From NCBI GenBank assembly GCA_039944855.1, contig JBDUXZ010000022.1, forward strand, positions 62,001 to 126,000: 64,000 nt of DNA. The letters are read 5' to 3'. Positions within the stretch are counted from its first letter, which is position 1, and each line of letters begins with the position of its first letter. Below, in pieces: positions 1 to 64,000 of this stretch. A program made the translations under genes and the position numbers. Under the pieces are notes generated by a model. The model was not told the origin of the DNA. It saw only the letters and a program-made list of their open reading frames with translations, and did not search any database. Source of the DNA: Rhodothermales bacterium. GTDB taxonomy: Bacteria; Bacteroidota; Rhodothermia; Rhodothermales; JANQRZ01.

Positions 1-864
1 GAGCGTCATGCCCGGCATGGCCTGCATCCCCTCTACGACGCGCTTCTCCGTAACGGTGCCGCTCGCGGGCGCGTAGATCGTGAGCGTCCGCGTGACCTCG
101 CCCGTCGATCCGAGCCGTTCGATCTGCGCCGGGCTGATGTCGAAGAGGAGGAGCCGCCGGCGGGCCGCCTCAACGACGCGGTCGCCGTCGCTGCCCATGA
201 GCTCGCGGCTGCGGAGGGCGAGGAGGTACTCCTCCTGCGTCGAGACGAGCTGGGGGCTGTAGAGCGCGAGGAGCGGCTGCCCCGCCCGGACGCGGTCGCC
301 CTCGGCGTCGACGTAGAGCTCCTCGACCCAGCCTCCGATCTTGAGGCTGACGGCCTCGCGGGCGCGGTCGCTCGCTTCGAATACGCCCGTCGTGCGGAGG
401 TCGCGGCTGATCGTCTGGACCTCGACGGGCGTCGTCCGCACGCCGATGTTCTGCATCGTCACGGGGTCGATCTGGACGGTGCCCTCCTCCGCCCCGCTGA
501 CCGAGACGGGCTGGAGGTCCATCCCGCAGATGGGGCACTGCCCCGGCTCGTCCTCGACGATCCACGGGTGCATCCCCGACTGGTAGACGATCCCGTCGCC
601 GTCGAGGTCTTTGGCCGCGAGGCCGCCCGCCGAGGCCGCCGCTTCGCCGGCCGCGTCGCCGGGCGCTGCAGCGGGCGGAGCTTCGCCGACGGCGTCGCTG
701 GCGTTGCCCTTGAAGAGGGTCCACGCGAGCCCGACGGCAATGAGGAGCACGACGAGCGCGCCCATGGTGATGAGGCCCTTGCGGCGCGAGCGCGGCGATT
801 CGGGTTTGTCGTAAGGAGAGCGCTCGGGCGGAGCCACGGGCGGCGTGGGAGTCTGCGTCTTCAT
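1..864 (-). CDS. RND efflux periplasmic adaptor subunit (CusB/CzcB-like), 3' end outside window
   Basis: This is the membrane-fusion (adaptor) subunit that links an inner-membrane RND metal pump to its TolC-like channel. The visible 288 residues show an N-terminal membrane anchor (about 32-50), an Ala/Gly-rich linker, a heavy-metal-binding-domain-like segment containing GMHP and CPICGMDLQP, then the first barrel-sandwich half (GGWVEELYVDAEGDRVRAGQ) and the start of the helical hairpin. In the usual form of the metal-binding segment the first cysteine sits just before MHP; here that place is Ser-Gly, so one ligand is missing. The ATG overlaps the stop of the upstream channel gene as ATGA, so the two are translationally coupled. 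The C-terminus and the expected pump gene lie beyond position 1. Metal specificity cannot be read from this part alone; the upstream operator suggests copper. Confidence 0.93.
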   Translation of the reverse strand, partial: MKTQTPTPPVAPPERSPYDKPESPRSRRKGLITMGALVVLLIAVGLAWTLFKGNASDAVGEAPPAAAPGDAAGEAAASAGGLAAKDLDGDGIVYQSGMHPWIVEDEPGQCPICGMDLQPVSVSGAEEGTVQIDPVTMQNIGVRTTPVEVQTISRDLRTTGVFEASDRAREAVSLKIGGWVEELYVDAEGDRVRAGQPLLALYSPQLVSTQEEYLLALRSRELMGSDGDRVVEAARRRLLLFDISPAQIERLGSTGEVTRTLTIYAPASGTVTEKRVVEGMQAMPGMTL

Positions 865-2204
865 CGGAGTCGGGGGTCTTCGGGGAGGGCGGGGGCATTC
901 GTGGTGCCTTCGGCGAGGTCGAGGAGCGCGGTCCCACCGAGGGCGCGCTCCAGCCGGGCCGTGGCGTCGAGGTAGCGGCCGAGGGCTTCTTCGAGCCCGA
1001 GCTGGACCTGGAAGCGGGAGCGCTCGGCGTCGAGGAAGGCGACGTAGTCGGCCTCGCCGGTGGTGTAGGCGGCGAGCACGCTCTCGACGGTGGCCTGGGC
1101 CTGTGGGAGGAGGCGGTCGCGGAAGAGCGCGAGCGTCTCGGCCTCGCGGCGCGCAGCGTAGGCGACGTCGGCGAGCTCGGTCGTGATGGCCGTCTCGAGG
1201 GCGTCCTGCCGGGCCTCGACCTGGGCGGCGCGGAGGCGGGCCTGGTCGAGCCGGGCCCTCAGGCGCCCCCGCTGGAGGGGGATCTTCGCCGAGAGCATGA
1301 CCGCGAGCGCGTCGGTGCCGTCGGCCGTCGGCGGCATGGCACGCTCCGTCACGTCGAAGTACGTGACGCCGACGCCGAGGTCGGGGTAGAAAGCCTTCCG
1401 GGCGAGGGCCACGTCAGCCTCGGCCTGCTCGGCCGCCGCGTCGAGGGCCTGGACCTCGGGGCGGAGCCGGAGGGCGACGTCGGCGAGGGCGGTCTCGGCG
1501 CTCGGCAGCGGCGGGGGCGCGAGCACGACGGCGTCGGCGAAAACGAGGCCGGGGCGGTCGGTGAGGCGGGCGAGCGTCTGGAGCGCGGCCTCGCGCCGGG
1601 CGTCGAGGTCGAGGAGGCGAGCCCCCAGCCGCTCCTCTTCGAGCCCCACCTGGAGCACGGCCCCCTGCGGCCCACGGCCCACCTCGTAGCGGACGGCGGC
1701 GGCCTCGGTGAACGCGTCGAGGCGCTCGCGGAAGGTGCGGATGAGGGCGTCGGTGCGCTGGAGCTGGTAGAGCGCGTAGTAGGCGCGCTTGACCTGGAGC
1801 GCGAGGTCGAGCGCGAGCGCGTCGGCCTCGTACCCCGCGACCTCGGCGGAGAGGTCGGCCGCGCGTTCGCGGAGGGGGAGCGTGCCGGGCCACGGCATCA
1901 TCTGCTCGACGCGCCACTGCGTCCGCTGCGCGCCGAGCGCGGTCACGAGCGGGTACGGGAACGCCGTCACCGAAACGGTCGGGTCCGGGAGCGCGCCGAC
2001 CTGAGCGCCGGTCTGGGCGCGGGCGGCGGCTTCGAGCCGGGCGGCGCGGAGCGTGGGGTTCGCCTCGGCGACCTCGGCGAGGAGGTCGCCCAAGCGGAGC
2101 GTGGTGGTGTCGGGGGCCTGGGCCCGGGCGTCGCCGGAGAAGGCGGTGCCGAGGGTGAGGGCGCAGGCCAGCAGCGCCGAGCGTGCTGCGCGAGGTAGAG
2201 CCAT
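861..2204 (-). CDS. TolC family outer-membrane channel (CusC-like)
   Basis: 447 residues, normal for the family. It begins with a signal peptide (Ala/Leu-rich core, likely cut after the ARAQA stretch), followed by two long helical repeats typical of OEP/TolC proteins. Signs of the family are NPTLRAARLEAAARAQ near residue 50, LPDPTVSV just after it, and the second-repeat counterpart RPEVQALDAAAEQAEADV. It would form the trimeric tunnel of the tripartite efflux pump. The start chosen is the ATG that directly precedes the signal peptide; a longer frame upstream adds non-signal residues. It lies 81 bp downstream of the small Cys protein gene and overlaps the adaptor gene by 4 bp. Order: small Cys protein, channel, adaptor, then presumably the pump. 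Confidence 0.93.
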   Translation of the reverse strand: MALPRAARSALLACALTLGTAFSGDARAQAPDTTTLRLGDLLAEVAEANPTLRAARLEAAARAQTGAQVGALPDPTVSVTAFPYPLVTALGAQRTQWRVEQMMPWPGTLPLRERAADLSAEVAGYEADALALDLALQVKRAYYALYQLQRTDALIRTFRERLDAFTEAAAVRYEVGRGPQGAVLQVGLEEERLGARLLDLDARREAALQTLARLTDRPGLVFADAVVLAPPPLPSAETALADVALRLRPEVQALDAAAEQAEADVALARKAFYPDLGVGVTYFDVTERAMPPTADGTDALAVMLSAKIPLQRGRLRARLDQARLRAAQVEARQDALETAITTELADVAYAARREAETLALFRDRLLPQAQATVESVLAAYTTGEADYVAFLDAERSRFQVQLGLEEALGRYLDATARLERALGGTALLDLAEGTTNAPALPEDPRLR

Positions 2205-2285
2205 GATGCTAATGATCTGAAAGAGAAGGCCACAGGACGGGCGGCAGCGGCGCGTGTGCACCGACTGCCGGAGTACCGGGGCCGA

Positions 2286-2717
2286 TCAGATCAGCAGGAC
2301 CGAGAGCGCGAGGTGAGACCGGACGGGCAGAGGTGGCCCTCCGGTGTCGGCCAGAGCGGGCCGGGCGGGCGGGGCTTCCACGACCTCCGCCCAGAGCGTG
2401 GCGACGACGGCGACCAGCGCTGCGTCTGCACGGGGTGCCGCTGGGGCGACGACGGCAGCGCTCTCAGCGGGCACGGCCGGGGCGACCACGCAGCAGGCGT
2501 CGCCGGCGGGAGACTCCTCGGAAGGGGACTCGGGGTGACCGGGGCAGTGGTCCCCGCAGCAGGGGTGCGCCTGCTCCGTCACGGCCGCTTCCATCATCGC
2601 CGCGTGCTGAGCGTCCCCCATGCAGAGGTGATTCAGCAGCGGCCCCGCGCTCGTCAGCACGAGTGCGAGGGCGAGCAGCGCAGGAACGAGGCGGTATGTG
2701 AGCGGCGTGTATGGCAT
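2286..2717 (-). CDS. small exported Cys-rich protein heading the left RND operon
   Basis: 143 residues from the ATG; GTG and TTG codons 3 and 12 bp upstream are alternative starts. A hydrophobic N-terminus (YRLVPALLALALVL) suggests export. It is followed by a Cys/His/Met cluster (HLCMGDAQHAAMM, then HPCCGDHCPGH) and a second Cys pair (DACCVV), then a long Ala/Val/Pro stretch and the ending SVLLI. I do not recognise a named family. In composition and position it resembles the small CopL/CzcI-type proteins that precede metal-efflux operons in proteobacteria. A protein with the same architecture and ending heads the right-hand RND operon at 58819. A periplasmic metal-binding or sensory role is inferred. 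The copper-box-like dyad at 2765-2784 lies about 50 bp upstream. Confidence 0.7.
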   Translation of the reverse strand: MPYTPLTYRLVPALLALALVLTSAGPLLNHLCMGDAQHAAMMEAAVTEQAHPCCGDHCPGHPESPSEESPAGDACCVVAPAVPAESAAVVAPAAPRADAALVAVVATLWAEVVEAPPARPALADTGGPPLPVRSHLALSVLLI

Positions 2718-2764
2718 CACGGAGACCAAGGTACCAATGGTATCGGCAGCCGATCCCGCTCCTT

Positions 2765-2784
2765 ACCTTAGTTCTCCTTAAGGT
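2765..2784 (-). promoter_or_regulatory. predicted metal-responsive operator (dyad copy 1)
   Basis: Perfect inverted repeat ACCTTA-N8-TAAGGT (20 bp). It lies between the end of the ABC1-kinase gene and the start of the small Cys protein gene that heads the left RND operon, about 50 bp upstream of that start. Four more copies with identical spacing occur in the window. The layout resembles MerR-family operators or the boxes bound by CusR/CopR-type response regulators; which regulator binds is not known. Confidence 0.65.
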
Positions 2785-2840
2785 TGGAGCCCGCATCTCG
2801 TTTCCCGCATCAAGAAGCGAAGAAGGGGCGGAAGAGGTCG

Positions 2841-4919
2841 TCACTGGCGGGGCATCGTGTCCAGCACCCACCGGAAGTCGCACACCGGAGCGCCGATGGC
2901 GAGGGTGCCGGTGCGTTCGAGCCGCCCGCCCCACTGCTCGGCCAGCGGGAAGTCGAGCCGGCAGAAGGTGGCGTAGCAGAGGTCGCCCTCGCCGTGCCGC
3001 AGGAAGTACTCGGCCACCGGGCACCGCAGGCAGTCGAACGCGACGACAGCCTGCCCCGCACCAGCGGGGTGCTCTCCCCCCTCTACGTCGCGCCACTGGT
3101 AGGCGGGCGGGCCGAAGGGGAAGCCGCGGAAGAGCCGCGTGGCGACCTCCATCTTCTTGCGGGGGTCGTCCGTGAACGCGCTCGCGACGAGGAACGGCCC
3201 CTCCCCCATCCGGGTGTAGACGAGCCAGCCGATCTCGTAGATGAGCTCCCGCGCCTCCTCCGGGCTGTGCCCCGCCGCCACGAGGGCCTGGTTCATCGCC
3301 CGCACGGCCCCGGCCAGGTGGAGGATGAACGTGGGGCCGATCTGGTCTAGCACAGGGATGTCCGGCTCGATCTCGCCATAGCGCCGCCACCCCGCGTCGA
3401 GAAGCGCCTCGACCTCGGCATCTGCGTGGCGGCGGCGGAGCACCGTCCGCGCGCTCGGGTCCACGACGGCGCGGAGGAGGCCGGCCCCCTGTTCGACCTC
3501 TCGAAGGCGGGCTAGCAGCCCGTCGAGCATTTCGCCCCACAGCGGACCGCCCTCGACCTCTTCGCGGAACGGGTCGCGAGCATCGGGGGGCAGGATCTCG
3601 CCCGTCAGCAGGAGTTCGGGGAGGAGCTGCCCGGCGTGGTGCCGGAGCCGCCGTGCATCGGTGGCGCGCCGGGCGAAGGCCCGCCCGATGACGGGCCGCG
3701 TAACCCGGTCGAAGTGGAGGTCCGGCGCGAGGGTGAACGTGAGCGCCTCGGCCGTCGTGATGGCCTTGGCGTGGAGGAGGAGGCTGCTCGGGAAGACGAA
3801 TCCGTGGCGGTAGCCGCTGGCGATCATCTCCAGGTAGACCTGCGTGATCGTCGTCTCGGAAAGGACGGAGCGGTAGAACCGCTCGGCGAGCCGCTCGAAG
3901 TCGGCGAAGAAGGCGGCCTCGTCGGCGCCGGGCAGCGGGCGCGTCTGCCGCGTGAAGTGGTAGAACGCCCGCCGCGTCTGTCGCTGGACGACGGCGAGCC
4001 AGTAGAGGACGAAGTGGTCGCGCTCGGCCTCGCTCAGCGCCCCGACCATCCCGAAGTCGAGGAGCGTGATCGTGCCGTCCTCGCCGAAGAAGACGTTGCC
4101 GGGGTGGAGGTCGGCGTGGAAGAGGCCGTCGGTGACGAACATCTGCATCTGCACGGCGATGAGCCGCTCGACGAGCCGCTCGCGTACCGACGGGGTGAGG
4201 CGCTCGGTGGCGTCCTTCAGCCGGAGCCCCTCGGCTCGCTCCATCGTCAGGACGCCGGGGGCGGTGTAGTCCCAGAACACCTCCGGGATCATGAGCCCCT
4301 CCCACCCGGCGAAGTTGCGCCGGAAGCGGTCCATCGTGCGGCCCTCCTCGGCGAAGTCGAGTTCGCGGAGCGTGTAGCGCCGGAACTCGGAAAAGAACTC
4401 CACGAGGTTCGCCCGCTGCGCGCGGCGTGGCGAGAGCCGGGCGAGCCACCCGACGAGACGGCCGAGCACGGTCATGTCGGTGCGCATCCGCTCGCGGATG
4501 CCGGGGCGCTGCACCTTGACGGCGACGCGCTCGCCGCCCGGAAGGACGGCGAAGTGGACCTGCGCCAGCGAGGCCGACGCCACGGGTTCGGGATCGAACG
4601 AGCGGAACGCCGTCTCCACGCTGCGGCCGAGCTCGCGCTCGACGACGGTGCGGACCTCGGCGAAGGGGAACTGTGGCACGCGCTCCTGGAGCACTTCGAG
4701 CGCGACGACGTACTCGGCGGGGAGCACGTCGGGCCGGGTGCTGAGGACCTGGCCGAGCTTGACGAACGTCGGTCCCAGGTCGAGCAGCGCGGCCACGAAC
4801 CGCTCGGGCACGTCGAGCCGTGCGGCCCGCTCCTCCGGGCTCAGCCGGACGAAGCGGCGGTAGGCGCGGAGCTGCGCGAGGGCTGTCCGCACGATAGGGA
4901 GCAGGCGTCGAAGGCTCAT
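2841..4919 (-). CDS. ABC1/UbiB-family atypical kinase fused to a C-terminal ATC-hydrolase-like domain
   Basis: 692 residues. The first ~440 carry the ABC1/AarF/UbiB signatures: the KLGQ motif (54-57), the Ala-rich loop ASASLAQVH (114-122), VAVKVQRPG (132-140), HADLHPGN (268-275) and LLDFGMVG (286-293). ABC1 proteins are atypical ATPases or kinases tied to quinone and lipid metabolism. The last ~160 residues (from about 530) do not belong to ABC1. They hold spaced cysteines (630, 633, 648, 653, 680) and the block IGAPVCDFRW, which match the ATC-hydrolase-like family usually found as a stand-alone protein. I infer a domain fusion; its function is unknown. No membrane helices are obvious at the C-terminus, unlike the second ABC1 gene at 8589. 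It is followed downstream by the left RND operon, which appears to have its own promoter. Confidence 0.9.
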   Translation of the reverse strand: MSLRRLLPIVRTALAQLRAYRRFVRLSPEERAARLDVPERFVAALLDLGPTFVKLGQVLSTRPDVLPAEYVVALEVLQERVPQFPFAEVRTVVERELGRSVETAFRSFDPEPVASASLAQVHFAVLPGGERVAVKVQRPGIRERMRTDMTVLGRLVGWLARLSPRRAQRANLVEFFSEFRRYTLRELDFAEEGRTMDRFRRNFAGWEGLMIPEVFWDYTAPGVLTMERAEGLRLKDATERLTPSVRERLVERLIAVQMQMFVTDGLFHADLHPGNVFFGEDGTITLLDFGMVGALSEAERDHFVLYWLAVVQRQTRRAFYHFTRQTRPLPGADEAAFFADFERLAERFYRSVLSETTITQVYLEMIASGYRHGFVFPSSLLLHAKAITTAEALTFTLAPDLHFDRVTRPVIGRAFARRATDARRLRHHAGQLLPELLLTGEILPPDARDPFREEVEGGPLWGEMLDGLLARLREVEQGAGLLRAVVDPSARTVLRRRHADAEVEALLDAGWRRYGEIEPDIPVLDQIGPTFILHLAGAVRAMNQALVAAGHSPEEARELIYEIGWLVYTRMGEGPFLVASAFTDDPRKKMEVATRLFRGFPFGPPAYQWRDVEGGEHPAGAGQAVVAFDCLRCPVAEYFLRHGEGDLCYATFCRLDFPLAEQWGGRLERTGTLAIGAPVCDFRWVLDTMPRQ

Positions 4920-4964
4920 GGGGTGGCTTTCGCGGACAGGTGATGGCGCTACGAGTGCGGAGGG

Positions 4965-6296
4965 TCAGAAGCTGATGGCGGCCTCGACGACGACTCCGCT
5001 GAACTCGGCCCCCTCGAACTGGGCGTTGCTGATGTAGGCCTCGCCGTCGTAGGACTGGTTCACGTACTCGACCTTCGCGAGGACGTTGTTCGTGAGGAAC
5101 CAGCCGCCGCCCACGTTGAACCGCCTGATCTCCTGCTTCGGCCCGTCTTCGACCCGCTCACCGTTGACGGTGTTGTACCGGCCGCCGACGTAGAAGTCGC
5201 GCTCCGGGCCGAACCGGACGAGCAGCTCGCCGCCGAGTTGCGTGAACGCGCCGCGGTTGACCATACCCGAGGCCAGCTCGACCTCGCCCCCGCCCATGCT
5301 CCGCTCGAACACGCCGAAGAACTCGACGCCCACGTTGTCCGCCACGTCGTACTGCACGAACGGGTTGATCTGGAACGCCGTCTGGTACGGGAAGCTGGGG
5401 TTGAAGCGGGGCAGGAAGTTGTTAGGGTCTTCGCCCGCGAGCTGGAGGATGTTGTAGTACCGGGCGCCGGCGCGGTCGCCGCCGTAGAGGTAATCGCGCG
5501 TGCCGTCCGCCGTGCTGTGGTACACGGACCCTGTCAGGCGGGCGCGGAGCAGGTCGCTGACCTGGCTGTCGTAGCCCAGCTTGCCGTATACCGCGACGCC
5601 GTTGTCCCCCGAGACCGGGCTCTGGTTGAGGCGACCGTTCGAGAGGCCAGCGACGCCGATGAATCCGTCCTTCAGCACGGTCACTTCCGCGAACGGCTCC
5701 GTGGTGAAGGAGTCCATGAGGTAGTTGCCGACGAACGGGTTGTACATCACGGCGGCATTGTCGGAGCGGCGGAAGTGGGTATCGCCGTAGTTGATCTCGT
5801 CCATGCCGAAGCGGAACCGTGCGACGTCCATCACGCCCGAGAGGAAGTCCTCCTTGAGGAAGTCGAGGTTGTCGACCTGGAAGTAGCCCCCTTTGACGTA
5901 GGCCTCGGTGTGGTTGCGTGAGGAGAGGTAGGTGCGGAGGTGCATCCGCATCCCATCGGCGATCTGGACGTCGAGGTTGAGGTTCGCCGTCGGCAGCGCG
6001 AAGTTGGGCGCGAGGTCGACGAGGTTTAGCGAATCGTTCGACTGGCTCAGGCCCTGGAACTGGATGGCGAAGTCGCCGCCGACGTGGACTTTGAGGCCGT
6101 CAAACGGCACGCCGACCTCGATGCCGCCGCGTGACGTGTAGGCCTGCTTGGGAACCTCGAACACGTTGAGGCCCGCCTGGCCCGGCGGGCGGTAGTACTG
6201 CAAGTCGTTGGTGTAGCGCAGGTCCGTGGCCGGCTGCGCAAAGGCGCTCCCCGAAAGGAGCAAGAGCGAGAGGAGAAGAGTCCAGTGGCGTGTCAT
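4965..6296 (-). CDS. outer-membrane beta-barrel porin, OprO/OprP-like
   Basis: 443 residues: signal peptide (LLLSLLLLSGSAFAQ), then alternating hydrophobic and polar strands and a C-terminal aromatic end (VVVEAAISF), the usual signal for barrel assembly. Internal features such as the FRFGMDEINYGDTHFRR region and the long run of paired strands resemble the phosphate-selective porin O/P superfamily. No specific ligand can be deduced. The start chosen is the ATG immediately before the signal peptide; another ATG 15 bp upstream is possible. It lies 45 bp upstream of the ABC1 fusion gene and 60 bp downstream of the YceI gene on the same strand, so the three could be co-transcribed. Confidence 0.75.
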   Translation of the reverse strand: MTRHWTLLLSLLLLSGSAFAQPATDLRYTNDLQYYRPPGQAGLNVFEVPKQAYTSRGGIEVGVPFDGLKVHVGGDFAIQFQGLSQSNDSLNLVDLAPNFALPTANLNLDVQIADGMRMHLRTYLSSRNHTEAYVKGGYFQVDNLDFLKEDFLSGVMDVARFRFGMDEINYGDTHFRRSDNAAVMYNPFVGNYLMDSFTTEPFAEVTVLKDGFIGVAGLSNGRLNQSPVSGDNGVAVYGKLGYDSQVSDLLRARLTGSVYHSTADGTRDYLYGGDRAGARYYNILQLAGEDPNNFLPRFNPSFPYQTAFQINPFVQYDVADNVGVEFFGVFERSMGGGEVELASGMVNRGAFTQLGGELLVRFGPERDFYVGGRYNTVNGERVEDGPKQEIRRFNVGGGWFLTNNVLAKVEYVNQSYDGEAYISNAQFEGAEFSGVVVEAAISF

Positions 6297-6356
6297 GGGG
6301 GTGAGGGTCATGGGTGATGAGGACGGATCGAGTCGGAAGCTGGAAGCAAGGCCTGC

Positions 6357-6938
6357 TTAGTTCGAGCCGAGGGGACTGACGGTGACGTCGAAGTAGACCG
6401 TGACCTCGTCTCGGGTCTTGAGCGTGCCGAGGAGGACGGTCGGCGGGTCGATGCCGAAATCCGTCATCAGGAGGGTGTGCTGGCCGGTGAAGCGGAAGCG
6501 GCCGTCGTCCAGTGCCTTGCCCTTGACGGTCATCTGCGCGGGACCTATGGTTCCAGAGATCGTGAGCCGGCCGGTCGTGCGGATCGTGGTCCACCCGTCG
6601 GCCTCCGGTGCACCGAGCGTCGCGCTCGTGAGCGTGTAGCGGATCGGCGTCTGGCCGAGCGCGTCGCGCAGATGGCGGTTCATCGTGCCGTTGCCGCAGT
6701 CGATGCTCTGCACCGGGATCGTCACGATCGTGCCGCCGAGCGAGGTCAGGTCGGTGCCTTCCACGTCGGCGTCGAGCGTGCCGGCGAACTGCCCGACCTG
6801 GCAGTCCCAGTCGCGGATCGACGAGGTGCCCTCGACCCAGATCTGGCCGCTGCGGTCAAAAGTGAAAGAATCGGAGGCCCAGCCCGCTGCGCCGAGGACG
6901 AGGAGGGCGAGGGTGGGGATGAGGAGGGAGCGTGTCAT
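6357..6938 (-). CDS. YceI family exported lipocalin-like protein
   Basis: 193 residues with a signal peptide (SLLIPTLALLVLGAAGWA). The body shows the YceI pattern: an opening FDRSGQIWVEGTSSIRDWDC, a central strand with MNRHLRDAL (the family's usual M..HL... segment before the bound-lipid pocket), and the end block GTLKTRDEVTVYFDVTVSP. YceI proteins form an eight-stranded barrel that binds isoprenoid-type lipids in the periplasm. Two cysteines (WDCQV and IDCGN) could form a disulfide. The ATG next to the signal peptide was chosen. The 109 bp upstream, before the ferredoxin gene, may hold a promoter but shows no clear motif. Confidence 0.82.
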   Translation of the reverse strand: MTRSLLIPTLALLVLGAAGWASDSFTFDRSGQIWVEGTSSIRDWDCQVGQFAGTLDADVEGTDLTSLGGTIVTIPVQSIDCGNGTMNRHLRDALGQTPIRYTLTSATLGAPEADGWTTIRTTGRLTISGTIGPAQMTVKGKALDDGRFRFTGQHTLLMTDFGIDPPTVLLGTLKTRDEVTVYFDVTVSPLGSN

Positions 6939-7047
6939 GGGAGGGTTGGGAAAGGTGGGGGGGTCGGGAGACGCCGGGGTTCCACCGCAGCGTTCGATCC
7001 AAGAACCCATGCGGCCATCTCAGCGTGGGGTGATTTTCTCGGTGGGG

Positions 7048-7422
7048 TCAGGACGCCGGCTCGTCCGGCACGTCGTCATCCCACGTCAGGATGTCGGCCT
7101 CGGAGCGGGGGCGATCAGCGCACGAGAGGTCCGACGCCGGGGGCGACCCGGGCCGCTTCTCGGTGAGGTTGTGGCCGAGCGCCTGCCAGCGGGGCGCGAG
7201 GTAGGCGTTCCACTCGGCGTAGTGCGCCCACGTCTCGGGCAGCTCGTCCTCGGGGTAGATCGCCTCGACGGGGCACGCCGGGACGCAGGCGTTGCAGTCG
7301 ATGCACTCGTCGGGGTGGATGGCGATGAAGTTCGGCCCGACGTAGAAGCAGTCCACGGGGCAGACCTCGACGCAGTCGGTGAAGGTGCAGCCCACGCAGG
7401 GCTCGGCGACGACGTAGGCCAT
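7048..7422 (-). CDS. fdxA: 7Fe ferredoxin (FdxA type, 3Fe-4S/4Fe-4S)
   Basis: 124 residues, slightly longer than the usual ~107. The N-terminal half carries C9, C12, C17, C21 and C25 and the second block C40, C43, C46, C50 ([12 protein letters not shown]), the pattern of seven-iron ferredoxins with one 3Fe-4S and one 4Fe-4S cluster. After about residue 60 comes the conserved tail ([15 protein letters not shown]), then a non-conserved acidic extension. It would act as a low-potential electron carrier in the cytoplasm. It sits just downstream of the GAPDH gene, separated by that gene's terminator hairpin. Confidence 0.93.
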
Positions 7423-7467
7423 GAGAGCAAATAGGTTGAAGAACAGACGATGTGCGGCACCCCGGCC

Positions 7468-7507
7468 GGTGCCCGAGCCGGGTCACGCGGCGACCGGCTC
7501 GGGCACC
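7468..7507 (-). terminator. hairpin overlapping the GAPDH stop codon
   Basis: Perfect 14-bp stem (GGTGCCCGAGCCGG paired with its complement) with a 12-nt loop. The 5' arm on the minus strand lies in the last codons of the GAPDH gene. No U-tract follows, so either factor-dependent termination or mRNA stabilisation is possible. Confidence 0.55.
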
Positions 7508-8541
7508 AGCCGCGCGGTAATGCCGAGGGCTGCGTTGGTCTTGCGGATGGATGCCGCCCCGTCCCCCTCGATTTCCGCGAGGGCCCGGATGGCGTCGATG
7601 GTCTCGGGGATGACGATGGCCTGGTTGTCGACCATGTAGGCGTAAAACGCCTCGTCGCCCTGCACCGTCAGCATATCCTCCCAGAGCGCCACTTCGTAGA
7701 GGTTGTCGTGCGGGCGGCCGAGGTCGGCCATGAGCTCCTTGACGGTGTTGAGCGCCGTCAGTCCGTCGGCCATGCGGATGAAGGCGATGCGCGACGAGGT
7801 GCGGAAGGCGTCGAGCACCTCGTCCTTCGAGGCCTCGCGCGTGAGCTGGACCGTCCAGTAGTGGAGGTGGGCGAGCGTCTCGGGCACTTTGACGGCCATC
7901 GTCACCACGTCGAGCTCGGGGTCGACGGTCTGGGCGTCGGGACCCTGGTGGCTCGGAATCTCCGGCTCGGGGACGAGCGTGTTCATGATGCCGCCGAGGT
8001 GGCTCTCCCACGGGTCGGTGGCGCGGCGGAGCAGCGTCCCCCGCGCCCGCTTCAGGAGGCCGGCCCGCTTGAGCGCCGAGAGCGTGCGGACGGTCGAGGT
8101 CGTGTTGCACGAGACGACGCGCGTGCTGTCGCGGCCGAGGGCGGTGTCGTAGTTGTTCTCGGCGGTGAACGAGTGCCCGGTGACGGCGTGCTTCTCGCCG
8201 CCCTGCACGATGAACTTGATCCCGCGATCGCGGTAGCGCTCGACGTTCTGCGCGGCCACTTTCTTCGGCGTGCAGTCCACGACGATATCGGCGTCGTCGA
8301 GGAGATCGTCGAGGGTGCCGGCGGGGTCGAGGCCGGCGTCGTCCATCGCGCGGACGTGCTCGGGCGTGGCCCCGTAGAGCGGGTAGCCCTTTGCGCGGGC
8401 GACGGTGACGCGCCAGTCCGTCGCCACGTCGGCGACGCCGGCGAGGGTCATGTCGTCCTGCGCCGCCACGGCGTCGGCAACGCGCTTGCCGATGACGCCG
8501 TAGCCGTTGACGGCTACGCGGACGTTCTGTGAGTCAGTCAT
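7483..8541 (-). CDS. type II (archaeal-type) glyceraldehyde-3-phosphate dehydrogenase
   Basis: 352 residues. The N-terminal Rossmann motif is GYGVIGKRVA (13-22) and the active-site block is VSCNTTST with the catalytic cysteine at 145, both characteristic of the archaeal GAPDH family rather than the usual bacterial GapA. It catalyses phosphorylating oxidation of glyceraldehyde-3-phosphate, typically with NAD or NADP. The start is the ATG before TDSQNVRVAV; upstream in-frame sequence is low-complexity leader. It is followed by a perfect hairpin and the ferredoxin gene and preceded at 47 bp by an ABC1-kinase gene. Archaeal-type GAPDH in bacteria is uncommon and suggests acquisition by transfer. 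Confidence 0.9.
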   Translation of the reverse strand: MTDSQNVRVAVNGYGVIGKRVADAVAAQDDMTLAGVADVATDWRVTVARAKGYPLYGATPEHVRAMDDAGLDPAGTLDDLLDDADIVVDCTPKKVAAQNVERYRDRGIKFIVQGGEKHAVTGHSFTAENNYDTALGRDSTRVVSCNTTSTVRTLSALKRAGLLKRARGTLLRRATDPWESHLGGIMNTLVPEPEIPSHQGPDAQTVDPELDVVTMAVKVPETLAHLHYWTVQLTREASKDEVLDAFRTSSRIAFIRMADGLTALNTVKELMADLGRPHDNLYEVALWEDMLTVQGDEAFYAYMVDNQAIVIPETIDAIRALAEIEGDGAASIRKTNAALGITARLVPEPVAA

Positions 8542-8588
8542 GGGAATTCCTCTCGGTGATTGGGGTGGTTGATGAGGGTGAACGGAAA

Positions 8589-10271
8589 TCACAGCCGACC
8601 GCGGCGCCAGAGCGCCCAGGCGAGGCCGAAGACGAGGAGCACGGCGAGGACCGCCACGGCCACGAAGGCCGGGTGCGCGCCCGTCGGGTGATAGGCGAGG
8701 GCGAGCAGGCTGCCCCCGACGACGAAGGCGGCGGCGAGCACGCTGGCGGCAACGCGGTTGGCTGCCCGGTCGAGCCGCTGCAGCGTCTCCGGCGAGGGGT
8801 CCGTCGTGACGGTGAGCGGCAGCGCGCCGTCTTCGAGCCGTCGACTCAGGCGGCGGAGCTGGCGCGGGAGCGTCTCGCCGAGGTCGGCGAGGTCCGCGAG
8901 CGACCCGCTCAGGCGGCGGGCCTGGGCACGCGGTGAGAGCGTGCGGAGCCAGAACCGCCGGACGTACGGGAGCGAGAACGCGAGGATCTCGAAGTCGGGA
9001 TCGAGCCGGAGCGCGGTGCCCTCGGCCATCGCGGTCACCTTCGCCAGCTGGACGAGCTCGGCCGGAAGGCGGAGGTGGTGCCGGCGGGCCACGTCCATGA
9101 TCTCCTGGAAGGCCTCGGCGGCGGCGATCTCCCTGAGTGGGCGCGTGGCGTAGCGGCGGCGGAGCCGCTCGAGGTCCTGCTTGAGCGGACCGCGCGCGAC
9201 GGCCTCGCCCGTCACGCCCAGCGCTGTCAGCTCGTCGACGAGGCGGTCGGTGTCCTCAGCCGCCAGGGCGAGGACGATGCGGAGCAGGGCCTGGCGCGTG
9301 GCCGCGTCGAGCGCGCCGACCATCCCGAAGTCGAGCAGCCCGATCCGGCCGCCGGGCAGGACGAGGACGTTGCCGGGGTGGGGGTCGGCGTGGTAGAACC
9401 CGTTGCGGAGCACCATCTGGAGCATGACGCGGGTGGCCGTGCGGGCCAGCTCGCGGCGGTCCACCTCGGCGGCGTCGAGGGCCGCGGCGTCGTCCACCTT
9501 GATCCCGTCGAGCCGCTCCATCGTGAGCACGCGCCGGGCGGAGCGCTCGGCGAAGACGGCCGGGACGTGGAGCATCGGCTCGTCGGCGAAGTCGCGGCGG
9601 ACCTGCTCGGCGTGACGGGCCTCGGCGGCGTAGTCGAGCTCGGCGCGGAGCGTGAAGCCGAACTCACGGACCCACCCCTGGACGTCGTAGTCGCGGCCCC
9701 ACCTCGTACGCGAGGCCGCCGCGCGCGCGAGGTCGCCCAGGAGCACGAGGTCCGCCTCGGCCTGCGCCTCGACGCCGGGCCGCTGCACCTTCACCACGAC
9801 GGCCGTGCCGTCGGGGAGCGTGGCCGCGTGGACCTGCCCGATGGAGGCCGCCGCCAGCGGCTCGGGGTCGAAGTCGGCGAAGAGGGCGTCGAGCGGCTCC
9901 CCCAGCTCGGCCTCGACGACGGCGCGGACGGCCTCGAAGGGCACGGGCGGCGCGTGGTCCTGGAGACGGGACAGCTCCGCCGCGATTTCGGACGGGACGA
10001 GGTCGGGCCGCGTGCTCAGCACCTGCCCCAGCTTGACGGCCGTGACGCCGAGGTCTTCGAGGGCGAGGCGGAGGTGCTCGGGCCGGGTGTAGGGCGCCTC
10101 GCGCGCCTCGTGGCGGAGCACCCCGCGGTGGAACGGGGCGAAGCGGCCGAGCCCTAGGTCGAGCACAAGCCAGCCGAGCCCGTGGCGGGCCAGCGCCCCC
10201 GCGATCTGGCGGAGCCGCTTCTGCCGCGACGGCGGGCGCACGGGCGGGGGCGCTGTGAGGAGGCCGCTCAT
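8589..10271 (-). CDS. ABC1/UbiB-family atypical kinase with C-terminal membrane helices
   Basis: 560 residues. ABC1 signatures are present: KLGQVLSTRPDLVP, an Ala-rich AAASIGQVHAA, VVVKVQRPG, HADPHPGNVL and LLDFGMVGAL. The C-terminus has two hydrophobic segments (AASVLAAAFVVGGSLLALAY and AFVAVAVLAVLLVFGLAWAL) that would anchor it in the membrane, as in UbiB. UbiB-type proteins support quinone biosynthesis or quinone/lipid movement; the substrate here is unknown. The ATG overlaps the stop of the upstream glucoamylase-like gene (ATGA), so the two are coupled. It is a paralogue of the fusion protein at 2841 but lacks the Cys-containing C-terminal domain. Confidence 0.92.
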   Translation of the reverse strand: MSGLLTAPPPVRPPSRQKRLRQIAGALARHGLGWLVLDLGLGRFAPFHRGVLRHEAREAPYTRPEHLRLALEDLGVTAVKLGQVLSTRPDLVPSEIAAELSRLQDHAPPVPFEAVRAVVEAELGEPLDALFADFDPEPLAAASIGQVHAATLPDGTAVVVKVQRPGVEAQAEADLVLLGDLARAAASRTRWGRDYDVQGWVREFGFTLRAELDYAAEARHAEQVRRDFADEPMLHVPAVFAERSARRVLTMERLDGIKVDDAAALDAAEVDRRELARTATRVMLQMVLRNGFYHADPHPGNVLVLPGGRIGLLDFGMVGALDAATRQALLRIVLALAAEDTDRLVDELTALGVTGEAVARGPLKQDLERLRRRYATRPLREIAAAEAFQEIMDVARRHHLRLPAELVQLAKVTAMAEGTALRLDPDFEILAFSLPYVRRFWLRTLSPRAQARRLSGSLADLADLGETLPRQLRRLSRRLEDGALPLTVTTDPSPETLQRLDRAANRVAASVLAAAFVVGGSLLALAYHPTGAHPAFVAVAVLAVLLVFGLAWALWRRGRL

Positions 10272-11602
10272 GAGGCCGTCCGGCTGAGGGCTCGCGGAGC
10301 CGGCTCCGATTCCAGCCACCCGCCGTCGAAGCCGGCACGGCGCAGCCCCTCGCGCACGTAGGGCGAGCGCCCCACCCGCTCCCAAACGAGCCCCGTGCGG
10401 TGGTTCTCGAACATCAGCGCGAGGGCGCCCTGGTCGATGCCATAAGCCCAGGGGCAGGTCCAGGCAGCCGGGTCCCCCTCCCGCGTGGGGAACGTGGGGT
10501 TGAAGGCGGACTCGAACCCGTAGGGGCTCGACGCGCCGACGTGGAGCGCCTCGAAGCGGCGGAGCGTGGGCAGCACGACCCCCGGGGCGAAGGGGAGCGA
10601 GGTGGCGGCGGCCCACGGCGCAATCGTGCCGTCGTCGGGGCCGTAGGGCGCGCCGCGGGCGCTGTACCCGAGGAAGCGCCGCTCGACGCCGTCCACGACG
10701 AGGGTGGTGGGACCGGGGCCGTGGCAGGCCGTGAACCCCCAGCAGCAGTCGCAGTAGCCTTCGAAGCCGAGGGGGTTGCGGACGGCGTACTCCCGCTGCA
10801 CGAGCGTGGCGCGACGGGAGTTCTCGAAGTAGTCGCTCCCCTTCTCGCGCATGTACGCATCCTGGATTCCACGGAAGTCGATCCAGAGGTGCGAGTACTG
10901 GTGGATGAAGAGCGGGCCGGCGTAGAGCAGTTCGTGCCCGTAGAGGCACTTCCACGCGTACGTCCGGGTCCACGCTCGATAGCTCTCGGCCTGGATCGGA
11001 TGCGTCGGCGAGCCGAGGGCGAGGACGTAGAGGATCAGGGCCTCGTCGTACCCCTGCCAGCGGTACGGGAGGAACCCCGACTCCGGCCGCCATCCGTGGG
11101 TCAGCGTGAGACCCCCGTTCAGCGCCCATAGCCAGTCGACTCGCCGGTAGAGCGCGTCGGCGACCGCGCGGATCTCCCGTTCGTCCTCGTCGTCCCCGTC
11201 GAAGTAGGACGCCGCCGTCAGCGCTCCGGCCAGGAAGAGCGCCGTGTCGATGGTCGAAAGCTCGGACTCCCACGCCCGGCGACCGGTCTCCATGTCGAGG
11301 AAGTGGTAGTAGAAGCCCCGGTGCCCGGTCGCGTCGGGGGCCTCGCCCTGCGGACCGTCGCGGAAGGAGCGGAGGACGCGGAGAGTGCGCTCGGCCGCCT
11401 CGGCGCGGGCGAGCAGGCCGCGTGCCACGGCGATGGGGTACGCCCCGAGCGCCATGCCCACGGCCGCGATGCTGCACGCCGTGCCGGGCATCGTGCTGTC
11501 CGCCACGAGGCCGGTGTGCGGGTGCGCCGCGTCGAGGAAGTACCGGAGCGCGTCGCCCTGGAGGGCGTCGAGCAGCCGGTCGGCGTCGGTGGGCGTCGTC
11601 AT
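10268..11602 (-). CDS. glucoamylase-like (glycoamylase domain, beta-glucanase-type) protein
   Basis: 444 residues without an evident signal peptide. The C-terminal two thirds match the glycoamylase-like (alpha/alpha barrel) family: [39 protein letters not shown]-like [20 protein letters not shown] and NPTFPTREG near the end. Family members hydrolyse beta-1,2-glucans or related oligosaccharides; the substrate cannot be told here. It lies between the phosphoketolase gene (4-bp overlap) and an ABC1 gene (4-bp overlap), so it is part of one operon. A cytoplasmic location beside a central carbon enzyme suggests use of an internal glycan or oligosaccharide, which is inference. Confidence 0.85.
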
Positions 11603-14013
11603 GGCTCAGCCCCCTGGATCCCCGTCGGCGAGGCGGGCTCGTGGGGCCAGACCCAGTCGCGGACCTCGGGCAGGTCCTGCCCGTGCCGGGCGATGTAGGC
11701 TTTGTGCTCGACGAGCCGGTCGCGCATGGCCTGCCGCACGTGGGGGCCGTGCGGCCCGACGGCCGGCACCCGGTCCACGACGTCCATCACGAGGTGGAAG
11801 CGGTCGAGGTCGTTGCGGACGACCATGTCGAACGGGGTCGTCGTGCTCCCCTCCTCCTTGAAGCCGCGGACGTGGAGGTTCTGGTGGTTCGTCCGGCTGT
11901 AGGTGAGCCGGTGGATGAGCCAGGGGTAGCCGTGGAAGGCGAAGAGGACGGGCTTGTCGGTCGTGAAGAGCCCGTCGAACTCGCGGTCGGAGAGCCCGTG
12001 CGGGTGCTCGCGCTCGGGCTGGAGCCGCATGAGGTCGACGACGTTGACGACGCGGACGCGGAGCTCCGGGAGGTGCCGGCGGAGGAGGTCTACGGCGGCC
12101 AGCGTCTCCAGCGTCGGGACGTCGCCGCAGCAGGCCATCACCACGTCCGGCTCGGCGTCGCGGTCGTTGCTCGCCCACTCCCAGATCCCGATCCCGGCGG
12201 CGGTGTGCTTGATGGCCGCGTCGAGGTCGAGGTACTGCGGCTCGGGCTGCTTCCCGGCCACGATGACGTTGACGTAGTGGCGGCTCCGGAGGCAGTGGTC
12301 GGTGACTGACAAGAGCGTGTTGGCGTCGGGCGGGAGGTAGACTCGGACGACCTCGGCCTTCTTGTTGACCACCACGTCGAGGAAGCCGGGGTCCTGATGG
12401 CTGAACCCGTTGTGGTCCTGCCGCCAGACGTGCGATGTGAGGAGGTAGTTGAGCGAGGCCAGCGGCCGCCGCCACGGGATGTCGCGCGTGACGTCGAGCC
12501 ACTTAGCGTGCTGGTTGAACATCGAGTCGACGATGTGGATGAAGGCCTCGTAGCACGAGAAGAAGCCGTGGCGGCCGGTCAGGAGGTAGCCCTCGAGCCA
12601 GCCCTGGCAGAGCTGCTCGCTCAGGACCTCCATCACGCGGCCGTCGGGGGCGAGGTGGTCGTCGCTCTCGAGGATCGGCCCCATCCACGCCCGGTCGGTG
12701 ACCTCGAAGAGGGCCGAAAGCCGGTTCGAGGCCGTCTCGTCCGGGCCGACCACGCGGAACGTCTCGGGGTTCATCGCCATCACGCCGCGGAGGAGCCGCC
12801 CCATCACGCGCGTCGCCTCGCCCATGACGGCCCCGGGCGCGGGGACCTCGACGGCGTAGTCGCGCCAGTCGGGCATCCGGAGGTCCTTCAGGAGCAGGCC
12901 GCCGTTGGCGTGGGGGTTCGAGCCCATGCGTCGGTCCCCCTCGGGAGCGAGGGCCGCCAGCTCGGAGACGAGGCGGCCGTCGGCGTCGAAGAGCTCCTCG
13001 GGCCGGTAGCTCCGCAGCCACGCCTCCAGCATCGCGAGGTGCTCCGGGTTCTCGGCCAGCCCCGCCAGCGGCACCTGGTGCGAGCGGAACGTGCCCTCGA
13101 CGGGGACGCCGTCGACCTCGTCCGGCCCGGTCCACCCCTTCGGCGAGCGGAGCACGATGAGGGGCCAGCGCGGACGCTCCGTGATGCCGTTCTCTCGTGC
13201 GTCCTGCTGGATGCGCTGGATCTCGGCATAGGCTTGGTCGAGGGCAGCGGCCATCCGCTGGTGCATCGCCTCGGGCTCGTCGCCCTCGACGAAGATGGGC
13301 GCGTAACCATAGCCGACGAAAAGGGCCTCCAGCTCCTCACGCGGCATCCGCGCCAGCACGGTCGGCCCGGCGATCTTGTAGCCGTTCAGGTGGAGGACGG
13401 GGAGGACGGCCCCGTCGCGGACCGGGTTGAGGAACTTGTTCGAGTGCCAGGACCCGGCGAGCGTCCCCGTCTCGGCCTCGCCGTCGCCGACGACGCAGCA
13501 GGCGAGGAGGTCCGGGTTGTCGAAGACGGCGCCGAAGGCGTGGGCGAGCGAGTAGCCGAGCTCGCCGCCCTCGTTGATGGAGCCGGGCGTCTCGGGCGAG
13601 GTGTGGCTCGGGATGCCGCCGGGGAAGGAGAACTGCCGGAACAGCCTCCGCATCCCCTCGGCGTCCTGCGTGATGTCCGGGTAGTGCTCGGTGTAGCTCC
13701 CTTCGAGGTACGTGTTGGCGACGAGGCCGGGGCCGCCGTGCCCCGGCCCGGTGACGTAGAGCACGCTCGGGCCGTGCTCGCGGATGAGGCGGTTGAGGTG
13801 GACGTAGACGAAGTTGAGCCCGGGCGTGGTGCCCCAGTGGCCGAGCAGACGCGGCTTGACGTGCTCCAGCGTGAGCGGCTCGCGGAGGAGCGGATTGGCG
13901 AGGAGGTAGATCTGTCCTACCGAGAGGTAGTTGGCCGCGCGCCAGTAGGCGTCGATGCGGCCGACCTCCTCATCGGTGAGGGGGCGTGTGTCCGTCTGTT
14001 CATCGGTAGTCAT
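11599..14013 (-). CDS. xfp: phosphoketolase (xylulose-5-phosphate/fructose-6-phosphate)
   Basis: 804 residues, full family length. Clear blocks are the N-terminal [37 protein letters not shown], the thiamine-diphosphate site [19 protein letters not shown], and the C-terminal [18 protein letters not shown] and [20 protein letters not shown]. The enzyme cleaves xylulose-5-P or fructose-6-P with phosphate to acetyl-P plus a triose- or tetrose-phosphate. Together with the neighbouring GAPDH gene it points to a carbon-saving shunt that makes acetyl-P. It begins with the ATG at 14013 and overlaps the following glucoamylase-like gene by 4 bp. A 66-bp gap separates it from the upstream Lgt-like gene. 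Confidence 0.97.
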
Positions 14014-14079
14014 GGTGGATTGAGTCTTGGGGAGAGTCTGTTTCGGTACCGTTCGGCGTGGCCGGAAGGAGTGCCGGGG

Positions 14080-15093
14080 TCAGGCGTCGGCGACCTCCTC
14101 CCTGAGTGGGGCGGCGCGTTCCCCTCCCGAACCGGGAGCGGGTCCTCCGAGGGCCGGTCCTCGGCGCGTCGTCACGGCGAGGCCGACGAGTCCGGCGACG
14201 ACGAACAGGACCGAGATGATCTGCGACTGCGGCAGCCCGAAGGCCGCCTCGGGGTTGACGCGGATCTCCTCGATCAGGAAGCGCTCGGCCCCGGCGAACA
14301 CGGCGTAGAGCGAGAAGAGCCAGCCGGCCTTGAACGGGTGTTTCCGAAGGAGCCACAGGACGCCCGCGAGAGCCGCCGCCATCGCGAACTCGTAGAGCAT
14401 CGTCGGGTAGACGCCGTCGGGGGCGGAGAGCGCGCACTCGGCCCCCCGGACCTGCACGTTGAAGGCGACGGGGTCCACGGCCGTCCGCCCCGGACCGACG
14501 ACGTTGCGGGGGAACGTCTCGCTCCAGAGGAAGCCGGGGATCCACGAGGGCTTGTCGGCGAGCGACGAGCAGACGCCCCAGTCGCCGTCGCCGGCGAGGT
14601 AGCACCCGACGCGGCCGATCCCGTAGCCAAGCAGCAGGCCCGGCGCGGCGGCATCGGCGAGGCGGGGTACACGGACGCCCTTGCGGTAGGCGTAGACCGC
14701 GACGGCGATCGTCGCCACGACGAGGCCGCCGTAGAACGTCAGCCCCGAGGTCGAGAACACCATCCCGGCCGGGTCCTGCACGAACTCGTCCCAGTAGTCG
14801 ACGACGTGGAACAGCTTGGCCCCGAGGATGCCGAAGCCGCCCGCGAGCAGCATCAGGGTCCAGACGAGCGCCGAGGGGCTCTGCGTCGTCGTCCGCACGC
14901 GGCCCTTGTCGTCCTTGCCCGAAACGCGGACCGCGCCGACGAGGCCGATGCGGTACATCCGGTCGAGCTCCTGCCGCGTCATCCACGCCGCCGTGAGGAG
15001 GGCGAGGGCGACCATCAGCCCGAACGAGTAGAGCGGGAGCGCGAGGTCTACCCCGAGGAGGTCGTCGAAGAGGTCGCTGATGCGGGGGTACAT
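14080..15093 (-). CDS. lgt: prolipoprotein diacylglyceryl transferase family membrane protein
   Basis: 337 residues with about seven hydrophobic segments. The family signature region reads GYGIGRVGCYLAGDGDWG, where the Arg and the spacing match Lgt although the usual Asn/Glu residues are replaced by Cys and Asp. The downstream YPTMLYEF and RFLIEEIRVN blocks also fit. Lgt moves diacylglycerol from phosphatidylglycerol to the lipobox cysteine of lipoproteins. The long loop around 55-70 (KDDKGRVRTTTQSP) and the changed motif mean it could be a divergent paralogue, not the housekeeping enzyme. The same operon also encodes a small membrane protein and a cold-shock-like protein upstream. Confidence 0.8.
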   Translation of the reverse strand: MYPRISDLFDDLLGVDLALPLYSFGLMVALALLTAAWMTRQELDRMYRIGLVGAVRVSGKDDKGRVRTTTQSPSALVWTLMLLAGGFGILGAKLFHVVDYWDEFVQDPAGMVFSTSGLTFYGGLVVATIAVAVYAYRKGVRVPRLADAAAPGLLLGYGIGRVGCYLAGDGDWGVCSSLADKPSWIPGFLWSETFPRNVVGPGRTAVDPVAFNVQVRGAECALSAPDGVYPTMLYEFAMAAALAGVLWLLRKHPFKAGWLFSLYAVFAGAERFLIEEIRVNPEAAFGLPQSQIISVLFVVAGLVGLAVTTRRGPALGGPAPGSGGERAAPLREEVADA

Positions 15094-15148
15094 GCAGGGT
15101 GCGGTGAGTCAGGCCGGTGGGCTGTTCGAGCGGCAGGGGACGTGGCGG

Positions 15149-15313
15149 TCAGGTGCCGGGTCGTGCCGGATCGTCGGTGCCGAGGTCGTCGGTCGGCATC
15201 GTCGCGTCTCGCTTCCGGCGGGCTTTCCACCAGGGCACGACGTAGACCAGGACGACGATGAGCAGGAGGAGGCCGCCGAGCCAGAGGGTGAGGCCGTAAG
15301 GGACGTCGTGCAT
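15149..15313 (-). CDS. 54-residue single-pass membrane protein
   Basis: Short frame between the Lgt-like and cold-shock-like genes. It starts MHDVPYG, has one strong transmembrane helix (LTLWLGGLLLLIVVLVYVV), a positively charged stop-transfer (KARRKR) and an acidic/polar tail ending ARPGT. It is on the operon strand with small gaps on both sides (20 bp to the gene upstream, 55 bp to the gene downstream). Charge pattern predicts N-out, C-in. No family recognised. Confidence 0.6.
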   Translation of the reverse strand: MHDVPYGLTLWLGGLLLLIVVLVYVVPWWKARRKRDATMPTDDLGTDDPARPGT

Positions 15314-15333
15314 GAGAATGGGGGGCGAGGGGT

Positions 15334-15624
15334 TTACGCTTCAGGGTCGGTAGGGCGCATGGCTCCGCCCTCGTTCTCCCACCGCTCGACGGCGCGGAGG
15401 AGGGTCAGGTCCGTGGCCGCGCGCTCGCCGTCGTCGTCGCGAACCCGGAACCGCACCCGGTCCCCGGCAGCCGGGGCGTCGATGCCGCACGCGCGGAGCG
15501 TGTCGGAGCGCACCGTGCACGGAGGCGCACCGTCGTCGGAGGAGATGAGTCCGACCCCTTGCACGGCGTCGAACCACTCGACCGTGCCCGTCGCGTGGGT
15601 GGCTTGCTCTTCGATCGTAGGCAT
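15334..15624 (-). CDS. divergent cold-shock-domain protein
   Basis: 96 residues. The segment TGTVEWFDAVQGVGLISSDD matches the first strands of a cold-shock domain (TGTVKWFN..KGFGFI), and a later DRVRFRVRDDDGERAATDLTLL fits the closing strands with the usual G-x-x-V-x-F pattern. The RNP1 aromatic positions are changed (GVGLI for GFGFI), so nucleic-acid binding may be weaker. It has two cysteines absent from most relatives. The start is the ATG before PTIEE; upstream in-frame sequence looks like leader. The leader carries a GC-rich hairpin at 15668-15699. Confidence 0.72.
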   Translation of the reverse strand: MPTIEEQATHATGTVEWFDAVQGVGLISSDDGAPPCTVRSDTLRACGIDAPAAGDRVRFRVRDDDGERAATDLTLLRAVERWENEGGAMRPTDPEA

Positions 15625-15667
15625 TGGTTTTCTCAGGCTGTGTGTGAACCGCGTGGCGGCGGGGATC

Positions 15668-15699
15668 GCGGCCCCCTCCCCTACCGGGTGCGGGGCCGC
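15668..15699 (-). promoter_or_regulatory. leader hairpin upstream of the cold-shock-like gene
   Basis: Inverted repeat GCGGCCCC ... GGGGCCGC, an 8-bp GC stem with a 16-nt loop, 44 bp upstream of the cold-shock-like start. Cold-shock genes often have structured leaders, so a regulatory role is plausible but unproven. Confidence 0.35.
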
Positions 15700-15767
15700 C
15701 TTGGACGGGACTGATGACCCGGTGGCGAACGATCCTTGGTGACCGTACATCTCGCGCTGTTAGTCCT

Positions 15768-15789
15768 CATATTCGAATGCGTATTCATG
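15768..15789 (-). promoter_or_regulatory. AT-rich dyad, possible promoter region of the 15.6-7.0 kb operon
   Basis: Within GC-rich surroundings this short stretch is AT-rich and contains GAAT-GCGT-ATTC as an inverted repeat. It lies about 145 bp upstream of the cold-shock-like gene and just downstream of the phospholipase D gene. No confident -33/-7 elements could be placed. Confidence 0.25.
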
Positions 15790-15814
15790 GCAGTATCACC
15801 CGTCCGTCCGCCCG

Positions 15815-17119
15815 TCACAGCCAGCGCCGAGCGGTCCAGCCGACCAGCTCAGCGATCATCCCGCCCCATGGGCGTCTCGACCAGCCGGGAGCGGTGAGCT
15901 CCACCGCATCGCCCAGGTCGTTCCGGAACTGTTCTTCGAGTGCCGTGCATAGCCCCCGGTTCGCGGAGAAGAGGTTGAGCTCGTAGTTGACGAAGAAGCT
16001 GCGGTAGTCCAGGTTCGCCGTGCCTACCGTCGCCGCCACCCCGTCGACGACGGCGGTCTTGGCGTGGAGCACACGTGGCTGGTATTCGAAGACCCGAATG
16101 CCCGCCGAGAGCAGCGTCCCGTAGGTGGCCCGCGCTGCCCAGCGCGCGACCGGGACGTCGCTCTTTCCGGGGAGCAACAGGCGCACGTCCACGCCGCGCC
16201 GGGCGGCCCGCACGAGCTCGTTCTGAGTGCGGCGGTCCGGCACGAAGTAGGGGGTCGTGACGAAGAGACGCCGCTCGGCGCGCTGCAGGAGCCGGTCGTA
16301 CAGGCAGTGGACCTGATGTCGGCAGATGCGGGAATGGTTGGGGATGAGCGCGTCTCCGTCCTGGGTGCCCGTCGGGGCTGCGCCCCCGCGCTCGCCCGCC
16401 CAGAACGCCTCGGACAACTCCGACGCGCGCGTGGCTAGAGCGCCGCGCAACCGAATGTGGGTGTCCCGCCAGCGCCCCGGCCCGAACGCCGACCTCGAGC
16501 TCTCGCGGTGGAGGTTGAAGCCGCCCACGTACGCCTCGCGGCCGTCGACGACGAGGAGCTTGCGGTGATTGCGCCGGTAGAACCGGGAGGGCTGGCGCCA
16601 GCTCCACCGGCGAAAGCGGCGGACCACCACGCCCTGTTGCCGCAGGTAGCGCTCGAGGCCGCGCGAGAACGAACCCATCGAGCCCGCCGCGTCCACCATC
16701 AGGCGCACGCGGAGGCCAGCGCGGGCTCGAGCGGCGAGGGCCTCGCCGATGCGCCAGCCCACCTCGTCGGCGGCGTAGATGTAGGTCTCCACGTCTACGC
16801 TTCGCCGGGCCCCTCGGATGGACGCGACCATGGCGTCGTATAGGTCGTCGCCCTCGGTAAAGAGCGCGTAGTCGCTCGTGCCGCCCGTCGGCCAGGGCAC
16901 ACACTCGACCCCGGAGTGCTTCCCGCACCGGGGCTCGGTATCGGTCGCTGCGCTCCGTGCGGTCGTGGCCCCGCTGTGAGCGAGACGTGGCACCCTCGCG
17001 TCGCCTTTGGGCGCAATGACGGCTGCCGACGGGGCGCGCACGCCATCGGCCGGCCGAGCAGGCGGGGTCTGCATGAGAGCGCCTCGTGGAGGGCTGGCGG
17101 TGTCGGAGGGTGCCCTCAT
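15815..17119 (-). CDS. phospholipase D superfamily protein, cardiolipin-synthase-like
   Basis: 434 residues with two HKD motifs: NHRKLLVVDGREAYVGGFN (from about residue 184) and HAKTAVVDGVAATVGTANLD near 365. The pattern TPYFVPDRRTQNELVRAARRGVDVRLLLPGKSD is typical of bacterial cardiolipin synthases, which join two phosphatidylglycerols. Unlike standard Cls it lacks two N-terminal membrane helices; the first ~75 residues are Ala/Pro/Arg-rich and low complexity. The start chosen overlaps the MFS gene stop (ATGA), with an internal ATG at residue 16 as alternative. It is the last gene of the long metal/lipid operon. Confidence 0.87.
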   Translation of the reverse strand: MRAPSDTASPPRGALMQTPPARPADGVRAPSAAVIAPKGDARVPRLAHSGATTARSAATDTEPRCGKHSGVECVPWPTGGTSDYALFTEGDDLYDAMVASIRGARRSVDVETYIYAADEVGWRIGEALAARARAGLRVRLMVDAAGSMGSFSRGLERYLRQQGVVVRRFRRWSWRQPSRFYRRNHRKLLVVDGREAYVGGFNLHRESSRSAFGPGRWRDTHIRLRGALATRASELSEAFWAGERGGAAPTGTQDGDALIPNHSRICRHQVHCLYDRLLQRAERRLFVTTPYFVPDRRTQNELVRAARRGVDVRLLLPGKSDVPVARWAARATYGTLLSAGIRVFEYQPRVLHAKTAVVDGVAATVGTANLDYRSFFVNYELNLFSANRGLCTALEEQFRNDLGDAVELTAPGWSRRPWGGMIAELVGWTARRWL

Positions 17120-18384
17120 GAGCCGTTGCGCGAGGAGTGGAGGGGAACTGGAACGGGTGCGGGGCGCGGAGTGTGGCGCAGGCCTACGGTCCCAGCGGCG
17201 ACGGCCAGGGCGACCCCACCGGCGGCCAGGAAGGGCAGGTCCACCTGCCAGGCGAAGAGGAGGCTCCCGACGAGCGGGCCGAGGATCTGCCCCAGACCGC
17301 CGGCGGTGCCCAGCAGCCCGAGCCCCGTGCCCGCCTGGGGGCCGCTGCGGTCGGCGGCGAGCGTGAGGAGGTTCGGCGTGACGAAAGCAACCCCGAGCGC
17401 CAGCAGGCTCACGGCCGCGAGCACGGCCGGGACGCGAGTGAGGACGGGTAGCAACAACAACCCCACGCCCAGCATCCCGAAGCCCAGCGCGACCTGGACC
17501 CGCACCCGGACCCGCCCGCTCAGCCACCCGACGGCCCCACCCTGGAACACGGCCATCACCAGCCCGCACAGCGCGAAGGCGACGCCGATCTCTCGCAGCC
17601 CGAAGCCAAGCACGCGGTCGGCGTAGAGCGCGAAGACGGCCTCGAAGAGCGTGAGCGCGGCCTGGGCGACGAGCACGAGGGCGAGCACGCCGCCGAGCCG
17701 TCGGGCCAACAGGCCCCACCGCACCGGCACGCGGGCTACCTCTTCCGGCGCGGCGGCGCGCCTCGGCGCCGGGAGCGACTGGCCTGGGAGGTAGCGGGCC
17801 ACCAGCGGTACCGCGGCCAGCGTCAGGCCCGCCGCCACGAAGAAGGGGATCGAGAACCCGTCGAAGACGAGGTGCCCCGACGTGAGGGCCACGTGCCATG
17901 CCTCGCGCGCCAGGAGCCCGCCGAGCGCGGGTCCGGCGACGAAGCCGAAGCTGACGGCCGTGCCCAGCCATGCCATCGCCCGGCCCCGCTCCCCCTCCGG
18001 GACAGCGTCGGCGATGGCCGCGCCGGCGGCCACGACGAGCGCCGCCGCGAACGCACCGCCGGCCAGGCGGGCCCCGTAGAGGAGTCCGAGCGAGGTACCC
18101 AGCCCGAAGGCCACTTGCGAGAGGGCGACCCCGACGAGGCCGAGCATCACGAGCGCCTTTCGGCCGTGCCGGTCTGACCACCATCCCCACAGCGGGGCCA
18201 GCACCAGCTGCGTCACCGCATATGCACTCGTGAGCGCCCCCACGTGAAGGGCCACCCGCGCCTGCGTCGCCGCCGGGCCGAGGGTGAGCCGCTCGACAAA
18301 CGCCGGCAGCACCGGGAGCGTGAGGCCGAATCCGATCATGGCGAGGAAGAGGGCGAGGAAGAGGAGGAGCAGATGACGTGGCAT
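17116..18384 (-). CDS. MFS family exporter
   Basis: 422 residues with about twelve hydrophobic segments. The motif-A loop after helix 2 is GWWSDRHGRKALVMLG, and helices 1 (LLLFLALFLAMIGFGLTLPVLP) and 4-5 look like those of TetA/MdtG-type drug exporters. Substrate unknown. The ATG chosen precedes PRHLLLLFL; a longer frame would add 11 residues. It lies 7 bp downstream of the CDF gene and overlaps the phospholipase D gene by 4 bp, so it is part of the operon. Confidence 0.88.
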   Translation of the reverse strand: MPRHLLLLFLALFLAMIGFGLTLPVLPAFVERLTLGPAATQARVALHVGALTSAYAVTQLVLAPLWGWWSDRHGRKALVMLGLVGVALSQVAFGLGTSLGLLYGARLAGGAFAAALVVAAGAAIADAVPEGERGRAMAWLGTAVSFGFVAGPALGGLLAREAWHVALTSGHLVFDGFSIPFFVAAGLTLAAVPLVARYLPGQSLPAPRRAAAPEEVARVPVRWGLLARRLGGVLALVLVAQAALTLFEAVFALYADRVLGFGLREIGVAFALCGLVMAVFQGGAVGWLSGRVRVRVQVALGFGMLGVGLLLLPVLTRVPAVLAAVSLLALGVAFVTPNLLTLAADRSGPQAGTGLGLLGTAGGLGQILGPLVGSLLFAWQVDLPFLAAGGVALAVAAGTVGLRHTPRPAPVPVPLHSSRNGS

Positions 18385-18391
18385 CAGGGGG

Positions 18392-19441
18392 TTACCGGGA
18401 CGGGGCGTAGAAGCCATTCGCCGAGGGCCGGTCAGGGCCGGTCAACACCGAACCGGAGCCGCGCGCGGCGGCCACCGACGTCATCGTGGCCGGAGTCTCG
18501 TCCGTCGCCCACGTCGCGTCGATGGCGCGCGCCTCTTCCCGTTCCAGACACTCCGTCTCGAGTTGGACCGTCGAGAAGTAGACGTCGAAGTCGTCCCGGA
18601 GTACCTCGAAGATGCGCCGCTGGAGTGCCTGCCGTTCGACGCCTCGGTCCACGAGGGCGTGCAGCGAGACGACGTTCTTGCCGGTCGTGAGCGCCCAGGC
18701 GTGGAGGTGGTGCGCCTCGCGCACGCCCGGGAGCGCCTCGACGGCGTCCTTTATGGCCCCGAGGTCGAGGTCGTCGGGGACGGCCTGGAGCAGGATCTTG
18801 AGCGAGCCCTTGATGATCCCCCACGAGGCCCACACGAGCACGACGCCGAAGCCCATCCCCAGGATCGGATCGATGGCGAGGAAGCCCGTGAACCGGATGA
18901 CCAGGGCGGCGACGATGATGAGGAGGCTCCCCACGAACGTCTGCATGACGTGCCAGAAGGCCCCCTGCATGTTGAGGTTCCCCTTCTGCCGGGCGTAGAG
19001 GAGCCGGAGCGCGATGACCTCGGTCACGAGGCCACCCGCCGCCGCCCACAGCATCGGCCCGGTCTCGACCTCCATCGGGTCGCGCAGCCGCATCGCCCCC
19101 ATCCAGAGCACGAGCGCGGCCATGCCGAGGAGGAAGAGCCCGTTGAAGAGCGCCCCGACGATCTCGGCGCGGATGAGCCCGTAGGAGGCCCGGTCCGTCG
19201 CCGGGCGCTCAGCGTACCGACCTGCGACGAGGGCGACGAGCACGCCGCCGACGGCCGAGAACGTGTGGAAGGCGTCGGACGTGACGGCCACAGACCCGGT
19301 CCAGAGCCCGATGGCGAGCTCGACGACGAAGTAGACCCCGGTGAGGAGGCCGGAAATCTTGAGGGCGCGGGCGTTCCCGGCCGTCACGGCCGGGGGGCCG
19401 TGGCCGGCGGAGCCACCGGAGGAGGGGTGCGCGGGGTTCAT
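18392..19441 (-). CDS. cation diffusion facilitator (CDF) family transporter with altered metal site
   Basis: 349 residues. Six membrane helices, then a cytoplasmic domain with HHLHAWALTTGK, place it in the CDF family of proton-coupled metal exporters. In Zn-type members helices 2 and 5 each carry an HxxxD metal site. Here they read H-T-F-S-A (in SDAFHTFSA) and H-V-M-Q-T (in GAFWHVMQT), so both aspartates are replaced while both histidines remain. The transported metal may therefore differ from zinc, or the protein may be inactive. It is followed by an MFS gene (7 bp) and preceded by the DUF5676 gene (13 bp). The start is the ATG before NPAHPS. Confidence 0.88.
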   Translation of the reverse strand: MNPAHPSSGGSAGHGPPAVTAGNARALKISGLLTGVYFVVELAIGLWTGSVAVTSDAFHTFSAVGGVLVALVAGRYAERPATDRASYGLIRAEIVGALFNGLFLLGMAALVLWMGAMRLRDPMEVETGPMLWAAAGGLVTEVIALRLLYARQKGNLNMQGAFWHVMQTFVGSLLIIVAALVIRFTGFLAIDPILGMGFGVVLVWASWGIIKGSLKILLQAVPDDLDLGAIKDAVEALPGVREAHHLHAWALTTGKNVVSLHALVDRGVERQALQRRIFEVLRDDFDVYFSTVQLETECLEREEARAIDATWATDETPATMTSVAAARGSGSVLTGPDRPSANGFYAPSR

Positions 19442-19454
19442 AGCTCGTAGGTGT

Positions 19455-19769
19455 TCAACGCGAGAGATCGTAGAGGCCGCTTTGTGCCGACCGGGCAGCG
19501 CCACCCGTGGCTGGGGTCCCCCAACGGCGGTAGAGCGCGTTGTAGACGAGGGCGAACCCGCCCCCGAGGTAGACGCCCCAGAGGAAGCTCTCGACCAGCC
19601 CCAGCAGGAAGCTGCCGAAGCCGATCCACTCGAACGCCGGGAGGACGATCTCGAGGAACTGGTGCATGTGGACGCTCTCGGGCGTGACGAGTCCGTAGGC
19701 GATGCAGAGGAGGTAGCTCAGCGTGGTGAACAGGGCAGCGGCCCAGGTGGTGAGGCGGAGGTTCAGCAT
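19455..19769 (-). CDS. DUF5676 family small membrane protein
   Basis: 104 residues with two to three hydrophobic helices. The pattern (aromatic helix 1 with LSYLLCIAYGL, PESVHMH loop, FEWIGFGSFLLGLVESFLWG, then NALYRRW) is that of the DUF5676 membrane proteins, which commonly accompany metal-export genes. Function unknown. It lies 13 bp upstream of the CDF gene and downstream of the His-rich DUF2933-like gene. Confidence 0.75.
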   Translation of the reverse strand: MLNLRLTTWAAALFTTLSYLLCIAYGLVTPESVHMHQFLEIVLPAFEWIGFGSFLLGLVESFLWGVYLGGGFALVYNALYRRWGTPATGGAARSAQSGLYDLSR

Positions 19770-19801
19770 GGCGGTTTCGGTCGGATGAACGGAGAGGCGG
19801 G

Positions 19802-19963
19802 TCAGTGCCGGTGCCTGGTAGGCTCGTCGGAGGGCGGCGGAATGCTGTCGTGTGCGCCGTGTCCGCCGTGGCTATGGCCGCCGTGCCCGTGGCCGAACAG
19901 GTGCATCGCGATGAAGGCGATGAAGAGGAGTACGAAGAACCAGTTTTCAGCGAGCCAGTCCAT
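19802..19963 (-). CDS. 53-residue His-rich membrane protein, DUF2933-like
   Basis: Starts MDWLAENWF, has one membrane helix (FFVLLFIAFIAMHLFG), then HGHGGHSHGGHGAHDS, a His cluster that would sit at the membrane surface, and a tail ending PTRHRH. This is the usual build of DUF2933-type proteins (a hydrophobic helix ending in a MHLF-like turn followed by an H/G run), found in copper and metal loci. It overlaps the end of the patatin gene by 17 bp. Confidence 0.65.
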   Translation of the reverse strand: MDWLAENWFFVLLFIAFIAMHLFGHGHGGHSHGGHGAHDSIPPPSDEPTRHRH

Positions 19964-20897
19964 GTCGGGGTACGGAGTGGTGGGTGGAGAGCGAGTCTGC
20001 CGGAAGCGGTGGGGCCTCGGGGTCGAGGAGGGCCGCGAGGACGGTGCGGTGGGCGCGGACGACGCGGGCACCGGCCGCGACGCACTCGCGCCGGGCGCCG
20101 AAGTCGAGCGTGTCGATGGTGCGGCGGAAGGCAGGGCGTAGCACGAGGTCGGCCTGCTCGAAGCCGGCGGCGGCGTGGCTCAGGTTGCAGACCTCGACGG
20201 CCCGCCGGAGCGCCTGGAGGCCGTTGCGGACCTCGGCGCTCGCGAGGGCCTGCCCCGGGTCGACGGCGATCACCACGGGGTGGCCCACCTCCCGGGCGAC
20301 GCCCACGGGGGCGAGGTCGGCGTAGGCTCCGTCGGCCAGCAGGAGGCCGTCTCGTTCGAGCGGCGGGAGCACGCCGGCGAGGGCCACGCTCGCGTAGACG
20401 GCCTCGGCCGCGTCGCCCGTCCGGATCACGTGGCGCCGCCCGCCACGGAGGTCGGTGGTGCTGACGGCGACGGGCAGGCGAGCGTCCTCCAGGTTTCGGC
20501 CGAGGGTGAGCGTGCGGAGGGCACGGAGCCCCGCCTCGCGGGCGGGCACGCCGATGCCCCACCCCGTCAGGAGCCGGTACGCGAACCGGGCACCGAGGCG
20601 ACGCGCCCGGAGCCTGAGGCGGAGCGAGTCCCGCTGCTGCTCGGCCGTAGGCATCGGGGCCGGGAACGCCCCCGTATCCATCGCCAGGAGCGCCGGGTAC
20701 CAGTCCTCGCGAAGTCCGTAGCCCACGCTGACGGCCGCGCCCATCGAGACGCCCACGAGCGCGGACGGGTGGTAGCCGTCGGCTTCGAGCGCGCGGAGCA
20801 CGCCGACGTGGGCGAAGCCCCGCGCACCGCCGCCGGCCAGCACGAGCGTGAAGGGCCGGTGGGCAGAAGCGGTGGGACGGGGGGCGGCGGTGGACAT
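19947..20897 (-). CDS. patatin-like phospholipase
   Basis: 316 residues. The oxyanion loop is GGGARGFAHVG (22-32), the nucleophile elbow GVSMG with Ser51, and the dyad aspartate lies in LLADGAYADLAPV, the bacterial DGA variant of DGG. It would deacylate membrane phospholipids or similar esters in the cytoplasm; no signal peptide. The start is the ATG before STAAPR, 14 bp after the site-2-protease gene. It belongs to the metal/lipid operon, beside the cyclopropane synthase and phospholipase D genes. Confidence 0.9.
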   Translation of the reverse strand: MSTAAPRPTASAHRPFTLVLAGGGARGFAHVGVLRALEADGYHPSALVGVSMGAAVSVGYGLREDWYPALLAMDTGAFPAPMPTAEQQRDSLRLRLRARRLGARFAYRLLTGWGIGVPAREAGLRALRTLTLGRNLEDARLPVAVSTTDLRGGRRHVIRTGDAAEAVYASVALAGVLPPLERDGLLLADGAYADLAPVGVAREVGHPVVIAVDPGQALASAEVRNGLQALRRAVEVCNLSHAAAGFEQADLVLRPAFRRTIDTLDFGARRECVAAGARVVRAHRTVLAALLDPEAPPLPADSLSTHHSVPRHGLAR

Positions 20898-20911
20898 CGG
20901 TCCGATCGGGT

Positions 20912-22285
20912 CTAGAGATAGGGGCTGTGGATGCCGAAGGCTTCGTAGAGCGCGTGTGGCACAGGCAGGAGGATTAACAGGAGGAGCGCGAAGGTGGCGG
21001 CTCCCAGCGCGACACGGCCGCGCCCCACCCGGCTCACGTCGTTGAGCGGGGGTACGTCCGAGGTGCCGGCGATGAGGTAGATGAGGAGCGCCCAGAAGAG
21101 CAGCCCGCTCCACACGAACAGTCCCAGCACGACGAGCGCTCCCAGCGCGGTGACGCCCACGATGCGGGCCGTCCGGTGCCCTAGCAGGGCGTGGACGAGG
21201 TGCCCCCCGTCGAGTTGGCCGACGGGGACGAGGTTGAGCGCCGTCACCAGGAGGCCCAGCCAGCCGGCAAACGCGACCGGGTGGAGCACGAGGCGGTGCC
21301 CTTCGAGGATGGCCTCGCCGAGCGCCGCCTTCGCGAGGAAGGCGAAGAGCACCGACGAGCCCACGTCGGCCCCGCCCATCATCATTCCTGGCGCAGAAGG
21401 CCCCGTTACCACCTCCGAATACTGGAGGCCGAGGAGGAGCGCCGGAATGGCGATCACGAGGCCCGCCAGCGGTCCGGCCACGGCCACGTCGAACATCTGC
21501 CGGCGGTCGGCGGCCAGCGACTTCATCTTGATGAAGGCCCCGAACGTCCCCAGTGCGAACGGGATGGGGATGAAGTACGGGAGCGAGACGGCGATGCCGT
21601 GGCGGCGCGCGGTGAAGTAGTGCCCGAGCTCGTGCGCGCCCAGGATGAGGAGGAGCGCCAGGGCGTAGGGCAGCCCCTCGGCGAACCGGCCCGGCTCGGC
21701 GAGGAGGTCGACGCCCCGGTGCGCGGCCCCGGCCCACGTCGTCGTCGCGAGAGTGGCGAGGAGGAGGGCGAGGTTGAGCCACGCCCGGCTCTGGCGCTGG
21801 GTGGGAGCCGGGAGCGCCCCGGCCGGGGCCAGCACGAGGCGCGGGTGGGCGGCATCGCTCTCCTGCAGGAGCGGCACGAGGTCGCTGGCGTCGAAGCGCC
21901 GGCGGAGCTCGGCGTAGGCCGCGTCCGGCGGCATCAGGAGCGGCCCCTCGATGACGTAGTGGTCTTTCACCCGATACTCCGCCAGCGGGTAGATGACGTC
22001 CACCGTCTGGAGGATGAGGTCTTCCGGTACGCCGCGTTCTAAGCCTCCCCCCTCCTCCGGCACCGCCCGCGCCGGGTCCTCGGCCGCCGCCTCGTCCGGC
22101 TCGTGCGCGACGAACAGCATGACGGCGAAGCACAGCGCGAGCGCCCCGAGCACCAGCCAGGGGCTGATCGTCACGGCGCTCGTGAGGACGAGCGCGAGCA
22201 GCACGAAGGGCAGCAGGCACAGCACGACCATGAGCAGGGCGTGGCTGCGGGCGGGCGGGCGCTTGGGAGAGTGGGAGTGCGGCAT
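20912..22285 (-). CDS. site-2 protease (M50) family membrane metalloprotease, EGY1-like
   Basis: 457 residues. The zinc site HELGH is at 218-222 (ILGAHELGHYFTARRHG), and the second motif is NLVPVGQLDGGH. An N-terminal region of about 150 residues with two helices near the start and a soluble domain precedes the catalytic core, as in the EGY1 branch of the family, which lacks a PDZ domain. Such proteases cleave substrates inside the membrane, often anti-sigma factors. With an ECF sigma gene at the head of this operon a regulatory link is attractive, but no anti-sigma gene is visible. The start is the ATG before PHSHSP. Confidence 0.88.
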   Translation of the reverse strand: MPHSHSPKRPPARSHALLMVVLCLLPFVLLALVLTSAVTISPWLVLGALALCFAVMLFVAHEPDEAAAEDPARAVPEEGGGLERGVPEDLILQTVDVIYPLAEYRVKDHYVIEGPLLMPPDAAYAELRRRFDASDLVPLLQESDAAHPRLVLAPAGALPAPTQRQSRAWLNLALLLATLATTTWAGAAHRGVDLLAEPGRFAEGLPYALALLLILGAHELGHYFTARRHGIAVSLPYFIPIPFALGTFGAFIKMKSLAADRRQMFDVAVAGPLAGLVIAIPALLLGLQYSEVVTGPSAPGMMMGGADVGSSVLFAFLAKAALGEAILEGHRLVLHPVAFAGWLGLLVTALNLVPVGQLDGGHLVHALLGHRTARIVGVTALGALVVLGLFVWSGLLFWALLIYLIAGTSDVPPLNDVSRVGRGRVALGAATFALLLLILLPVPHALYEAFGIHSPYL

Positions 22286-22295
22286 GAGTGAGGCG

Positions 22296-23564
22296 TCAGC
22301 AGTCCGGGGATTCGGGCGTGGCGTCGGGGGGCGCTGCCGCCTCTGCGTGGGGGCCGTGCTCGCACCAGAGGCACCGGCAGCGCTCGCCGTGGCAGGCCGG
22401 CTCGGCGAGCGGCGGGTGGGCCCCCTGCCGGGCGAGCTCGTGGAGGACGGACGTCGTGCGGGTGGGCTGGTAGAGCCGCCGGAGGGCTGCCACCGCGTTT
22501 CCTTCCGCTGCGCGGCCGAGCGCCCACTCGTAGCGCGCGGGAGCAAGCTGGCCTAAGACGACCCGGTTGGCGAGGGCGACCTCCAGCCCCGGCACGAGGA
22601 GCTGACGGCAGAGGGCGTCGTAGTTTTCACCCATGACGATCGCCCGGGCGGCCAGGACGCCGGAGAGCAGGGCGTGGCGCAGCCCGAGGCCCCAGAGCGC
22701 GTCCTGGAACCCCGCCCGTTCCCCCACGAAGTAGAACCGCCCGCTGCGCGTCCACGAGGCCGCCGTGCTGAAGTTGATCGCCCCCCCGCTCCGCCGGGGC
22801 GCACGCACGGCGCACCCGGTCACCTGCCGGACCGCTTCGAGGGTGTGGTCGAGGTAGGTGCCGCGCGGCTCCGTCTGGGCGGCCGGGTCGAAGATCCAGG
22901 TCGAAAGCGTCGCGCGTCCGCCGCGGACGAACAGCGAGGCGTAGCCGCCGGGGGCGAGGGCCGCGTCGAATAAGCCGAGGGCGGCATCCGGGTGGTCGGT
23001 CTCGAAGGCCACGCGCTCGACGCGGGCGTCGGCCGTGCGCGGGCCGGTCGCCACGACGACGTGGCGGGCGTCGCTGTGCGTGACGGGCTCCCCGAAGCGG
23101 AACGTGGCCCCGGCCGCCTCCGCCTGATCCTTCAGGCTCCGGTCGAGCGCGCCCTCGTGAGCGCCCCGCTCGACGAGGTAGAGCAGCGGGCGCGTGCCGG
23201 AGAGGGCGTGAGGCCGGCGCTCCGGCCCGTAGAACGTCACGGAATCGACGGGCTCGAAGCGAACACCGCTCGTGATGCCGAACCCGGCGAGCAGGGCCGC
23301 CGCGTCCTCCTCCGTCGACCAGTTCTCCAGGCTCTGCAACTCGCCGTCGAACCGCGCCCCGACGTCGTCGGCCTGCTCGAAGACGACGGGGGCGAAGCCC
23401 ACACGGGCGAGGTAGAGCGCAGCGGCCAGCCCGGCCGGGCCGGCCCCGATGACGTGGACCTCGCCTGCGCTCACGTCGGAGCCCCTCTGTTCGACCCCGA
23501 GCGAAGGGGCATTGGTAGAGGCGGCAGCATGGGGGGGCATCGTGGTCAAGGAGTTCGGAGTCAT
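22296..23564 (-). CDS. FAD-dependent oxidoreductase with Cys-rich C-terminal tail (paralogue 1)
   Basis: 422 residues. A GxGxxG dinucleotide motif (VHVIGAGPAGLAAALYLAR) about 45 residues in, then ERAGFQDALWGLGLRHALLSG in the C-terminal half, the flavin-contacting region of geranylgeranyl-reductase/lycopene-cyclase-like flavoproteins. The end carries CHGERCRCLWC (C-x4-C-x-C-x2-C, from about residue 391), a likely metal-binding motif. The neighbouring gene at 23561 encodes a paralogue with the same tail and identical spacing. The substrate is unknown; the location immediately downstream of a CopB-type copper ATPase suggests a metal or thiol redox role. Starts with ATG overlapping the stop of the paralogue (4 bp). 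Confidence 0.82.
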   Translation of the reverse strand: MTPNSLTTMPPHAAASTNAPSLGVEQRGSDVSAGEVHVIGAGPAGLAAALYLARVGFAPVVFEQADDVGARFDGELQSLENWSTEEDAAALLAGFGITSGVRFEPVDSVTFYGPERRPHALSGTRPLLYLVERGAHEGALDRSLKDQAEAAGATFRFGEPVTHSDARHVVVATGPRTADARVERVAFETDHPDAALGLFDAALAPGGYASLFVRGGRATLSTWIFDPAAQTEPRGTYLDHTLEAVRQVTGCAVRAPRRSGGAINFSTAASWTRSGRFYFVGERAGFQDALWGLGLRHALLSGVLAARAIVMGENYDALCRQLLVPGLEVALANRVVLGQLAPARYEWALGRAAEGNAVAALRRLYQPTRTTSVLHELARQGAHPPLAEPACHGERCRCLWCEHGPHAEAAAPPDATPESPDC

Positions 23565-24735
23565 GGCGTGGCCTCCATCTGGTAGGCATCCACACACGTG
23601 TCCATCGCAGACAGAGCGACGGAGCGGCCGTGGGTGCACCACAGGCAGGCGCAGCCCTCCTCCCCGCACGTCGTCTCACGCAGGTGGGGATGGATGCGGC
23701 GACGAGCGATCTCGTAGAGAAGCCTTTTTGAGTGGGTCGGTTGGTGGTGGTAGCGCAGGGTCCCCAGCAGGTCCCTCCCCTCCAGGCGGCGCAGCGCCCA
23801 TTCATACCCGTGGTTGCCCAGTTGGGAGAAGAGGAGCCGGTTGGCGAGGGACACCTCCAGTCGAGGTACGAGGTGCTTCTGGCAGAGCGCGTCGTAGTCC
23901 TCGCCGTGGGCGACGGCGCGGGCGGCGAGGACGCCGGAGTGCATCGCGTAGCGGAGTCCGAACCCCCAGAGCGCGTCCTGGAAACCGGCCCGCTCGCCGA
24001 CGAGATACCTCTGTCCCTGCCGGACCAGGGGCGCGCGCGGGCCGAAGGAGACGTACCCGCCGAACGGCCGGGGGCGCTGCATCGTGAGGCCGATCGTCTC
24101 GCGCAGGCGGTCGAGGGCGAGGCTGAAGTACCGGTGGGCTTGCTGGAAGTCGTCGAAGAGGCAGGTGGCGAAGGTGGCGCGGCCGTCGTAGACTAGGAGG
24201 TAGGCGTAGCCGCGCGGGGCGAGGTGCTCGTCCAGAAACGCGACGTATCCGTCGGGGTGCGTGGTCTCGAAGACGACCCCGCGCGCGATGGCATCCGGCC
24301 CGCGCGGCCCCGTCGCGACGATTACCGGTCCCGGGGGCGCGTGCTCGACGTGCTCGCCGAAGCGGATCTCGATGCCCGCCGCGAGCGCCTGCCGCTTCAG
24401 GCTCTGGTCGAGCGACGCCGGTGCGGTGCCCCGCTCGACGAGGTAGAACAGCGGTCGCGTCGGCCGGATCGGGTACTGCACCCCCGAAGGTCCGATGGCC
24501 GCCCCATCGCGGAAGGCCGCGCAGCAGAAGTCGGGCTCGATGCCGAGCGCAGCGACGGCCTCGGTCGCGTCCTCGTCCGTGGACCAGTTTTCCAGCCCTT
24601 GAAAGTCGCCGTCGAACCGCGTGCCCACGTCCGCCGCCTGCTCGATGACGACGGTTCGCAGGCCCGCCCGGGCGAGGGTGAGCGCCGCGGCGAGCCCTGC
24701 CGGCCCGGCTCCGATGACGTGGACGTCGGGTGCGC

Positions 24736-24739
<4 letters not shown>
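23561..24739 (-). CDS. FAD-dependent oxidoreductase with Cys-rich C-terminal tail (paralogue 2)
   Basis: 392 residues from a GTG start that overlaps the stop of the P-type ATPase gene (GTGA). The FAD motif is VHVIGAGPAGLAAALTLAR, the substrate side RFDGDFQGLENWST and the C-terminal flavin loop ERAGFQDALWGFGLRYAMHSG. Its tail has CGEEGCACLWC (C-x4-C-x-C-x2-C, from about residue 358), the same spacing as paralogue 1. Overall order and blocks are collinear with paralogue 1, so the pair arose by tandem duplication. Other possibilities are a lipid desaturase or reductase acting on isoprenoids. No membrane helix is evident. Confidence 0.82.
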
Positions 24740-26934
<2,195 letters not shown>

Positions 26935-26992
26935 GATCGTAGGGGGTGAGGGGCGAGGTGGAACGGGAGTCAGGGGGGCGCTCGGGGCGTGA

Positions 26993-28294
26993 TCAGCGGA
27001 CGGAGGTGTAGCCCCCGGGGACGCCGTTCTTCGAGAGGACGAGCTGCCAGAGCTGCGCGCCGCGCGCGCGGAACAGCCCGGCGCTCTGGAGGAGGTAGTA
27101 GCGCCACATCCGCCGGAACCGCTCGTCGTAGCGTCCCCGGAGGGACGGCCAGGCGCGTTCGACGTTCTCGTGCCACGCCATCAGCGTCCGGTCGTAGTGG
27201 GCACCGAGGTTGTGCCAGTCCTCCATCACGAACCGCCCTTCGGTGGCCCGCCCGATCTGCCGGATCGAGGGGAGCACCGAGTTGGGGAAGATGTAGCGCT
27301 CGATCCAGGGGTCGGTCGACCGCGTGGAATGGTTGCCCCCGATGGTGTGGAGCAGGAAGAGGCCGTCGTCCTTGAGGTGCCGACGCACGACGTCCATGAA
27401 CGTCCGGTACCGTTTCACGCCGACGTGCTCGAACATCCCGAGCGAGACGACGTGGTCGAACGGCTCCGGCTCCTCGAAGGCGCGGTAGTCCTGGAGGCGG
27501 ACCTCGATCGGGAGGCCCTGTAGCCTCGCACGAGCAAAAGCCACCTGCTCCTCCGACACGGTGATGCCGACGCCCTGCGCCCCATAGCGCTCCGCGGCAT
27601 AGGCGAGGAAGCTCCCCCACCCGCAGCCGACGTCGAGCACGCGGTCGCCCGGCTTCAGCCCGAGCTTGCGGCAGACGAGGTCGAGCTTGGCCTCCTGCGC
27701 CGCGTCGAGGGTGTCGGCCTCGGCCCAGTACGCGCAGGTGTAGACCATGCGCCGGTCGAGCATGGCCTCGAAGAGGTCGTTGCCGAGGTCGTAGTGGCGC
27801 TGCCCGACCTCGAAAGCCCTCGACAGGCGCGTCCGGTCGCCGAGGCGCGCAGTGAGCGCCTGGAGGAGCGTCCGTGGGCTGCGGATCGCACGCCGAACGG
27901 CGGCCCGGACGTCTGGACGGAGGAGGCGGTGGAACGTCTCGTCGAGGCGCTCGCCGTCCCACCACCCGTCCACGTAGCTCTCGCCGAGGCCGAGCGGGCC
28001 GCCGCGAACGACCCGCTTGTAGAAGCGCTCGTCGTGGACCTGGATGTCCCACGGGTTCGGGCCGTCGATGGCGAGCCCCGCGTGGTCCGCCAGCTCGAGG
28101 ACGACGCAGTGGGCGGGCGAGGTACCGGGGTGGTGAAGTGGACGAGGGCGTTCCGGGGGCCGTTTCGCCGGGGACGCTCCCTCCGAGGACGAGTGCCGGG
28201 ACGGCCCTGCAGGCTGTACGCGGGTGCCCCCTGCATCGCCGACCGCAGGTCGAGCGGACCCGTTAGAGGTGTGGACGTGAGAGACAGGCTTCAT
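26993..28294 (-). CDS. cfa: cyclopropane-fatty-acyl-phospholipid synthase
   Basis: 433 residues. SAM-binding block VLDVGCGWGSFLAYAAERYG, the lipid-side FEVGQRHYDLGNDLF and MVYTCAYW, and the C-terminal GMFEHVGVKRYRTFMDVV and HENVERAWPSLRGRYDERFRRMWRYYL are all family features. The enzyme adds a methylene bridge to unsaturated acyl chains of membrane phospholipids using SAM, which makes membranes less permeable. About 60 extra N-terminal residues are low complexity (SSEGASPAKRPPERPRP) and unlike the family. Its place between an exported protein gene and the copper ATPase gene, in an operon headed by a sigma factor, suggests membrane hardening under metal stress. Confidence 0.94.
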   Translation of the reverse strand: MKPVSHVHTSNGSARPAVGDAGGTRVQPAGPSRHSSSEGASPAKRPPERPRPLHHPGTSPAHCVVLELADHAGLAIDGPNPWDIQVHDERFYKRVVRGGPLGLGESYVDGWWDGERLDETFHRLLRPDVRAAVRRAIRSPRTLLQALTARLGDRTRLSRAFEVGQRHYDLGNDLFEAMLDRRMVYTCAYWAEADTLDAAQEAKLDLVCRKLGLKPGDRVLDVGCGWGSFLAYAAERYGAQGVGITVSEEQVAFARARLQGLPIEVRLQDYRAFEEPEPFDHVVSLGMFEHVGVKRYRTFMDVVRRHLKDDGLFLLHTIGGNHSTRSTDPWIERYIFPNSVLPSIRQIGRATEGRFVMEDWHNLGAHYDRTLMAWHENVERAWPSLRGRYDERFRRMWRYYLLQSAGLFRARGAQLWQLVLSKNGVPGGYTSVR

Positions 28295-28309
28295 GAGGGA
28301 CTGGCAGGT

Positions 28310-29020
28310 TCAGTCGGTGAGGGCTAGCACGACGGAGCTTCCGTCCGAGGCGGTGAGCACCTGGCGGGCGAGGCCGCGATTCGGGGTGACGATCTCCTCC
28401 ATGCGGTAACTCTGCGAGCGGACGCGGACGCCGAGCACGTAGAACTTGAGGTCGAGCCGTGACGCGAGCGTGTAGGCGGCCGGCGGCCCCTGCGTGGGCT
28501 GCACGGTCCGGTCGCGCAGGGCGATCCGGCTCCGGCCGCCGAGGAACCCCACCACGCCCTGCTCGACGGTGGCCTCCAGGCTGACCGGGGGCAGGGAGCC
28601 TGCGACCGGAGACGAGGGGTAGAGGACCTCGCCGCCGGTGACGCGCACCCGCACGCGCCGCCCCTCCGCCCCGACGAGGGCCAGCACGCTCATCACCATG
28701 TCGGCGTTCTCCACCCGGCACCGGATCGTCGTGCGGACGGTGTCGGTGGAGCCCCCGGCCTCGTCGGAACCGATCACCGTCACGGCCACCTCGATCTCGC
28801 CGTCGGCCTGGCGGATGCTACCGACCTCTAGCTCCTGGGTCTTCTGGAGCCGGCCTTGCTCGTCGAGGGTGCGGCGCTCGTACCGGTTCCCCTCGATCAA
28901 GAGCAGCGGCATCGCCGGATCCTGGGCGTGGATGGGAGCGGCCCACCCGACGCTCACGGCCACAAGGGCCATGCAGGCGACGCACTTCGCGATGCACTTT
29001 ATGGAGGCAGTACGAGCCAT
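28310..29020 (-). CDS. uncharacterised exported beta-rich protein
   Basis: 236 residues with a signal peptide (ACMALVAVSVGWAAPIHAQ). The rest alternates strand-like segments with a conserved-looking end (QSYRMEEIVTPNRGLARQV) and resembles DUF3108/TapB-type secreted proteins, where a YERRTLDEQGRLQ-like opening is followed by a lipocalin-like barrel. Function unknown. Three cysteines occur in the signal region and one inside (IRCRVE). The start codon overlaps the stop of the upstream PD-(D/E)xK-like gene (TGATG). It lies 16 bp upstream of cfa. Confidence 0.65.
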   Translation of the reverse strand: MARTASIKCIAKCVACMALVAVSVGWAAPIHAQDPAMPLLLIEGNRYERRTLDEQGRLQKTQELEVGSIRQADGEIEVAVTVIGSDEAGGSTDTVRTTIRCRVENADMVMSVLALVGAEGRRVRVRVTGGEVLYPSSPVAGSLPPVSLEATVEQGVVGFLGGRSRIALRDRTVQPTQGPPAAYTLASRLDLKFYVLGVRVRSQSYRMEEIVTPNRGLARQVLTASDGSSVVLALTD

Positions 29021-29667
29021 CAGCGAGGGATTTCGGTAGGGCTCGAGGCCCGGCGCCGCGCTTTGCGCAGGGTCATCAGGAAGCCGAGGACGGGGTCTTT
29101 GAGCTGGGCATGGTGGAGCACGTCCCAGTAGTCGCTGACGGTGCGCTGGAGGAACGCGACCACGTGGCCGAGGGGAACGACGAGGAGTCCCGGCTGCGCC
29201 ACCGGCTCGACGACGGAGGCGAAGACCACGAGCCGAACGCGGTGCCCGGCAGGCATCGTGGTCGTCCCACGGTCGATCAAGGCCTGCGCGAGGGCGTGGG
29301 CCTGCTCGGGCGCGCAGCAGCCGAACCGGGCCAGGACCACCTCGAGGACGTCCGGGCGGAGGAGCCCTTCGTTGAGGCGGGCGCGCCCCTCCTTCACCTC
29401 CCCCACGATCATATCGGCCTCCGTGCTCGCCACGCCCAGCACGGGGTCCGGCTCGAAGCGGGGGGGCGTCTCGCCTCGTGCTCCGGCGTGGCCCACGGTC
29501 CCCGTGGTGAGGCGTCCGGCCCCGGGGAACCGGAAGGCCAGCACGTCGAGGTCCGTTAGCGTGCGGTGACCGCCGTGGCGGGCGGCTTCCAGCACCGGGT
29601 ACTCGGTGACGGTGAGGTAGCCGTTGAGTTGGAGGTACGTGCGGACGAGGGCGACGGCGTGGTCCAT
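29020..29667 (-). CDS. PD-(D/E)xK-like nuclease-fold protein of unknown function
   Basis: 215 residues. The N-terminal helix (VRTYLQLNGYLTVTEYPV) is followed by LTDLDVLAFRF (Asp39, Asp41) and then MIVGEVKEG (Glu90, Lys92). This D...(E)xK spacing after a long N-terminal helix is the layout of PD-(D/E)xK nuclease folds. Whether it cuts DNA is unknown. Two adjacent cysteines (GCCAPEQ, residues about 115-117) may bind metal. Its place between the ECF sigma gene and an exported protein in a metal/lipid operon is unusual for a nuclease, so a non-nuclease role or a DNA-repair role under metal stress is possible. It overlaps the sigma gene end and the downstream start. Confidence 0.6.
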   Translation of the reverse strand: MDHAVALVRTYLQLNGYLTVTEYPVLEAARHGGHRTLTDLDVLAFRFPGAGRLTTGTVGHAGARGETPPRFEPDPVLGVASTEADMIVGEVKEGRARLNEGLLRPDVLEVVLARFGCCAPEQAHALAQALIDRGTTTMPAGHRVRLVVFASVVEPVAQPGLLVVPLGHVVAFLQRTVSDYWDVLHHAQLKDPVLGFLMTLRKARRRASSPTEIPR

Positions 29668-30257
29668 CAGGGAGCCGGGTTGGATGGGCAGGCGCAGTCG
29701 GTGTGGTCGTCGTCGGGGCAGGCCGTGCAGAGGGCTTCGAGCCGCTCGCGGAGCTGCTGCCGGGCGCGGTGGCGGCGGACGTTGAGGTTGTTCCGGGTGA
29801 TGCCGAGGCGGCGGGCCACGTCCTCGGGGTCCCGCCCCTCGAGCTCGATCTCCTCGATGAGCACGCGGTACTCCGGCTTGAGCGTCGGGAGCAGGGCGCG
29901 GAAGCAGAAGCACAACAGCGCGGCCTCCCGGGGGGAGACGGCCGGGTCGTGCTCGGCGGCGTAGTCCGTCATGGCACGGCGCTCGCGGGCGCGGCGGCGG
30001 TGGGTGTCGTGGACGGCGTTGCGGACGATGCGGTAGAACCACGGGATCAGCCGCTCGTCGTCGCGGAGGTCGGGCGCGGCCCGGAGCGCCTTGAGCAGGC
30101 TGTGCTGGAGGACGTCCTCGGCGCGGGCGGGCGCGACCCCCTGCCCCTCGATGAACGCGAGGAGGAGGTGGCGGCTCTCGGCGAGGAGGGCGTCGAGGCG
30201 CGCGGCCGTGGGCTCGGACTCGGCCGGTTGGGGTGGGTGAAGGGTCATGGTGTTCAT
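29667..30257 (-). CDS. ECF sigma factor with CxC linker and Cys-rich tail (CorE-like)
   Basis: 196 residues. Region 2 contains RAEDVLQHSLLKALRAAPDL and the WFYRIVRNAVHD block; region 4 contains LEGRDPEDVARRLGITRNNLNVRRHRARQQLRERL. Between regions 2 and 4 lies a CxC (Cys116, Cys118 in LLCFCFR), and the extreme C-terminus is CTAC...CAC (Cys177, 180, 188, 190). Metal-sensing ECF factors of the CorE family (Myxococcus) combine a CxC in the linker with a Cys-rich tail and need no anti-sigma factor. I infer the same mode. It heads the operon that encodes lipid enzymes, a copper ATPase and FAD proteins, whose genes follow with overlaps or small gaps. The start codon used is the ATG at 30257 (a second ATG lies 9 bp later). 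Confidence 0.85.
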   Translation of the reverse strand: MNTMTLHPPQPAESEPTAARLDALLAESRHLLLAFIEGQGVAPARAEDVLQHSLLKALRAAPDLRDDERLIPWFYRIVRNAVHDTHRRRARERRAMTDYAAEHDPAVSPREAALLCFCFRALLPTLKPEYRVLIEEIELEGRDPEDVARRLGITRNNLNVRRHRARQQLRERLEALCTACPDDDHTDCACPSNPAP

Positions 30258-30293
30258 CGGGATACAGACGCCGGAGCGGGCGTGCGCTTACAG

Positions 30294-31022
30294 TCAGGCC
30301 GTCGTGACCTCCGGGTCGTGCGGGATCGGCTCGCGTCTCTGACCCTCGTCTGAGGGCTCCTCCGAGGGTTCCTCGTAGCGGACGCCGGGGCGCGGGATGA
30401 AGCGGGGGACCTGCGCGGCGTAGGCGTCGTAGGCCGCGCCGAAGCGCGCACGGACCTCCCGCTCCTCGATGCGAGCGAGTCGGGCGTACATCCAGACCAG
30501 GACGGGAAACATCGCCAGCGTCAGGATCGTCGGCCACTGCACGAGGAAGCCGAGCAGGACGGCCACGAAGCCGACGTACTGCGGGTGGCGAACGCGGGCG
30601 TAGAGCCCCGTCGTCGCCAGACGGCCCTCGCGCTGCGCCTCGTAGAGCACGCGCCAGGCGCTCATGATCACGAGGACGCCGCCGCCGATGAGCACGTTGC
30701 TCAGCACGTGGAGCACGTTGAAGTGGGCCGCCCACGGGCTCCCCTCCCCGATGCCGAGGAGGGTCTGCCAGAGGTGGCCGGCGTCGTGCGAGAAGAGGTC
30801 GAGGCCGGGGTACCGGCTCCCGAGCCACCCCGACAGGAGGTAGATCGTCAGTGGGAACCCGTACATCTCCGCGAAGAGTGCCACGACGAAGGCGCTGAAG
30901 GCGCCGAACTGCCGCCAGTCGCGCCAGTTCTTCGGGCGCGTGAAGCTGAGGGCGAAGACGACGAAGATGGCCGACATGACGACGGCCATCAGCCAGTATC
31001 CGTATTCGTAAGGTCCGTTCAT
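30294..31022 (-). CDS. ICMT/PEMT-family membrane methyltransferase
   Basis: 242 residues with about five membrane helices. The C-terminal cofactor region TTGLYARVRHPQYVGFVAVLLGF, followed by EEREVRARFGAAYDAYAAQVPRF, is the hallmark of isoprenylcysteine carboxyl methyltransferase and phospholipid N-methyltransferase-like proteins, which use SAM and a membrane-embedded acceptor. The acceptor is unknown. The tail after about residue 212 is acidic and disordered-looking. It is on the same strand as the sigma gene with a 36-bp gap, so it may be part of the same transcript, placed upstream of the sigma gene. Confidence 0.82.
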   Translation of the reverse strand: MNGPYEYGYWLMAVVMSAIFVVFALSFTRPKNWRDWRQFGAFSAFVVALFAEMYGFPLTIYLLSGWLGSRYPGLDLFSHDAGHLWQTLLGIGEGSPWAAHFNVLHVLSNVLIGGGVLVIMSAWRVLYEAQREGRLATTGLYARVRHPQYVGFVAVLLGFLVQWPTILTLAMFPVLVWMYARLARIEEREVRARFGAAYDAYAAQVPRFIPRPGVRYEEPSEEPSDEGQRREPIPHDPEVTTA

Positions 31023-31107
31023 CGGAGGGTGGGGTCAGGGGACAGAGGGCCTCGGAGAGGCGGGCGATTTCAGCGGGAGCCGTGCGGGCAGGAGCCGCCG
31101 CGAGGGG

Positions 31108-31470
31108 TTAGCCCCCACAGCACGACGCGCCCCCGGTATCGGACGCCGGTGCGGGAGCGAGGGCGGGCTCCTGGGTGCGGATGTGGATGAAGGCCTCCAC
31201 TGGGAGGACGGCGATGACGCCGTCGCCCCGCTGCCCCGTATGGGCGGCACCGTGGATGGCCTGGACGAGCGGCTTCACGTTGCCTTCGTCGGCGAACACC
31301 TCGAGGCGTGCGTGGCGGGAAAGGTTGTCCCGGCCGAACGTGTTGGCGTACTCGCCCGCGCCGCGGACGTGGGTGACGGTGAGGCCGGCGGCCCCGGCCG
31401 CTACGAGCGCTTCGCGCACCTTGTCGAGGCAGCACTCGCGGATGATCGCGTTGATCTTCTTGTAGGTCAT
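31108..31470 (-). CDS. PII family protein with N- and C-terminal Cys pairs (PII-NG-like)
   Basis: 120 residues. The nucleotide-binding B-loop TGQRGDGVIAVLPV and the opening INAIIRECCLDKVREAL belong to the PII family. The T-loop lacks the usual uridylylated tyrosine; it is short and carries HARLEV. Cys13-Cys14 in the first helix and Cys117-Cys118 near the end (ASCCGG) could coordinate metal. The PII-NG group described in proteobacteria is linked to heavy-metal efflux genes and has a C-terminal metal-binding tail; I place this protein near that group by inference. A 15-bp direct repeat lies in its leader, 13 bp upstream of the start. Confidence 0.75.
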   Translation of the reverse strand: MTYKKINAIIRECCLDKVREALVAAGAAGLTVTHVRGAGEYANTFGRDNLSRHARLEVFADEGNVKPLVQAIHGAAHTGQRGDGVIAVLPVEAFIHIRTQEPALAPAPASDTGGASCCGG

Positions 31471-31482
31471 CGTCGGAGGGGT

Positions 31483-31514
31483 CAGGGGTTGAAGAAGGCC
31501 AGGGGTTGAAGAAG
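31483..31514 (-). repeat. 15-bp direct repeat in the leader of the PII-like gene
   Basis: Sense-strand unit CTTCTTCAACCCCTG occurs twice, 17 bp apart (31500-31514 and 31483-31497), 13 bp upstream of the start codon. It may be a regulator-binding repeat or a leader duplication. Confidence 0.8.
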
Positions 31515-31524
31515 AGGACGCGCC

Positions 31525-31603
31525 GCAGCGGGGCCGGCTGCGGGAGAGGGGGTGGTGGTTGGGCCAAGGCCCGTCCCTCCTGCCGCTGCACGGCCCTCGC
31601 TGC
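31525..31603 (-). terminator. large stem-loop after the 31609 gene
   Basis: On the minus strand GCAGCG-A-GGGCCG pairs with CGGCCC-CGCTGC, closing a ~54-nt loop that contains a nested GGGCC/GGCCC hairpin. It begins 5 nt after the stop codon of the 31609-32049 gene, so it could be a terminator or a processing site. There is no U-tract. Confidence 0.4.
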
Positions 31604-31608
31604 GGGCG

Positions 31609-32049
31609 TCACAGCGCGTCGTAGTCGTCCCGGTCGATCAGCCGCACGAGCTCGCCGGGGCTCAGGCACGACACCTCGTGCATCCGGTGGCTGTGGCGGA
31701 CGGCCACCTCCACGCCGGCTACGTCGAGGCGGTTGAGGCAGTGGGAGACGCCGGCGGCATCCGGGGCGCAGTCCTCGTCGGTGAGGACGCGCGCCTGCAC
31801 GGCGTGCGGGGCGACGGTGCCCCCGACGAGCTCGACCGGCACCACGCCGGGCTTATGCGGGAGCCGCTCCGCATCGGGGGTGATGAGGACGGCGCGGGCG
31901 TCGGCCCCGGCAGGTTGGAAGTGCGACACCCCGCTTCCCACCTCCGGCAGGGGTACGTCGGAGCGGCTCGCGAGGACACCGATGAAGATGAGGGCGACCG
32001 CGGCGGCGAGGCCGAAGAGGAGGGTGCGGCGGGCGAAGGGAGTACGCAT
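31609..32049 (-). CDS. exported or membrane-anchored small protein with Cys/His motif, family unknown
   Basis: 146 residues. The N-terminus has a positively charged start (RTPFARRT) and one helix (LLFGLAAAVALIFIGVLA), suggesting an anchor. The conserved-looking C-terminal half contains VLTDEDCAPDAAGVSHCLN and RHSHRMHEVSCLSPGELV, with three Cys and four His. I recognise the layout from metal loci but not a named family, so a periplasmic metal-binding role is inferred. The ATG before RTPFAR was chosen. A dyad operator lies upstream at 32180-32199. Confidence 0.65.
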   Translation of the reverse strand: MRTPFARRTLLFGLAAAVALIFIGVLASRSDVPLPEVGSGVSHFQPAGADARAVLITPDAERLPHKPGVVPVELVGGTVAPHAVQARVLTDEDCAPDAAGVSHCLNRLDVAGVEVAVRHSHRMHEVSCLSPGELVRLIDRDDYDAL

Positions 32050-32179
32050 GGCTCGGCGGGTAGGCGAGGGCAGTTCTGCGTGGGCGAGCACGGCTGGCCC
32101 CACGTGAGAGGCACCCGAGGGTGCGGCCTGCTCGCTGCTCTAAACCTCGCTCCGCGCACCTTTGTAAAGCCTTAGCGTA

Positions 32180-32199
32180 ACCTGAAAGTCTGTTAAGGT
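32180..32199 (-). promoter_or_regulatory. predicted metal-responsive operator (dyad copy 2, imperfect)
   Basis: ACCTGA-N8-TAAGGT with the same 20-bp spacing as the other copies; one half carries G in place of T. It lies about 130 bp upstream of the 31609-32049 gene (start 32049) and just downstream of the Met-rich gene. Extra half-sites (CTAAGG, AAAGGT) surround it. Confidence 0.5.
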
Positions 32200-32236
32200 G
32201 AGAGGCCTGGCCGGTGATGCGGAGGGCTAGGTGCCC

Positions 32237-33049
32237 TCACTCGCGCGAGGCGGAGGACCAGTGGACGGCGGCGATGCGCCAGCCGTCCGGGGCCGCGGCG
32301 TCGCGGCGGAGGAGCGCCGCGACGACGGCGCGGTCTCCGGCGGCGAGCGCGGTGTGGAAGCGGTCGGCCGTGCGGCTGGCGGCCTCCGCGGCACGGGCGT
32401 CGTCGGCCGACATCGGCCCGCGCTGCATGCCGTCCATCCGGCTGTGGTCCATGCCTTCCATCTGGTCGTGGTCCATGCCGCCCGGCATCATGCCGCCCTC
32501 CTTCATTCGCTCCTTCATGCCTTCCATCATCTGGCGCATCTCCGGGTCCGCCATCATCCGCTCGCGCATGGCGGGGTCGGCCATCATCTTCTGGTGCATC
32601 CGCATCATCCGCTGCATCATGGCCTGGCGCTCGTCCGGCGACATCGCCTGCATCCGCTCCATCATCCGCTCGTGCATCTGCTGCATCTGCTGCCGGCGCT
32701 CGTCGGGCGAGAGGGCGGCCATCCGCTCGCGCATCGCGGCCATGTCGTGGTCGCCGCCCATCATGGGGTCGCCCTCCATCATCTCGTGCATCATCTGACG
32801 CATCTCGGGGGCGGCCATCATCATCCGGTGCATGGCGGAGTCGGCCATCATGCGCTCGTGCATCCGCATCATCTGCGGCATCATGGCTTGCATGTCCTCC
32901 ATGCTCATCATGCCGTCGTGGTCCATCATGCCGCCGTGCTCCATCGGCATGGCCTTCATGGTGTCGGGGTGCTGGTGTTGGTGCTCCTGCGCGGAGGCGG
33001 CGGGCGTGAGCGCGAGCAGGAGGGCGAGGGTACACAGGGTGCGTTTCAT
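32237..33049 (-). CDS. Met/His-rich exported protein with an eroded C-terminal NTF2-like end
   Basis: 270 residues with a signal peptide (LCTLALLLALTPAASAQ). About 60 methionines by my count lie between residues 30 and 215, in MM pairs spaced by helical-looking acidic and basic residues (for example RQMMHEMMEGDPMMGG), with His-Gln and Asp-His-Asp inserts. Methionine clusters bind Cu(I) in the periplasm. The last ~50 residues, DRFHTALAAGDRAVVAALL then WRIAAVHWSS, look like the first helix and last strand of an NTF2/SnoaL domain with the middle missing. It lies upstream of a dyad operator and downstream of a multicopper oxidase gene, so a copper-store or chaperone role is inferred. Confidence 0.8.
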   Translation of the reverse strand: MKRTLCTLALLLALTPAASAQEHQHQHPDTMKAMPMEHGGMMDHDGMMSMEDMQAMMPQMMRMHERMMADSAMHRMMMAAPEMRQMMHEMMEGDPMMGGDHDMAAMRERMAALSPDERRQQMQQMHERMMERMQAMSPDERQAMMQRMMRMHQKMMADPAMRERMMADPEMRQMMEGMKERMKEGGMMPGGMDHDQMEGMDHSRMDGMQRGPMSADDARAAEAASRTADRFHTALAAGDRAVVAALLRRDAAAPDGWRIAAVHWSSASRE

Positions 33050-33101
33050 GGCGGTACGGGGTTGAGTTGGGTTCTCGTGAGGAGCCGGGAGGCTCGAAGG
33101 G

Positions 33102-34595
33102 CTAGACGTATCGGACTTCGCGGGCCATCCCCGCCTCCAGATGGTAGACGTTGTGGCAGTGGAAGAACCACCGGCCGGGGTTGTCGGCGACGAACTCGAA
33201 GGCCGCGCGGCCCATGTGCGCCGGGACGAGGACGGTGTCCTTCCGCACGCCGCCCGAGCGGAGGTCGCCGGTGCGGAAGAAGTGGCCGTGGAGGTGCATC
33301 GGGTGGATCATCGGGCTGCGGTTGAACATGGTCACCCGGACGCGCTCACCCTCGCGGATCTCCAGCGGCTCGGCGTCGGGGTAGGCCTGCCCGTCGATGG
33401 TCCACGCCGACGACATCATCCCGCCCGAGAGCGTGAGGTCGAACGTGCGGTCCGGCCGTGCGGGGGGCGGGGCGTCCTCGACGCCGCGGAGGTCGTCGAG
33501 GCGGAGGAGCCGGCCGTTGCCCAGACCGTCTGGGAGCGCCCCGGCGGGCGGACGCGCCGCTGCGGCATCGCGGTAGCGCAGGACGGCCTGGGCCGGGGCG
33601 CTGTCGCCCTCGACCGTAGCCGCCGCGATCGGCCACGCGCCGGGGTTGTCGGCCTCGAGGACGACGTCGTAGCGTTCGCCCATGCTGACGAGGAGGGCGT
33701 CGACGGTGACGGGGCGGACGGGGTAGCCGTCGGCGTGGGTGACGGTGAGGCGGTGGCCGCCGACGGCGAAGCGGAAGGTCGTCGCGCCGGAGGGGTTCAT
33801 GACCCGCATCCGGAGCCGCTCGCCGCGCCGGACCTCGACGGCGACGGGGTCGCTGGGGAGCCTGCCGTTGATGAGGAGGCCGGCGTACGGGGGCACCTGG
33901 CCGCCCATCATCCCGCCTCTCCTCCCCTGGCCCATCATGCCACGCCCGCCCATCATGCCGCCGCGCCCTCCACCGGTAGGACTGTCAGCGAGGGGCTCGG
34001 GCGTGCCCGGCAGGTAGTCGTCGAGGACGAGCGTGACCTCGCGATCGTAGGCCACGTGCGGCTCGCGCTCCTCGACGATGAGGGGGGCGATGAGCCCGCG
34101 GTCGAGCTGGAGGCCGACGTGGCTGTGGTAGAGGTAGCTCCCGGCCGGCTCGGCGGCGAAAGCGTAGACGAACTCCCCGCCCGGCGGGATCGGCTCCTGC
34201 GTCAGCCCCGGCACGCCGTCCATCGGGTTGGGCACGGGGATGCCATGCCAGTGGATCGTGGTGTCCGCCGGAAGCCGGTTCACGACCGTCGCCTCCAGCC
34301 GTTGGCCCTCCTGCAATCGGATCTCCGGCCCGGGGTACTCGCCGTTGTAGCCCCACGTGCGCCACACCTCGCCGGGGCCGACCTCGACCTCGATCTCCTC
34401 TGCCACGAGGCGGACCCGACGGGCCGGGCCCGCCGAGGCAGCGGCCTCTCGGGCGACCTCGTAGCTCGGCGCGCCAGGCACCGATACCGGCGCAGTGCGC
34501 GCCTTCGGGGAGGGGGTAGAGGTGTCTGTCCGGCAGCCGACGAGGACGGCGGCCCCGGCGAGGGCGGTCTGTTGGAGGAAGTGGCGACGGTCCAT
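33102..34595 (-). CDS. multicopper oxidase, CueO/CopA-like, Tat/lipoprotein-type N-terminus
   Basis: 497 residues. The N-terminus MDRRHFLQQTALAGAAVLVGC combines an RR motif with a lipobox-like LVGC, so it may be exported by Tat and anchored by lipid. Copper ligand blocks are HWHGIPVPNP, YLYHSHVGLQ, HPMHLHGHFF and FHCHNVYHLEAGM, giving the trinuclear and T1 sites. A Gly-Met insert (MMGGRGMMGQGRRGGMMGG) near residue 210 resembles the Met-rich inserts that raise Cu(I) oxidation in CueO. It would oxidise periplasmic Cu(I). Downstream is the Met-rich protein gene (52 bp), upstream the DUF302 gene. Confidence 0.93.
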   Translation of the reverse strand: MDRRHFLQQTALAGAAVLVGCRTDTSTPSPKARTAPVSVPGAPSYEVAREAAASAGPARRVRLVAEEIEVEVGPGEVWRTWGYNGEYPGPEIRLQEGQRLEATVVNRLPADTTIHWHGIPVPNPMDGVPGLTQEPIPPGGEFVYAFAAEPAGSYLYHSHVGLQLDRGLIAPLIVEEREPHVAYDREVTLVLDDYLPGTPEPLADSPTGGGRGGMMGGRGMMGQGRRGGMMGGQVPPYAGLLINGRLPSDPVAVEVRRGERLRMRVMNPSGATTFRFAVGGHRLTVTHADGYPVRPVTVDALLVSMGERYDVVLEADNPGAWPIAAATVEGDSAPAQAVLRYRDAAAARPPAGALPDGLGNGRLLRLDDLRGVEDAPPPARPDRTFDLTLSGGMMSSAWTIDGQAYPDAEPLEIREGERVRVTMFNRSPMIHPMHLHGHFFRTGDLRSGGVRKDTVLVPAHMGRAAFEFVADNPGRWFFHCHNVYHLEAGMAREVRYV

Positions 34596-34640
34596 GAGAG
34601 GGCCTCGGTAGATTCAGGAGCGACAGGTCAGCATGCGCAG

Positions 34641-35042
34641 CTACGCGGCGTCTACAGCGCGGCGCAGGCGATCGCGGATCTCGGTCGCGATCTCGCCGAG
34701 CGCGTCGTTCTCGACGGCCGACACCGAGGCGACGGGGTCCACGGCAGCGATCTCTGTCTGCCCGTCGCCGGCGTCGTGGAGGATCACGTTGCACGGGAGC
34801 ATCGTCCCGATGAGCGGCTCGGCCTGGAGCGCGCGGTGCGCGGCGGGCGGGTTGCAGGCCCCGAGGATCTTGTAGGGGCGGAAGTCGACGTCGAGCTTCT
34901 CCTTGAGCGTCGCCTGCACATCGATCTCGGTGAGGACGCCGAAGCCTTCCTCGGCGAGGGCATCGCGGACGCGGGCCTCGGCTTCTTCGAGGGAGACGTC
35001 GACGGTACGGGTGTAGTAGTAGGTGCCGGTTTTCGTGTTCAT
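34641..35042 (-). CDS. DUF302 domain protein
   Basis: 133 residues without signal peptide. The sequence matches DUF302: TVDVSLEEAEARVRDALAEEGFGVLTEIDVQ, KEKLDVDFRPYKILGACNPPAAHRAL and VILHDAGDGQTEIAAVDP. DUF302 proteins are small alpha/beta proteins of unknown function, often near metal and stress genes. The conserved ACNP cysteine is present. It lies 16 bp downstream of a methyltransferase gene and upstream of the oxidase gene. Confidence 0.9.
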   Translation of the reverse strand: MNTKTGTYYYTRTVDVSLEEAEARVRDALAEEGFGVLTEIDVQATLKEKLDVDFRPYKILGACNPPAAHRALQAEPLIGTMLPCNVILHDAGDGQTEIAAVDPVASVSAVENDALGEIATEIRDRLRRAVDAA

Positions 35043-35058
35043 GGGAGGTCTCAGCGGG

Positions 35059-35730
35059 TCAGAGGGGTTTGTGGGCGTCGATGCGGCGGAAAAGCCCGAG
35101 GGGTGTGAGGGGCCGGGCGTGGTCGAGGTGCCAGCCGGCGGCGCGGACGTTCCCGACGGTGCGCCGGGCGATGTGGACGCCGGTGCGGCGGTGGATGGGG
35201 CCGTCGAGCCGGTCCAACACGCGGCCTAGCGCCTCGGCGTCGGCACGCTGGTGCTCGATGAGGTGCAGGCGCCCGCCGGGCTTCGTGACGCGGAGGGCTT
35301 CGCGGAGTCCTGCTACCGGGTCCGGTACGGAGCAGAAGACGAACGTGGCGACGGCCTCGTCGAAGGTGTCGTCGGCGAAGTCGAGGTGCTCGGCGTCCAT
35401 CCGGTAGAGGGCGGCGGCCTTCGCCGGGTGGCGGGCTAGCACGCGGCGGGCCCGCTCCAGCATCCCCTCGGAGAGGTCCACGGCGGTGACTTGGACGCCT
35501 TCCGGGTAGTACGGCACGTTCTTCCCTGTCCCGACACCGACCTCGATCACCTCCGGCCCTTCGATGCGTTGCCACAGCGCCTTCCGCCAGCGGCGGTAGA
35601 GGAGCTGCTCGACGGGCCACTCCAGGGCATCGTAGAAGCGGGCGTGGCGGTCGTAGGCGCGCCGGGTGTGAGCGGTCTGCGCGTCGTCCGGAATCTTGTC
35701 CGGGATGGTAGGGTTGGGTGCGGCAGTCAT
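35059..35730 (-). CDS. class I SAM-dependent methyltransferase
   Basis: 223 residues. Motif I is VIEVGVGTGKNVPYYP, motif II AVDLSEGMLERARRVL, followed by MDAEHLDFADDTFDEAVATFVFCSVPDP, motif III and the post-motif LREALRVTKPGGRLHLIEH. This pattern is common to Methyltransf_11/25 enzymes of the UbiE/phosphatidylethanolamine-methylating type. The substrate is not deducible. It starts at the ATG before TAAPNP and lies 17 bp downstream of the SHOCT gene. Confidence 0.88.
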   Translation of the reverse strand: MTAAPNPTIPDKIPDDAQTAHTRRAYDRHARFYDALEWPVEQLLYRRWRKALWQRIEGPEVIEVGVGTGKNVPYYPEGVQVTAVDLSEGMLERARRVLARHPAKAAALYRMDAEHLDFADDTFDEAVATFVFCSVPDPVAGLREALRVTKPGGRLHLIEHQRADAEALGRVLDRLDGPIHRRTGVHIARRTVGNVRAAGWHLDHARPLTPLGLFRRIDAHKPL

Positions 35731-35747
35731 GGCGGTAGCGTGTGGCT

Positions 35748-35984
35748 TCAGCGGTCGCGGAGGAGGACGGCCTTCCGCTCCTCGTATTCCTCCGTCGCGA
35801 TCTCGCCGTCGGCGTAGCGGCGCTGGAGGCGGTCGAGCGGGAGTTCGTGCGGGTTCGTCGCCGTCGGTTCCGAAGGGGCGGGCGGGCGGCGGGTGAACGT
35901 CCACCAGACGGCCACAATCGCGGCGATCCAGAAGAGCCACCAGAACCAGTGCATGCCGATCATGTAGTGCGGGAAGTCGTACAT
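35748..35984 (-). CDS. SHOCT-domain small membrane protein
   Basis: 78 residues: one helix (WFWWLFWIAAIVAVWWTF) followed by a linker and the SHOCT motif (DRLQRRYADGEIATEEYEERKAVL), a short helical oligomerisation motif. Aromatic residues crowd the membrane segment. The next gene downstream, 17 bp on, encodes a methyltransferase. The role is unknown; such proteins are frequent next to copper resistance genes in Bacteroidota. Confidence 0.87.
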   Translation of the reverse strand: MYDFPHYMIGMHWFWWLFWIAAIVAVWWTFTRRPPAPSEPTATNPHELPLDRLQRRYADGEIATEEYEERKAVLLRDR

Positions 35985-36040
35985 CGCAGGAATTGTTTGG
36001 TGTGATCAGGGGTACGGAAGGCGTCCGAGGTCACGAGGCG

Positions 36041-36808
36041 CTATCGCCAGAGACGGACGCCGACGACGAAGAGCACCTCGCTGGTCTCCTCGCCCTCGGC
36101 CTCGGCGAAGTCGGCCGCGCCGCCGAACCGGTTCAGCCAGCTCACGCCGACGTACGGAGCGATCTCGCGCCGGATCTCGTAGCGGAGCCGTAGCCCGAGC
36201 TCGACGTCGTTCAGCCCGGCCCCGACGCCCCACTCCTCGACCTCCTGGAGCGCGACGTTGACCTCGGCCTCGGGCTGGACGACGAGGCGCTGCGTGAGGA
36301 GGAGGTCGTAGGATCCCTCGAACCGCGCCGAGAGGTCGCCCTCGGCCGAGAGGAAGAGCGCGGGCTCGACCTCGAACCAGTACGGCGCGAGTCCTTCGAG
36401 CCCGACGGCGAGGAGGGGCCGGGCGCGCACGTCGCCCCCGCCGAACTCGGTGTCGAGCCTCAGCCCGGCCTGGGCCTCGAAGTAGGGGCTGATGAGGCGG
36501 CTGTAGAGCGCTTGGGCCTCGGCCTCGCCTTCGCCCTCGGCGACGAGCCCCTCGCCCTCGGCCTTGAGCCAGAACCGGGTGTAGTCGTTGCCGATCCGGT
36601 AGAACCCTTCGAGGGCGGCGGGGACGCCGTCGGCCGCAGGGGCCACCTCGAAGAGGTCGAGGAGGGCGAGGCTGTAGAGGTGCTGGTCGCCGGCGACGCC
36701 CTCGTCCGGGCGGAAGGCGGGGTACTCGGGGAAGGGCGGCTCGTCCTGGGCCACGGCGGGCGCGGCGGCGAGAAGGAGCATGAGGGACAGAAGAAGGAAG
36801 CGAGGCAT
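36041..36808 (-). CDS. copB: copper resistance protein B, outer-membrane
   Basis: 255 residues with a signal peptide (LLLSLMLLLAAAPAVAQ). The body fits CopB: early LYSLALLDLFEVA and FYRIGNDYTRFWLKAEGEG, then beta strands such as LISPYFEAQAGLRLDTEF, and the terminal APYVGVSWLNRFGGAADFAE and VLFVVGVRLWR. CopB is an outer-membrane barrel encoded after CopA in copper operons. Here it lies 53 bp downstream of a CopA-type oxidase gene on the same strand, which supports the call. The usual N-terminal Met/His-rich stretch is absent; the linker is short and acidic. Confidence 0.9.
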   Translation of the reverse strand: MPRFLLLSLMLLLAAAPAVAQDEPPFPEYPAFRPDEGVAGDQHLYSLALLDLFEVAPAADGVPAALEGFYRIGNDYTRFWLKAEGEGLVAEGEGEAEAQALYSRLISPYFEAQAGLRLDTEFGGGDVRARPLLAVGLEGLAPYWFEVEPALFLSAEGDLSARFEGSYDLLLTQRLVVQPEAEVNVALQEVEEWGVGAGLNDVELGLRLRYEIRREIAPYVGVSWLNRFGGAADFAEAEGEETSEVLFVVGVRLWR

Positions 36809-36861
36809 AGCAGCAGGCGAGGAGATGAGCGAGAGTGCGGTCGGGGGCCAACCCTACGGGG

Positions 36862-38772
36862 TCACCCCCGCGACGGGTAGAGTGCGGCGATCTGGTCGGG
36901 ACCCCACTCCTCGGCGCGCTGGACCATCGCCACCCTGAACATGCCGAGCTCCATGTGGTAGAGCACGTGGCAGTGGAAGGCCCACGGCCCGAGCGCGTCG
37001 ACCTCGACGAGGAGCGAGAGCCGCTCGGCCGGCTTCACGATGACGGTGTGGACGCGGGGGATGCGCTCGCCGTGGCCGTTCTCGAGCTCCATCCACATCC
37101 CGTGGAGGTGCATCGGGTGGTTCATCATCGTGTCGTTCACCATCGTGAGCCGCACGCGCTCGCCGTAGACGAGCGGGATGAGCGGCTCCTCGGCGTAGGT
37201 CTTCCCGTTGATCGACCACATGTAGCGCTCCATGTTGCCGGTGAGGTGGAGCTCGATCTCGCGGTCGGGCGCGCGGCGCGGCTCCGCGTGGAGCGCCTTG
37301 AGGTCGGTGTAGACGAGGACGCGGTGGGGGGCGTCTTCCAGCCCGACGCCGGGCTCGTGGAGGCGGCTCCGCGTGACGTCCGGGGCCATCGCATTGGCCG
37401 GGCCGTGGCCGTCTGCGCCGTGGGGCGTCGGCTCGGGGAGCGTGCCGGGCGGGCGGAGGCCGGCGTGGTCGACGCCCGGCATCGCCACTTCGTCCGTGTT
37501 CATGCCGTGGTCCATCCCCCCGTGACCCATCACCGGAGCAGCGGCCTCGGGGTGGTCGAGCGCAGGAGGCTCGGCCATCCCCTCCATCGCGCCATGATCC
37601 ATGCCGCCGTCGCCCATGTCCATCCCGGCGTGGTCCATCCCGGCGCCGCCGTGGGCCATCCCCATGTCCATCATCGTGAGGCTCGGGCGCTCGCGCTGCT
37701 CGGGGACCGGGGCTGTCATGCCGGGACGCGGGGCGAGCGTGCCACGCGCGTAGCCCGAGCGGTCCATCGACTCGGCGAAGACGGTGTAGGCGCGGTCACC
37801 GGGCTCGACGACGACATCGTAGGTCTCGGCGATGCCGATGCGGAACTCGTCCACGGTGACGGGCTCGACGTGCTGCCCGCTCGCCTGCATGACGGTGAGC
37901 GGGAGGCCGGGGATGCGGACGTCGTAGAACGTCCCCGCACTCGCGTTGACGAAGCGGAGGCGGACGCGCTCGCCGGGGCGGAAGAGCGCGCTCCAGCCGG
38001 GCTCCGGCGCCTGCCCGTTCATGAGGAAGGTGTACGTCGCCCCCGTGATGTCGGCGATGTCGGTGGGGTCCATCCGCATCCCGTCCCAACTCAGCCGGTC
38101 CCCAAGCGGCATCCCCTCGCCCGAGAGCAGGCCGGCGAGCGTCTGCCGCTGGAAGTTGTAGTAGTTCGGCCGCGCCTTGAGGTTGTCGAGCACGGCGTGG
38201 GGGTCCTCGAACGTCCAGTCCGAGAGGACGACGACGAGCTCGCGGTCGAACCGGTAGGGCTCACTGCCGGCCGGGTCGATCACGAGCGGGCCGTAGTGGC
38301 CGAGCTGCTCCTGGAAGGCCGAGTGGCTGTGGTACCAGTACGTCCCGAACTGCCGGATCGGGTAGCGGTACTCGAAGGTCGAGCGCGCGGGGATGCCGGG
38401 GAAGTTCACGTTCGGCACGCCGTCCTGGCTGTTGGGGAGGATGAGGCCGTGCCAGTGGACCGAGGTGTCCTCGTCCAGCCGGTTGTGGACGCGGATGATG
38501 GCCTCGTCGCCCTCGGTGAAGCGCAGCAGCGGGCCGGGGACCCCGCCGTTGATCGTGACGGCCTCGCCCTCGTCGCCGCCGAAGAACAGCTTCGTCCGGT
38601 CGATGTAGAGGTCGTACTCGACGAGGCTGCCGGCGCGGCGGGTCGGGGCGAGGCCGGGGGGGCGAAGCGGGTCGCTGGGGAGGGCGGAGCGCGCCCACGC
38701 GGGCGTGACGGCGCTGACCCCGGCGAGGAGGCCGAAGGCGGAGGCGTTGCGGAGGAAGAGGCGGCGGTTCAT
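36862..38772 (-). CDS. copA: multicopper oxidase CopA
   Basis: 636 residues. A twin-arginine-type N-terminus (MNRRLFLRNASAFGLLAG) suggests Tat export. Copper ligand blocks are HWHGLILPN, YWYHSHSAFQEQ, HPMHLHGMWMELEN and FHCHVLYHMELGMFR. Between domains 2 and 3 is a Met/His-rich insert (MDMGMAHGGAGMDHAGMDMG and onward) typical of CopA and proposed to bind several coppers. It oxidises or sequesters periplasmic copper. Downstream comes CopB (53 bp). Upstream is a 187-bp gap with a dyad operator at 38869-38888. Confidence 0.95.
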   Translation of the reverse strand: MNRRLFLRNASAFGLLAGVSAVTPAWARSALPSDPLRPPGLAPTRRAGSLVEYDLYIDRTKLFFGGDEGEAVTINGGVPGPLLRFTEGDEAIIRVHNRLDEDTSVHWHGLILPNSQDGVPNVNFPGIPARSTFEYRYPIRQFGTYWYHSHSAFQEQLGHYGPLVIDPAGSEPYRFDRELVVVLSDWTFEDPHAVLDNLKARPNYYNFQRQTLAGLLSGEGMPLGDRLSWDGMRMDPTDIADITGATYTFLMNGQAPEPGWSALFRPGERVRLRFVNASAGTFYDVRIPGLPLTVMQASGQHVEPVTVDEFRIGIAETYDVVVEPGDRAYTVFAESMDRSGYARGTLAPRPGMTAPVPEQRERPSLTMMDMGMAHGGAGMDHAGMDMGDGGMDHGAMEGMAEPPALDHPEAAAPVMGHGGMDHGMNTDEVAMPGVDHAGLRPPGTLPEPTPHGADGHGPANAMAPDVTRSRLHEPGVGLEDAPHRVLVYTDLKALHAEPRRAPDREIELHLTGNMERYMWSINGKTYAEEPLIPLVYGERVRLTMVNDTMMNHPMHLHGMWMELENGHGERIPRVHTVIVKPAERLSLLVEVDALGPWAFHCHVLYHMELGMFRVAMVQRAEEWGPDQIAALYPSRG

Positions 38773-38868
38773 GGCGGAGAGTGGCAGCAGGGGCAGAGAG
38801 CGGCAGTAGGGGCAGAGGTGTCGGCTAGAGTGTTCTACAGGTGGGAGCGCGCGGAGTGCGCGGAGAGC

Positions 38869-38888
38869 ACCTTAAAAGCCCCAAAGGT
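38869..38888 (-). promoter_or_regulatory. predicted metal-responsive operator (dyad copy 3)
   Basis: ACCTTA-N8-AAAGGT, one base from perfect, with the same 20-bp spacing as the other copies. It lies 97 bp upstream of the CopA-type oxidase start. The rest of the 187-bp gap shows no other clear element. Confidence 0.6.
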
Positions 38889-38959
38889 TGGGGTTCAAAC
38901 GCGATTCGAGCGGCTTTTTCAGGCTCGGGGGCTCGTTCCGGGTCGTTCACTGGGAAGGG

Positions 38960-40093
38960 TCATTCCGTGACGGGGACGGCTTCGAGGCGGAGGAGCCGGA
39001 GCGGGCCGGAGCCGTCGAGGAGGAGGCCGGAGCGCCCCGCCGTCGCCGCGTCGCCGTGGCCGTGGGCGGCGAGCTCGCCGCCGAGGTAGCCCCGGAAGTG
39101 GGTGCCGTAGGCGACGGCGCGCAGGGTGACGGGGCCACCCTCGAACGCGCCGGCATCGTAGGCCTTCTCGTCGAACGTCTCCACCGTGCCGCCGCGGACG
39201 CGGCCCTGCCGGACGGTGCCCCCGCTCGCGCGCTTCTCAACGGCGAGGAAGTCGTAGTTCCGGGCGTCCTGGACGTGGTGGACGAGGGCAGCGCGGCCGG
39301 TGAAGCCCGAGAGGTCGAGCTCGGCCTGCACCTCGACGCCCTCGACCGGCTCGCCGGCGGTGAAGAAGACCGTGCGGCGCGGGCGGAGTACGACGCCGCC
39401 GTCCCCCGCTTCAGCGGAAGCCGCTTCGGCAGCAAGGTCGGCCCGCTCGCCTTCGAGGAAACGGAGGCCGCCGGGGAGCGTGCCCGCCGTGGCTTCCCAG
39501 CGCCACGCGCCTTCGCCCGTCGTCTGGAGCACGGGGGCGTCCATCGCAGCCATCTCCTCCGCCGTCATGCCTGCGTGGTCGCCGCCGGGGTCATCCGGCT
39601 GGGCCTCGGCGAAGGGGTCTGCTTCGGCCGCCTCGACGGCGCGGACGCCCACGCCGAGGTCGTAGACGAGCCGCGCGCCGTGTTCAGCCGTCTCGAAGAC
39701 GAGCACGAGTCCGGCCGCGCCGAGGAGGACGAGTGGGAGGTGGACGGCGAGCCGTCCGTCCTTCTCCCAGAAGGCCGCGGCGAGCCGCACGAGCCCGTAG
39801 ATGCCGAAGGCCCACACCGTCCACAGCGCCCAGTCGGCGTGCTCCCCGACGGCAGCGATCGCCGTCGTCGGGAGATCGAGGCCGTCGGCGGCTGCGCGGC
39901 CCGTGAAGAAGGTGACGACGGCGGCGACGGCCCCGAGCGCGTAGAGCCCCACGGCCGCGTAGCGAACGCCAGGAAAGCGCCGCCGCACGACGAGCGCCGC
40001 GGTATCGACGAGGACGGCGGCGAAGAGGAGCGCGATCGGGAAGTGGACGACGAGGGGGTGGACGTTTGGGGCCCACTCGGGGACGAGGTTCAT
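38960..40093 (-). CDS. DUF2231 membrane domain fused to a glycoside-hydrolase-16-like/laminin-type exterior domain
   Basis: 377 residues. The N-terminal ~150 residues hold four helices opening with HPLVVHFPIALLFAAVLVDTAALV, the DUF2231 signature (heme or redox-linked membrane proteins with conserved His). After an acidic linker with GGDHAGMTAEEMAAMDA comes a beta-sandwich-like exterior domain (EVQAELDLSGFTGRAALVHH, FLAVEKRA, GLLLDGSGPLRLLRLEAVPV) like the 3-keto-disaccharide/GH16-type domains. The fusion is unusual. It lies downstream of, and overlaps by 4 bp, a 36-residue membrane protein frame, and is the first large minus-strand gene left of the divergent region. A second DUF2231 gene lies at 47285. 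Confidence 0.8.
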   Translation of the reverse strand: MNLVPEWAPNVHPLVVHFPIALLFAAVLVDTAALVVRRRFPGVRYAAVGLYALGAVAAVVTFFTGRAAADGLDLPTTAIAAVGEHADWALWTVWAFGIYGLVRLAAAFWEKDGRLAVHLPLVLLGAAGLVLVFETAEHGARLVYDLGVGVRAVEAAEADPFAEAQPDDPGGDHAGMTAEEMAAMDAPVLQTTGEGAWRWEATAGTLPGGLRFLEGERADLAAEAASAEAGDGGVVLRPRRTVFFTAGEPVEGVEVQAELDLSGFTGRAALVHHVQDARNYDFLAVEKRASGGTVRQGRVRGGTVETFDEKAYDAGAFEGGPVTLRAVAYGTHFRGYLGGELAAHGHGDAATAGRSGLLLDGSGPLRLLRLEAVPVTE

Positions 40094-40200
40094 CGGCGTG
40101 GTGTGGGGTCGTTGGAGCGGTAGGGCGAGAGGCTCCGCCCGACGAGGACGAGCGAGCCGACGAGGAGGCCGAACCAGGCGGCGACGAGGGCGGTCAACAT
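40090..40200 (-). CDS. 36-residue membrane protein coupled to the DUF2231 gene
   Basis: Starts MLTALVAAWFGLLVGSLVL, one strong helix, then a basic tail (GRSLSPYRSNDPTPRR). Its stop overlaps the DUF2231 start (ATGA), a coupling that favours translation. Too short to be sure of, but the hydrophobic segment and coupling are typical of real small membrane proteins. Confidence 0.5.
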   Translation of the reverse strand: MLTALVAAWFGLLVGSLVLVGRSLSPYRSNDPTPRR

Positions 40201-40287
40201 GGTGGATCCGAGGGTGGTAAAGACGGAGCCCGAAGCGGGCGTACGGGGCTATCCTACGCGGTACTACCTGTGGAGAACCTTGCGCGG

Positions 40288-40307
40288 CCCTTAAAAAGCG
40301 TTAAGGT
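40288..40307. promoter_or_regulatory. predicted metal-responsive operator (dyad copy 4) in divergent region
   Basis: CCCTTA-N8-TAAGGT, with one outer mismatch and the same spacing as the other copies. It lies between the minus-strand DUF2231 unit (start 40200) and the response regulator gene (start 40397), so it may serve either or both. It is 90 bp from the response-regulator start. Confidence 0.55.
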
Positions 40308-40353
40308 GGTGACCCCTGCGTGCCCGAGCGGGTATCCATAGCGGTCAACGTTC

Positions 40354-40397
40354 TATCCTAGCCGAGTCCGATCTATATCCTAGCCGAGTCCGATCTA
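40354..40397 (+). repeat. 22-bp tandem duplication directly upstream of the response regulator
   Basis: The unit TATCCTAGCCGAGTCCGATC followed by TA occurs twice in direct succession (40354-40375 and 40376-40397). The second copy ends on the A of the ATG. The 22-bp period is two DNA turns, the arrangement used by OmpR-family regulators; a third partial copy (CTATCCTA) occurs at 40249-40256. Confidence 0.9.
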
Positions 40398-41164
40398 TGA
40401 CGTGGGTCCTCCTCATCGAAGACGAAGCGCGCCTCGCCGACAGCGTGAAGCGCGGGCTCGAAGAAGAGGGGTTCACCGTGGACCTCGCCCGCGACGCCCG
40501 CGAGGGCGAGGCGAAGGCCCTCGCCAACGGCTACGACGCCTTCGTCGTGGACTGGCGGCTCCCGCACGGCGACGGCAAGGCCATCGTCGAGGCGCTCCGC
40601 GCCGAGGGGCGGCGCGAGCCCGTCCTCATGCTCACGGCCCTCGGCGACGTCTCGCACCGCGTGGCCGGGCTCGAAGCCGGGGCCGACGACTACCTCCCCA
40701 AGCCGTTCGCCTTCGAGGAGCTCGTCGCGAGGCTCCGCGCCCTCCTGCGCCGCCCCCCGCTCCAGCAGCAGGAGCGGACCCTGCGCGCAGGCGCGCTCAC
40801 GATGGACACGGCGAGCCGCCGCGTCACCCTCGCGGGGCCTCGCGCCGAGGCGCTCTTCAACCTCCGCCCGAAGGAGCACGCCCTCCTCGAGTTCCTCCTC
40901 CGCGGCGCCGGCGCCGTCCGCTCCCGCACGGTCATCGCCGAGCGCGTGTGGGGCGACGCGCTCTACGTCACCGACAACGCCCTCGACGTGACCGTCTCGG
41001 GGCTCCGGCAGAAGCTGGCCGATGCGAGCCGCGAGGCCGGCACCCGCGCTCCCGAGGTCGAGACCGTGCGCGGCGTGGGCTACCGCCTCTCTGAGGGGGC
41101 CTCTGCGGACGGCGCGTCCTCCGATGCTGCGTCCACCGGTGAGACATCTATCGACGAGGAGTAG
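40397..41164 (+). CDS. OmpR-family response regulator, CusR/QseB-like
   Basis: 255 residues. Receiver domain with the phosphorylatable Asp52 (VVDWRLPHGDG), conserved Asp-Asp pair near 9-10 (IEDE), Thr/Lys in LMLTALGDVSH and DDYLPKPFAFEELVARLRALLRR; then a C-terminal winged helix (RVTLAGPRAEALF..., VIAERVWGDALYVTDNALDVTVSGLRQKL). It pairs with the histidine kinase that follows (6 bp gap). CusR-like regulators turn on copper efflux and oxidase genes. A 22-bp tandem repeat abuts its start codon and a dyad operator lies 90 bp upstream. There is no Shine-Dalgarno sequence; the leader may be very short. Confidence 0.93.
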   Translation: MTWVLLIEDEARLADSVKRGLEEEGFTVDLARDAREGEAKALANGYDAFVVDWRLPHGDGKAIVEALRAEGRREPVLMLTALGDVSHRVAGLEAGADDYLPKPFAFEELVARLRALLRRPPLQQQERTLRAGALTMDTASRRVTLAGPRAEALFNLRPKEHALLEFLLRGAGAVRSRTVIAERVWGDALYVTDNALDVTVSGLRQKLADASREAGTRAPEVETVRGVGYRLSEGASADGASSDAASTGETSIDEE

Positions 41165-41170
41165 GACCCG

Positions 41171-42667
41171 ATGCGCCGCTTCCCCCTCCCCATCTCCGTC
41201 CGTCTGGCCCTCTTCTACGGGCTGACGCTGCTGTTGCTCTTGAGCGCGTTCGCCGTCTTCTGCTACACCGGCTTCCACCTCGCGCTCCACCGCGACTTCG
41301 ACCGCCACCTCACGCACGAGCAGCGCGAGCTCCTCCCGTTCGTGGTCGTCGACGGCGAGGTGAGGTTCGAGGGGCTGGAGGAACTGACCTCGGTCGCCTA
41401 CCGGACCGACGGCATCTACGGCACCTACGTCCGCCTCCTCACGCCCGAGGGCGAGGTGCGCTACCGGAGCCCCAACTTCGACGAGCACGCCCCCCTCCCC
41501 GTCGCCCTGCCGGACGCCGTGGACGAAACGTCGATCAGCCGTGCGTGGGAGGGCCTGCCCGCCCGGACGCGCTACGTCCCCCTCCGCACAGCGGGTGCTG
41601 ACGGCGAAGGCCGTGCCGGCAGCGAGGTGCTCGTGGGGTGGCTCGAAGTGACCGGCTTCGAGTGGAGCCTCCACCAGGAGCTCCACCGGCTCCGGCGCAC
41701 GCTCACCATCGGCGTCGTCTTCAGCACGCTCTTCGCCCTCCTCGGCGGGTGGTGGCTGGCCCGGCGGACGCTCCGCCCCGTGGCGGCGATGACGGAGGCG
41801 GCCCGGCGGATGAGCGAGGCCGAGGGGCGCGGGGCGTTCGCGGACCGCCTCCCGGCCGACTTCGGCCCGCCGGACGAGCTGACCGAGCTGGCCGAGACGT
41901 TCAACGGCCTCCTCGCGCGCCTCGAAGCCTCGGTCGCGCGCGAGCGGCGGTTCACGGCGAACGCCGCGCACGAGCTCCTCACCCCGCTCGCCACGCTCCG
42001 CAGCGAGGCCGAGGTCGCCCTCCGGCGCGAGCGCGACGCTGGGGCTTACCGCGAGGCGTTGGGGAACCTCCTCCTCGACGTCGAGCGGATGACGGCGACG
42101 GTCCGCGGCCTCCTCGAGCTCGCCCGTGCCGAGCGCCTCGAAAAACGGCCCGAAGACCGCATCGACCTCGGGGCACTCGTGGCGGAGCGCGCCGCCCGCC
42201 TCCGCCCGGAGGCCGAGGCCAAAGGGCTCACGCTCGACGCCGTCGTCGCGCCGGGCATCACCGTCACGGCCGAGGCGGCCCCCCTCGCCGAGATCGTCGA
42301 CAACCTCCTCCGGAACGCCGTGAAGTACACGCCCGCCGGTGGGCGCGTGACGGTCGAGCTCGCACACGGAGCGGCCGATGGGGTGGCCGACGGGAGCCGA
42401 GGCGATGCGGCACCGGCGGGGGAAGCCGTGCTGCGCGTCCGCGACACCGGGATCGGCTTCGCCCCGGAGGAGGCGGACCACCTCTTCGACCGGTTCTACC
42501 GCTCCGACGACGCGGCCGTGCAGGCCGAGACGGGCAGCGGGCTCGGCCTCGCCGTCGCCCGCGCCATCGCCGAGGCCTACGGCGGGAGCGTCCGCGCCGA
42601 GAGCGCCGGGCCGGGGCAGGGGGCGACGTTCGAGGTCCGGCTCCCCTTCCTCACGAACCACGCATAG
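41171..42667 (+). CDS. sensor histidine kinase, CusS-like
   Basis: 498 residues: helix 1 (about 13-36), a periplasmic sensor domain of about 130 residues, helix 2 (177-197), HAMP, dimerisation/phosphoacceptor helix with His267 (AAHELLTPLATLRSEAE, Leu where most kinases have Arg), then N box DNLLRNAVKYTPAGG, G1 DTGIGF, F box DHLFDRFYRSD and G2 SGLGLAVARAI. The sensor domain has few His or Met residues, so direct copper binding is not obvious. It forms an operon with the preceding response regulator and would set its phosphorylation in response to periplasmic metal or envelope stress. Confidence 0.93.
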   Translation: MRRFPLPISVRLALFYGLTLLLLLSAFAVFCYTGFHLALHRDFDRHLTHEQRELLPFVVVDGEVRFEGLEELTSVAYRTDGIYGTYVRLLTPEGEVRYRSPNFDEHAPLPVALPDAVDETSISRAWEGLPARTRYVPLRTAGADGEGRAGSEVLVGWLEVTGFEWSLHQELHRLRRTLTIGVVFSTLFALLGGWWLARRTLRPVAAMTEAARRMSEAEGRGAFADRLPADFGPPDELTELAETFNGLLARLEASVARERRFTANAAHELLTPLATLRSEAEVALRRERDAGAYREALGNLLLDVERMTATVRGLLELARAERLEKRPEDRIDLGALVAERAARLRPEAEAKGLTLDAVVAPGITVTAEAAPLAEIVDNLLRNAVKYTPAGGRVTVELAHGAADGVADGSRGDAAPAGEAVLRVRDTGIGFAPEEADHLFDRFYRSDDAAVQAETGSGLGLAVARAIAEAYGGSVRAESAGPGQGATFEVRLPFLTNHA

Positions 42668-42688
42668 TGGCAACCCTACGTGGCAGCA

Positions 42689-42708
42689 ACCTTAGCGGGA
42701 TTTAAGGT
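42689..42708 (+). promoter_or_regulatory. predicted metal-responsive operator (dyad copy 5)
   Basis: Perfect ACCTTA-N8-TAAGGT. It lies 22 bp after the histidine kinase stop and about 88 bp upstream of the DUF305 gene start. GTGGCA repeats lie just upstream of it. Confidence 0.65.
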
Positions 42709-42795
42709 TGGGCGGTGGCTCCTGTCCGGTGCTGTGGGGTAGAATGGAGGGCCCCTCTCTCACCCGCTCTTCCATCACCTGCCGCTCTCCCATCC

Positions 42796-43647
42796 ATGTC
42801 CTACACACGATTCTTCGCCATGATCGTCACCTCGACGGTGGCGATGTTCATCCTCATGTACTCCACGGTCTACTCGCTGGACCACGTCTTCTGGAGCAGC
42901 ACGAAGACGTACATGGCGCTCTACATGGGCGCCACGATGGCCGTCATCATGCTGGCCTTCATGCTGAAGATGTACGACAACAAGAAGGCCAACGTCGCCA
43001 TCTTCGTGGGCAGCGCTCTGCTCTTCGTCGTCGTGTTCTGGGTGTTCCGGTCGCAGGCGAACGTGGGCGACGTGACGTACATGCGGCAGATGATCCCGCA
43101 CCACTCCCTCGCGATTCTTACGAGCGAGCGGGCCAACATCACGGACCCCCGCGTCCGCCGCCTCGCCGACGACATCATCCTGGCGCAGCGCGAGGAGATC
43201 GCCGAGATGGAGGCGCTCATCGCCGACCTCGAGGACGCCGACTACGAAGGGCGGGAGGAGATCCCGCCGTCGGTGCCTCCGATGGAGGGCGGCTCCGAAG
43301 ACGTCCAACCCCACTTCGAGCTTGCGGCCGAGCCGCTGCAGGGCGACGTGGTGATGCTCGAGAAGGTGGCCGTCCCGTCAGACGCGTGGGTCGTCGCGCA
43401 CCCCGCCGCGCCGGGCGGCGGGCCGGACGCCTCGCGGATCCTGGGGCGCTCGTTCCTGCTGCACGGCGAGACGGAGCGCGTGCCCGTCGCCCTCGACGCC
43501 CGCGTGGCGAGCGGCGCCACCCTTTTCCTCATGCTCCACGACGACACCGGCGAGCTCGGCCGGTTCGAGTTCGGCGGTGCGGGCACGCCCGATCAGCCCC
43601 TGATGCAGGGCGGCAGCCCCGTCGTCCAGTCGTTCGTGGTCGAGTGA
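42796..43647 (+). CDS. DUF305 membrane protein with DUF7282-like C-terminal domain
   Basis: 283 residues. Three hydrophobic helices lie in the first ~80 residues (FFAMIVTSTVAMFILMYST, YMALYMGATMAVIMLAFML, VAIFVGSALLFVVVFWVF). Then comes the DUF305 motif MRQMIPHHSLAILTSERAN, whose His pair and Met residues are proposed metal ligands, and DDIILAQREEIAEMEALI. From about residue 180 a second domain (VVMLEKVAVPSDAWVVAH..., GRSFLLHGETERVPVALDA) resembles the DUF7282 extracellular domain best known from halophilic archaea. The start is the ATG before SYTRFF. It follows a dyad operator, consistent with copper regulation. Confidence 0.82.
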   Translation: MSYTRFFAMIVTSTVAMFILMYSTVYSLDHVFWSSTKTYMALYMGATMAVIMLAFMLKMYDNKKANVAIFVGSALLFVVVFWVFRSQANVGDVTYMRQMIPHHSLAILTSERANITDPRVRRLADDIILAQREEIAEMEALIADLEDADYEGREEIPPSVPPMEGGSEDVQPHFELAAEPLQGDVVMLEKVAVPSDAWVVAHPAAPGGGPDASRILGRSFLLHGETERVPVALDARVASGATLFLMLHDDTGELGRFEFGGAGTPDQPLMQGGSPVVQSFVVE

Positions 43648-43719
43648 GCCCTCCGGCTCCGGTCCCCACGCGGGGCTGGGGCCACCCCTCTCCCTTCTCC
43701 CTTCCAGCCTCTCTCTCCC

Positions 43720-45303
43720 ATGCGTAGTGCTGCTGTTGTCCTCGCCCTGTTCCTAACCGTTGGATGTGGAACGACTGAGGAGGCCGCCAGCCCCGACGCG
43801 GGCGCCGACCTCCGGTACGAGTGGCCTCAGCGCGGCTCGCAGGGTACCGCCGCCGAGCGCCCCGTCCGGCCTGCCGACATCGTCGTCCCCGAAGGGTACC
43901 GGATCGAGGCCGTCGCCCGCGGCCTCAGCTACGCCACCGACGTCACGTGGGACGCCGATGGCGCGATGTACGTCTCCGAGACGGGCGGCCACACCTACGG
44001 CACCGGCCCCGAGGACGCCCCGCCCGCCCGCATCCTCCGCGTCCGCCCCGACGGCTCTACCGAGGTCGTCTACGACGCCGTCGTCCCGATGGCGGAGATC
44101 CGCCGGCACGCGAGCACGGCCGAGATGCCCGAGGGGCTCATCCCTCCCATCCTCGGCATCACGTTCCACGAGCCGAGCGGGCTGATCTACGTCGCCCACC
44201 GGGGCCGCTACTCCACGTTCGACCCCGCGACGGGCACCTTCGAGACCGTCATCGACGGGATCCCTTCGTGGGGCTTCTTCCACAACAACAAGGCCGTCTT
44301 CGGGCCGGACGGGAAGATGTACTTCGTCGTCTCGACGCAGGGGAACGCCGGCCCCATCGACACGCACTGGCTGGAGGTGATCGAGGCGTTCGACAAGCAC
44401 GACGCGCACGAGGCCCCGTGCGAGGACGTGGAGGTGACGGGCCTCGACCTCTTCGTCCCGAACAAGCTCACGAAGGACGACGAGAACGACTCCCTCCGCG
44501 CCGAGGTCTACGTCCCCTACGGCGTGGACACGGAGATGGGGCAGACCATCGAGGGCGAGCCGTGGTGCCACGGTGCGCTCTACCGCGCCGACGCCGACGG
44601 CGCGAACCCCGAGGTCGTCGCGTGGGGCCTCCGCTCGAACTACGGGTACGGCTTCGCCGAGGACGGCGCGCTCTACGTCACCCAGAACTCGGGCAACATC
44701 ATGCCGCCGCGCCCGATCTACGACGACTGGGAGACGGTCTACCGCATCGAGGAGGGCGCGTGGTACGGGTGGCCCGATTTCTACAGCAGCGTCCCCATCA
44801 CCGACGCCCGGTTCCGCCGCCCCAACGACCCCGACTTCAAGGGCAAACCGTTCGACCACCAGTTCTCGCTCACCGAGGCCACGCGCCGGCGCCTGCTCCA
44901 GGGCCGCGACCGACCGCCGTCCCCCGTGGCGCAGCTTCCCGTCCACAGCGCCGCGCAGGGCATGGCGATGGGCCGCCGCGCTTTTGGGCTTGACCCGGAC
45001 GAGGCGCTCGTGGCCGAGTTCGGCTCCATCATTCCGTACTACAAGGACCCCGGTGGCTGGCCTGGCTTCCGCGTCCAGAAGGTGGACCTCTCGACCGGGG
45101 AGGTCACGGACTGGCTCGTCAACCGCTCCCGGAAGCCGGCCTCGGCTACAAGCGGGGGCGGGCTCGAGCGGCCGATCCAGGTCGTCTACGGCCCCGACGG
45201 CGCCCTCTACGTCGTGGACTTCGGCACCATCGAGTTCACAGAGCAGGGGATGACGGCCTACCCCCGCACCGGCGTCGTCTGGAAGGTCTCCCGCGAGGGC
45301 TGA
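43720..45303 (+). CDS. beta-propeller PQQ/sorbosone dehydrogenase-like lipoprotein 1
   Basis: 527 residues with a lipobox (ALFLTVGCGTTEE). A six-bladed propeller pattern is seen (GYRIEAVARGLSYATDVTWDADGAMYVSE, ILGITFHEPSGLIYVAH, EVVAWGLRSNYGYGF, GPDGALYVVDFGTIEF), as in glucose/sorbosone dehydrogenases. Two cysteine-bearing blocks (HEAPCEDVEVTGLDLF and EPWCHGALYRADADG) are shared with the lipoprotein at 49091, hinting at a conserved disulfide or metal site. PQQ binding residues cannot be confirmed. Downstream is a very strong hairpin, so it is probably transcribed alone or with the DUF305 gene. Confidence 0.82.
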   Translation: MRSAAVVLALFLTVGCGTTEEAASPDAGADLRYEWPQRGSQGTAAERPVRPADIVVPEGYRIEAVARGLSYATDVTWDADGAMYVSETGGHTYGTGPEDAPPARILRVRPDGSTEVVYDAVVPMAEIRRHASTAEMPEGLIPPILGITFHEPSGLIYVAHRGRYSTFDPATGTFETVIDGIPSWGFFHNNKAVFGPDGKMYFVVSTQGNAGPIDTHWLEVIEAFDKHDAHEAPCEDVEVTGLDLFVPNKLTKDDENDSLRAEVYVPYGVDTEMGQTIEGEPWCHGALYRADADGANPEVVAWGLRSNYGYGFAEDGALYVTQNSGNIMPPRPIYDDWETVYRIEEGAWYGWPDFYSSVPITDARFRRPNDPDFKGKPFDHQFSLTEATRRRLLQGRDRPPSPVAQLPVHSAAQGMAMGRRAFGLDPDEALVAEFGSIIPYYKDPGGWPGFRVQKVDLSTGEVTDWLVNRSRKPASATSGGGLERPIQVVYGPDGALYVVDFGTIEFTEQGMTAYPRTGVVWKVSREG

Positions 45304-45307
45304 CCCC

Positions 45308-45365
45308 AGCCTAGGATAGGGGGCGCCCCGTTCGCGAGCCGGCGGGGCGCCCCCTATCCTAGGCT
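45308..45365 (+). terminator. strong hairpin after the lipoprotein dehydrogenase gene
   Basis: Perfect 22-bp inverted repeat (AGCCTAGGATAGGGGGCGCC plus CC, and its complement) with a 14-nt loop, starting 5 nt after the stop codon. No U-tract follows. It insulates the manganese catalase gene. Confidence 0.85.
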
Positions 45366-45403
45366 CGCCCCTCTCCCCTCTCTTCTCTTCTTGGAGGTAT
45401 CTC

Positions 45404-46384
45404 ATGTTCTATCACGTCAAGGAGCTCCAATTCAACGCCCGCGTCTCCGAGCCCGACCCCCGCTTCGCCCGCCTACTCCTGGAGCAGTTCGGCGGAGCGA
45501 ACGGCGAGCTGGCCGCGGCCATGCAGTACTTCGTCCAGGCCTTCGCCGCGCGCCAGCCGCACCCCGACAAGTACGACCTCTTGATGGACATCGCCACCGA
45601 GGAGTTCAGCCACCTCGAGATCGTCGGGGCCACGATCCAGATGCTCCTCGACGGCATCGGCGGCGAGCTCAAGGACGCCGCCAACGAGTCGGAGATCATG
45701 CAGCTCCTCGACGGCACCGACAAGAAGGAGGCGTTCATCCACGAGGCGATGACGAACCCGCAGTTCATGGTGCTCTCCGGCGGCGGGCCGACGCTCACCA
45801 ACAGCAACGGCGTTCCGTGGACGGCCGCCTACGTCAACGCCAACGGCGACCTGACGGTGGACCTCCGCTCGGACATGGCCGCCGAGACGCGCGCGAAGAT
45901 CGTCTACGAGTACCTCATGCAGTTCACCGACGACCCCTACGTCCACGACACCCTCCGCTTCCTCATGACGCGGGAGGTGGCGCACTACCAGATGTTCCAC
46001 GCGGCGCTCGAGACGATCCAGCCCAACTTCCCGATGGGCACCCGCCAGAGCGACCCCCGCTACTCGAACTCCTACTTCAACCTCTCGAACGGCGCCAGCG
46101 CGCGCGGCCCCTGGAATGAGGGGCAGAGCCCGGACCTCGGCGAGGACTGGGTCTACGTCGAGGATCCCATCGAGCACGTCCGCCGGACGCAGGGGATGGT
46201 CGTGGACCACGAGCCGCGCGGGACGAGCCGGACTGAGGAGGAGGTCCAGCAGAAGAACAAGGAGTTGGGCAAGCAGCGGAAGGAGGAGGCGAAGGCGAAG
46301 ACGCCTAAGGGGGCGAACCAGTGGTCCTCGTACCCGCAGAAGGACGTGGACAGCCCGATGGGCATCGAGACCGAGGAGAAGTAG
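45404..46384 (+). CDS. manganese catalase family protein
   Basis: 326 residues. The dimanganese site residues are visible: the Glu in GGANGELAAAMQYFVQ, EEFSHLEIVGATI (Glu and His), and REVAHYQMFHAAL (Glu and His), which match manganese catalases in order and spacing. The enzyme disproportionates hydrogen peroxide. It has a C-terminal Lys/Glu-rich tail from about 270. A GGAGG Shine-Dalgarno (7-nt spacer) precedes the start, which is rare in this window and suggests strong expression. The 22-bp hairpin upstream insulates it. The neighbouring DsbA-like gene follows after 3 bp. Confidence 0.95.
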   Translation: MFYHVKELQFNARVSEPDPRFARLLLEQFGGANGELAAAMQYFVQAFAARQPHPDKYDLLMDIATEEFSHLEIVGATIQMLLDGIGGELKDAANESEIMQLLDGTDKKEAFIHEAMTNPQFMVLSGGGPTLTNSNGVPWTAAYVNANGDLTVDLRSDMAAETRAKIVYEYLMQFTDDPYVHDTLRFLMTREVAHYQMFHAALETIQPNFPMGTRQSDPRYSNSYFNLSNGASARGPWNEGQSPDLGEDWVYVEDPIEHVRRTQGMVVDHEPRGTSRTEEEVQQKNKELGKQRKEEAKAKTPKGANQWSSYPQKDVDSPMGIETEEK

Positions 46385-46387
46385 CCC

Positions 46388-47263
46388 ATGCCCGCGCCTT
46401 CCACTCGGCCGCCGGTGGGGGTGGCCCTCGCAACCGAGGCCGCCCCCGCCGTCGAGGCCGTCTACTACACCGATCCGCTCTGCTCGTGGAGCTGGGGCTT
46501 CGAGCCGCCGCTGCGCCGGCTCCGGTACGAGTTCGGCCGCACGCTCGGCTGGCGGACGCGGATGACCGGCCTGATCCCGAGCTGGGACCGGTTCAGCGAC
46601 CCCGTCAACGCCGTCAGCCGCCCGCTCCAGATGGGGCCGGTCTGCGTCGAGGTCCGCCACCGGACGGGGCAGCCGCTCGACGACCGGGTGTGGGTGGAGA
46701 AACCGCCGGCCTCGTCGTACCCGGCGTGCCTCGCCGTCAAAGCGGCCGGGCTCCAGTCGGACGCCGCCGCCGAGGCCGTACTCCGGCGCCTCCGCGAGGC
46801 GCTTTTTCTGGAGCGGCGGGACGTCTCCGACCCCGCCGTCCTCCGCGCCCTCGCCCGCAGCGTAGCCGACGCCCGCCCCGACCTCCTCGACTTCAGCCGC
46901 TTCTCGACCGACCTCGGCGGGCCGGAGGCCGAGGCGGCCTTCCGCGACGACCTCCGCGAGGCCCGCTACCTCGGCCTCACCCGGACGCCCGCCCTCACAC
47001 TCCGCCGCGCCGACGGCGCTGACGACGGACAGGGCAGGACGCTCCTCCTCGTGGGCTATCGCCCCTACGACGTGCTCCGCTGCGCGCTCGATCACCTCGG
47101 CCTCGTGCCCGAGCGGCGGGCCGATGATCCCGACGTCTACGCTGCCTTCTGGGGCGGTGCCACCGACCGTGAGATCACCGAAGCCCTCGGCCTCGACGTC
47201 CCCGGCCCCCGTGATGAATCTCAGACGGAACACGCAACGCCCTCCTGTTCCAACGCCGCCTGA
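46388..47263 (+). CDS. DsbA-family (FrnE-like) thioredoxin-fold protein
   Basis: 291 residues. YYTDPLCSWSWGFEPPLRRL carries the CSWSW motif, where one redox Cys is replaced by Trp as in FrnE/2-hydroxychromene-isomerase-like DsbA proteins; so disulfide exchange through a classical CxxC is not possible. A second conserved patch is VWVEKPPASSYPACLAVKAAG, with one Cys. Members include frnE and cadmium- or oxidative-stress genes in Deinococcus. There is no signal peptide. It follows the manganese catalase gene by 3 bp and so is likely co-expressed for oxidative stress. Confidence 0.83.
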   Translation: MPAPSTRPPVGVALATEAAPAVEAVYYTDPLCSWSWGFEPPLRRLRYEFGRTLGWRTRMTGLIPSWDRFSDPVNAVSRPLQMGPVCVEVRHRTGQPLDDRVWVEKPPASSYPACLAVKAAGLQSDAAAEAVLRRLREALFLERRDVSDPAVLRALARSVADARPDLLDFSRFSTDLGGPEAEAAFRDDLREARYLGLTRTPALTLRRADGADDGQGRTLLLVGYRPYDVLRCALDHLGLVPERRADDPDVYAAFWGGATDREITEALGLDVPGPRDESQTEHATPSCSNAA

Positions 47264-47284
47264 CCGCCACCGAACTCTGCTGCC

Positions 47285-47860
47285 ATGCAACTCCACGAGC
47301 TCCACCCCGCCCTCGTCCACCTTCCCATCGCGCTCCTCCCGGCATCGCTCGCCGCCGACGCCGCAGGGATGCACGACGCCGGCCGCGCCGGCATCGCCCT
47401 CACGGCCGGGAGCGCCGCCCTCGCTGCTGCGAGCGGCCTCATCGCGCAGGAGGAGGTCGAGACCGACGAGGTCTCGCACGACCTCCTCGCCACGCACCGG
47501 ACGCTGAACATCGGCGTGCTCGGGGCGACCGTGGCGATGGCCCTCCACCGCGCCGGGCGCGAGCGGCCGGGACCCGGCTACCTCGCCCTCGGCCTCGCCG
47601 CCGTCGGCGTGACGATGTACTCGGCCTACCTCGGCGGGCGGATGGTCTACGCCCACGGCGTCGGCGTCGAGCCGGCCGGGGGGCTGGAGCCCGACCACGC
47701 CCCGCCGGTCGAGGACGCGAGCGCCGGCGCCCTCCTCCGCCGGATCGGGCACGACCTCCGCCACGGCCTCCAGCACACGTTCGAGCACCTCCGCGAGGGC
47801 GACGTCGTCCCCGCCATCACCCGCTCCCGTACCACCCCTCTCGACGCCGACGATGCCTGA
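47285..47860 (+). CDS. DUF2231 membrane protein
   Basis: 191 residues with four helices. Starts LHELHPALVHLPIALLPASLAADAAG, the DUF2231 opening with two conserved His, then a second helix and VSHDLLATHRTLNIGVLGATVAMALH. The C-terminal ~45 residues are a polar helix (LLRRIGHDLRHGLQHTFEHLREGD) rich in His. Such proteins are often encoded beside redox genes. It is a paralogue of the N-terminal half of the protein at 38960. The following gene overlaps it by 8 bp. Confidence 0.84.
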   Translation: MQLHELHPALVHLPIALLPASLAADAAGMHDAGRAGIALTAGSAALAAASGLIAQEEVETDEVSHDLLATHRTLNIGVLGATVAMALHRAGRERPGPGYLALGLAAVGVTMYSAYLGGRMVYAHGVGVEPAGGLEPDHAPPVEDASAGALLRRIGHDLRHGLQHTFEHLREGDVVPAITRSRTTPLDADDA

Positions 47861-48164
47861 CACCGAGACCCTCGACGGCTACGTCGTCGACCTCATCTGC
47901 CTCCGGAAGTACCCGGCCGCGGAGTACGCCGAGCGGGCCCGCGAGCACACCCGCGCCTGCGCCCTCGACGGCCACTGCATCGAGAGCGGGTTCGGCCTCG
48001 TCGCCGACGACGGCCGCGTGGCCCTCCTCGACCCGTCGGCCACGCCGCAGGTCGTGGAGGCCGTCCGCGCGAGCGAGCGCGAGGCCGGCATCCGGCTCCG
48101 CGTCCGGCGCGAGGCGGGGGACGGCGCGATGGAGACGGCGTCCGTCGAGGAGGTCACGCCATGA
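47853..48164 (+). CDS. small Cys/His protein of unknown family
   Basis: 103 residues, no clear signal. The N-terminal GYVVDLICLRKYPAAEYAERAREHTRACALDGHCIESGFGLVADDG has three cysteines and two histidines in an arrangement I have seen in small proteins near redox and metal genes, without a named family. The remainder is acidic. It overlaps the DUF2231 gene by 8 bp, so the two are co-translated. A metal- or heme-binding role is only a guess. Confidence 0.65.
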   Translation: MPDTETLDGYVVDLICLRKYPAAEYAERAREHTRACALDGHCIESGFGLVADDGRVALLDPSATPQVVEAVRASEREAGIRLRVRREAGDGAMETASVEEVTP

Positions 48165-48193
48165 AGCGACGTGTGAAACGACTACCCCTAAGG

Positions 48194-49030
48194 CTACCCC
48201 TCGCTCTCGTTGTGGACGACCTGCGCGTGGTTCAGGAGCGCCACGAACACGACGCCTCCGACGACGTTGCCGAGCACGGCCGGCGCGAGGAAGTGGCCGA
48301 GGTAGGCGAGGAAGCCGACCTCCCCCTTCGCCACGAGGTAGAGCACCTCGACGGAGCCGGCGATCGAGTGGTCGAGGTGGCCGAGCCCGAGCACGTACGT
48401 CACGATCACGATGACCGTCACGCGCCCGCTCTCGGCGAACGGGAGCATCCACACCATCAGCGCGATGAGCCAGCCGGCGTAGACCGCCGCGACGAGCGTG
48501 GCGAGGAAGTCGCCCCGGTAGACGTCGCGGGCGATCTCGAGGAAGGCCGCCTCCGTGCCGGGGTCGACGTTGGGCGCGGCCGAGAGCGCCCACGCGAAGA
48601 GCCCGGCCCCGAGGAGGTTCGTCACGAGGACGACGCCCCACAGCTTCGCCACCTTCCCGATCTTGCCGCGGACGTCGTGGAGGAGCGGGAGAACGGGCGT
48701 CAGGGTGTTCTCGGTGAAGAGCTGCTGCCGACCGAGGATGACCACGAGGAAGCCGACGCTGTAGCCGAGCTTGACGACGAGCACGCGCCAGTCGGTGTCC
48801 GGGAGCGCGGCGTGGAGGTACCCCTGCGTGAGGAGGGAGAACCCCATAGCGAGGCCGGCGGCCAGGCCCGACCACGCCAGCGCCTGCGGCGAGCGCTTGA
48901 TCTCCTCCTCCCCCTCCAGCCGGATCGCCTCGTGGACGACGGCGACGTGGGGCGCCGAGCGCTCCTCGGCCTCCTGCCGTTCCTCGGCGTCGAGGCCGTC
49001 TCGGCCAGCATCAGTTTGGGTGTGGGGCAT
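48194..49030 (-). CDS. formate/nitrite transporter family channel
   Basis: 278 residues with six membrane helices. Family features include LAMGFSLLTQGYLHAAL, LGRQQLFTENTLTPVLPLL, LWGVVLVTNLLGAGLFAW and the GHLDHSIAGSVEVLY region with the conserved His. FNT channels pass formate, nitrite or hydrosulfide; which one applies here cannot be said. It is the only minus-strand gene in the right half and is convergent with the 47853 gene (29-bp gap). Its start faces the second dehydrogenase lipoprotein gene, with about 60 bp between the chosen starts. Confidence 0.92.
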   Translation of the reverse strand: MPHTQTDAGRDGLDAEERQEAEERSAPHVAVVHEAIRLEGEEEIKRSPQALAWSGLAAGLAMGFSLLTQGYLHAALPDTDWRVLVVKLGYSVGFLVVILGRQQLFTENTLTPVLPLLHDVRGKIGKVAKLWGVVLVTNLLGAGLFAWALSAAPNVDPGTEAAFLEIARDVYRGDFLATLVAAVYAGWLIALMVWMLPFAESGRVTVIVIVTYVLGLGHLDHSIAGSVEVLYLVAKGEVGFLAYLGHFLAPAVLGNVVGGVVFVALLNHAQVVHNESEG

Positions 49031-49090
49031 GAGGAGGCGACCGGAAAGAAGAAGGAAGGGGAACGCCGTGAACGCGGGGCGCCGCAGCGG

Positions 49091-50590
49091 GTGCCGCATA
49101 CGCTCGCGTTCCCACCCGTGCTCCTGCTCCTCACCCTCCTGCTCGGGGGCTGCTTCCGCCTCCTCCCCACGAAGGGCGGCGGGCTGACCGAGTTCGAGGG
49201 GCCGCGCGAGGTGGACGCTGGGGACGTCGCCCTCCCGGACGGCTACCGGATCGAGCCCGTGGCGACGGGCCTCACGTTCCCCACGGGCGTCGCCTTCGAC
49301 GCGGCCGGCGCCGTCTACGTGACGGAGGCCGGCTACTCCTACGGCGACTACCGCGGCACGCCGCGGCTCCTGCGGGTCGAAGCCGACGGGACCGCTACGG
49401 AGGTCGCCCGCGGCACGGACCCGCCGTGGACGGGGGTGAGCTACAGCGACGGCCTGGACGGCGGCGCCTTCTTCGTCACGGGCGGCCACTTCGAGGGCGG
49501 GAGGCTCCTGCGGATCGAGCCGGACGGGCAGGTGGACGTGCTCGTGGATGGGCTCCCGAGCCTCGGCGACCACCACACGAACGCGCCCGTGGTGATGGAC
49601 GGGTGGGTCTACTTCGGGCAGGGGACGGCCACGAACTCCGCCGTCGTCGGCCTCGACAACTTCAAGCTCGGCTGGCCCGAGCGCTACCCCGACTTCCACG
49701 ATGTCCCCTGCGCCGACGTCGTGCTCAAGGGCACGAACTTCCGCACGGAGAACCCCCTCACGCCCGACGACCACGACGAGGTGCTCACCGGCCCGTACAA
49801 GCCGTTCGGCCAGCCCGCCGAGCGGGGTGAAGTCGTCGAGGGCCGGACGAAGTGCAGTGGCGCCGTCCTCCGCGTCCGCCCCGACGGGTCGGACCTCGAG
49901 GTGGTGGCGTGGGGCTTCCGCAACCCCTTCGGCCTCGCCGCCGCGGCCACCCCTGACGGGACGGGGGCGCTCTTCGTCGCCGAGAACCAGTACGACGTGC
50001 GCGGGAGCCGCCCCGTCTTCGGCACCGGCGACCTCCTCTGGCGCGTCGAGCCGGAGCGGGCCGAGGGCACGCCCGCGCCGTGGTTCGGCTGGCCCGACTA
50101 CTGGGCCGGCGTCCCGCTCGAAGACGGGTTCGAGGCGCCGGGCGAAAGGGAGCCCGGCTTCGTCCTGCTCCAGCACCCCGGCGCCCCGCCGCGCCCGGTC
50201 GCTCAGTTCGGCGTCCACGCCGCCGCGGGCGGCCTCGACGTGGGCCGGAGCGCGGCGTTCGGGTTCGAGGGCGACGTGTTCGTGGCCGAGTTCGGCGACA
50301 ACGTGCCCGCCGTCGGGAAGGCCCTCGCGCCCGTCGGCTACAAGGTCGTGCGGGTGGACGCCGAGGCAGGCACGGTCCACGACTTCGCCGTCAACCGCGG
50401 CGGCACGAACGGGCCGGCGTCGTGGCTCGGCACCGGCGGGCTCGAACGCCCCATCGCCGTCCGGTTCAGCCCCGACGGCGCAGCCCTCTGGGTGGTGGAC
50501 TTCGGCGTGATGACGATGAGCGAAAGCGGGGCCTACGGCCCGCGCCCCGGCACGGGCGTCCTCTGGAAGATCACCCGCACGGACCCATGA
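49091..50590 (+). CDS. beta-propeller PQQ/sorbosone dehydrogenase-like lipoprotein 2
   Basis: 499 residues from a GTG start, with a lipobox (LLLLTLLLGGCFRLLP). The start is uncertain: an alternative GTG at 49022 would give a more basic N-terminus but would overlap the divergent channel gene. The propeller blocks GYRIEPVATGLTFPTGVAFD, AGAVYVTEAGYSYG, EVVAWGFRNPFGLAA and GLERPIAVRFSPDGAALWVV, and the shared Cys segments (DVPCADVVLKGTNF and RTKCSGAVLRVRPDG), make it a paralogue of the lipoprotein at 43720. Its stop overlaps the start of a cytochrome c gene (ATGA), suggesting electrons pass from it to that cytochrome. Confidence 0.78.
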   Translation: MPHTLAFPPVLLLLTLLLGGCFRLLPTKGGGLTEFEGPREVDAGDVALPDGYRIEPVATGLTFPTGVAFDAAGAVYVTEAGYSYGDYRGTPRLLRVEADGTATEVARGTDPPWTGVSYSDGLDGGAFFVTGGHFEGGRLLRIEPDGQVDVLVDGLPSLGDHHTNAPVVMDGWVYFGQGTATNSAVVGLDNFKLGWPERYPDFHDVPCADVVLKGTNFRTENPLTPDDHDEVLTGPYKPFGQPAERGEVVEGRTKCSGAVLRVRPDGSDLEVVAWGFRNPFGLAAAATPDGTGALFVAENQYDVRGSRPVFGTGDLLWRVEPERAEGTPAPWFGWPDYWAGVPLEDGFEAPGEREPGFVLLQHPGAPPRPVAQFGVHAAAGGLDVGRSAAFGFEGDVFVAEFGDNVPAVGKALAPVGYKVVRVDAEAGTVHDFAVNRGGTNGPASWLGTGGLERPIAVRFSPDGAALWVVDFGVMTMSESGAYGPRPGTGVLWKITRTDP

Positions 50591-50946
50591 GATACCCGCT
50601 CGCAATCCTGCTCATCGCCGCCGTCGTGGCGCTGGCCGCGTGCGGCTCGGCCCGCCGCGGTGCTCCGCTGACGGGGCCGCACGAGCCGCCGAACGCGGAG
50701 GTCGCCGAGGGGCAGCGGACGTTCGACCGGTTCTGCAACGGGTGCCACCCCGGCGGGGCCGCCGGCGTCGGCCTCGCGCTGAACAACAAGCCCCTGCCGG
50801 GCTTCGTCATCCGCCGGCAGGTCCGCTGGGGGCTGGGCGCCATGCCGGCCTTCAGCGAAGAAACAATCTCCGACCAGGAGCTCGACAACCTCGTCGCCTA
50901 CCTCGTCTGGCTCCGCCGCCTCGACCGAAAGGACGACTCCGGCTGA
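50587..50946 (+). CDS. c-type cytochrome lipoprotein
   Basis: 119 residues. Lipobox near the start (VVALAACGS). One heme site CNGCHPGG (CxxCH) with GPLTG-like flanks, and a distal Met in LGAMPAFSEE, fits a mono-heme class I cytochrome. The C-terminal helix DQELDNLVAYLVWLRRL is typical. It would accept electrons from the adjacent dehydrogenase lipoprotein in the periplasm or outer membrane and pass them to the respiratory chain. It is coupled to that gene by ATGA overlap. Confidence 0.9.
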   Translation: MRYPLAILLIAAVVALAACGSARRGAPLTGPHEPPNAEVAEGQRTFDRFCNGCHPGGAAGVGLALNNKPLPGFVIRRQVRWGLGAMPAFSEETISDQELDNLVAYLVWLRRLDRKDDSG

Positions 50947-50984
50947 CGGCTCTCCTCCCACCCTCACCGCCTCTCCACCGCCCC

Positions 50985-53129
50985 ATGCCCTTCCGCTACG
51001 TCCCGCTCCTCCTCGCCCTGCTCCTCCCTGTCTCGGCTTCGGCTCAGCCCACACCGGCCGACACGCTCGTGCGCACGCTCGGCGACGTCACGGTCACGGC
51101 CGAGCGTGTGCCCGTCGAGGCCGCCCGCGCTGCGGCCGCCGTCAGCGTCATCACCGCCGAGGAGGTCGAGCGACAGCCGCTCCTGAACCTCGCCGACGCC
51201 CTCCGCCTCACGCCCGGCTTCGCCTTCCTGAACGGCGACGGGGCCGGGACCCCGCCGGCCGCGACGGTCCGCGGCTTCTACGGCGGCGGCGAGGCCGAGT
51301 ACGTCCTCCTCCTCGTCGACGGCCGACCCGTGAACGACGTCGAGACCGGGCTCGTGGACTGGGAGCTGGTGCCGCTCGGGTCGGTCGAACGGGTCGAGGT
51401 GCTCCGCGGCGGGGCCTCGCCCTTGTGGGGCGACGCCGCCATCGGCGCCGTCGTCAACGTCGTCACGGACGGGGGACCGCAACCGGTGCAGATATCCGCT
51501 TCGGGTGGGAGCAACGACACGTACTTCCTCAGCGGCAGCGGAAGCGCGACGTGGCGGGGTCGGGCGGTCAGCGCCTACGGCTCCGTCAAGCGCTACGGCG
51601 GCTGGCGCGACCACGCCGAGCGCACCGTCGGGCTCGCCGGTGCCCGCGCCGAGGTGCTGCGCTCCGAGCGCGGAAGCCTCGCCCTCTCGACCCGCCACAG
51701 CTGGACCGACGCCGACCTCCCCGGCCCGCTGCTCGGCCCCGCCCTCGCTGACGGCCGCACGCCGTCGAGCCCGTTCTACCGCTTCGACGGGACGGAGGAG
51801 CGCCGCCACCGCCTCGCCCTCGACGGCCGCTGGGAGGCCGTGCCCGGCCTCGCCCTCGACGGCGGCCTCTTCGGGGGGTGGCGCTCGGCCGAAATCACCC
51901 GGACGCTCCCTCTCTCGCCTGAGTTCGGCGACACGAAGCGGCGCGACCTCGACGGCGGCCGGGTCGAGATGAACCTCCAGGCTACGGCGGGCGGCCTCGG
52001 CGCGGGCGACCGTACGCTCGGGCTGCCACTCCCCACGCGCGTCGTGGTGGGGGCAACGGGGTCGCTCCAGACGTTGGAGTCCGCGTACCGGCCCGTCCTC
52101 GTCGGCACGGCCGAGGACTACGCCGACGCGGAGCCAGACCTGCGTGCAGAGGCCGAAGTCAGCGGCGACGGGAGCCGCCGCGCCCTCGCTCTCTACGCCC
52201 AGGCCGAGGCCGCGCCCGTGGCGCCGCTCCGCCTCGTCCTCGGCGCCCGCTTCGATTGGCTCGGCGACCGCTACGACGCGGTGCTGCCCGAGCCCGGCGA
52301 GACCGAGACGACGCACACCGCCTTCAGCCCCCGCGTCGGGGCGAACCTCCGGTGGATTGCGACGGATCGGCAGGTCGGCCACGCCTACGCCCAGGCGACC
52401 CGCTCCTTCAAAGCGCCGACGCTCGACCAGCTCTTCGACCAGCGCCTCGTCGGCGTGCCGTTCCCGCCCTTCACCGTCTCGCTCTCGAACGCCGACCTCC
52501 AGCCGCAGCGGGGGACGACCGTCGAGGCCGGGCTCCGCCACCGCGCCGAGCTCGTGCCCGGCCGCCTCGCCGCCGAGGCCGAGGTGACGCTCTACCAGAT
52601 CGACATGGAGGACGAGATCGACTTCAGCCTCCAGGAGTTCGCCTACCTCAACCTCGGCGAGAGCCGCCACCGCGGCGTCGAGACGGGGCTGAGCGTGCTC
52701 GTCGGCGAGCGAGCGCGGCTCTTCGGGACGTACACGTACACCGAGGCCACGGTCGAGAACGGCGACTTCGCCGGGAACGTGCTGAAGGCCATCCCGCGCG
52801 ACGTGTGGGCCGCCGGGGCGAGCGCGACCCGAGGCCGGCTCAGCGGGAGCGTCGTCGTGCGCGGCGCCGGGCGCATCTGGCTCGACGACGCCAACACGAT
52901 TCCCCTCGACCCGTGGACCGTGTTCGATGCGAAGCTCGCCCTCCGCCTCCCGCTCCCCGGCCCGGCGGCGACGCTCACGGCCGAGGCCTTCAACCTCTTG
53001 GACGCGGGCTACAGCACGACGGGGTTCCCCGACGCGAGCGGCACGCCCGGCCCCGACGGCGGCCCGCTCGTCTACTACTACCCCGCCGCCGGGCGCCAGC
53101 TCCGTCTCGGGCTCCGGGCGACGCTGTAA
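50985..53129 (+). CDS. TonB-dependent outer-membrane receptor
   Basis: 714 residues with a signal peptide (LLLALLLPVSASAQ). Plug domain: VTVTAERVPVEAARAAAAVSV, LADALRLTPGF, VLLLVDGRPVNDVE, VERVEVLRGGASPLWGDAAIGAVVNVVT. The barrel follows, with a typical closing strand GRQLRLGLRATL. Length and plug match vitamin B12, siderophore and metal receptors. The ligand is unknown. It is part of the same plus-strand unit as the dehydrogenase and cytochrome genes (38 bp after the cytochrome), so uptake of a cofactor or metal is plausible but unproven. Confidence 0.94.
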   Translation: MPFRYVPLLLALLLPVSASAQPTPADTLVRTLGDVTVTAERVPVEAARAAAAVSVITAEEVERQPLLNLADALRLTPGFAFLNGDGAGTPPAATVRGFYGGGEAEYVLLLVDGRPVNDVETGLVDWELVPLGSVERVEVLRGGASPLWGDAAIGAVVNVVTDGGPQPVQISASGGSNDTYFLSGSGSATWRGRAVSAYGSVKRYGGWRDHAERTVGLAGARAEVLRSERGSLALSTRHSWTDADLPGPLLGPALADGRTPSSPFYRFDGTEERRHRLALDGRWEAVPGLALDGGLFGGWRSAEITRTLPLSPEFGDTKRRDLDGGRVEMNLQATAGGLGAGDRTLGLPLPTRVVVGATGSLQTLESAYRPVLVGTAEDYADAEPDLRAEAEVSGDGSRRALALYAQAEAAPVAPLRLVLGARFDWLGDRYDAVLPEPGETETTHTAFSPRVGANLRWIATDRQVGHAYAQATRSFKAPTLDQLFDQRLVGVPFPPFTVSLSNADLQPQRGTTVEAGLRHRAELVPGRLAAEAEVTLYQIDMEDEIDFSLQEFAYLNLGESRHRGVETGLSVLVGERARLFGTYTYTEATVENGDFAGNVLKAIPRDVWAAGASATRGRLSGSVVVRGAGRIWLDDANTIPLDPWTVFDAKLALRLPLPGPAATLTAEAFNLLDAGYSTTGFPDASGTPGPDGGPLVYYYPAAGRQLRLGLRATL

Positions 53130-53167
53130 CGCCTTCCCTCTCTCCTCTCACCCTTCCCCTCTCCGCC

Positions 53168-54568
53168 ATGCGCCTCTCCACGCTCTCCCTCGCCCTCCTC
53201 CTCGTCCCCCTCACCGCTGCGCCGCCCGCCGCCGCGCAGCCCGAGGCCGCGCAGCCCGAGGCCGCGCTCGACCTCGTCGCCGACGGGTTCACGCACCCCC
53301 TCGCCCTCGCCGAGCCGCCCGACGACTCCGGCCGCCTCTTCGTCGTGGACCAGACGGGCCAGATCTGGATCGTGACCGCCGAGGGCGAGCGCCTCGGCGA
53401 GCCCTTCCTCGACATCGCCGACCGCCTCGTCGAGCTCAACCACGGCTACGACGAGCGCGGCCTCCTCGGCCTCGCCTTCCACCCGGACTACGCCCAGAAC
53501 GGGCGGTTCTTCGTCTTCTACAGCGCGCCGCTACGTGAGAGCGCGCCCGACGGGTTCGACCACACGAACGTGCTCGCGGAGTTCCGCGCCTCCCCCACCG
53601 ACGCGGACCGAGCCGACCCCGCCTCGGAGCAGAAGCTGCTCCAGATGGACCACCCGTACATGAACCACAACGCCGGCACGCTCGCCTTCGGGCCCGGCGA
53701 CGGCATGCTCTACGTCGCCCTCGGTGACGGCGGCCTCCGCGACGACCAGGACCAGAACTTCGTCCAGGGCCGGCCCGAGGACTGGTACGAGCTCAACGAC
53801 GGCGGGAACGGGCAGGATATCGAGAACAACCTCCTCGGCTCCATCCTCCGGATCGACGTCAACGCCGAGGCGGGCGGCGGCCACCACGGCAGCGGCAACC
53901 CCTACAAGGTGCCAGAGGACAACCCGTTCGCCGAAATCCCCGGCGTCCACGGCGAGGTGTGGGCCTACGGCCTCCGCAACCCCTGGCGGTTCTCCTTCGA
54001 CATGGCCGGCGACCACGAGCTGATCTCGGCCGACGTCGGGCAGAACCTCTACGACGAGATCTCGGTGATCCAAAAGGGCGGGAACTACGGGTGGAACGTG
54101 TGGGAGGGGGCGCACTGCTTCAACGCGGCGAGCCCGACCGACCCGTTCGAGACGTGCCCGACGGAGACGGGCGTCGGGCACCCCGTCGAGGGCGACCCGC
54201 TGCTCATGCCGGTGATCGAGACGAAGAACGCGGGCTACTTCGACGACGGCGCGGGCGTCGCGATCGTCGGGGGCTACGTCTACCGCGGGCCGACGCTACC
54301 GCGGCTGGGCGGGCAGTACGTCTTCGGGGTCTACAGCCGGAGCATGGAAGGCGGCCATCAGCCCGGCCGCGTGTTCGTGGCGACGCGCGAGGGAGACGCC
54401 TGGCCCTTCGAGGAGATGACGTTCGCGAACCGGCCGGACGGCGGGCTCGACCGGCTCCTGCTCAGCTTCGGGCAGGACCGCGCGGGCGAGGTCTACGTCC
54501 TCGTCACCGACCAGCCGGGCCTGGAAGGCGCCTCGGGTTGGGTCTACCGCCTCGTCCCCTCGCCGTAA
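53168..54568 (+). CDS. exported PQQ-dependent sugar dehydrogenase-like protein
   Basis: 466 residues with a signal peptide (LSLALLLVPLTAAPPAAAQ). Family blocks of soluble glucose dehydrogenase/Yli-type proteins: GLAFHPDYAQNGRFFVFYS, HNAGTLAFGPGDGMLYVALGDGG, LGSILRIDVN, AYGLRNPWRFSFD, DVGQNLYDEISVIQKGGNYGWN. These propellers oxidise aldoses with PQQ and calcium. It differs from the two lipoprotein paralogues in having no lipobox and in matching the classical sorbosone/glucose dehydrogenase family better. It lies 38 bp after the TonB receptor gene. Confidence 0.93.
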   Translation: MRLSTLSLALLLVPLTAAPPAAAQPEAAQPEAALDLVADGFTHPLALAEPPDDSGRLFVVDQTGQIWIVTAEGERLGEPFLDIADRLVELNHGYDERGLLGLAFHPDYAQNGRFFVFYSAPLRESAPDGFDHTNVLAEFRASPTDADRADPASEQKLLQMDHPYMNHNAGTLAFGPGDGMLYVALGDGGLRDDQDQNFVQGRPEDWYELNDGGNGQDIENNLLGSILRIDVNAEAGGGHHGSGNPYKVPEDNPFAEIPGVHGEVWAYGLRNPWRFSFDMAGDHELISADVGQNLYDEISVIQKGGNYGWNVWEGAHCFNAASPTDPFETCPTETGVGHPVEGDPLLMPVIETKNAGYFDDGAGVAIVGGYVYRGPTLPRLGGQYVFGVYSRSMEGGHQPGRVFVATREGDAWPFEEMTFANRPDGGLDRLLLSFGQDRAGEVYVLVTDQPGLEGASGWVYRLVPSP

Positions 54569-54574
54569 CACCGC

Positions 54575-55586
54575 ATGTCCTGGCTCATCGCGTCGGCGGG
54601 CGCTCTCCTCGTCCTCCTCACGATTCTCGACCTCCTCTGGACGACGCTGTGGGTGGACGGCGGCGCCGGCCCCCTCTCCCGGTGGGCGACGCGGGGGCTG
54701 TGGCGCGGGCTCCGCGCCGTGGGGGGCGGCTCCCGCCTGTTCAGCCTGGCGGGGCCGCTCGCCCTCGTGGCGACGCTCCTCCTGTGGATCGCGATGCTGT
54801 GGGCGGGGTGGACGCTCGTCTTCGCCGGGGGCGAGCCCTCCCTCCTCGACACCCGCGCCGACGAGCCCAGCGACTGGACCGGGCGGGCCTGGTTCGCAGC
54901 GTACACCCTGTTCACCGTGGGGAACGGCGACTTCACGCCCGTCGACGGCCCGTGGCAGATCGCCGCCGCCCTCACGGCGGCGAGCGGGATGACGTTCGTC
55001 ACGTTCGCCGTCTCGTACGTCCTCTCCGTCCTCAGCGCCGTAGCTTCGAAGCGCTCGTTCGCCAGCGGCGTCACCGGCCTCGGCGAGAGCGCCGAGGAAT
55101 ACGTGCTGAGCGGCTGGGACGGCCAGACCTTCCACGCCCTCGCCCCCCCCCCTCGGATCGGCTGGCTCGGAGCTCGACCGGCTCGCCGACCAGCACCGGA
55201 CGTACCCGATCCTCCACTACTACCACAGCGAGCGCGCCGAGGCCGCCGCCGCCCTCGCCGTGGCCGTGCTCGACGAGGCGCTGACGGTGCTCGCGTGCGG
55301 GGTCGCGGCGGAGGCCCGTCCCAACGGTGCCGTCGTGAAGAGCGCTCGGTCCAGCGTGCGGAGCTATCTCCGCACGCTTGTGGAGGCCGGGATCGACCCG
55401 GCCGAGTACTCCCCACCACCGCCGGACCTCGGCCGCCTCGCCGCCGCCGGCGTCCCGACGGTCTCCGACGCGGCCTTCGCGCAAGTGCTCGGCGACCTCG
55501 ACGAGCGTCGGCGGAAGCTGCTGGGCGTCGTCACCGCCGACGCGCGGACGTGGCCCGTAGCCGAATCGAGGACCTCCGCGTCATAG
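54575..55586 (+). pseudogene. potassium-channel-like membrane protein, frameshifted at a 10-C run
   Basis: From the ATG at 54575 the frame gives two to three membrane helices and the pore block FTVGNGDFTPVDG (selectivity-filter-like, Asn and Phe at the usual Tyr positions). It continues to FHALAP, then hits ten consecutive C at 55143-55152. After the run, the paralogue-like sequence (LDRLADQHRTYPILHYYH and onward, to ESRTSAS) continues in the +1 frame to a stop at 55586. Removing one C would restore a protein of about 336 residues, matching the 341-residue paralogue at 57243. So it is a one-base insertion: a sequencing error, a phase-variable switch or a recent loss. Confidence 0.85.
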
Positions 55587-55654
55587 GGTGCTCCCACGAG
55601 CGCCGCCCTCCTACCCCGCTGCACATTTAGCCTCTTCCTCCAAGCCCTCCCGCC

Positions 55655-57187
55655 GTGTCCCGCACCGACGTCCCCAACCCCTCCCTCTGGCTCGCCACCG
55701 CCACCGGCGTCGACTACCCCGCCCTCGCCCCGAACGAACGCGTGAGGGCCGACGTCGCCGTCGTCGGCGCGGGCATCGCCGGGCTCACGACGGCGCTGCT
55801 CCTCAAGCGCAGCGGCGTGCGCGTCGCGCTCGTCGAGGCGGGCCGGGTATGCGCCGGCGTCACGGCCTACACCACGGGCAAGGTCTCGTCGCTCCACGGG
55901 CTGACCTACCGCAAGCTCCGGGCGTCGTTCGGCGAGGAGACGGCCCGCGCCTACGGCGAGGCCAACGAGGCGGCGATCGGACTCGTGGCCGGCCTCGTCG
56001 ACGAACTCGGGATCGAGTGCGGGTGGCGGCGCGGGCCGGCCTTCACCTACACGACGGACCGGCAGACGCTCGGCAAGATCGAGGAGGAGGTCGAGGCGGC
56101 GCAGGCGGCGGGGCTCCCGGCCTCGTTCACGACGGACACCGAGCTCCCGTTCGAGGTCCTCGGGGCCGTCCGCTTCGAGGACCAGGCGCAGTTCCACGCG
56201 CGGCACTACGGGCTCGCCCTCGCCTCGGCCGTCGACGGCGACGGGTGCCGGGTGTTCGAGCGCAGTCGGGTCGTGGCCATCGATGCCTCGGCCGGGGTGT
56301 GCCGGGTGGAGAACGGCGGCACCGTCGTGGCTGACCAGATCGTCCTCGCGACCCATATCCCATTCCTCGACCGGGGCGGGTTCTTCGCGAAGGTCTCGCC
56401 GCAGCGCACGTACCTCCTCGCCGTCGAGGTGGAAGAGCCTGCGCCCGAGGGGATGTACCTCGGCGAGGGGCAGCGGACACGGACGCTCAGGAGCGCTGAG
56501 GGAGGCAGGTACCTCGTCCTCGGTGGCGCCGGTCACAAGGCGGGGCAGGAGCCCGATACGCCGTCGTGCTACGACGAGATCGAGCGGTGGGCGCGCGAGA
56601 ACTACACCGTCAAAAATGTCGCCTACCGGTGGAGCGCGCACGACTACGTCCCCGTCGACGGGCTCCCCTACGTCGGGCGGCTCCCCTTCGGCGCGGGGCG
56701 GGTGTGGGTCGCCACGGGCTTCAACAAGTGGGGGCTGACGAACGGGACGGCCGCCGCGCAGATCATCGCCGACGGCATCGCCGGGCGGGACAACCCGTGG
56801 GCGAAGACGTTCGACGCGAACCGGCACGACCTCCCCGAGTCGGCGAAGAAGTTCGTCGAGGAGAACCTCAACGTGGCCGAGCGCTTCGTCCGCGACCGCA
56901 TCCGCCACCTCACGGGGGCCGACGTGGCCGCGCTGGAGCCGGACGAGGGCGCCGTCGTCGAGGCCGGCGGCGAGCGCGTCGGGGCGTACCGCGACGCCGA
57001 GGGCGCGGTCCACGCCGTCTCGCTCGTGTGCACGCACCTCGGCTGCCACGTGACGTGGAACCCGGCCGAGCGCTCGTGGGACTGCCCGTGCCACGGCTCG
57101 CGCTTCGACGTGGACGGCGCCGTGCTCCACGGCCCCGCCGTCCGCCCACTCGCCCGCAAGACTCTCGACGACGGCGACACGCACTGA
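55655..57187 (+). CDS. FAD-dependent oxidoreductase with C-terminal Rieske [2Fe-2S] domain
   Basis: 510 residues from a GTG start. N-terminal FAD motif ([19 protein letters not shown]), then [10 protein letters not shown] and [15 protein letters not shown] of the DAO/glycine-oxidase-like fold. The last ~90 residues are a Rieske domain: [11 protein letters not shown] and [19 protein letters not shown] hold the two Cys and two His that bind the 2Fe-2S cluster. Such fused FAD-Rieske proteins are known in Bacillus and Actinobacteria with unknown substrates. It lies between two potassium-channel-like genes, 68 bp after the first and 55 bp before the second. Confidence 0.93.
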
Positions 57188-57242
57188 CGCCGCTCCTTAC
57201 ACGCCCCCACGCGCTCTCAGAGGTTCACCCATCCGCTCTTGT

Positions 57243-58268
57243 ATGCCCCTTCTCCTCCTCGTTGTCGGACTCTCGCTCATCGCGTTCACGCTCTTCGACG
57301 CGCTCTGGACGACGATCGCGCCGCACGGCGCCGGCCCCCTCTCGAAGCGGATCGCCCGGGGGTGGTGGACGGCGAGCCTGTGGGTGCACCGACGGCGGGC
57401 GGGCGGCGCGCACGGCCTCCTGGCGTTCGCCGGGCCTGCCCTCCTCGTCGTCGCCTTCCTCGTGTGGGTGGGGCTGTTGTGGGCGGGGTGGACGCTCCTC
57501 TTCAGCGCAGAACCCGGAGCCGTCGTCGGCTCTTCGTCGAACGAGTCGGCCGACCTCGCCGGCCGCGTCTACTACGTCGGGTTCGTCCTCTTCACTCTCG
57601 GCACGGGGGATTACGTGCCCGTGGGTGGGACGTGGGAGGTGCTCTCCGCCCTCGCTTCGCTCAGCGGCCTCTTCGTCGTCACGCTCGCCATCACCTACGT
57701 GCTCTCGGTCGTCTCCGCCGTCGCGGCGAAGCGACGGCTCGCCGGCTCCATCCATAGCCTCGGTGAGACGCCGTCGGACGTCGTGCGCCGGGCCTGGGAT
57801 GGGAGCGGCTTCGCGGGCCTCGACCAGCACCTCCCGTCGCTCGGCTCAGCGCTCGAATACCACGACCAGCGGCACGCTGCCTACCCCATCCTCCACTACT
57901 TCCACAGCACCGAGCGGCGGACGGCGCTAGGACCGGCCGTGGCCGTGCTCGACGACGCGCTCCTGATTCTGGCCGAGGGCGTAGCACCGGACGCACGCCC
58001 CGCGCCGGCCATCGTGGAGCCGACCCGCCGCTCGGTAGGCAGCTTCCTCGATACCCTCGGCGATGCGTTCATCGAGCCCTCGGACGACGTGCCTCCGACG
58101 CCGGATCTCGCGGTGGTAGCCTCGGCTGGCATTCCTACGGAGGCAGCGGGTGACTTCAAACGGGCGGTGGAGCGAGGGGCACACCGCCGCCGGCTGCTCC
58201 GGGGCTTGGTAGAAGACGGTGGGTGGTCGTGGACTGCGGTCGTCTCAGCCCGTCCGGGAGCGCAGTGA
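57243..58268 (+). CDS. potassium-channel-like membrane protein
   Basis: 341 residues. Helix 1 (LLLVVGLSLIAFTLFDALW), helix 2 (LLAFAGPALLVVAFLVWVGLLWAGWTLLF), pore block FTLGTGDYVPVGG and helix 3 (LSGLFVVTLAITYVLSVVSAV) give a channel-like core. The filter is TLGTGD rather than TVGYGD, so selectivity may be relaxed. A cytoplasmic domain of about 150 residues follows, shared with the broken paralogue at 54575. No RCK nucleotide domain is visible. It follows the FAD-Rieske gene and precedes the ArsR gene by 93 bp. Confidence 0.84.
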   Translation: MPLLLLVVGLSLIAFTLFDALWTTIAPHGAGPLSKRIARGWWTASLWVHRRRAGGAHGLLAFAGPALLVVAFLVWVGLLWAGWTLLFSAEPGAVVGSSSNESADLAGRVYYVGFVLFTLGTGDYVPVGGTWEVLSALASLSGLFVVTLAITYVLSVVSAVAAKRRLAGSIHSLGETPSDVVRRAWDGSGFAGLDQHLPSLGSALEYHDQRHAAYPILHYFHSTERRTALGPAVAVLDDALLILAEGVAPDARPAPAIVEPTRRSVGSFLDTLGDAFIEPSDDVPPTPDLAVVASAGIPTEAAGDFKRAVERGAHRRRLLRGLVEDGGWSWTAVVSARPGAQ

Positions 58269-58361
58269 AGGAGTTTACCAGCACCAAGCGGAACGCGAGA
58301 TTGGTCGGCAACGCCGAGGCTTCCGTGCCGTACTATCGAGGCGCTCCCCACGCCCTCCCCG

Positions 58362-58688
58362 ATGGTACCCGATTCTTCCGCAGCGCCCGATGAGCAGCTT
58401 CCACCGACCGATGTGGTCGAGGAATCGGTGCGCCTGCTCAAAGGGGTGGCCGATCCGACCCGGCTCCGCATCCTCTGCCTGCTGCGGCAGGACGAGCAGA
58501 ACGTCCACGCCCTCACCGACGCCCTCGACGTGTCGCAGTCGGCCGTGAGCCACCAGCTCCGCGTCCTCCGCGAGGCCCGCCTCGTGGCGACCAGGCGAGA
58601 CGGCCGCCACGTCTACTACCGCCTCGCCGACGACCACGTCTACGACATCCTCTCGGCCGCGCTGGAGCACGGGCGCGAGGTCTGCTGA
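58362..58688 (+). CDS. ArsR/SmtB-family metal-responsive repressor with alpha5 site
   Basis: 108 residues. DNA-binding helix: HALTDALDVSQSAVSHQLRVLREARLV. The C-terminal helix carries Asp90, His92, His103 and Glu106 (D-x-H-x10-H-x2-E), which is the alpha5 zinc site of CzrA/SmtB-type sensors (Zn, Co, Cd). No ELCVCD-type alpha3 site is present. Metal binding should release it from DNA. A matching inverted repeat operator lies 88 bp after its stop, upstream of the RND operon, so it probably represses that operon. The last residue is Cys. Confidence 0.95.
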   Translation: MVPDSSAAPDEQLPPTDVVEESVRLLKGVADPTRLRILCLLRQDEQNVHALTDALDVSQSAVSHQLRVLREARLVATRRDGRHVYYRLADDHVYDILSAALEHGREVC

Positions 58689-58744
58689 TCGGCACGCCTG
58701 CATTGGTGAGGCGGTCTTGCTCGTGCGACGATTTCGTGAAGCGA

Positions 58745-58775
58745 TTGCGCGCGGGAACCGGGATCCCTACCTTTC
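58745..58775 (+). promoter_or_regulatory. candidate Bacteroidota-type promoter of the right RND operon
   Basis: TTG at 58745-58747, then 20 bp, then TACCTTTC at 58768-58775, resembling the TTTG-N20-TAnnTTTG promoters of Bacteroidota. The ArsR operator begins at the next base, where it would block the start site. Confidence 0.4.
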
Positions 58776-58795
58776 ATATGAGCATTTGTTCATAT
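58776..58795 (+). promoter_or_regulatory. ArsR/SmtB-type operator
   Basis: ATATGAGCA-TT-TGTTCATAT, a 9-2-9 inverted repeat with one mismatch, the core of the 12-2-12 repeats bound by SmtB/CzrA proteins. It lies 88 bp downstream of the ArsR gene and 24 bp upstream of the RND operon's first start codon. Confidence 0.8.
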
Positions 58796-58818
58796 ATCGC
58801 AGGGCGCTCCCCGGCCTC

Positions 58819-59244
58819 ATGCCTAGCCTCTCCAGCATCAAAACGCACTCCGCTCCGGCCGTCTGGCTGCTGAGCACGCTGATGCTGTTCGCGCCGCTGG
58901 GTGCCCACGCTGTCGGGGCCGTGCTCTGCATCGAGTCCGACGGCGAGGTCGCTGTCGAGCGCGCCGAGGGCGCGATGTGCGCGGAAGGGACAGGCGAGCA
59001 CACCCCGCTCGGTGTGACGCACTGCGAGTCGTGCACCGACGTCCCGCTCCCGAGCGGTGGCGACGCGGAGTGCGCCTCGTTCAAGACGGAGAGCAGCCCG
59101 TCGGCGCAGACGTTCCTTCCCGTCACCGCGCTCCTCCCGGTACTGGACCGCCTCCCGGTCCAGGTAGCGTCTATGTCCAAGGCGGTACAGGTATCCCTGC
59201 CGTCGACCCCGGCTCCCCTCCGCAGCGTGGTGCTGCTGATCTGA
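58819..59244 (+). CDS. small exported Cys protein heading the right RND operon
   Basis: 141 residues. Signal peptide (VWLLSTLMLFAPLGAHA), then cysteines in VLCIES, AMCAEG, HCESCTDV and ECASFK, an Asp/Glu-rich body and the ending RSVVLLI. Same build and position as the protein at 2286: small, exported, Cys-bearing, ending in VLLI and encoded first in an RND operon. A longer frame starting further upstream would overlap the operator, so the ATG at 58819 was chosen. Family unknown; a periplasmic metal sensor or chaperone is inferred. Confidence 0.68.
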   Translation: MPSLSSIKTHSAPAVWLLSTLMLFAPLGAHAVGAVLCIESDGEVAVERAEGAMCAEGTGEHTPLGVTHCESCTDVPLPSGGDAECASFKTESSPSAQTFLPVTALLPVLDRLPVQVASMSKAVQVSLPSTPAPLRSVVLLI

Positions 59245-59359
59245 GCCGCTCCTGATCCCGGCTGTCCGACGACCGCTCACGGTCCTCGTAACCGCAGCCG
59301 ATCCCGACCGCCGTGCCCGTCTGGTACGGCCTTCGTCCACGATCAGGAGATCCAGGCAC

Positions 59360-60772
59360 ATGGTATTCCCCCCGCTCGCGCTGCGCCGACTGGCGTGGCT
59401 CGGGGCCGCCGCCGCATTCGTGGCCTTCGCCACCGGCTGCGCCGCTCCCTACGACCTCACCTATCCCGAACCGCGCCCGCTCGGCCCGGTCACCGCTTCC
59501 TACGTTCCGACTCCCATCGAGAGAGTCGAGTCTGAGAACGGTGCACCCAACAGCGTGGCGCTCGCAGAGCCGCTCACGCTGGACGAGGCCGTCGCCCTCG
59601 CGCTGGCGCAGAACCCCGACCTCCGCGCGGCGGCCCACGAGGTGCGCGCCCGCGAAGGCGAAGCGTACCAGGCCGCTCGCCTGCCCAATCCAGAGCTAGA
59701 GATCGACGCCGAAGAGTTCGGTGGGAGTGGCGACCGCACGGGCACGGATGCGGCCGAGGTCGGGGCGGGGGTCTCCCAGACGATCGAGCTCGGCGGGGAC
59801 CGCCGCGCCCGTGCCGCCGTCGCCGCCCGTGGGGCTGAGCTGGGTGCGTGGAGCTTCGAGGCCGCCCGCCTCGACCTCATCACGCGGGTCCACCAGGCCT
59901 TCGCGTCCGTGCTCGCGGCCGAGACGCGGCTCGCCCTCGCCGAGGAGCAGCGCGACATCGCGGCCCGCTTCGCCGACGCCGTGACCCGCCGCGCTGAGGC
60001 GGGGGCCATCTCGCCGCTGGAGGCCCGCCGTTCGGCGGTGGCTGCCGCTACGGCCGAGGCCACCTTCGGGCGTGCCCGCCGCGCGCTCGACGCCGCCCGT
60101 GCTCGCCTCGCTCCGCTCATCGGTCTCCCGTCGGGCGGTCTCGACGTGGCGGGCGATCTCGACCGGCTAGGCGTCGTCCCGCCCTACGAGCGGCTCCTCC
60201 CCTTCCTCGCGCTCAACCCCGACGTGGCCCGGTACCGGACGGCGCTCGCGCAGGCCGAGGCGCAGGTGGCTCTCGAACGAGCCCGCCGCATCCCGGACCC
60301 GACGCTCCGGGCGGGCGGGACCTACTTCAACGAGGTGGGCGAGGCTGCTGTCACCGCGGGCGTATCGATCCCGATCCCTCTCTTCGACACGAACCGGGGC
60401 GCGATCCAGGCTGCGCGTGCGCGAGTGAGCGGGACGGCGGCCGAGGCCGAGGCCGCGCTGCTCCGCGCAGAGCGCGACCTGGCCGAGGCCTACGGCACCT
60501 ACGCCGCCGCTGCCGAGGCCGCACGCATCCTCCGCGACGACGCCCTCCCCAACTCCCGTGCTGCCTTCGAAGGCATAGAGACGGGCTATCGGGAAGGCGA
60601 GTTCGACCTCCTCGCCGTGCTCGATGCGCAGCGCGCGCTCGTCGAGACGCAGAACGCCCTCGCCGACGCCCTCGCCGACGTCGCCCAGTCCCGCGCCGCC
60701 GTCGAGCGTCTCATCGCCACCCCTCTCGAAGCCGCCGCCGACGGCGTGCTCCCCAACCCCGACAACGAGTAG
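59360..60772 (+). CDS. TolC family outer-membrane lipoprotein channel (CzcC-like)
   Basis: 470 residues. The N-terminus has a lipobox (FVAFATGCAAP), so it is lipid-anchored. The two OEP repeats are seen (LAQNPDLRAAAHEVRAREGE, then LALNPDVARYRTALAQAEAQV), and LPNPELEIDAEEFGG with SQTIELGGDRRARAAV in the first repeat. It forms the exit tunnel of the tripartite pump. It is preceded by the small Cys protein gene (115 bp) and followed by the adaptor gene after 4 bp. Confidence 0.94.
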   Translation: MVFPPLALRRLAWLGAAAAFVAFATGCAAPYDLTYPEPRPLGPVTASYVPTPIERVESENGAPNSVALAEPLTLDEAVALALAQNPDLRAAAHEVRAREGEAYQAARLPNPELEIDAEEFGGSGDRTGTDAAEVGAGVSQTIELGGDRRARAAVAARGAELGAWSFEAARLDLITRVHQAFASVLAAETRLALAEEQRDIAARFADAVTRRAEAGAISPLEARRSAVAAATAEATFGRARRALDAARARLAPLIGLPSGGLDVAGDLDRLGVVPPYERLLPFLALNPDVARYRTALAQAEAQVALERARRIPDPTLRAGGTYFNEVGEAAVTAGVSIPIPLFDTNRGAIQAARARVSGTAAEAEAALLRAERDLAEAYGTYAAAAEAARILRDDALPNSRAAFEGIETGYREGEFDLLAVLDAQRALVETQNALADALADVAQSRAAVERLIATPLEAAADGVLPNPDNE

Positions 60773-60776
60773 CGCC

Positions 60777-62120
60777 ATGAACAAGCACACGAACCCCACC
60801 CCCCCGGTGACGCCGCCCTCTCGGCCCGACCGTTCCGTTCCCCCCCCTTCCGAACCAACACCGACCGCGCTCGGCTCCCGCGCCCGCCTGCGGACCTACC
60901 TCGCCGAGAACCGCCGCGCGCGCTTCCTCGCACTCGGCATGGGCCTCCTCGCCGTCGTCGTCCTCGTCTGGTGGTTCGTCGCACGGAGCGGCGAACCGCT
61001 CGGGGACGATGCCACCATCGAGACCGACGAGCACGCGGAAGAAGGGGGCGAGCACGCCGAGGAAGAGCTCGTCGTCCTCACCGCAGCCGAGGTCGAGGAG
61101 TTCGGGATCGACGTGCGGACGGCGGGGCCGGGCACGATGGCCGTCGAGAAGGAGCTGCCGGGCGAGGTCCGCGCGAATGAGGACCGCTACGCCCACGTCA
61201 CGCCCCGCCTCCCCGGCATCGTCCGGAGCGTGAGCGTGAGCGTCGGCTCATACGTCCGGCAGGGCCAGACGATGGCCGTCATCGAGAGCCGCGAGCTGGC
61301 CGACCTCTCGGCCGAGTACCTCGCCGCCGTGGAGCGGGAGGAGCTGGCACGGACCTCGTTCGAGCGCGAGGAGCGGCTCTACGAGCAGGAGATCACCTCG
61401 CAGGCCGACTACCTCGAGGCGCGGCAGGAGCTGGCCGAGGCCCGCATCCGCACGCGCTCGGCCCGGCAGAAGCTCATCGCGCTCGGGTTCTCCGATGGCT
61501 ACATCGAGTCGCTCCCGCAGCGGGGCGAGCGGAGCCTCGTTACCTACCCCCTCACGGCCCCGCTCTCGGGCCGTGTCCTCGAGAAGCACATCGTCGCCGG
61601 CGAGGCCGTTGAGGCCGACACCGACGCCTTCGAGGTAGCCGACCTCTCTACCGTTTGGGTGGACCTCTCCGTCTACCAGCGCGACCTCGGCGTCGTCCGC
61701 GAGGGGCAGGAGGTCGTTGTCGACGCCGGGCCGGCGCTCGGCCGCACGCGCGGGACGATCTCCTACGTCCGTCCCGTCGTGGGGGAGGAGACGCGGACGG
61801 CGATTGCCCGCGCTGTCATTCGGAACCCGGAGGGGATGCTCCGCCCCGGCCAGTTTGTCACCGGCCTCATCGCCGTAGATGAGGCCGAGGTCGAGATCGT
61901 CGTGCCCGAGACGGCCGTGCTCGACGTCGAGGGCACGCCCACCGTCTTCGTCCAGACGGGCGAAGGCTTTGTTCCTCGCCCCGTCGAAGTCGGCGACCGC
62001 ACGGCCGACGAGGTGGCGATCACGAGCGGGCTCTCGGCCGGCGAGCGCTACGTCGCCGCCGGAGCCTTCGCGCTCAAGGCCGAGCTCGGAAAGGAGGCTT
62101 TCGGCGACGACGACGACTGA
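60777..62120 (+). CDS. RND efflux periplasmic adaptor subunit (CzcB-like)
   Basis: 447 residues. One N-terminal anchor (FLALGMGLLAVVVLVWWFV), an acidic His/Glu linker, then the lipoyl-like half ANEDRYAHVTPRLPGIVRSV, the helical hairpin (LERTSFEREERLYEQEITSQAD-like region) and PLTAPLSGRVLEKHIVAGE, with a beta-barrel region that follows (VDLSVYQRDLG, ETRTAIARAVIRNP, PETAVLDVEGTPTVFV). No heavy-metal-binding Cys domain as in the left adaptor. It ends in Asp-rich GDDDD. Start is the ATG at 60777, 4 bp after the channel gene. Confidence 0.93.
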   Translation: MNKHTNPTPPVTPPSRPDRSVPPPSEPTPTALGSRARLRTYLAENRRARFLALGMGLLAVVVLVWWFVARSGEPLGDDATIETDEHAEEGGEHAEEELVVLTAAEVEEFGIDVRTAGPGTMAVEKELPGEVRANEDRYAHVTPRLPGIVRSVSVSVGSYVRQGQTMAVIESRELADLSAEYLAAVEREELARTSFEREERLYEQEITSQADYLEARQELAEARIRTRSARQKLIALGFSDGYIESLPQRGERSLVTYPLTAPLSGRVLEKHIVAGEAVEADTDAFEVADLSTVWVDLSVYQRDLGVVREGQEVVVDAGPALGRTRGTISYVRPVVGEETRTAIARAVIRNPEGMLRPGQFVTGLIAVDEAEVEIVVPETAVLDVEGTPTVFVQTGEGFVPRPVEVGDRTADEVAITSGLSAGERYVAAGAFALKAELGKEAFGDDDD

Positions 62121-62178
62121 TGGCGCGCCGACGCCCCCAATCCCTCGCACATCGAAGCACGACTGAACTCCCAACTCA

Positions 62179-64000
62179 ATGGAAAAGATCATCCCGTTCG
62201 CGCTGCGGAGCCGCCTCCTTGTCCTCGCCCTCGGCGTGCTCGTCGTGGCCGCCGGGTGGTGGACCTATGAGCGCCTCCCCATCGACGCCTTCCCCGACGT
62301 CTCGCCATCCCTCGTCCAGGTCTTCACCGTCACCGAAGGGCTCGCGCCGGAGGAGGTCGAGCGCTACGTGACCTACCCCGTCGAGACGGCCATGAACGGG
62401 CTGCCCAACCTGGAGCAGATCCGCTCGGTCTCTAACTTCGGGCTGAGCGTCGTCAACGTCTACTTCGAGGAGGGGACCGACGTCTACTTCGCCCGCCAGC
62501 TCGTCGGCGAGCGGCTCCAGGAGGCCCGGGAGAGCATCCCGCCCGGCTTCGGCGAGCCCGAGATGGGGCCGATCTCGACGGGCATGGGCCTCGTCCTCTT
62601 CTACTACCTCGACGACACGACGGGCGCGTACAGCCTGGAGGAGCTCCGCACGATGCAGGACTGGATCGTGAAGACGAGCCTCCAAACCGTCCCCGGCGTC
62701 ACCGAGGTGCTCGGCATCGGCGGCTACGAGCGGCAGTTCCAGGTCGTCATAGACCCCGACGCGCTGCTGCGCTACGACGTCACGCTGGCGGAAGTGACCG
62801 AGGCGCTGGAGGAGAACAACCTCAACGTCGGGGCGCAGTACATCGAGCAGAACGCCGAGCAGTTCGTCGTCCGCTCGGTCGGGCTGGCGACCAGCCTGGT
62901 CGATCTCGAAAACGTGGTCGTGCGGACGGCGGACGGCACGCCCATCTTCGTGCGCGACGTGGCGGACGTGCGCATAGGCGGCGCGATCCGGCGCGGCCTC
63001 CAGACGCAAGGAGGCGTGCGCGAAGTCGTCTCGGGCATGGTCGTGAAGCTCTACGGGGCGAACTCGTCCACCGTCATCGGCCGCGTCGAGACGAAGCTCG
63101 CCGAGATCAACGAGGCGCTCCCGGACGGCGTCGAGATCGTCCCGTACTACGAGCAGAAGACGCTCGTGGAAGCCGCCGTGGCGACGGTGACGAACGCGCT
63201 CTGGCAGGGCATCCTCCTCGTCGTCATCGTGCTCATCGCCTTCCTCGGCTCCTGGCGGCCGAGCGTGGTGGTGGCGCTCGCGATTCCGTTCTCGGTCCTC
63301 TTCGCGGCCGTCTTCATGGGGCTCTTCGACATCTCGGCCAACCTCATGTCGCTCGGCGGCCTGGCAATTGCCATCGGGATGATGGTGGACGGGGCGATCG
63401 TGATGGTCGAGAACGTAGACCGGATGCTGCGCGAGGCGCCGCCCGACGAACCCCGCGTGCATGTCGTCGCGCGGGCGTGCGCTGAGGTCGCGCGGCCGGT
63501 CGCCTTCGCCGTCCTCATCATCGTCGTCGTGTTCCTCCCGCTCTTCACGCTCCAGGGCGTCGAGGGCAAGACGTTCCGGCCGCTCGCCTACACCGTGGCC
63601 CTCGCGATGCTCGGCTCGCTCGTCTACGCGCTCGTCCTCGCCCCGGTCTTCTCGGACCTGCTGATGCGGCGTCCGAAAGAGATCGGCGGTGACGGCGCAC
63701 TGGGGAAGAAGCCGCTCGCGGAACGGGTGCTCGACCGGATGACCGCGTGGTACCGCCCCGTCGTGGCGTTCTTCGTGCGGCAGCGGACGTGGGCGATCGG
63801 CCTCGCCGTGGGCCTCCTCGCCGTCGGGGCGGCCGTCTTCCCCCTCCTCGGGAGCGAGTTCACGCCGACGCTCCAGGAGGGCACCGTCATCATGCGCCTC
63901 ACGATGGCCCCGTCGATCTCGCTCACCGAGAGCCAGGCGACGGCGCAGCGCGTCGAGCGCCGCCTCATGGCGATTCCCGAAATCGAGGACGTGATAAGCC
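62179..64000 (+). CDS. RND heavy-metal efflux pump, CzcA/CusA family, 3' end outside window
   Basis: 607 residues visible of about 1040. Helix 1 (LVLALGVLVVAAGWWTYERL) is followed by the periplasmic start PIDAFPDVSP typical of the HME family, VEETAMNGLPNLEQIRSVSNFGLS-like region, FYYLDDTTGAYSLEELRTMQDWIVK, and helices 2-6. The helix 4 signature reads IGMMVDGAIVMVEN, with the conserved Asp and Glu; the preceding DFG of zinc/cobalt pumps is replaced by AIAIG, so specificity is unclear. The ArsR sensor upstream favours a divalent metal. It starts 58 bp after the adaptor gene. Confidence 0.94.
   Translation, partial: MEKIIPFALRSRLLVLALGVLVVAAGWWTYERLPIDAFPDVSPSLVQVFTVTEGLAPEEVERYVTYPVETAMNGLPNLEQIRSVSNFGLSVVNVYFEEGTDVYFARQLVGERLQEARESIPPGFGEPEMGPISTGMGLVLFYYLDDTTGAYSLEELRTMQDWIVKTSLQTVPGVTEVLGIGGYERQFQVVIDPDALLRYDVTLAEVTEALEENNLNVGAQYIEQNAEQFVVRSVGLATSLVDLENVVVRTADGTPIFVRDVADVRIGGAIRRGLQTQGGVREVVSGMVVKLYGANSSTVIGRVETKLAEINEALPDGVEIVPYYEQKTLVEAAVATVTNALWQGILLVVIVLIAFLGSWRPSVVVALAIPFSVLFAAVFMGLFDISANLMSLGGLAIAIGMMVDGAIVMVENVDRMLREAPPDEPRVHVVARACAEVARPVAFAVLIIVVVFLPLFTLQGVEGKTFRPLAYTVALAMLGSLVYALVLAPVFSDLLMRRPKEIGGDGALGKKPLAERVLDRMTAWYRPVVAFFVRQRTWAIGLAVGLLAVGAAVFPLLGSEFTPTLQEGTVIMRLTMAPSISLTESQATAQRVERRLMAIPEIEDVIS

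Follow-up and report, generated by a model that had tools for sequence, protein, structure and literature searches.

A CDF-family protein encoded in the window, the whole stretch of 64,000 nucleotides analysed here, belongs to a conserved clade in which both aspartates of the A-site are replaced and both histidines are kept, and whose genes were found near copper-resistance genes far more often than the genes of canonical CDFs. The clade proteins probably handle copper, not zinc. Our preferred reading, to which we give a probability of roughly 0.45, is that they form a copper-island CDF subfamily whose remodelled site exports Cu(I) (or Ag(I)) from the cytosol by proton exchange. The ions that CDF carriers are known to handle are divalent, among them Zn, Mn, Fe, Co, Ni and Cd, and the four-residue A-site is regarded as the core of the CDF mechanism. 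A conserved branch without the A-site aspartates, spread with copper resistance, offers a way to test how the charge of the site relates to the valence of the ion. If the preferred reading is true, a proton-driven carrier joins the bacterial copper-resistance toolkit, and the public annotation of the clade genes, as plain CDF or even CzcD, would mislabel the metal.

The window protein is an intact CDF under purifying selection

The open reading frame is intact, with an ATG start and without an inner stop, and encodes a CDF membrane domain and a ZT_dimer domain (Table 1). The protein scored above the cut-offs of Pfam Cation_efflux (122.9 bits, cut-off 26.6), Pfam ZT_dimer (45.7 bits, cut-off 26.7) and TIGR01297 (222.5 bits, cut-off 82.35), and its 179.6 bits to the ZitB equivalog NF002923 lay below the cut-off of 408. 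An AlphaFold2 model built from a 40-row alignment (mean pLDDT 85.6, pTM 0.76) matched the structures of ZnT1, ZnT7, ZnT8 and SLC30A10 at Z 20-25, with ZnT7 as the best PDB match (Z 25.1, rmsd 3.0, 267 aligned), followed by ZnT8 D110N/D224N (Z 24.7, rmsd 3.0, 290 aligned) and ZnT1 apo (Z 24.6, rmsd 3.3, 279 aligned); YiiP 3h90 was matched at Z 20.3 (rmsd 3.1, 266 aligned). As modelled, the window protein has the CDF fold. Comparisons of its gene with four relatives gave dN/dS values of 0.13-0.35, which indicate purifying selection. In two genomes of different genera in one family (loci L007 in G053 and L008 in G039), the CDF genes were without synonymous or non-synonymous difference, which suggested recent transfer or shared MAG material.

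Table 1 Features of the window that bear on the CDF gene, its site residues and its neighbours.
Feature	Position	Strand	Basis
CDF-family protein, 349 aa, HA-HT site	18392..19441	-	Pfam profiles and translation
Asp56 codon, kept; SLC30A10 Asp40 by numbering	19274..19276	-	alignments
His59 codon, helix 2, kept	19265..19267	-	alignments
Ala63 codon	19253..19255	-	Ala 31/31 clade vs Asp 90/90 canonical
Met107 codon, helix 3, clade-specific	19121..19123	-	Met 31/31 clade vs 2/90 canonical
Met114 codon, helix 3	19100..19102	-	Met 30/31 clade; Glu 86/90 canonical
Glu141 codon, helix 4, gained acid	19019..19021	-	Glu 31/31 clade vs Asn 86/90 canonical
His164 codon, helix 5, kept, invariant column	18950..18952	-	alignments
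Thr168 codon	18938..18940	-	Thr 31/31 clade vs Asp 90/90 canonical
Phe289 codon, C-terminal domain	18575..18577	-	Phe 29/31, Met 2/31 clade vs His 90/90 canonical
MFS transporter, overlaps CDF stop by 26 bp	17116..18417	-	ORF bounds, profile
DUF5676 two-helix protein, upstream, same strand as CDF	19455..19769	-	45.8 bits, cut-off 27.6
Small His-rich membrane protein, 53 aa from ATG at 19963	19802..20071	-	weakly DUF2933-like
Cu-type P1B ATPase of copper island	24736..26934	-	CopF 405 vs ZntA 236 bits
Multicopper oxidase	33108..34613	-	sequence/profile matches
CopB	36047..36853	-	248.5 bits, cut-off 27
CopA-type multicopper oxidase	36868..38871	-	588 bits to pMOL30 CopA

Both A-site aspartates are replaced throughout a clade

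Residues 55-63 of the window CDF read SDAFHTFSA and residues 164-168 read HVMQT. The preliminary description, which had reported HTFSA and HVMQT in helices 2 and 5 with both histidines kept and both aspartates gone, was exact on the translation and on the alignment. Homologues were taken from 60 related genomes, a genome collection (21 loci) and a plasmid search (50 records, 10 of them taken for analysis). Members of the clade are about 50-86% identical to the window CDF, and a profile HMM built from 35 homologues scored them at 392-531 bits, canonical CDFs at 168-263 bits and FieF-like proteins below 80 bits. The 16 positions inspected, H59, A63, E141, H164, Q167 and T168 among them, were the same in every clade row, and every row scoring 168-263 bits carried HD-HD or HD-ED.

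Residues were counted after a reduction at 85%, which left 31 clade sequences (from 41 distinct) and 90 canonical sequences. The HA-HT site was present in all 41 distinct clade sequences and both A-site aspartates in all 90 canonical ones; the alignment of homologues that had been proposed as a check thus found the Ala63/Thr168 form conserved in 31/31. Neither outcome named beforehand as speaking against the description, shifted aspartates or relatives that have them, occurred. Misalignment was rejected because the HxxxD/HxxxD of CDFs from other genomes, 26-33% identical, falls in these same columns. The aspartates are missing from relatives above about 50% identity and present in the canonical CDFs, at identities of 33% or less. 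A loss of two charges had also been described; it holds for the two aspartates and was incomplete for the site, in that helix 4 gained Glu141 in 31/31. On these alignments the clade cavity would be two Asp poorer and one Glu richer, so that the acid appears partly relocated.

Other positions of the site region are kept or changed in an equally uniform manner. Asp56, which lies one turn ahead of His59, is shared by clade and canonical CDFs; Asp191 is kept in the clade, as are Asp56, His59 and His164, and Ser172 is, with Asp56, invariant there. Position 167 is Gln in 31/31 clade sequences and Gln is outside the five commonest canonical residues, and Met107 and Met114 lie on one face of helix 3, two turns apart. 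When aligned to ZnT1, Glu141 falls on Asn127, and the ZnT1 and SLC30A10 numberings agree in the site region (His43 vs Asn43, Asp47 in both), so by numbering Glu141 would match Asn127 of SLC30A10. The same ZnT1 alignment puts the C-terminal-domain His of ZnT1 one residue off clade position 289.

The clade departs from published descriptions of CDF sites. In the available text of PMC1868760, the Zn- and Fe/Zn-CDF groups have HxxxD in helix 5, whereas all 31 clade sequences have HxxxT. The quartets HD-HD, ND-DD, DD-DD, DD-HD, EN-HD, HH-DH and HD-(E/H)D are named for CDF clades in the accessible part of Barber-Zucker 2017 (PMC5703985), and HA-HT matches none of the quartets named in that text, its clades 13, 14, 17 and 18 aside. 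A FieF-like CDF (L110, in G420) reads DD-HT in the profile alignment, a weak one of 62 bits, and is possibly a second case of a helix-5 Asp to Thr change.

The published CDF signature of helix 2, [HDNEL]-X3-[DH], is broken at its [DH] position, since residue 63 is Ala in 31/31, and such a break would fit a decaying or non-functional CDF that hitch-hikes on copper islands. The same residues are, however, fixed in 31/31 and the dN/dS values are those given above, and we consider decay very improbable; sporadic local loss or a pseudogene was rejected on the same two observations. The suggestion in the preliminary description that the protein might have no cargo at all is likewise disfavoured by purifying selection and by conservation across phyla.

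The clade is uncommon, appears to have one origin and is spread across phyla

The clade was found in 2/395 genomes of the window's phylum, 4/337 genomes of the class of Stappia and 7/321 genomes of the class of Wenzhouxiangella, and is uncommon in these wider genome samples. By record title, its members come from Bacteroidetes, Alpha- and Gammaproteobacteria, Campylobacterales, Acidobacteria and Chloroflexi. A tree was built from 41 sequences of the clade, a sample of 45 canonical ones and 11 FieF-like ones. The clade formed one branch in it (support 100/100, recovered in all 200 bootstrap trees), and the stem of this branch has a length of 1.55. When 29 diagnostic columns were removed, the clade still made up one side of a branch, with a weaker SH-aLRT of 82, and was no longer nested inside the HD-HD group. 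As judged from these trees, the HA-HT clade has one origin, and the mixing of phyla in its branching suggests horizontal transfer.

Clade genes are associated with copper-resistance genes

Neighbouring genes were compared with a copper list set a priori, namely pMOL30 CopF, CopG (DUF411), CopI, CopD, CopC, CopB, CopA and DUF2933 together with E. coli CopA, and ZntA was added to separate Zn from Cu ATPases. Controls were 60 canonical CDF loci hand-picked from hits in the same genome searches. A core copper gene lay within 4.5 kb at 27/43 clade loci, among which L174 and L040 are one locus and several others are close kin, vs 2/60 canonical loci. After clustering, the counts at 4.5 kb were 23/35 vs 2/56 loci (at 85%) and 13/18 vs 2/52 (at 75%), and within 8 kb of the unclustered loci they were 31/43 vs 2/60, the clade flanks being the shorter (median 9.9 vs 15.8 kb). 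The suggestion of a changed cargo, perhaps Cu(I), is thereby supported, both by conservation throughout the clade and by this controlled association.

Cu-type P1B ATPases were found within 4.5 kb at 12/43 clade loci and no canonical locus (0/60), with a near tie in the Cu/Zn call for the ATPase of L052 (271 vs 264 bits), whereas Zn-type ATPases showed the reverse (0/43 vs 2/60). Within the same distance, multicopper oxidases were present at 11 clade loci vs 1 canonical locus, DUF411 at 10 vs 1 and CopB at 8 vs 0 (43 vs 60 loci). At ten clade loci (L050, L051, L055, L059, L062, L064, L066, L176, L178 and L179) and none of the 60 controls, the ORF bounds of a core copper gene on the same strand were within 100 bp of the CDF gene; in L064 the ATPase gene precedes the CDF gene, and in L062 the CDF gene is followed by DUF411 with a 4-bp overlap.

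CueR-like MerR regulators (4/43 clade vs 4/60 canonical loci) and CusA-like pumps (3/43 vs 4/60) were not enriched. At twelve of the 43 clade loci, several with housekeeping neighbours, a core copper gene was absent from the surrounding 8 kb or from the flank available. A Pfam scan of 20 of 107 neighbour ORFs (14 loci, mostly copper-negative) gave no further copper family; it returned SHOCT, cytochrome c, EamA, a two-component pair, phosphoketolase and housekeeping genes.

On plasmids, where numbers are small, a core copper gene was found within 4.5 kb at 8/10 clade loci and 1/7 canonical loci (the latter out of 41 records), and within 8 kb at 10/10 and 2/7. This control tempers a general metal-island effect as the cause of the copper association and does not remove it.

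Candidate mechanism of Cu(I) export and its alternatives

Export of Cu(I) by proton exchange is our first choice in view of the copper setting, the kept histidines, a site of reduced charge and the added methionines. The clade proteins would be a ZitB/CzcD-like CDF branch carried in copper-resistance islands and plasmids, through which Cu(I) (or Ag(I)) would leave the cytosol in exchange for protons and be passed on to periplasmic proteins of the neighbouring genes (multicopper oxidase, CopB or DUF411). The site would keep its two His, with Ala and Thr in the places of the divalent-ion Asp; one acid would have moved to helix 4, as Glu141 beside the kept Asp56, and two Met would have been added in helix 3. 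Less negative charge and more soft ligands would suit a monovalent soft ion. We infer transport itself, copper as the ion, the direction, the coupling and the ion-holding residues alike. More tentatively, the clade may be the first CDF subfamily for the monovalent soft ion Cu(I)/Ag(I), reached through the Asp swap, the helix-4 acid, the added Met and the copper-island spread.

According to the available texts, a single substitution of either Asp abolishes Zn function in PtdMTP1 (PMC1868760), and protonation of both Asp disrupted Zn coordination in ZnT1 simulations (PMC11549101). Because both Asp are naturally missing here, the usual Zn cycle is unlikely in the clade protein. That N127 belongs to the Mn site of SLC30A10 (PMC13272668) shows that a residue at this place in helix 4, where the clade would have Glu141, can bind metal. 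Some points weigh against a Cu(I) site: Met107 and Met114 may only pack helices, and Asp56 and Glu141 could hold a divalent ion. In the accessible part of PMC6308992, the CzcD protein PEPIB2_31 of E. mobile BBCC367 was seen only under zinc, which would speak against copper if this protein is a clade member. Subscription papers apart, the literature searched described neither a CDF with an HA-HT site nor a comparable copper CDF, and we found no test of the transport of a clade protein.

A divalent CDF with a shifted site, in which Asp56, Glu141, His164 and Ser172 would bind Cu(II), Mn(II) or Zn(II) for H+ antiport, is ranked second after Cu(I) export, and we regard it as rather unlikely. The comparison is with SLC30A10, whose Mn site consists of D40/N127/D248/S252 in the available text of PMC13272668; these residues fall on the same positions by numbering. 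The invariance of Asp56 and Ser172 in the clade and an acidic position 141 in 31/31 agree with such a site, whereas Thr168 as the equivalent of Asp248, and neighbours that are copper detoxification genes, not Zn ATPases, argue against it.

Zrg17 and ZnT6 are held to be non-transporting CDF subunits. A regulatory or sensing subunit of this type, pairing with a canonical CDF, would be consistent with the broken helix-5 motif, as the CDF outliers with such a motif in the available text of PMC1868760 include a Zrg17-like cluster (TxxxS/T). However, no other HD-HD CDF was detected in 10/13 clade genomes (E up to 1e-3 or 1e-5), several of which are MAGs and maybe incomplete. An HD-HD partner was found in none of the five genomes of the first set (G000, G032, G038, G039 and G053), where no second match exceeded 46 bits while HD-HD proteins score at least 110, and in 3/8 of the second set; in eight further clade genomes, searched at E 1e-60 alone, four had an HD-HD CDF. 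Obligate pairing with a canonical CDF is disfavoured by the same 10/13 count, and a subunit role is quite improbable.

Another copper-stress cargo on a CDF scaffold (candidates include a copper chelate, a thiol and a lipid) would fit a site in which helices 2 and 5 have each lost their charged metal ligand, and the VTT and DMT/EamA-family membrane genes near some loci. Both His are nevertheless invariant across phyla, and to our knowledge CDFs are known only as metal carriers, which makes this cargo distinctly improbable.

Comparison with known systems

The clade resembles the ZitB/CzcD/ZnT-like Zn-CDFs in its fold, six helices, C-terminal ZT_dimer, both site His, Asp56, Asn100 and Asp191, and differs from them in lacking both site Asp, in the changes Asn141 to Glu and Glu114 to Met, and in Phe/Met in place of the C-terminal-domain His. 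Zrg17-like and ZnT9-like CDFs are eukaryotic. Like them, the clade has a broken helix-5 HxxxD, although the forms differ: TxxxS/T in the Zrg17-like and VxxxD in the ZnT9-like proteins (PMC1868760, available text), and HxxxT in the clade. SLC30A10 (ZnT10), a Mn exporter, also departs from HD-HD and, as its available description has it, uses the helix-4 position equivalent to Glu141 in its Mn site; unlike the clade, it retains Asp in helix 5 (D248) and carries Asn in place of the helix-2 His, and its metal is probably a different one.

The CopF/CopA-type Cu(I) P1B ATPases of cop islands share the same encoded partners with the clade (MCO, CopB and DUF411), but have a fold unrelated to CDF and are ATP driven. 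DUF411 follows the ATPase in pMOL30 and the CDF in some clade operons. On Roseobacter-group plasmids (L060, L061, L062 and L065), we observed a recurring DUF6010 - VTT - CDF - DUF411 arrangement with a Crp/Fnr regulator nearby and often also a Rieske petA homologue.

Gene neighbourhood in the window

The Cu ATPase, CopB and the two multicopper oxidases of the window are located upstream of the CDF gene on the same strand. By ORF bounds the ATPase is 5.0 kb from the CDF gene, which makes the window copper-negative at 4.5 kb and copper-positive at 8 kb. DUF2933 and DUF5676 had been named as neighbours in the preliminary description; DUF5676 stood, and the small His-rich protein scored 13.1 bits to DUF2933, below the cut-off of 21. 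A DUF5676 relative was near the CDF gene at 5/43 clade loci, all of the window's order, and the same count and restriction were obtained for the MFS gene.

A phosphoketolase gene (window 11599-14013; L175:4629-7088) was near the CDF gene at 5/43 clade loci, four of the window's order and one distant, vs 0/60 controls. Genes for a CusB-like adaptor and an RND pump of the CusA type begin near the right end of the window (60579-63999). About 3 kb past the window end (L003, G000:C22:129034-129534) and at L004 (G000:C8), two paralogues were found with an N-terminal metal-binding-like domain (MDCAAEE) and, as second part, a CDF-like membrane half with DSLDMLAD / DSLDNLAD; from their sequences, both look like HMA-CDF fusions.

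Follow-up and report, generated by a model that had tools for sequence, protein, structure and literature searches.

A CorE-like ECF sigma factor with a variant sensor residue in a lipid and copper gene cluster

Few sigma factors read metals by means of a tail of their own; those of the CorE type do, and the basis on which they distinguish one metal from another is an unsolved question. A group of 21 sigma factors carrying such a tail, the cysteine-rich domain (CRD), was published in 2011; only 4 cysteines of the CRD are invariant among them (residues 181, 184, 192, and 194 of CorE), and no linked anti-sigma factor was reported for these proteins (PMC3107203). A second published signature of the family is a CxC motif ahead of sigma4. 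In CorE itself, replacement of C189 by alanine nearly abolishes activation by copper, and single changes of CRD cysteines yield proteins that are either constitutive or dead. The family has been reported in Alpha- and Deltaproteobacteria, Acidobacteria, Verrucomicrobia, and Nitrospira (PMC3107203), and the names SigZ and ECF238 are in use for the wider group that absorbed ECF44.

The sigma factor, its cysteines, and its family

The window, by which we mean the whole stretch of 64 kb of DNA analyzed here, contains a gene for a CorE-like ECF sigma factor of 196 residues at 29667..30257 (minus strand, ATG start). The protein matched the Pfam domains Sigma70_r2 (PF04542) and Sigma70_r4_2 (PF08281) above cut-off and no further domain. 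It has only 6 cysteines: C116, C118, C177, C180, C188, and C190. The first 2 form a CxC motif (CFC, codons 116–118, 29904..29912, minus strand) in the linker between sigma2 and sigma4 or at the start of sigma4, while the others make up a CRD (CTACPDDDHTDCAC, codons 177–190, 29688..29729, minus strand) with the pattern C177-x2-C180-x7-C188-x-C190, which is exactly the published spacing of C-x2-C-x7-C-x-C. Both motifs were thus found at the residues where a preliminary description of this DNA had placed them. Given a local cysteine frequency of 0.75%, the probability that 4 given positions are all cysteine is approximately 3e-9, and all 6 cysteines were invariant in 12 of the 12 sequences in an alignment of diverse relatives from several phyla. 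An AlphaFold model of the protein, made from a three-row alignment, reached a pTM of 0.37, which is too poor to place a metal site.

The best match among NCBIfam subfamilies was SigZ (TIGR02959), which at 85.5 bits remained under the curated cut-off of 168.65 bits. Relatives were sought on plasmids and in genomes of the same class (245), of the phylum (395), of the phylum to which an Opitutaceae locus belongs (289), and of a fourth group (301). Near the host, sigma factors with a CRD are rare (18/245 genomes of the class and 7/395 of the phylum). A tree was built from 55 CRD sigma factors, one SigZ-like protein, and 15 further sigma-70-type proteins encoded in the genome from which the window comes; the CRD itself was left out of the alignment, and CorE and CorE2 were not among the rows. 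All CRD sigma factors, including the window protein, fell on a single branch (support 99*; 100/99 in a second, more careful tree), which also holds the published members PHZ_p0174 (Phenylobacterium zucineum) and RLO149 (Roseobacter litoralis), and the 15 other sigma factors of the genome fell outside it. The check on a tree of ECF groups proposed in the preliminary description therefore placed the protein with published CRD sigma factors. As cysteine spacing, tree position, and the promoter motif described below all agree, we regard its assignment to the CorE-like (former ECF44) group as secure on sequence grounds, and the CorE-like identity claimed earlier is borne out. The accompanying idea that the family would hereby be extended beyond Myxococcus is not new, since members were already known elsewhere (PMC3107203); only the host range and the sub-clade are extended.

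One feature had been overlooked in that earlier description. The residue equivalent to C189 of CorE is a histidine in the window protein (His185; codon 185, 29703..29705, minus strand). The window clade comprises 9 rows (support 100/96), none of which has cysteine at this position, the 8 nearest relatives of the window protein carrying His, Phe, or Tyr instead; the window clade is nested in a clade of 22 rows (97/91), of which the other full-length members keep the cysteine. A constraint that forced all members lacking this cysteine into one clade was rejected (AU p 0.004), indicating that it was lost in the window clade separately from its loss in Alphaproteobacteria. In addition, the CorE2-specific Cys174, which directly follows the second CRD cysteine, corresponds to Pro181. 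As neither the ligand set of CorE nor that of CorE2 is complete, the metal cannot be read from the protein's sequence. Of the CorE-like metal sensing proposed before, the cysteine set and the family stand, but copper sensing cannot be transferred from CorE, given His185 and Pro181 at the positions of C189 and C174. The protein would sense a thiophilic metal, and the neighboring genes make copper the likeliest one, although its response to copper may be weak or absent, since C189 is replaced by His185.

Promoter-like motif and gene surroundings

Comparison of upstream regions yielded the motif TGTAA-N17-CGTC. It occurs a single time in the 64 kb (0.12 matches per window expected by chance), as a promoter-like site (TGTAAGCGCACGCCCGCTCCGGCGTC, 30267..30292, minus strand) positioned 9 bp ahead of the ATG of the sigma factor gene. 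Among the CRD sigma factors, 11/54 had the strict motif in the 150 bp that precede the gene, where 0.02 were expected from dinucleotide shuffles, and 19/54 had a looser form (0.13 expected). Each locus of the window clade carries the site either ahead of the sigma factor gene or ahead of the ICMT gene that precedes it, and the motif also adjoins CRD sigma factors on plasmids of Alphaproteobacteria and Nitrospirota. The −35 element of CorE contains AAC and is separated from the −10 element by 16–18 nt, with which the motif of the window family agrees. We infer that the site at 30267–30292 acts as a promoter, and its position suggests that autoregulation, with the sigma factor gene as head of an operon, is likely. 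The role of operon head, put forward in the preliminary description, is supported by this putative promoter, but a gene on the same strand ends just 36 bp upstream.

Several other candidate sites and patterns were rejected. The form GTAAC-N(15-17)-CGTC has no match in the window, and the clade uses TGTAA[G/T] instead. A genome-wide regulon could not be drawn from the motif alone; the 4.6 Mb contain 16 matches to it and 14 to the same pattern reversed. No more than 4 of the 16 lie closely upstream of a plausible start, namely ahead of both sigma factor genes of the genome, the CopA ATPase gene near the second one, and a TolC-like gene, where the spacer is 18 nt long, and the remaining matches were for this reason not called. 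A TGTAAGA-N17-CGTC match before a cupredoxin-like gene in 3 loci (L031–L033) overlaps an inverted repeat (GAAAGACGCC...GGGCGTCTTTC), which is probably a terminator, and was not counted. Within the window's order, K or R at position x of the sigma4 motif NNL-x-VR pairs with C as the sixth base of the −35 element, and N or H with T or G, but covariation of this residue and base as a general rule was dismissed, as alphaproteobacterial members break the pattern.

Downstream of the sigma factor gene, the genes continue in the same direction (minus strand), never more than 58 bp apart, through 2 genes for FAD-dependent oxidoreductases. The first of this run (29020..29667) overlaps the sigma factor gene by 1 nt, encodes a 215-residue protein of no known family, and is found in 4 loci of the clade; judged by eye, the D-x-D-V and E-x-K motifs of its product look nuclease-like. 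It is followed by genes for a DUF3108-like protein with a signal-like start (28310..28972), a cyclopropane fatty acyl phospholipid (CFA) synthase (26993..28294; scoring 574 bits, with the cut-off at 400), a copper P-type ATPase of the CPH (P1B-3, CopB) class with a His-rich start, GYNx4P, and MSxST (24736..26934), and the 2 oxidoreductases (23561..24739 and 22296..23540). On the other side of the sigma factor gene, an ICMT/PEMT-type membrane methyltransferase is encoded at 30294..31022, also on the minus strand; its gene adjoins that of the sigma factor in almost every locus of the clade. No anti-sigma families were found among the neighboring genes scanned, in keeping with the earlier statement that no anti-sigma gene adjoins. 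The lipid and copper surroundings noted at the same time are real as well, and recur in relatives: genes for CFA synthase or ICMT occur within approximately 4 kb of CRD sigma factor genes on plasmids of Sulfitobacter, Roseibium, Paracoccus, Roseovarius, Pseudorhizobium, and Indioceanicola.

A CPH ATPase is encoded near the sigma factor in every locus of the window clade that could be read far enough, although this counts as one evolutionary association rather than many, as the clade is a single lineage. Sigma factors that keep Cys189, and those fused to another domain (see below), adjoin ATPases of the CPC (CopA) class, and a few of these loci also have the CPH type. P1B-3 ATPases, of which CPH, GYNx4P, MSxST, and a His-rich start are hallmarks, are listed as Cu(II) pumps, yet CopB of Enterococcus moves Cu(I) (PMC5552934).

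The wider region from 20912 to 40093 (minus strand) consists of about 18 co-directional genes, which include genes for 2 multicopper oxidases, a Met-rich protein, and DUF302 and DUF2231 proteins. No CorE-type site is present in the half of it that lies upstream of the sigma factor gene, which may be controlled in another way. Within this copper cluster, the gene at 31108–31470 (minus strand) encodes a P-II-like protein (matching Pfam P-II, below the NCBIfam cut-offs) with the C-terminal end ...GGASCCGG, possibly a metal-linked relative of P-II. Plasmids of Sulfitobacter (L100), Paracoccus (L106), and Roseovarius (L109) each carry a divergent pair of CRD sigma factor genes with 2 tail types per plasmid, one of which adjoins genes for CFA synthase and type II GAPDH.

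A second copy and relatives fused to an HMA domain

The same genome encodes a second CorE-like sigma factor (G000:C8:15864-16415; L021:9844-10428), which has the full CorE pattern (CRACAEHGCLDCTC), including C189. Approximately 20 bp after its gene follows a separate HMA gene in another reading frame, and the locus further contains a gene for a CPC ATPase, which has its own TGTAACC-N17-CGTC site, and one for a CPH ATPase. In 6 loci from 5 genomes, all of the same order, the sigma factor and its CRD are continued in frame by a C-terminal HMA (copper chaperone) domain (Pfam HMA, 5.6e-8; L023:8975-9787, L024:9346-10158, L028:9730-10536, L035:11461-12261, L036:10080-10883, and L116:4399-5211). These fused proteins have a shortened CRD, C-x2-C-x2-C-x2-C-x-C, and a Met in the linker between sigma factor and HMA domain could serve as a second start. 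A CopA ATPase gene lies alongside, and Cus-type RND genes are divergent. In both the second-copy and the fused groups, the motif is found ahead of the sigma factor gene as well as of the CopA ATPase gene. No published description of such fusions was found in a limited literature search.

The authors of the CorE study postulated a copper chaperone for CorE, of which the identity was not given. In M. xanthus, an HMA protein is the product of the CorE-regulated gene MXAN_3427, the neighbor of corE (MXAN_3426). The fused relatives hint at which protein hands copper to CorE, and we hypothesize that the HMA domain could be a copper donor for the sigma factor. Tentatively, this may be taken a step further, to a scheme that we hold to be possible but doubtful, in which 2 insulated CorE-type circuits exist. 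In the window type, the cysteine would have given way to histidine or an aromatic residue, alongside TGTAA[G/T] sites and a Cu(II)-class CPH ATPase, whereas the second-copy and HMA-fused type would combine GTAAC sites with a Cu(I)-class CPC ATPase and its own HMA chaperone, next door or fused, that loads the copper. If true, this would identify the postulated copper donor of CorE, and sensor and pump would be co-adapted to one form of copper.

Proposed mechanism and comparison with known systems

Our favored explanation, which we think is probably correct, is a CorE-like one-protein metal switch (former ECF44, in the neighborhood of SigZ/ECF238) that amplifies itself and drives its own operon. 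When metal is not in excess, the cell would contain little of the sigma factor, in an inactive state. A thiophilic metal would bind the CxC of the linker, the 4 cysteines of the CRD, and probably His185, upon which sigma2 and sigma4 would rearrange to bind RNA polymerase as well as promoters that read TGTAA[G/T]-N17-CGTC. Through the predicted promoter upstream of its own gene, the sigma factor would amplify itself, along with its co-directional targets: the overlapping gene for a protein of unknown function, and those for the DUF3108-like protein, the CFA synthase, the CopB-type ATPase, and the FAD oxidoreductases. Their products would export copper and harden the membrane lipids against it.

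In a rival reading, the protein would be a CRD sigma factor that, like CorE2, responds chiefly to Zn(II), to Cd(II), or to more than one metal, the copper genes then being induced as part of a general metal response. C189 has been lost, CorE itself is published to respond weakly to Cd and Zn, and 4 thiols suit both of these metals; the linked genes are copper-specific, however, including those for the CPH ATPase and the multicopper oxidases, and the CorE2-specific Cys174 is missing as well, leaving this a reading of limited probability. It is unlikely that the CRD is instead a permanent structural site for a metal such as Zn, with the sigma factor controlled by its amount alone, via autoregulation and an upstream regulator. 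While CxxC...CxC is also the pattern of structural zinc sites, and several published CRD members, none of them tested, have no C189 (PMC3107203), the CRD of CorE is regulatory, as changes of its cysteines make the protein constitutive or dead.

Finally, the sigma factor gene and the gene at 29020–29667 could form a canonical ECF pair, in which the latter would encode an unrecognized anti-sigma factor, and its place directly downstream with a 1-nt overlap is typical of anti-sigma genes. Profile searches with its product gave no family match of any kind, however. The gene is absent from the 5 loci of another genus of the clade, in which the ATPase gene directly follows that of the sigma factor, and in the loci of one more genus its homolog does not adjoin the sigma factor gene. 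The product is therefore not an obligate partner of the sigma factor, and published CRD sigma factors have no linked anti-sigma factor (PMC3107203). With no family match and no conservation along the clade, we rejected an anti-sigma role, which appears very improbable.

Among the closest described systems is CorE of M. xanthus (MXAN_3426; PMC3107203). The 2 proteins share the same build of sigma2, linker CxC, sigma4, and CRD, 4 invariant CRD cysteines at the same spacing, and the absence of a linked anti-sigma factor. Both have genes for multicopper oxidases and a CopB-type ATPase as neighbors or targets, and both are associated with an AAC-type −35 element 16–18 nt from the −10 element. They differ in C189, which is His185 in the window, and in the −35 sequence (GTAAC for CorE, TGTAAG for the window); unlike corE, the window gene would also head a run of lipid and copper genes. 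CorE2 of M. xanthus (MXAN_5263) has the same build and the 4 invariant cysteines, but its Cys174 and C178 are replaced by Pro181 and His185 in the window protein (PMC9023288, PMC8999054). With its changed decisive residue, predicted promoter, and different copper pump, the window clade offers a ready-made set of natural variants for the question of metal discrimination. PHZ_p0174 and its plasmid-borne relatives similarly have no cysteine at the C189 position, where Phe is found, and share the motif family, and the relatives adjoin genes for CFA synthase or ICMT, but they occupy a separate branch of the tree and lost the cysteine independently (AU p 0.004). OrbS of Burkholderia cenocepacia likewise carries a C-terminal cysteine metal sensor aboard an ECF sigma factor, although its cysteines are spaced differently and Fe(II) inhibits rather than activates it (PMC9023288).
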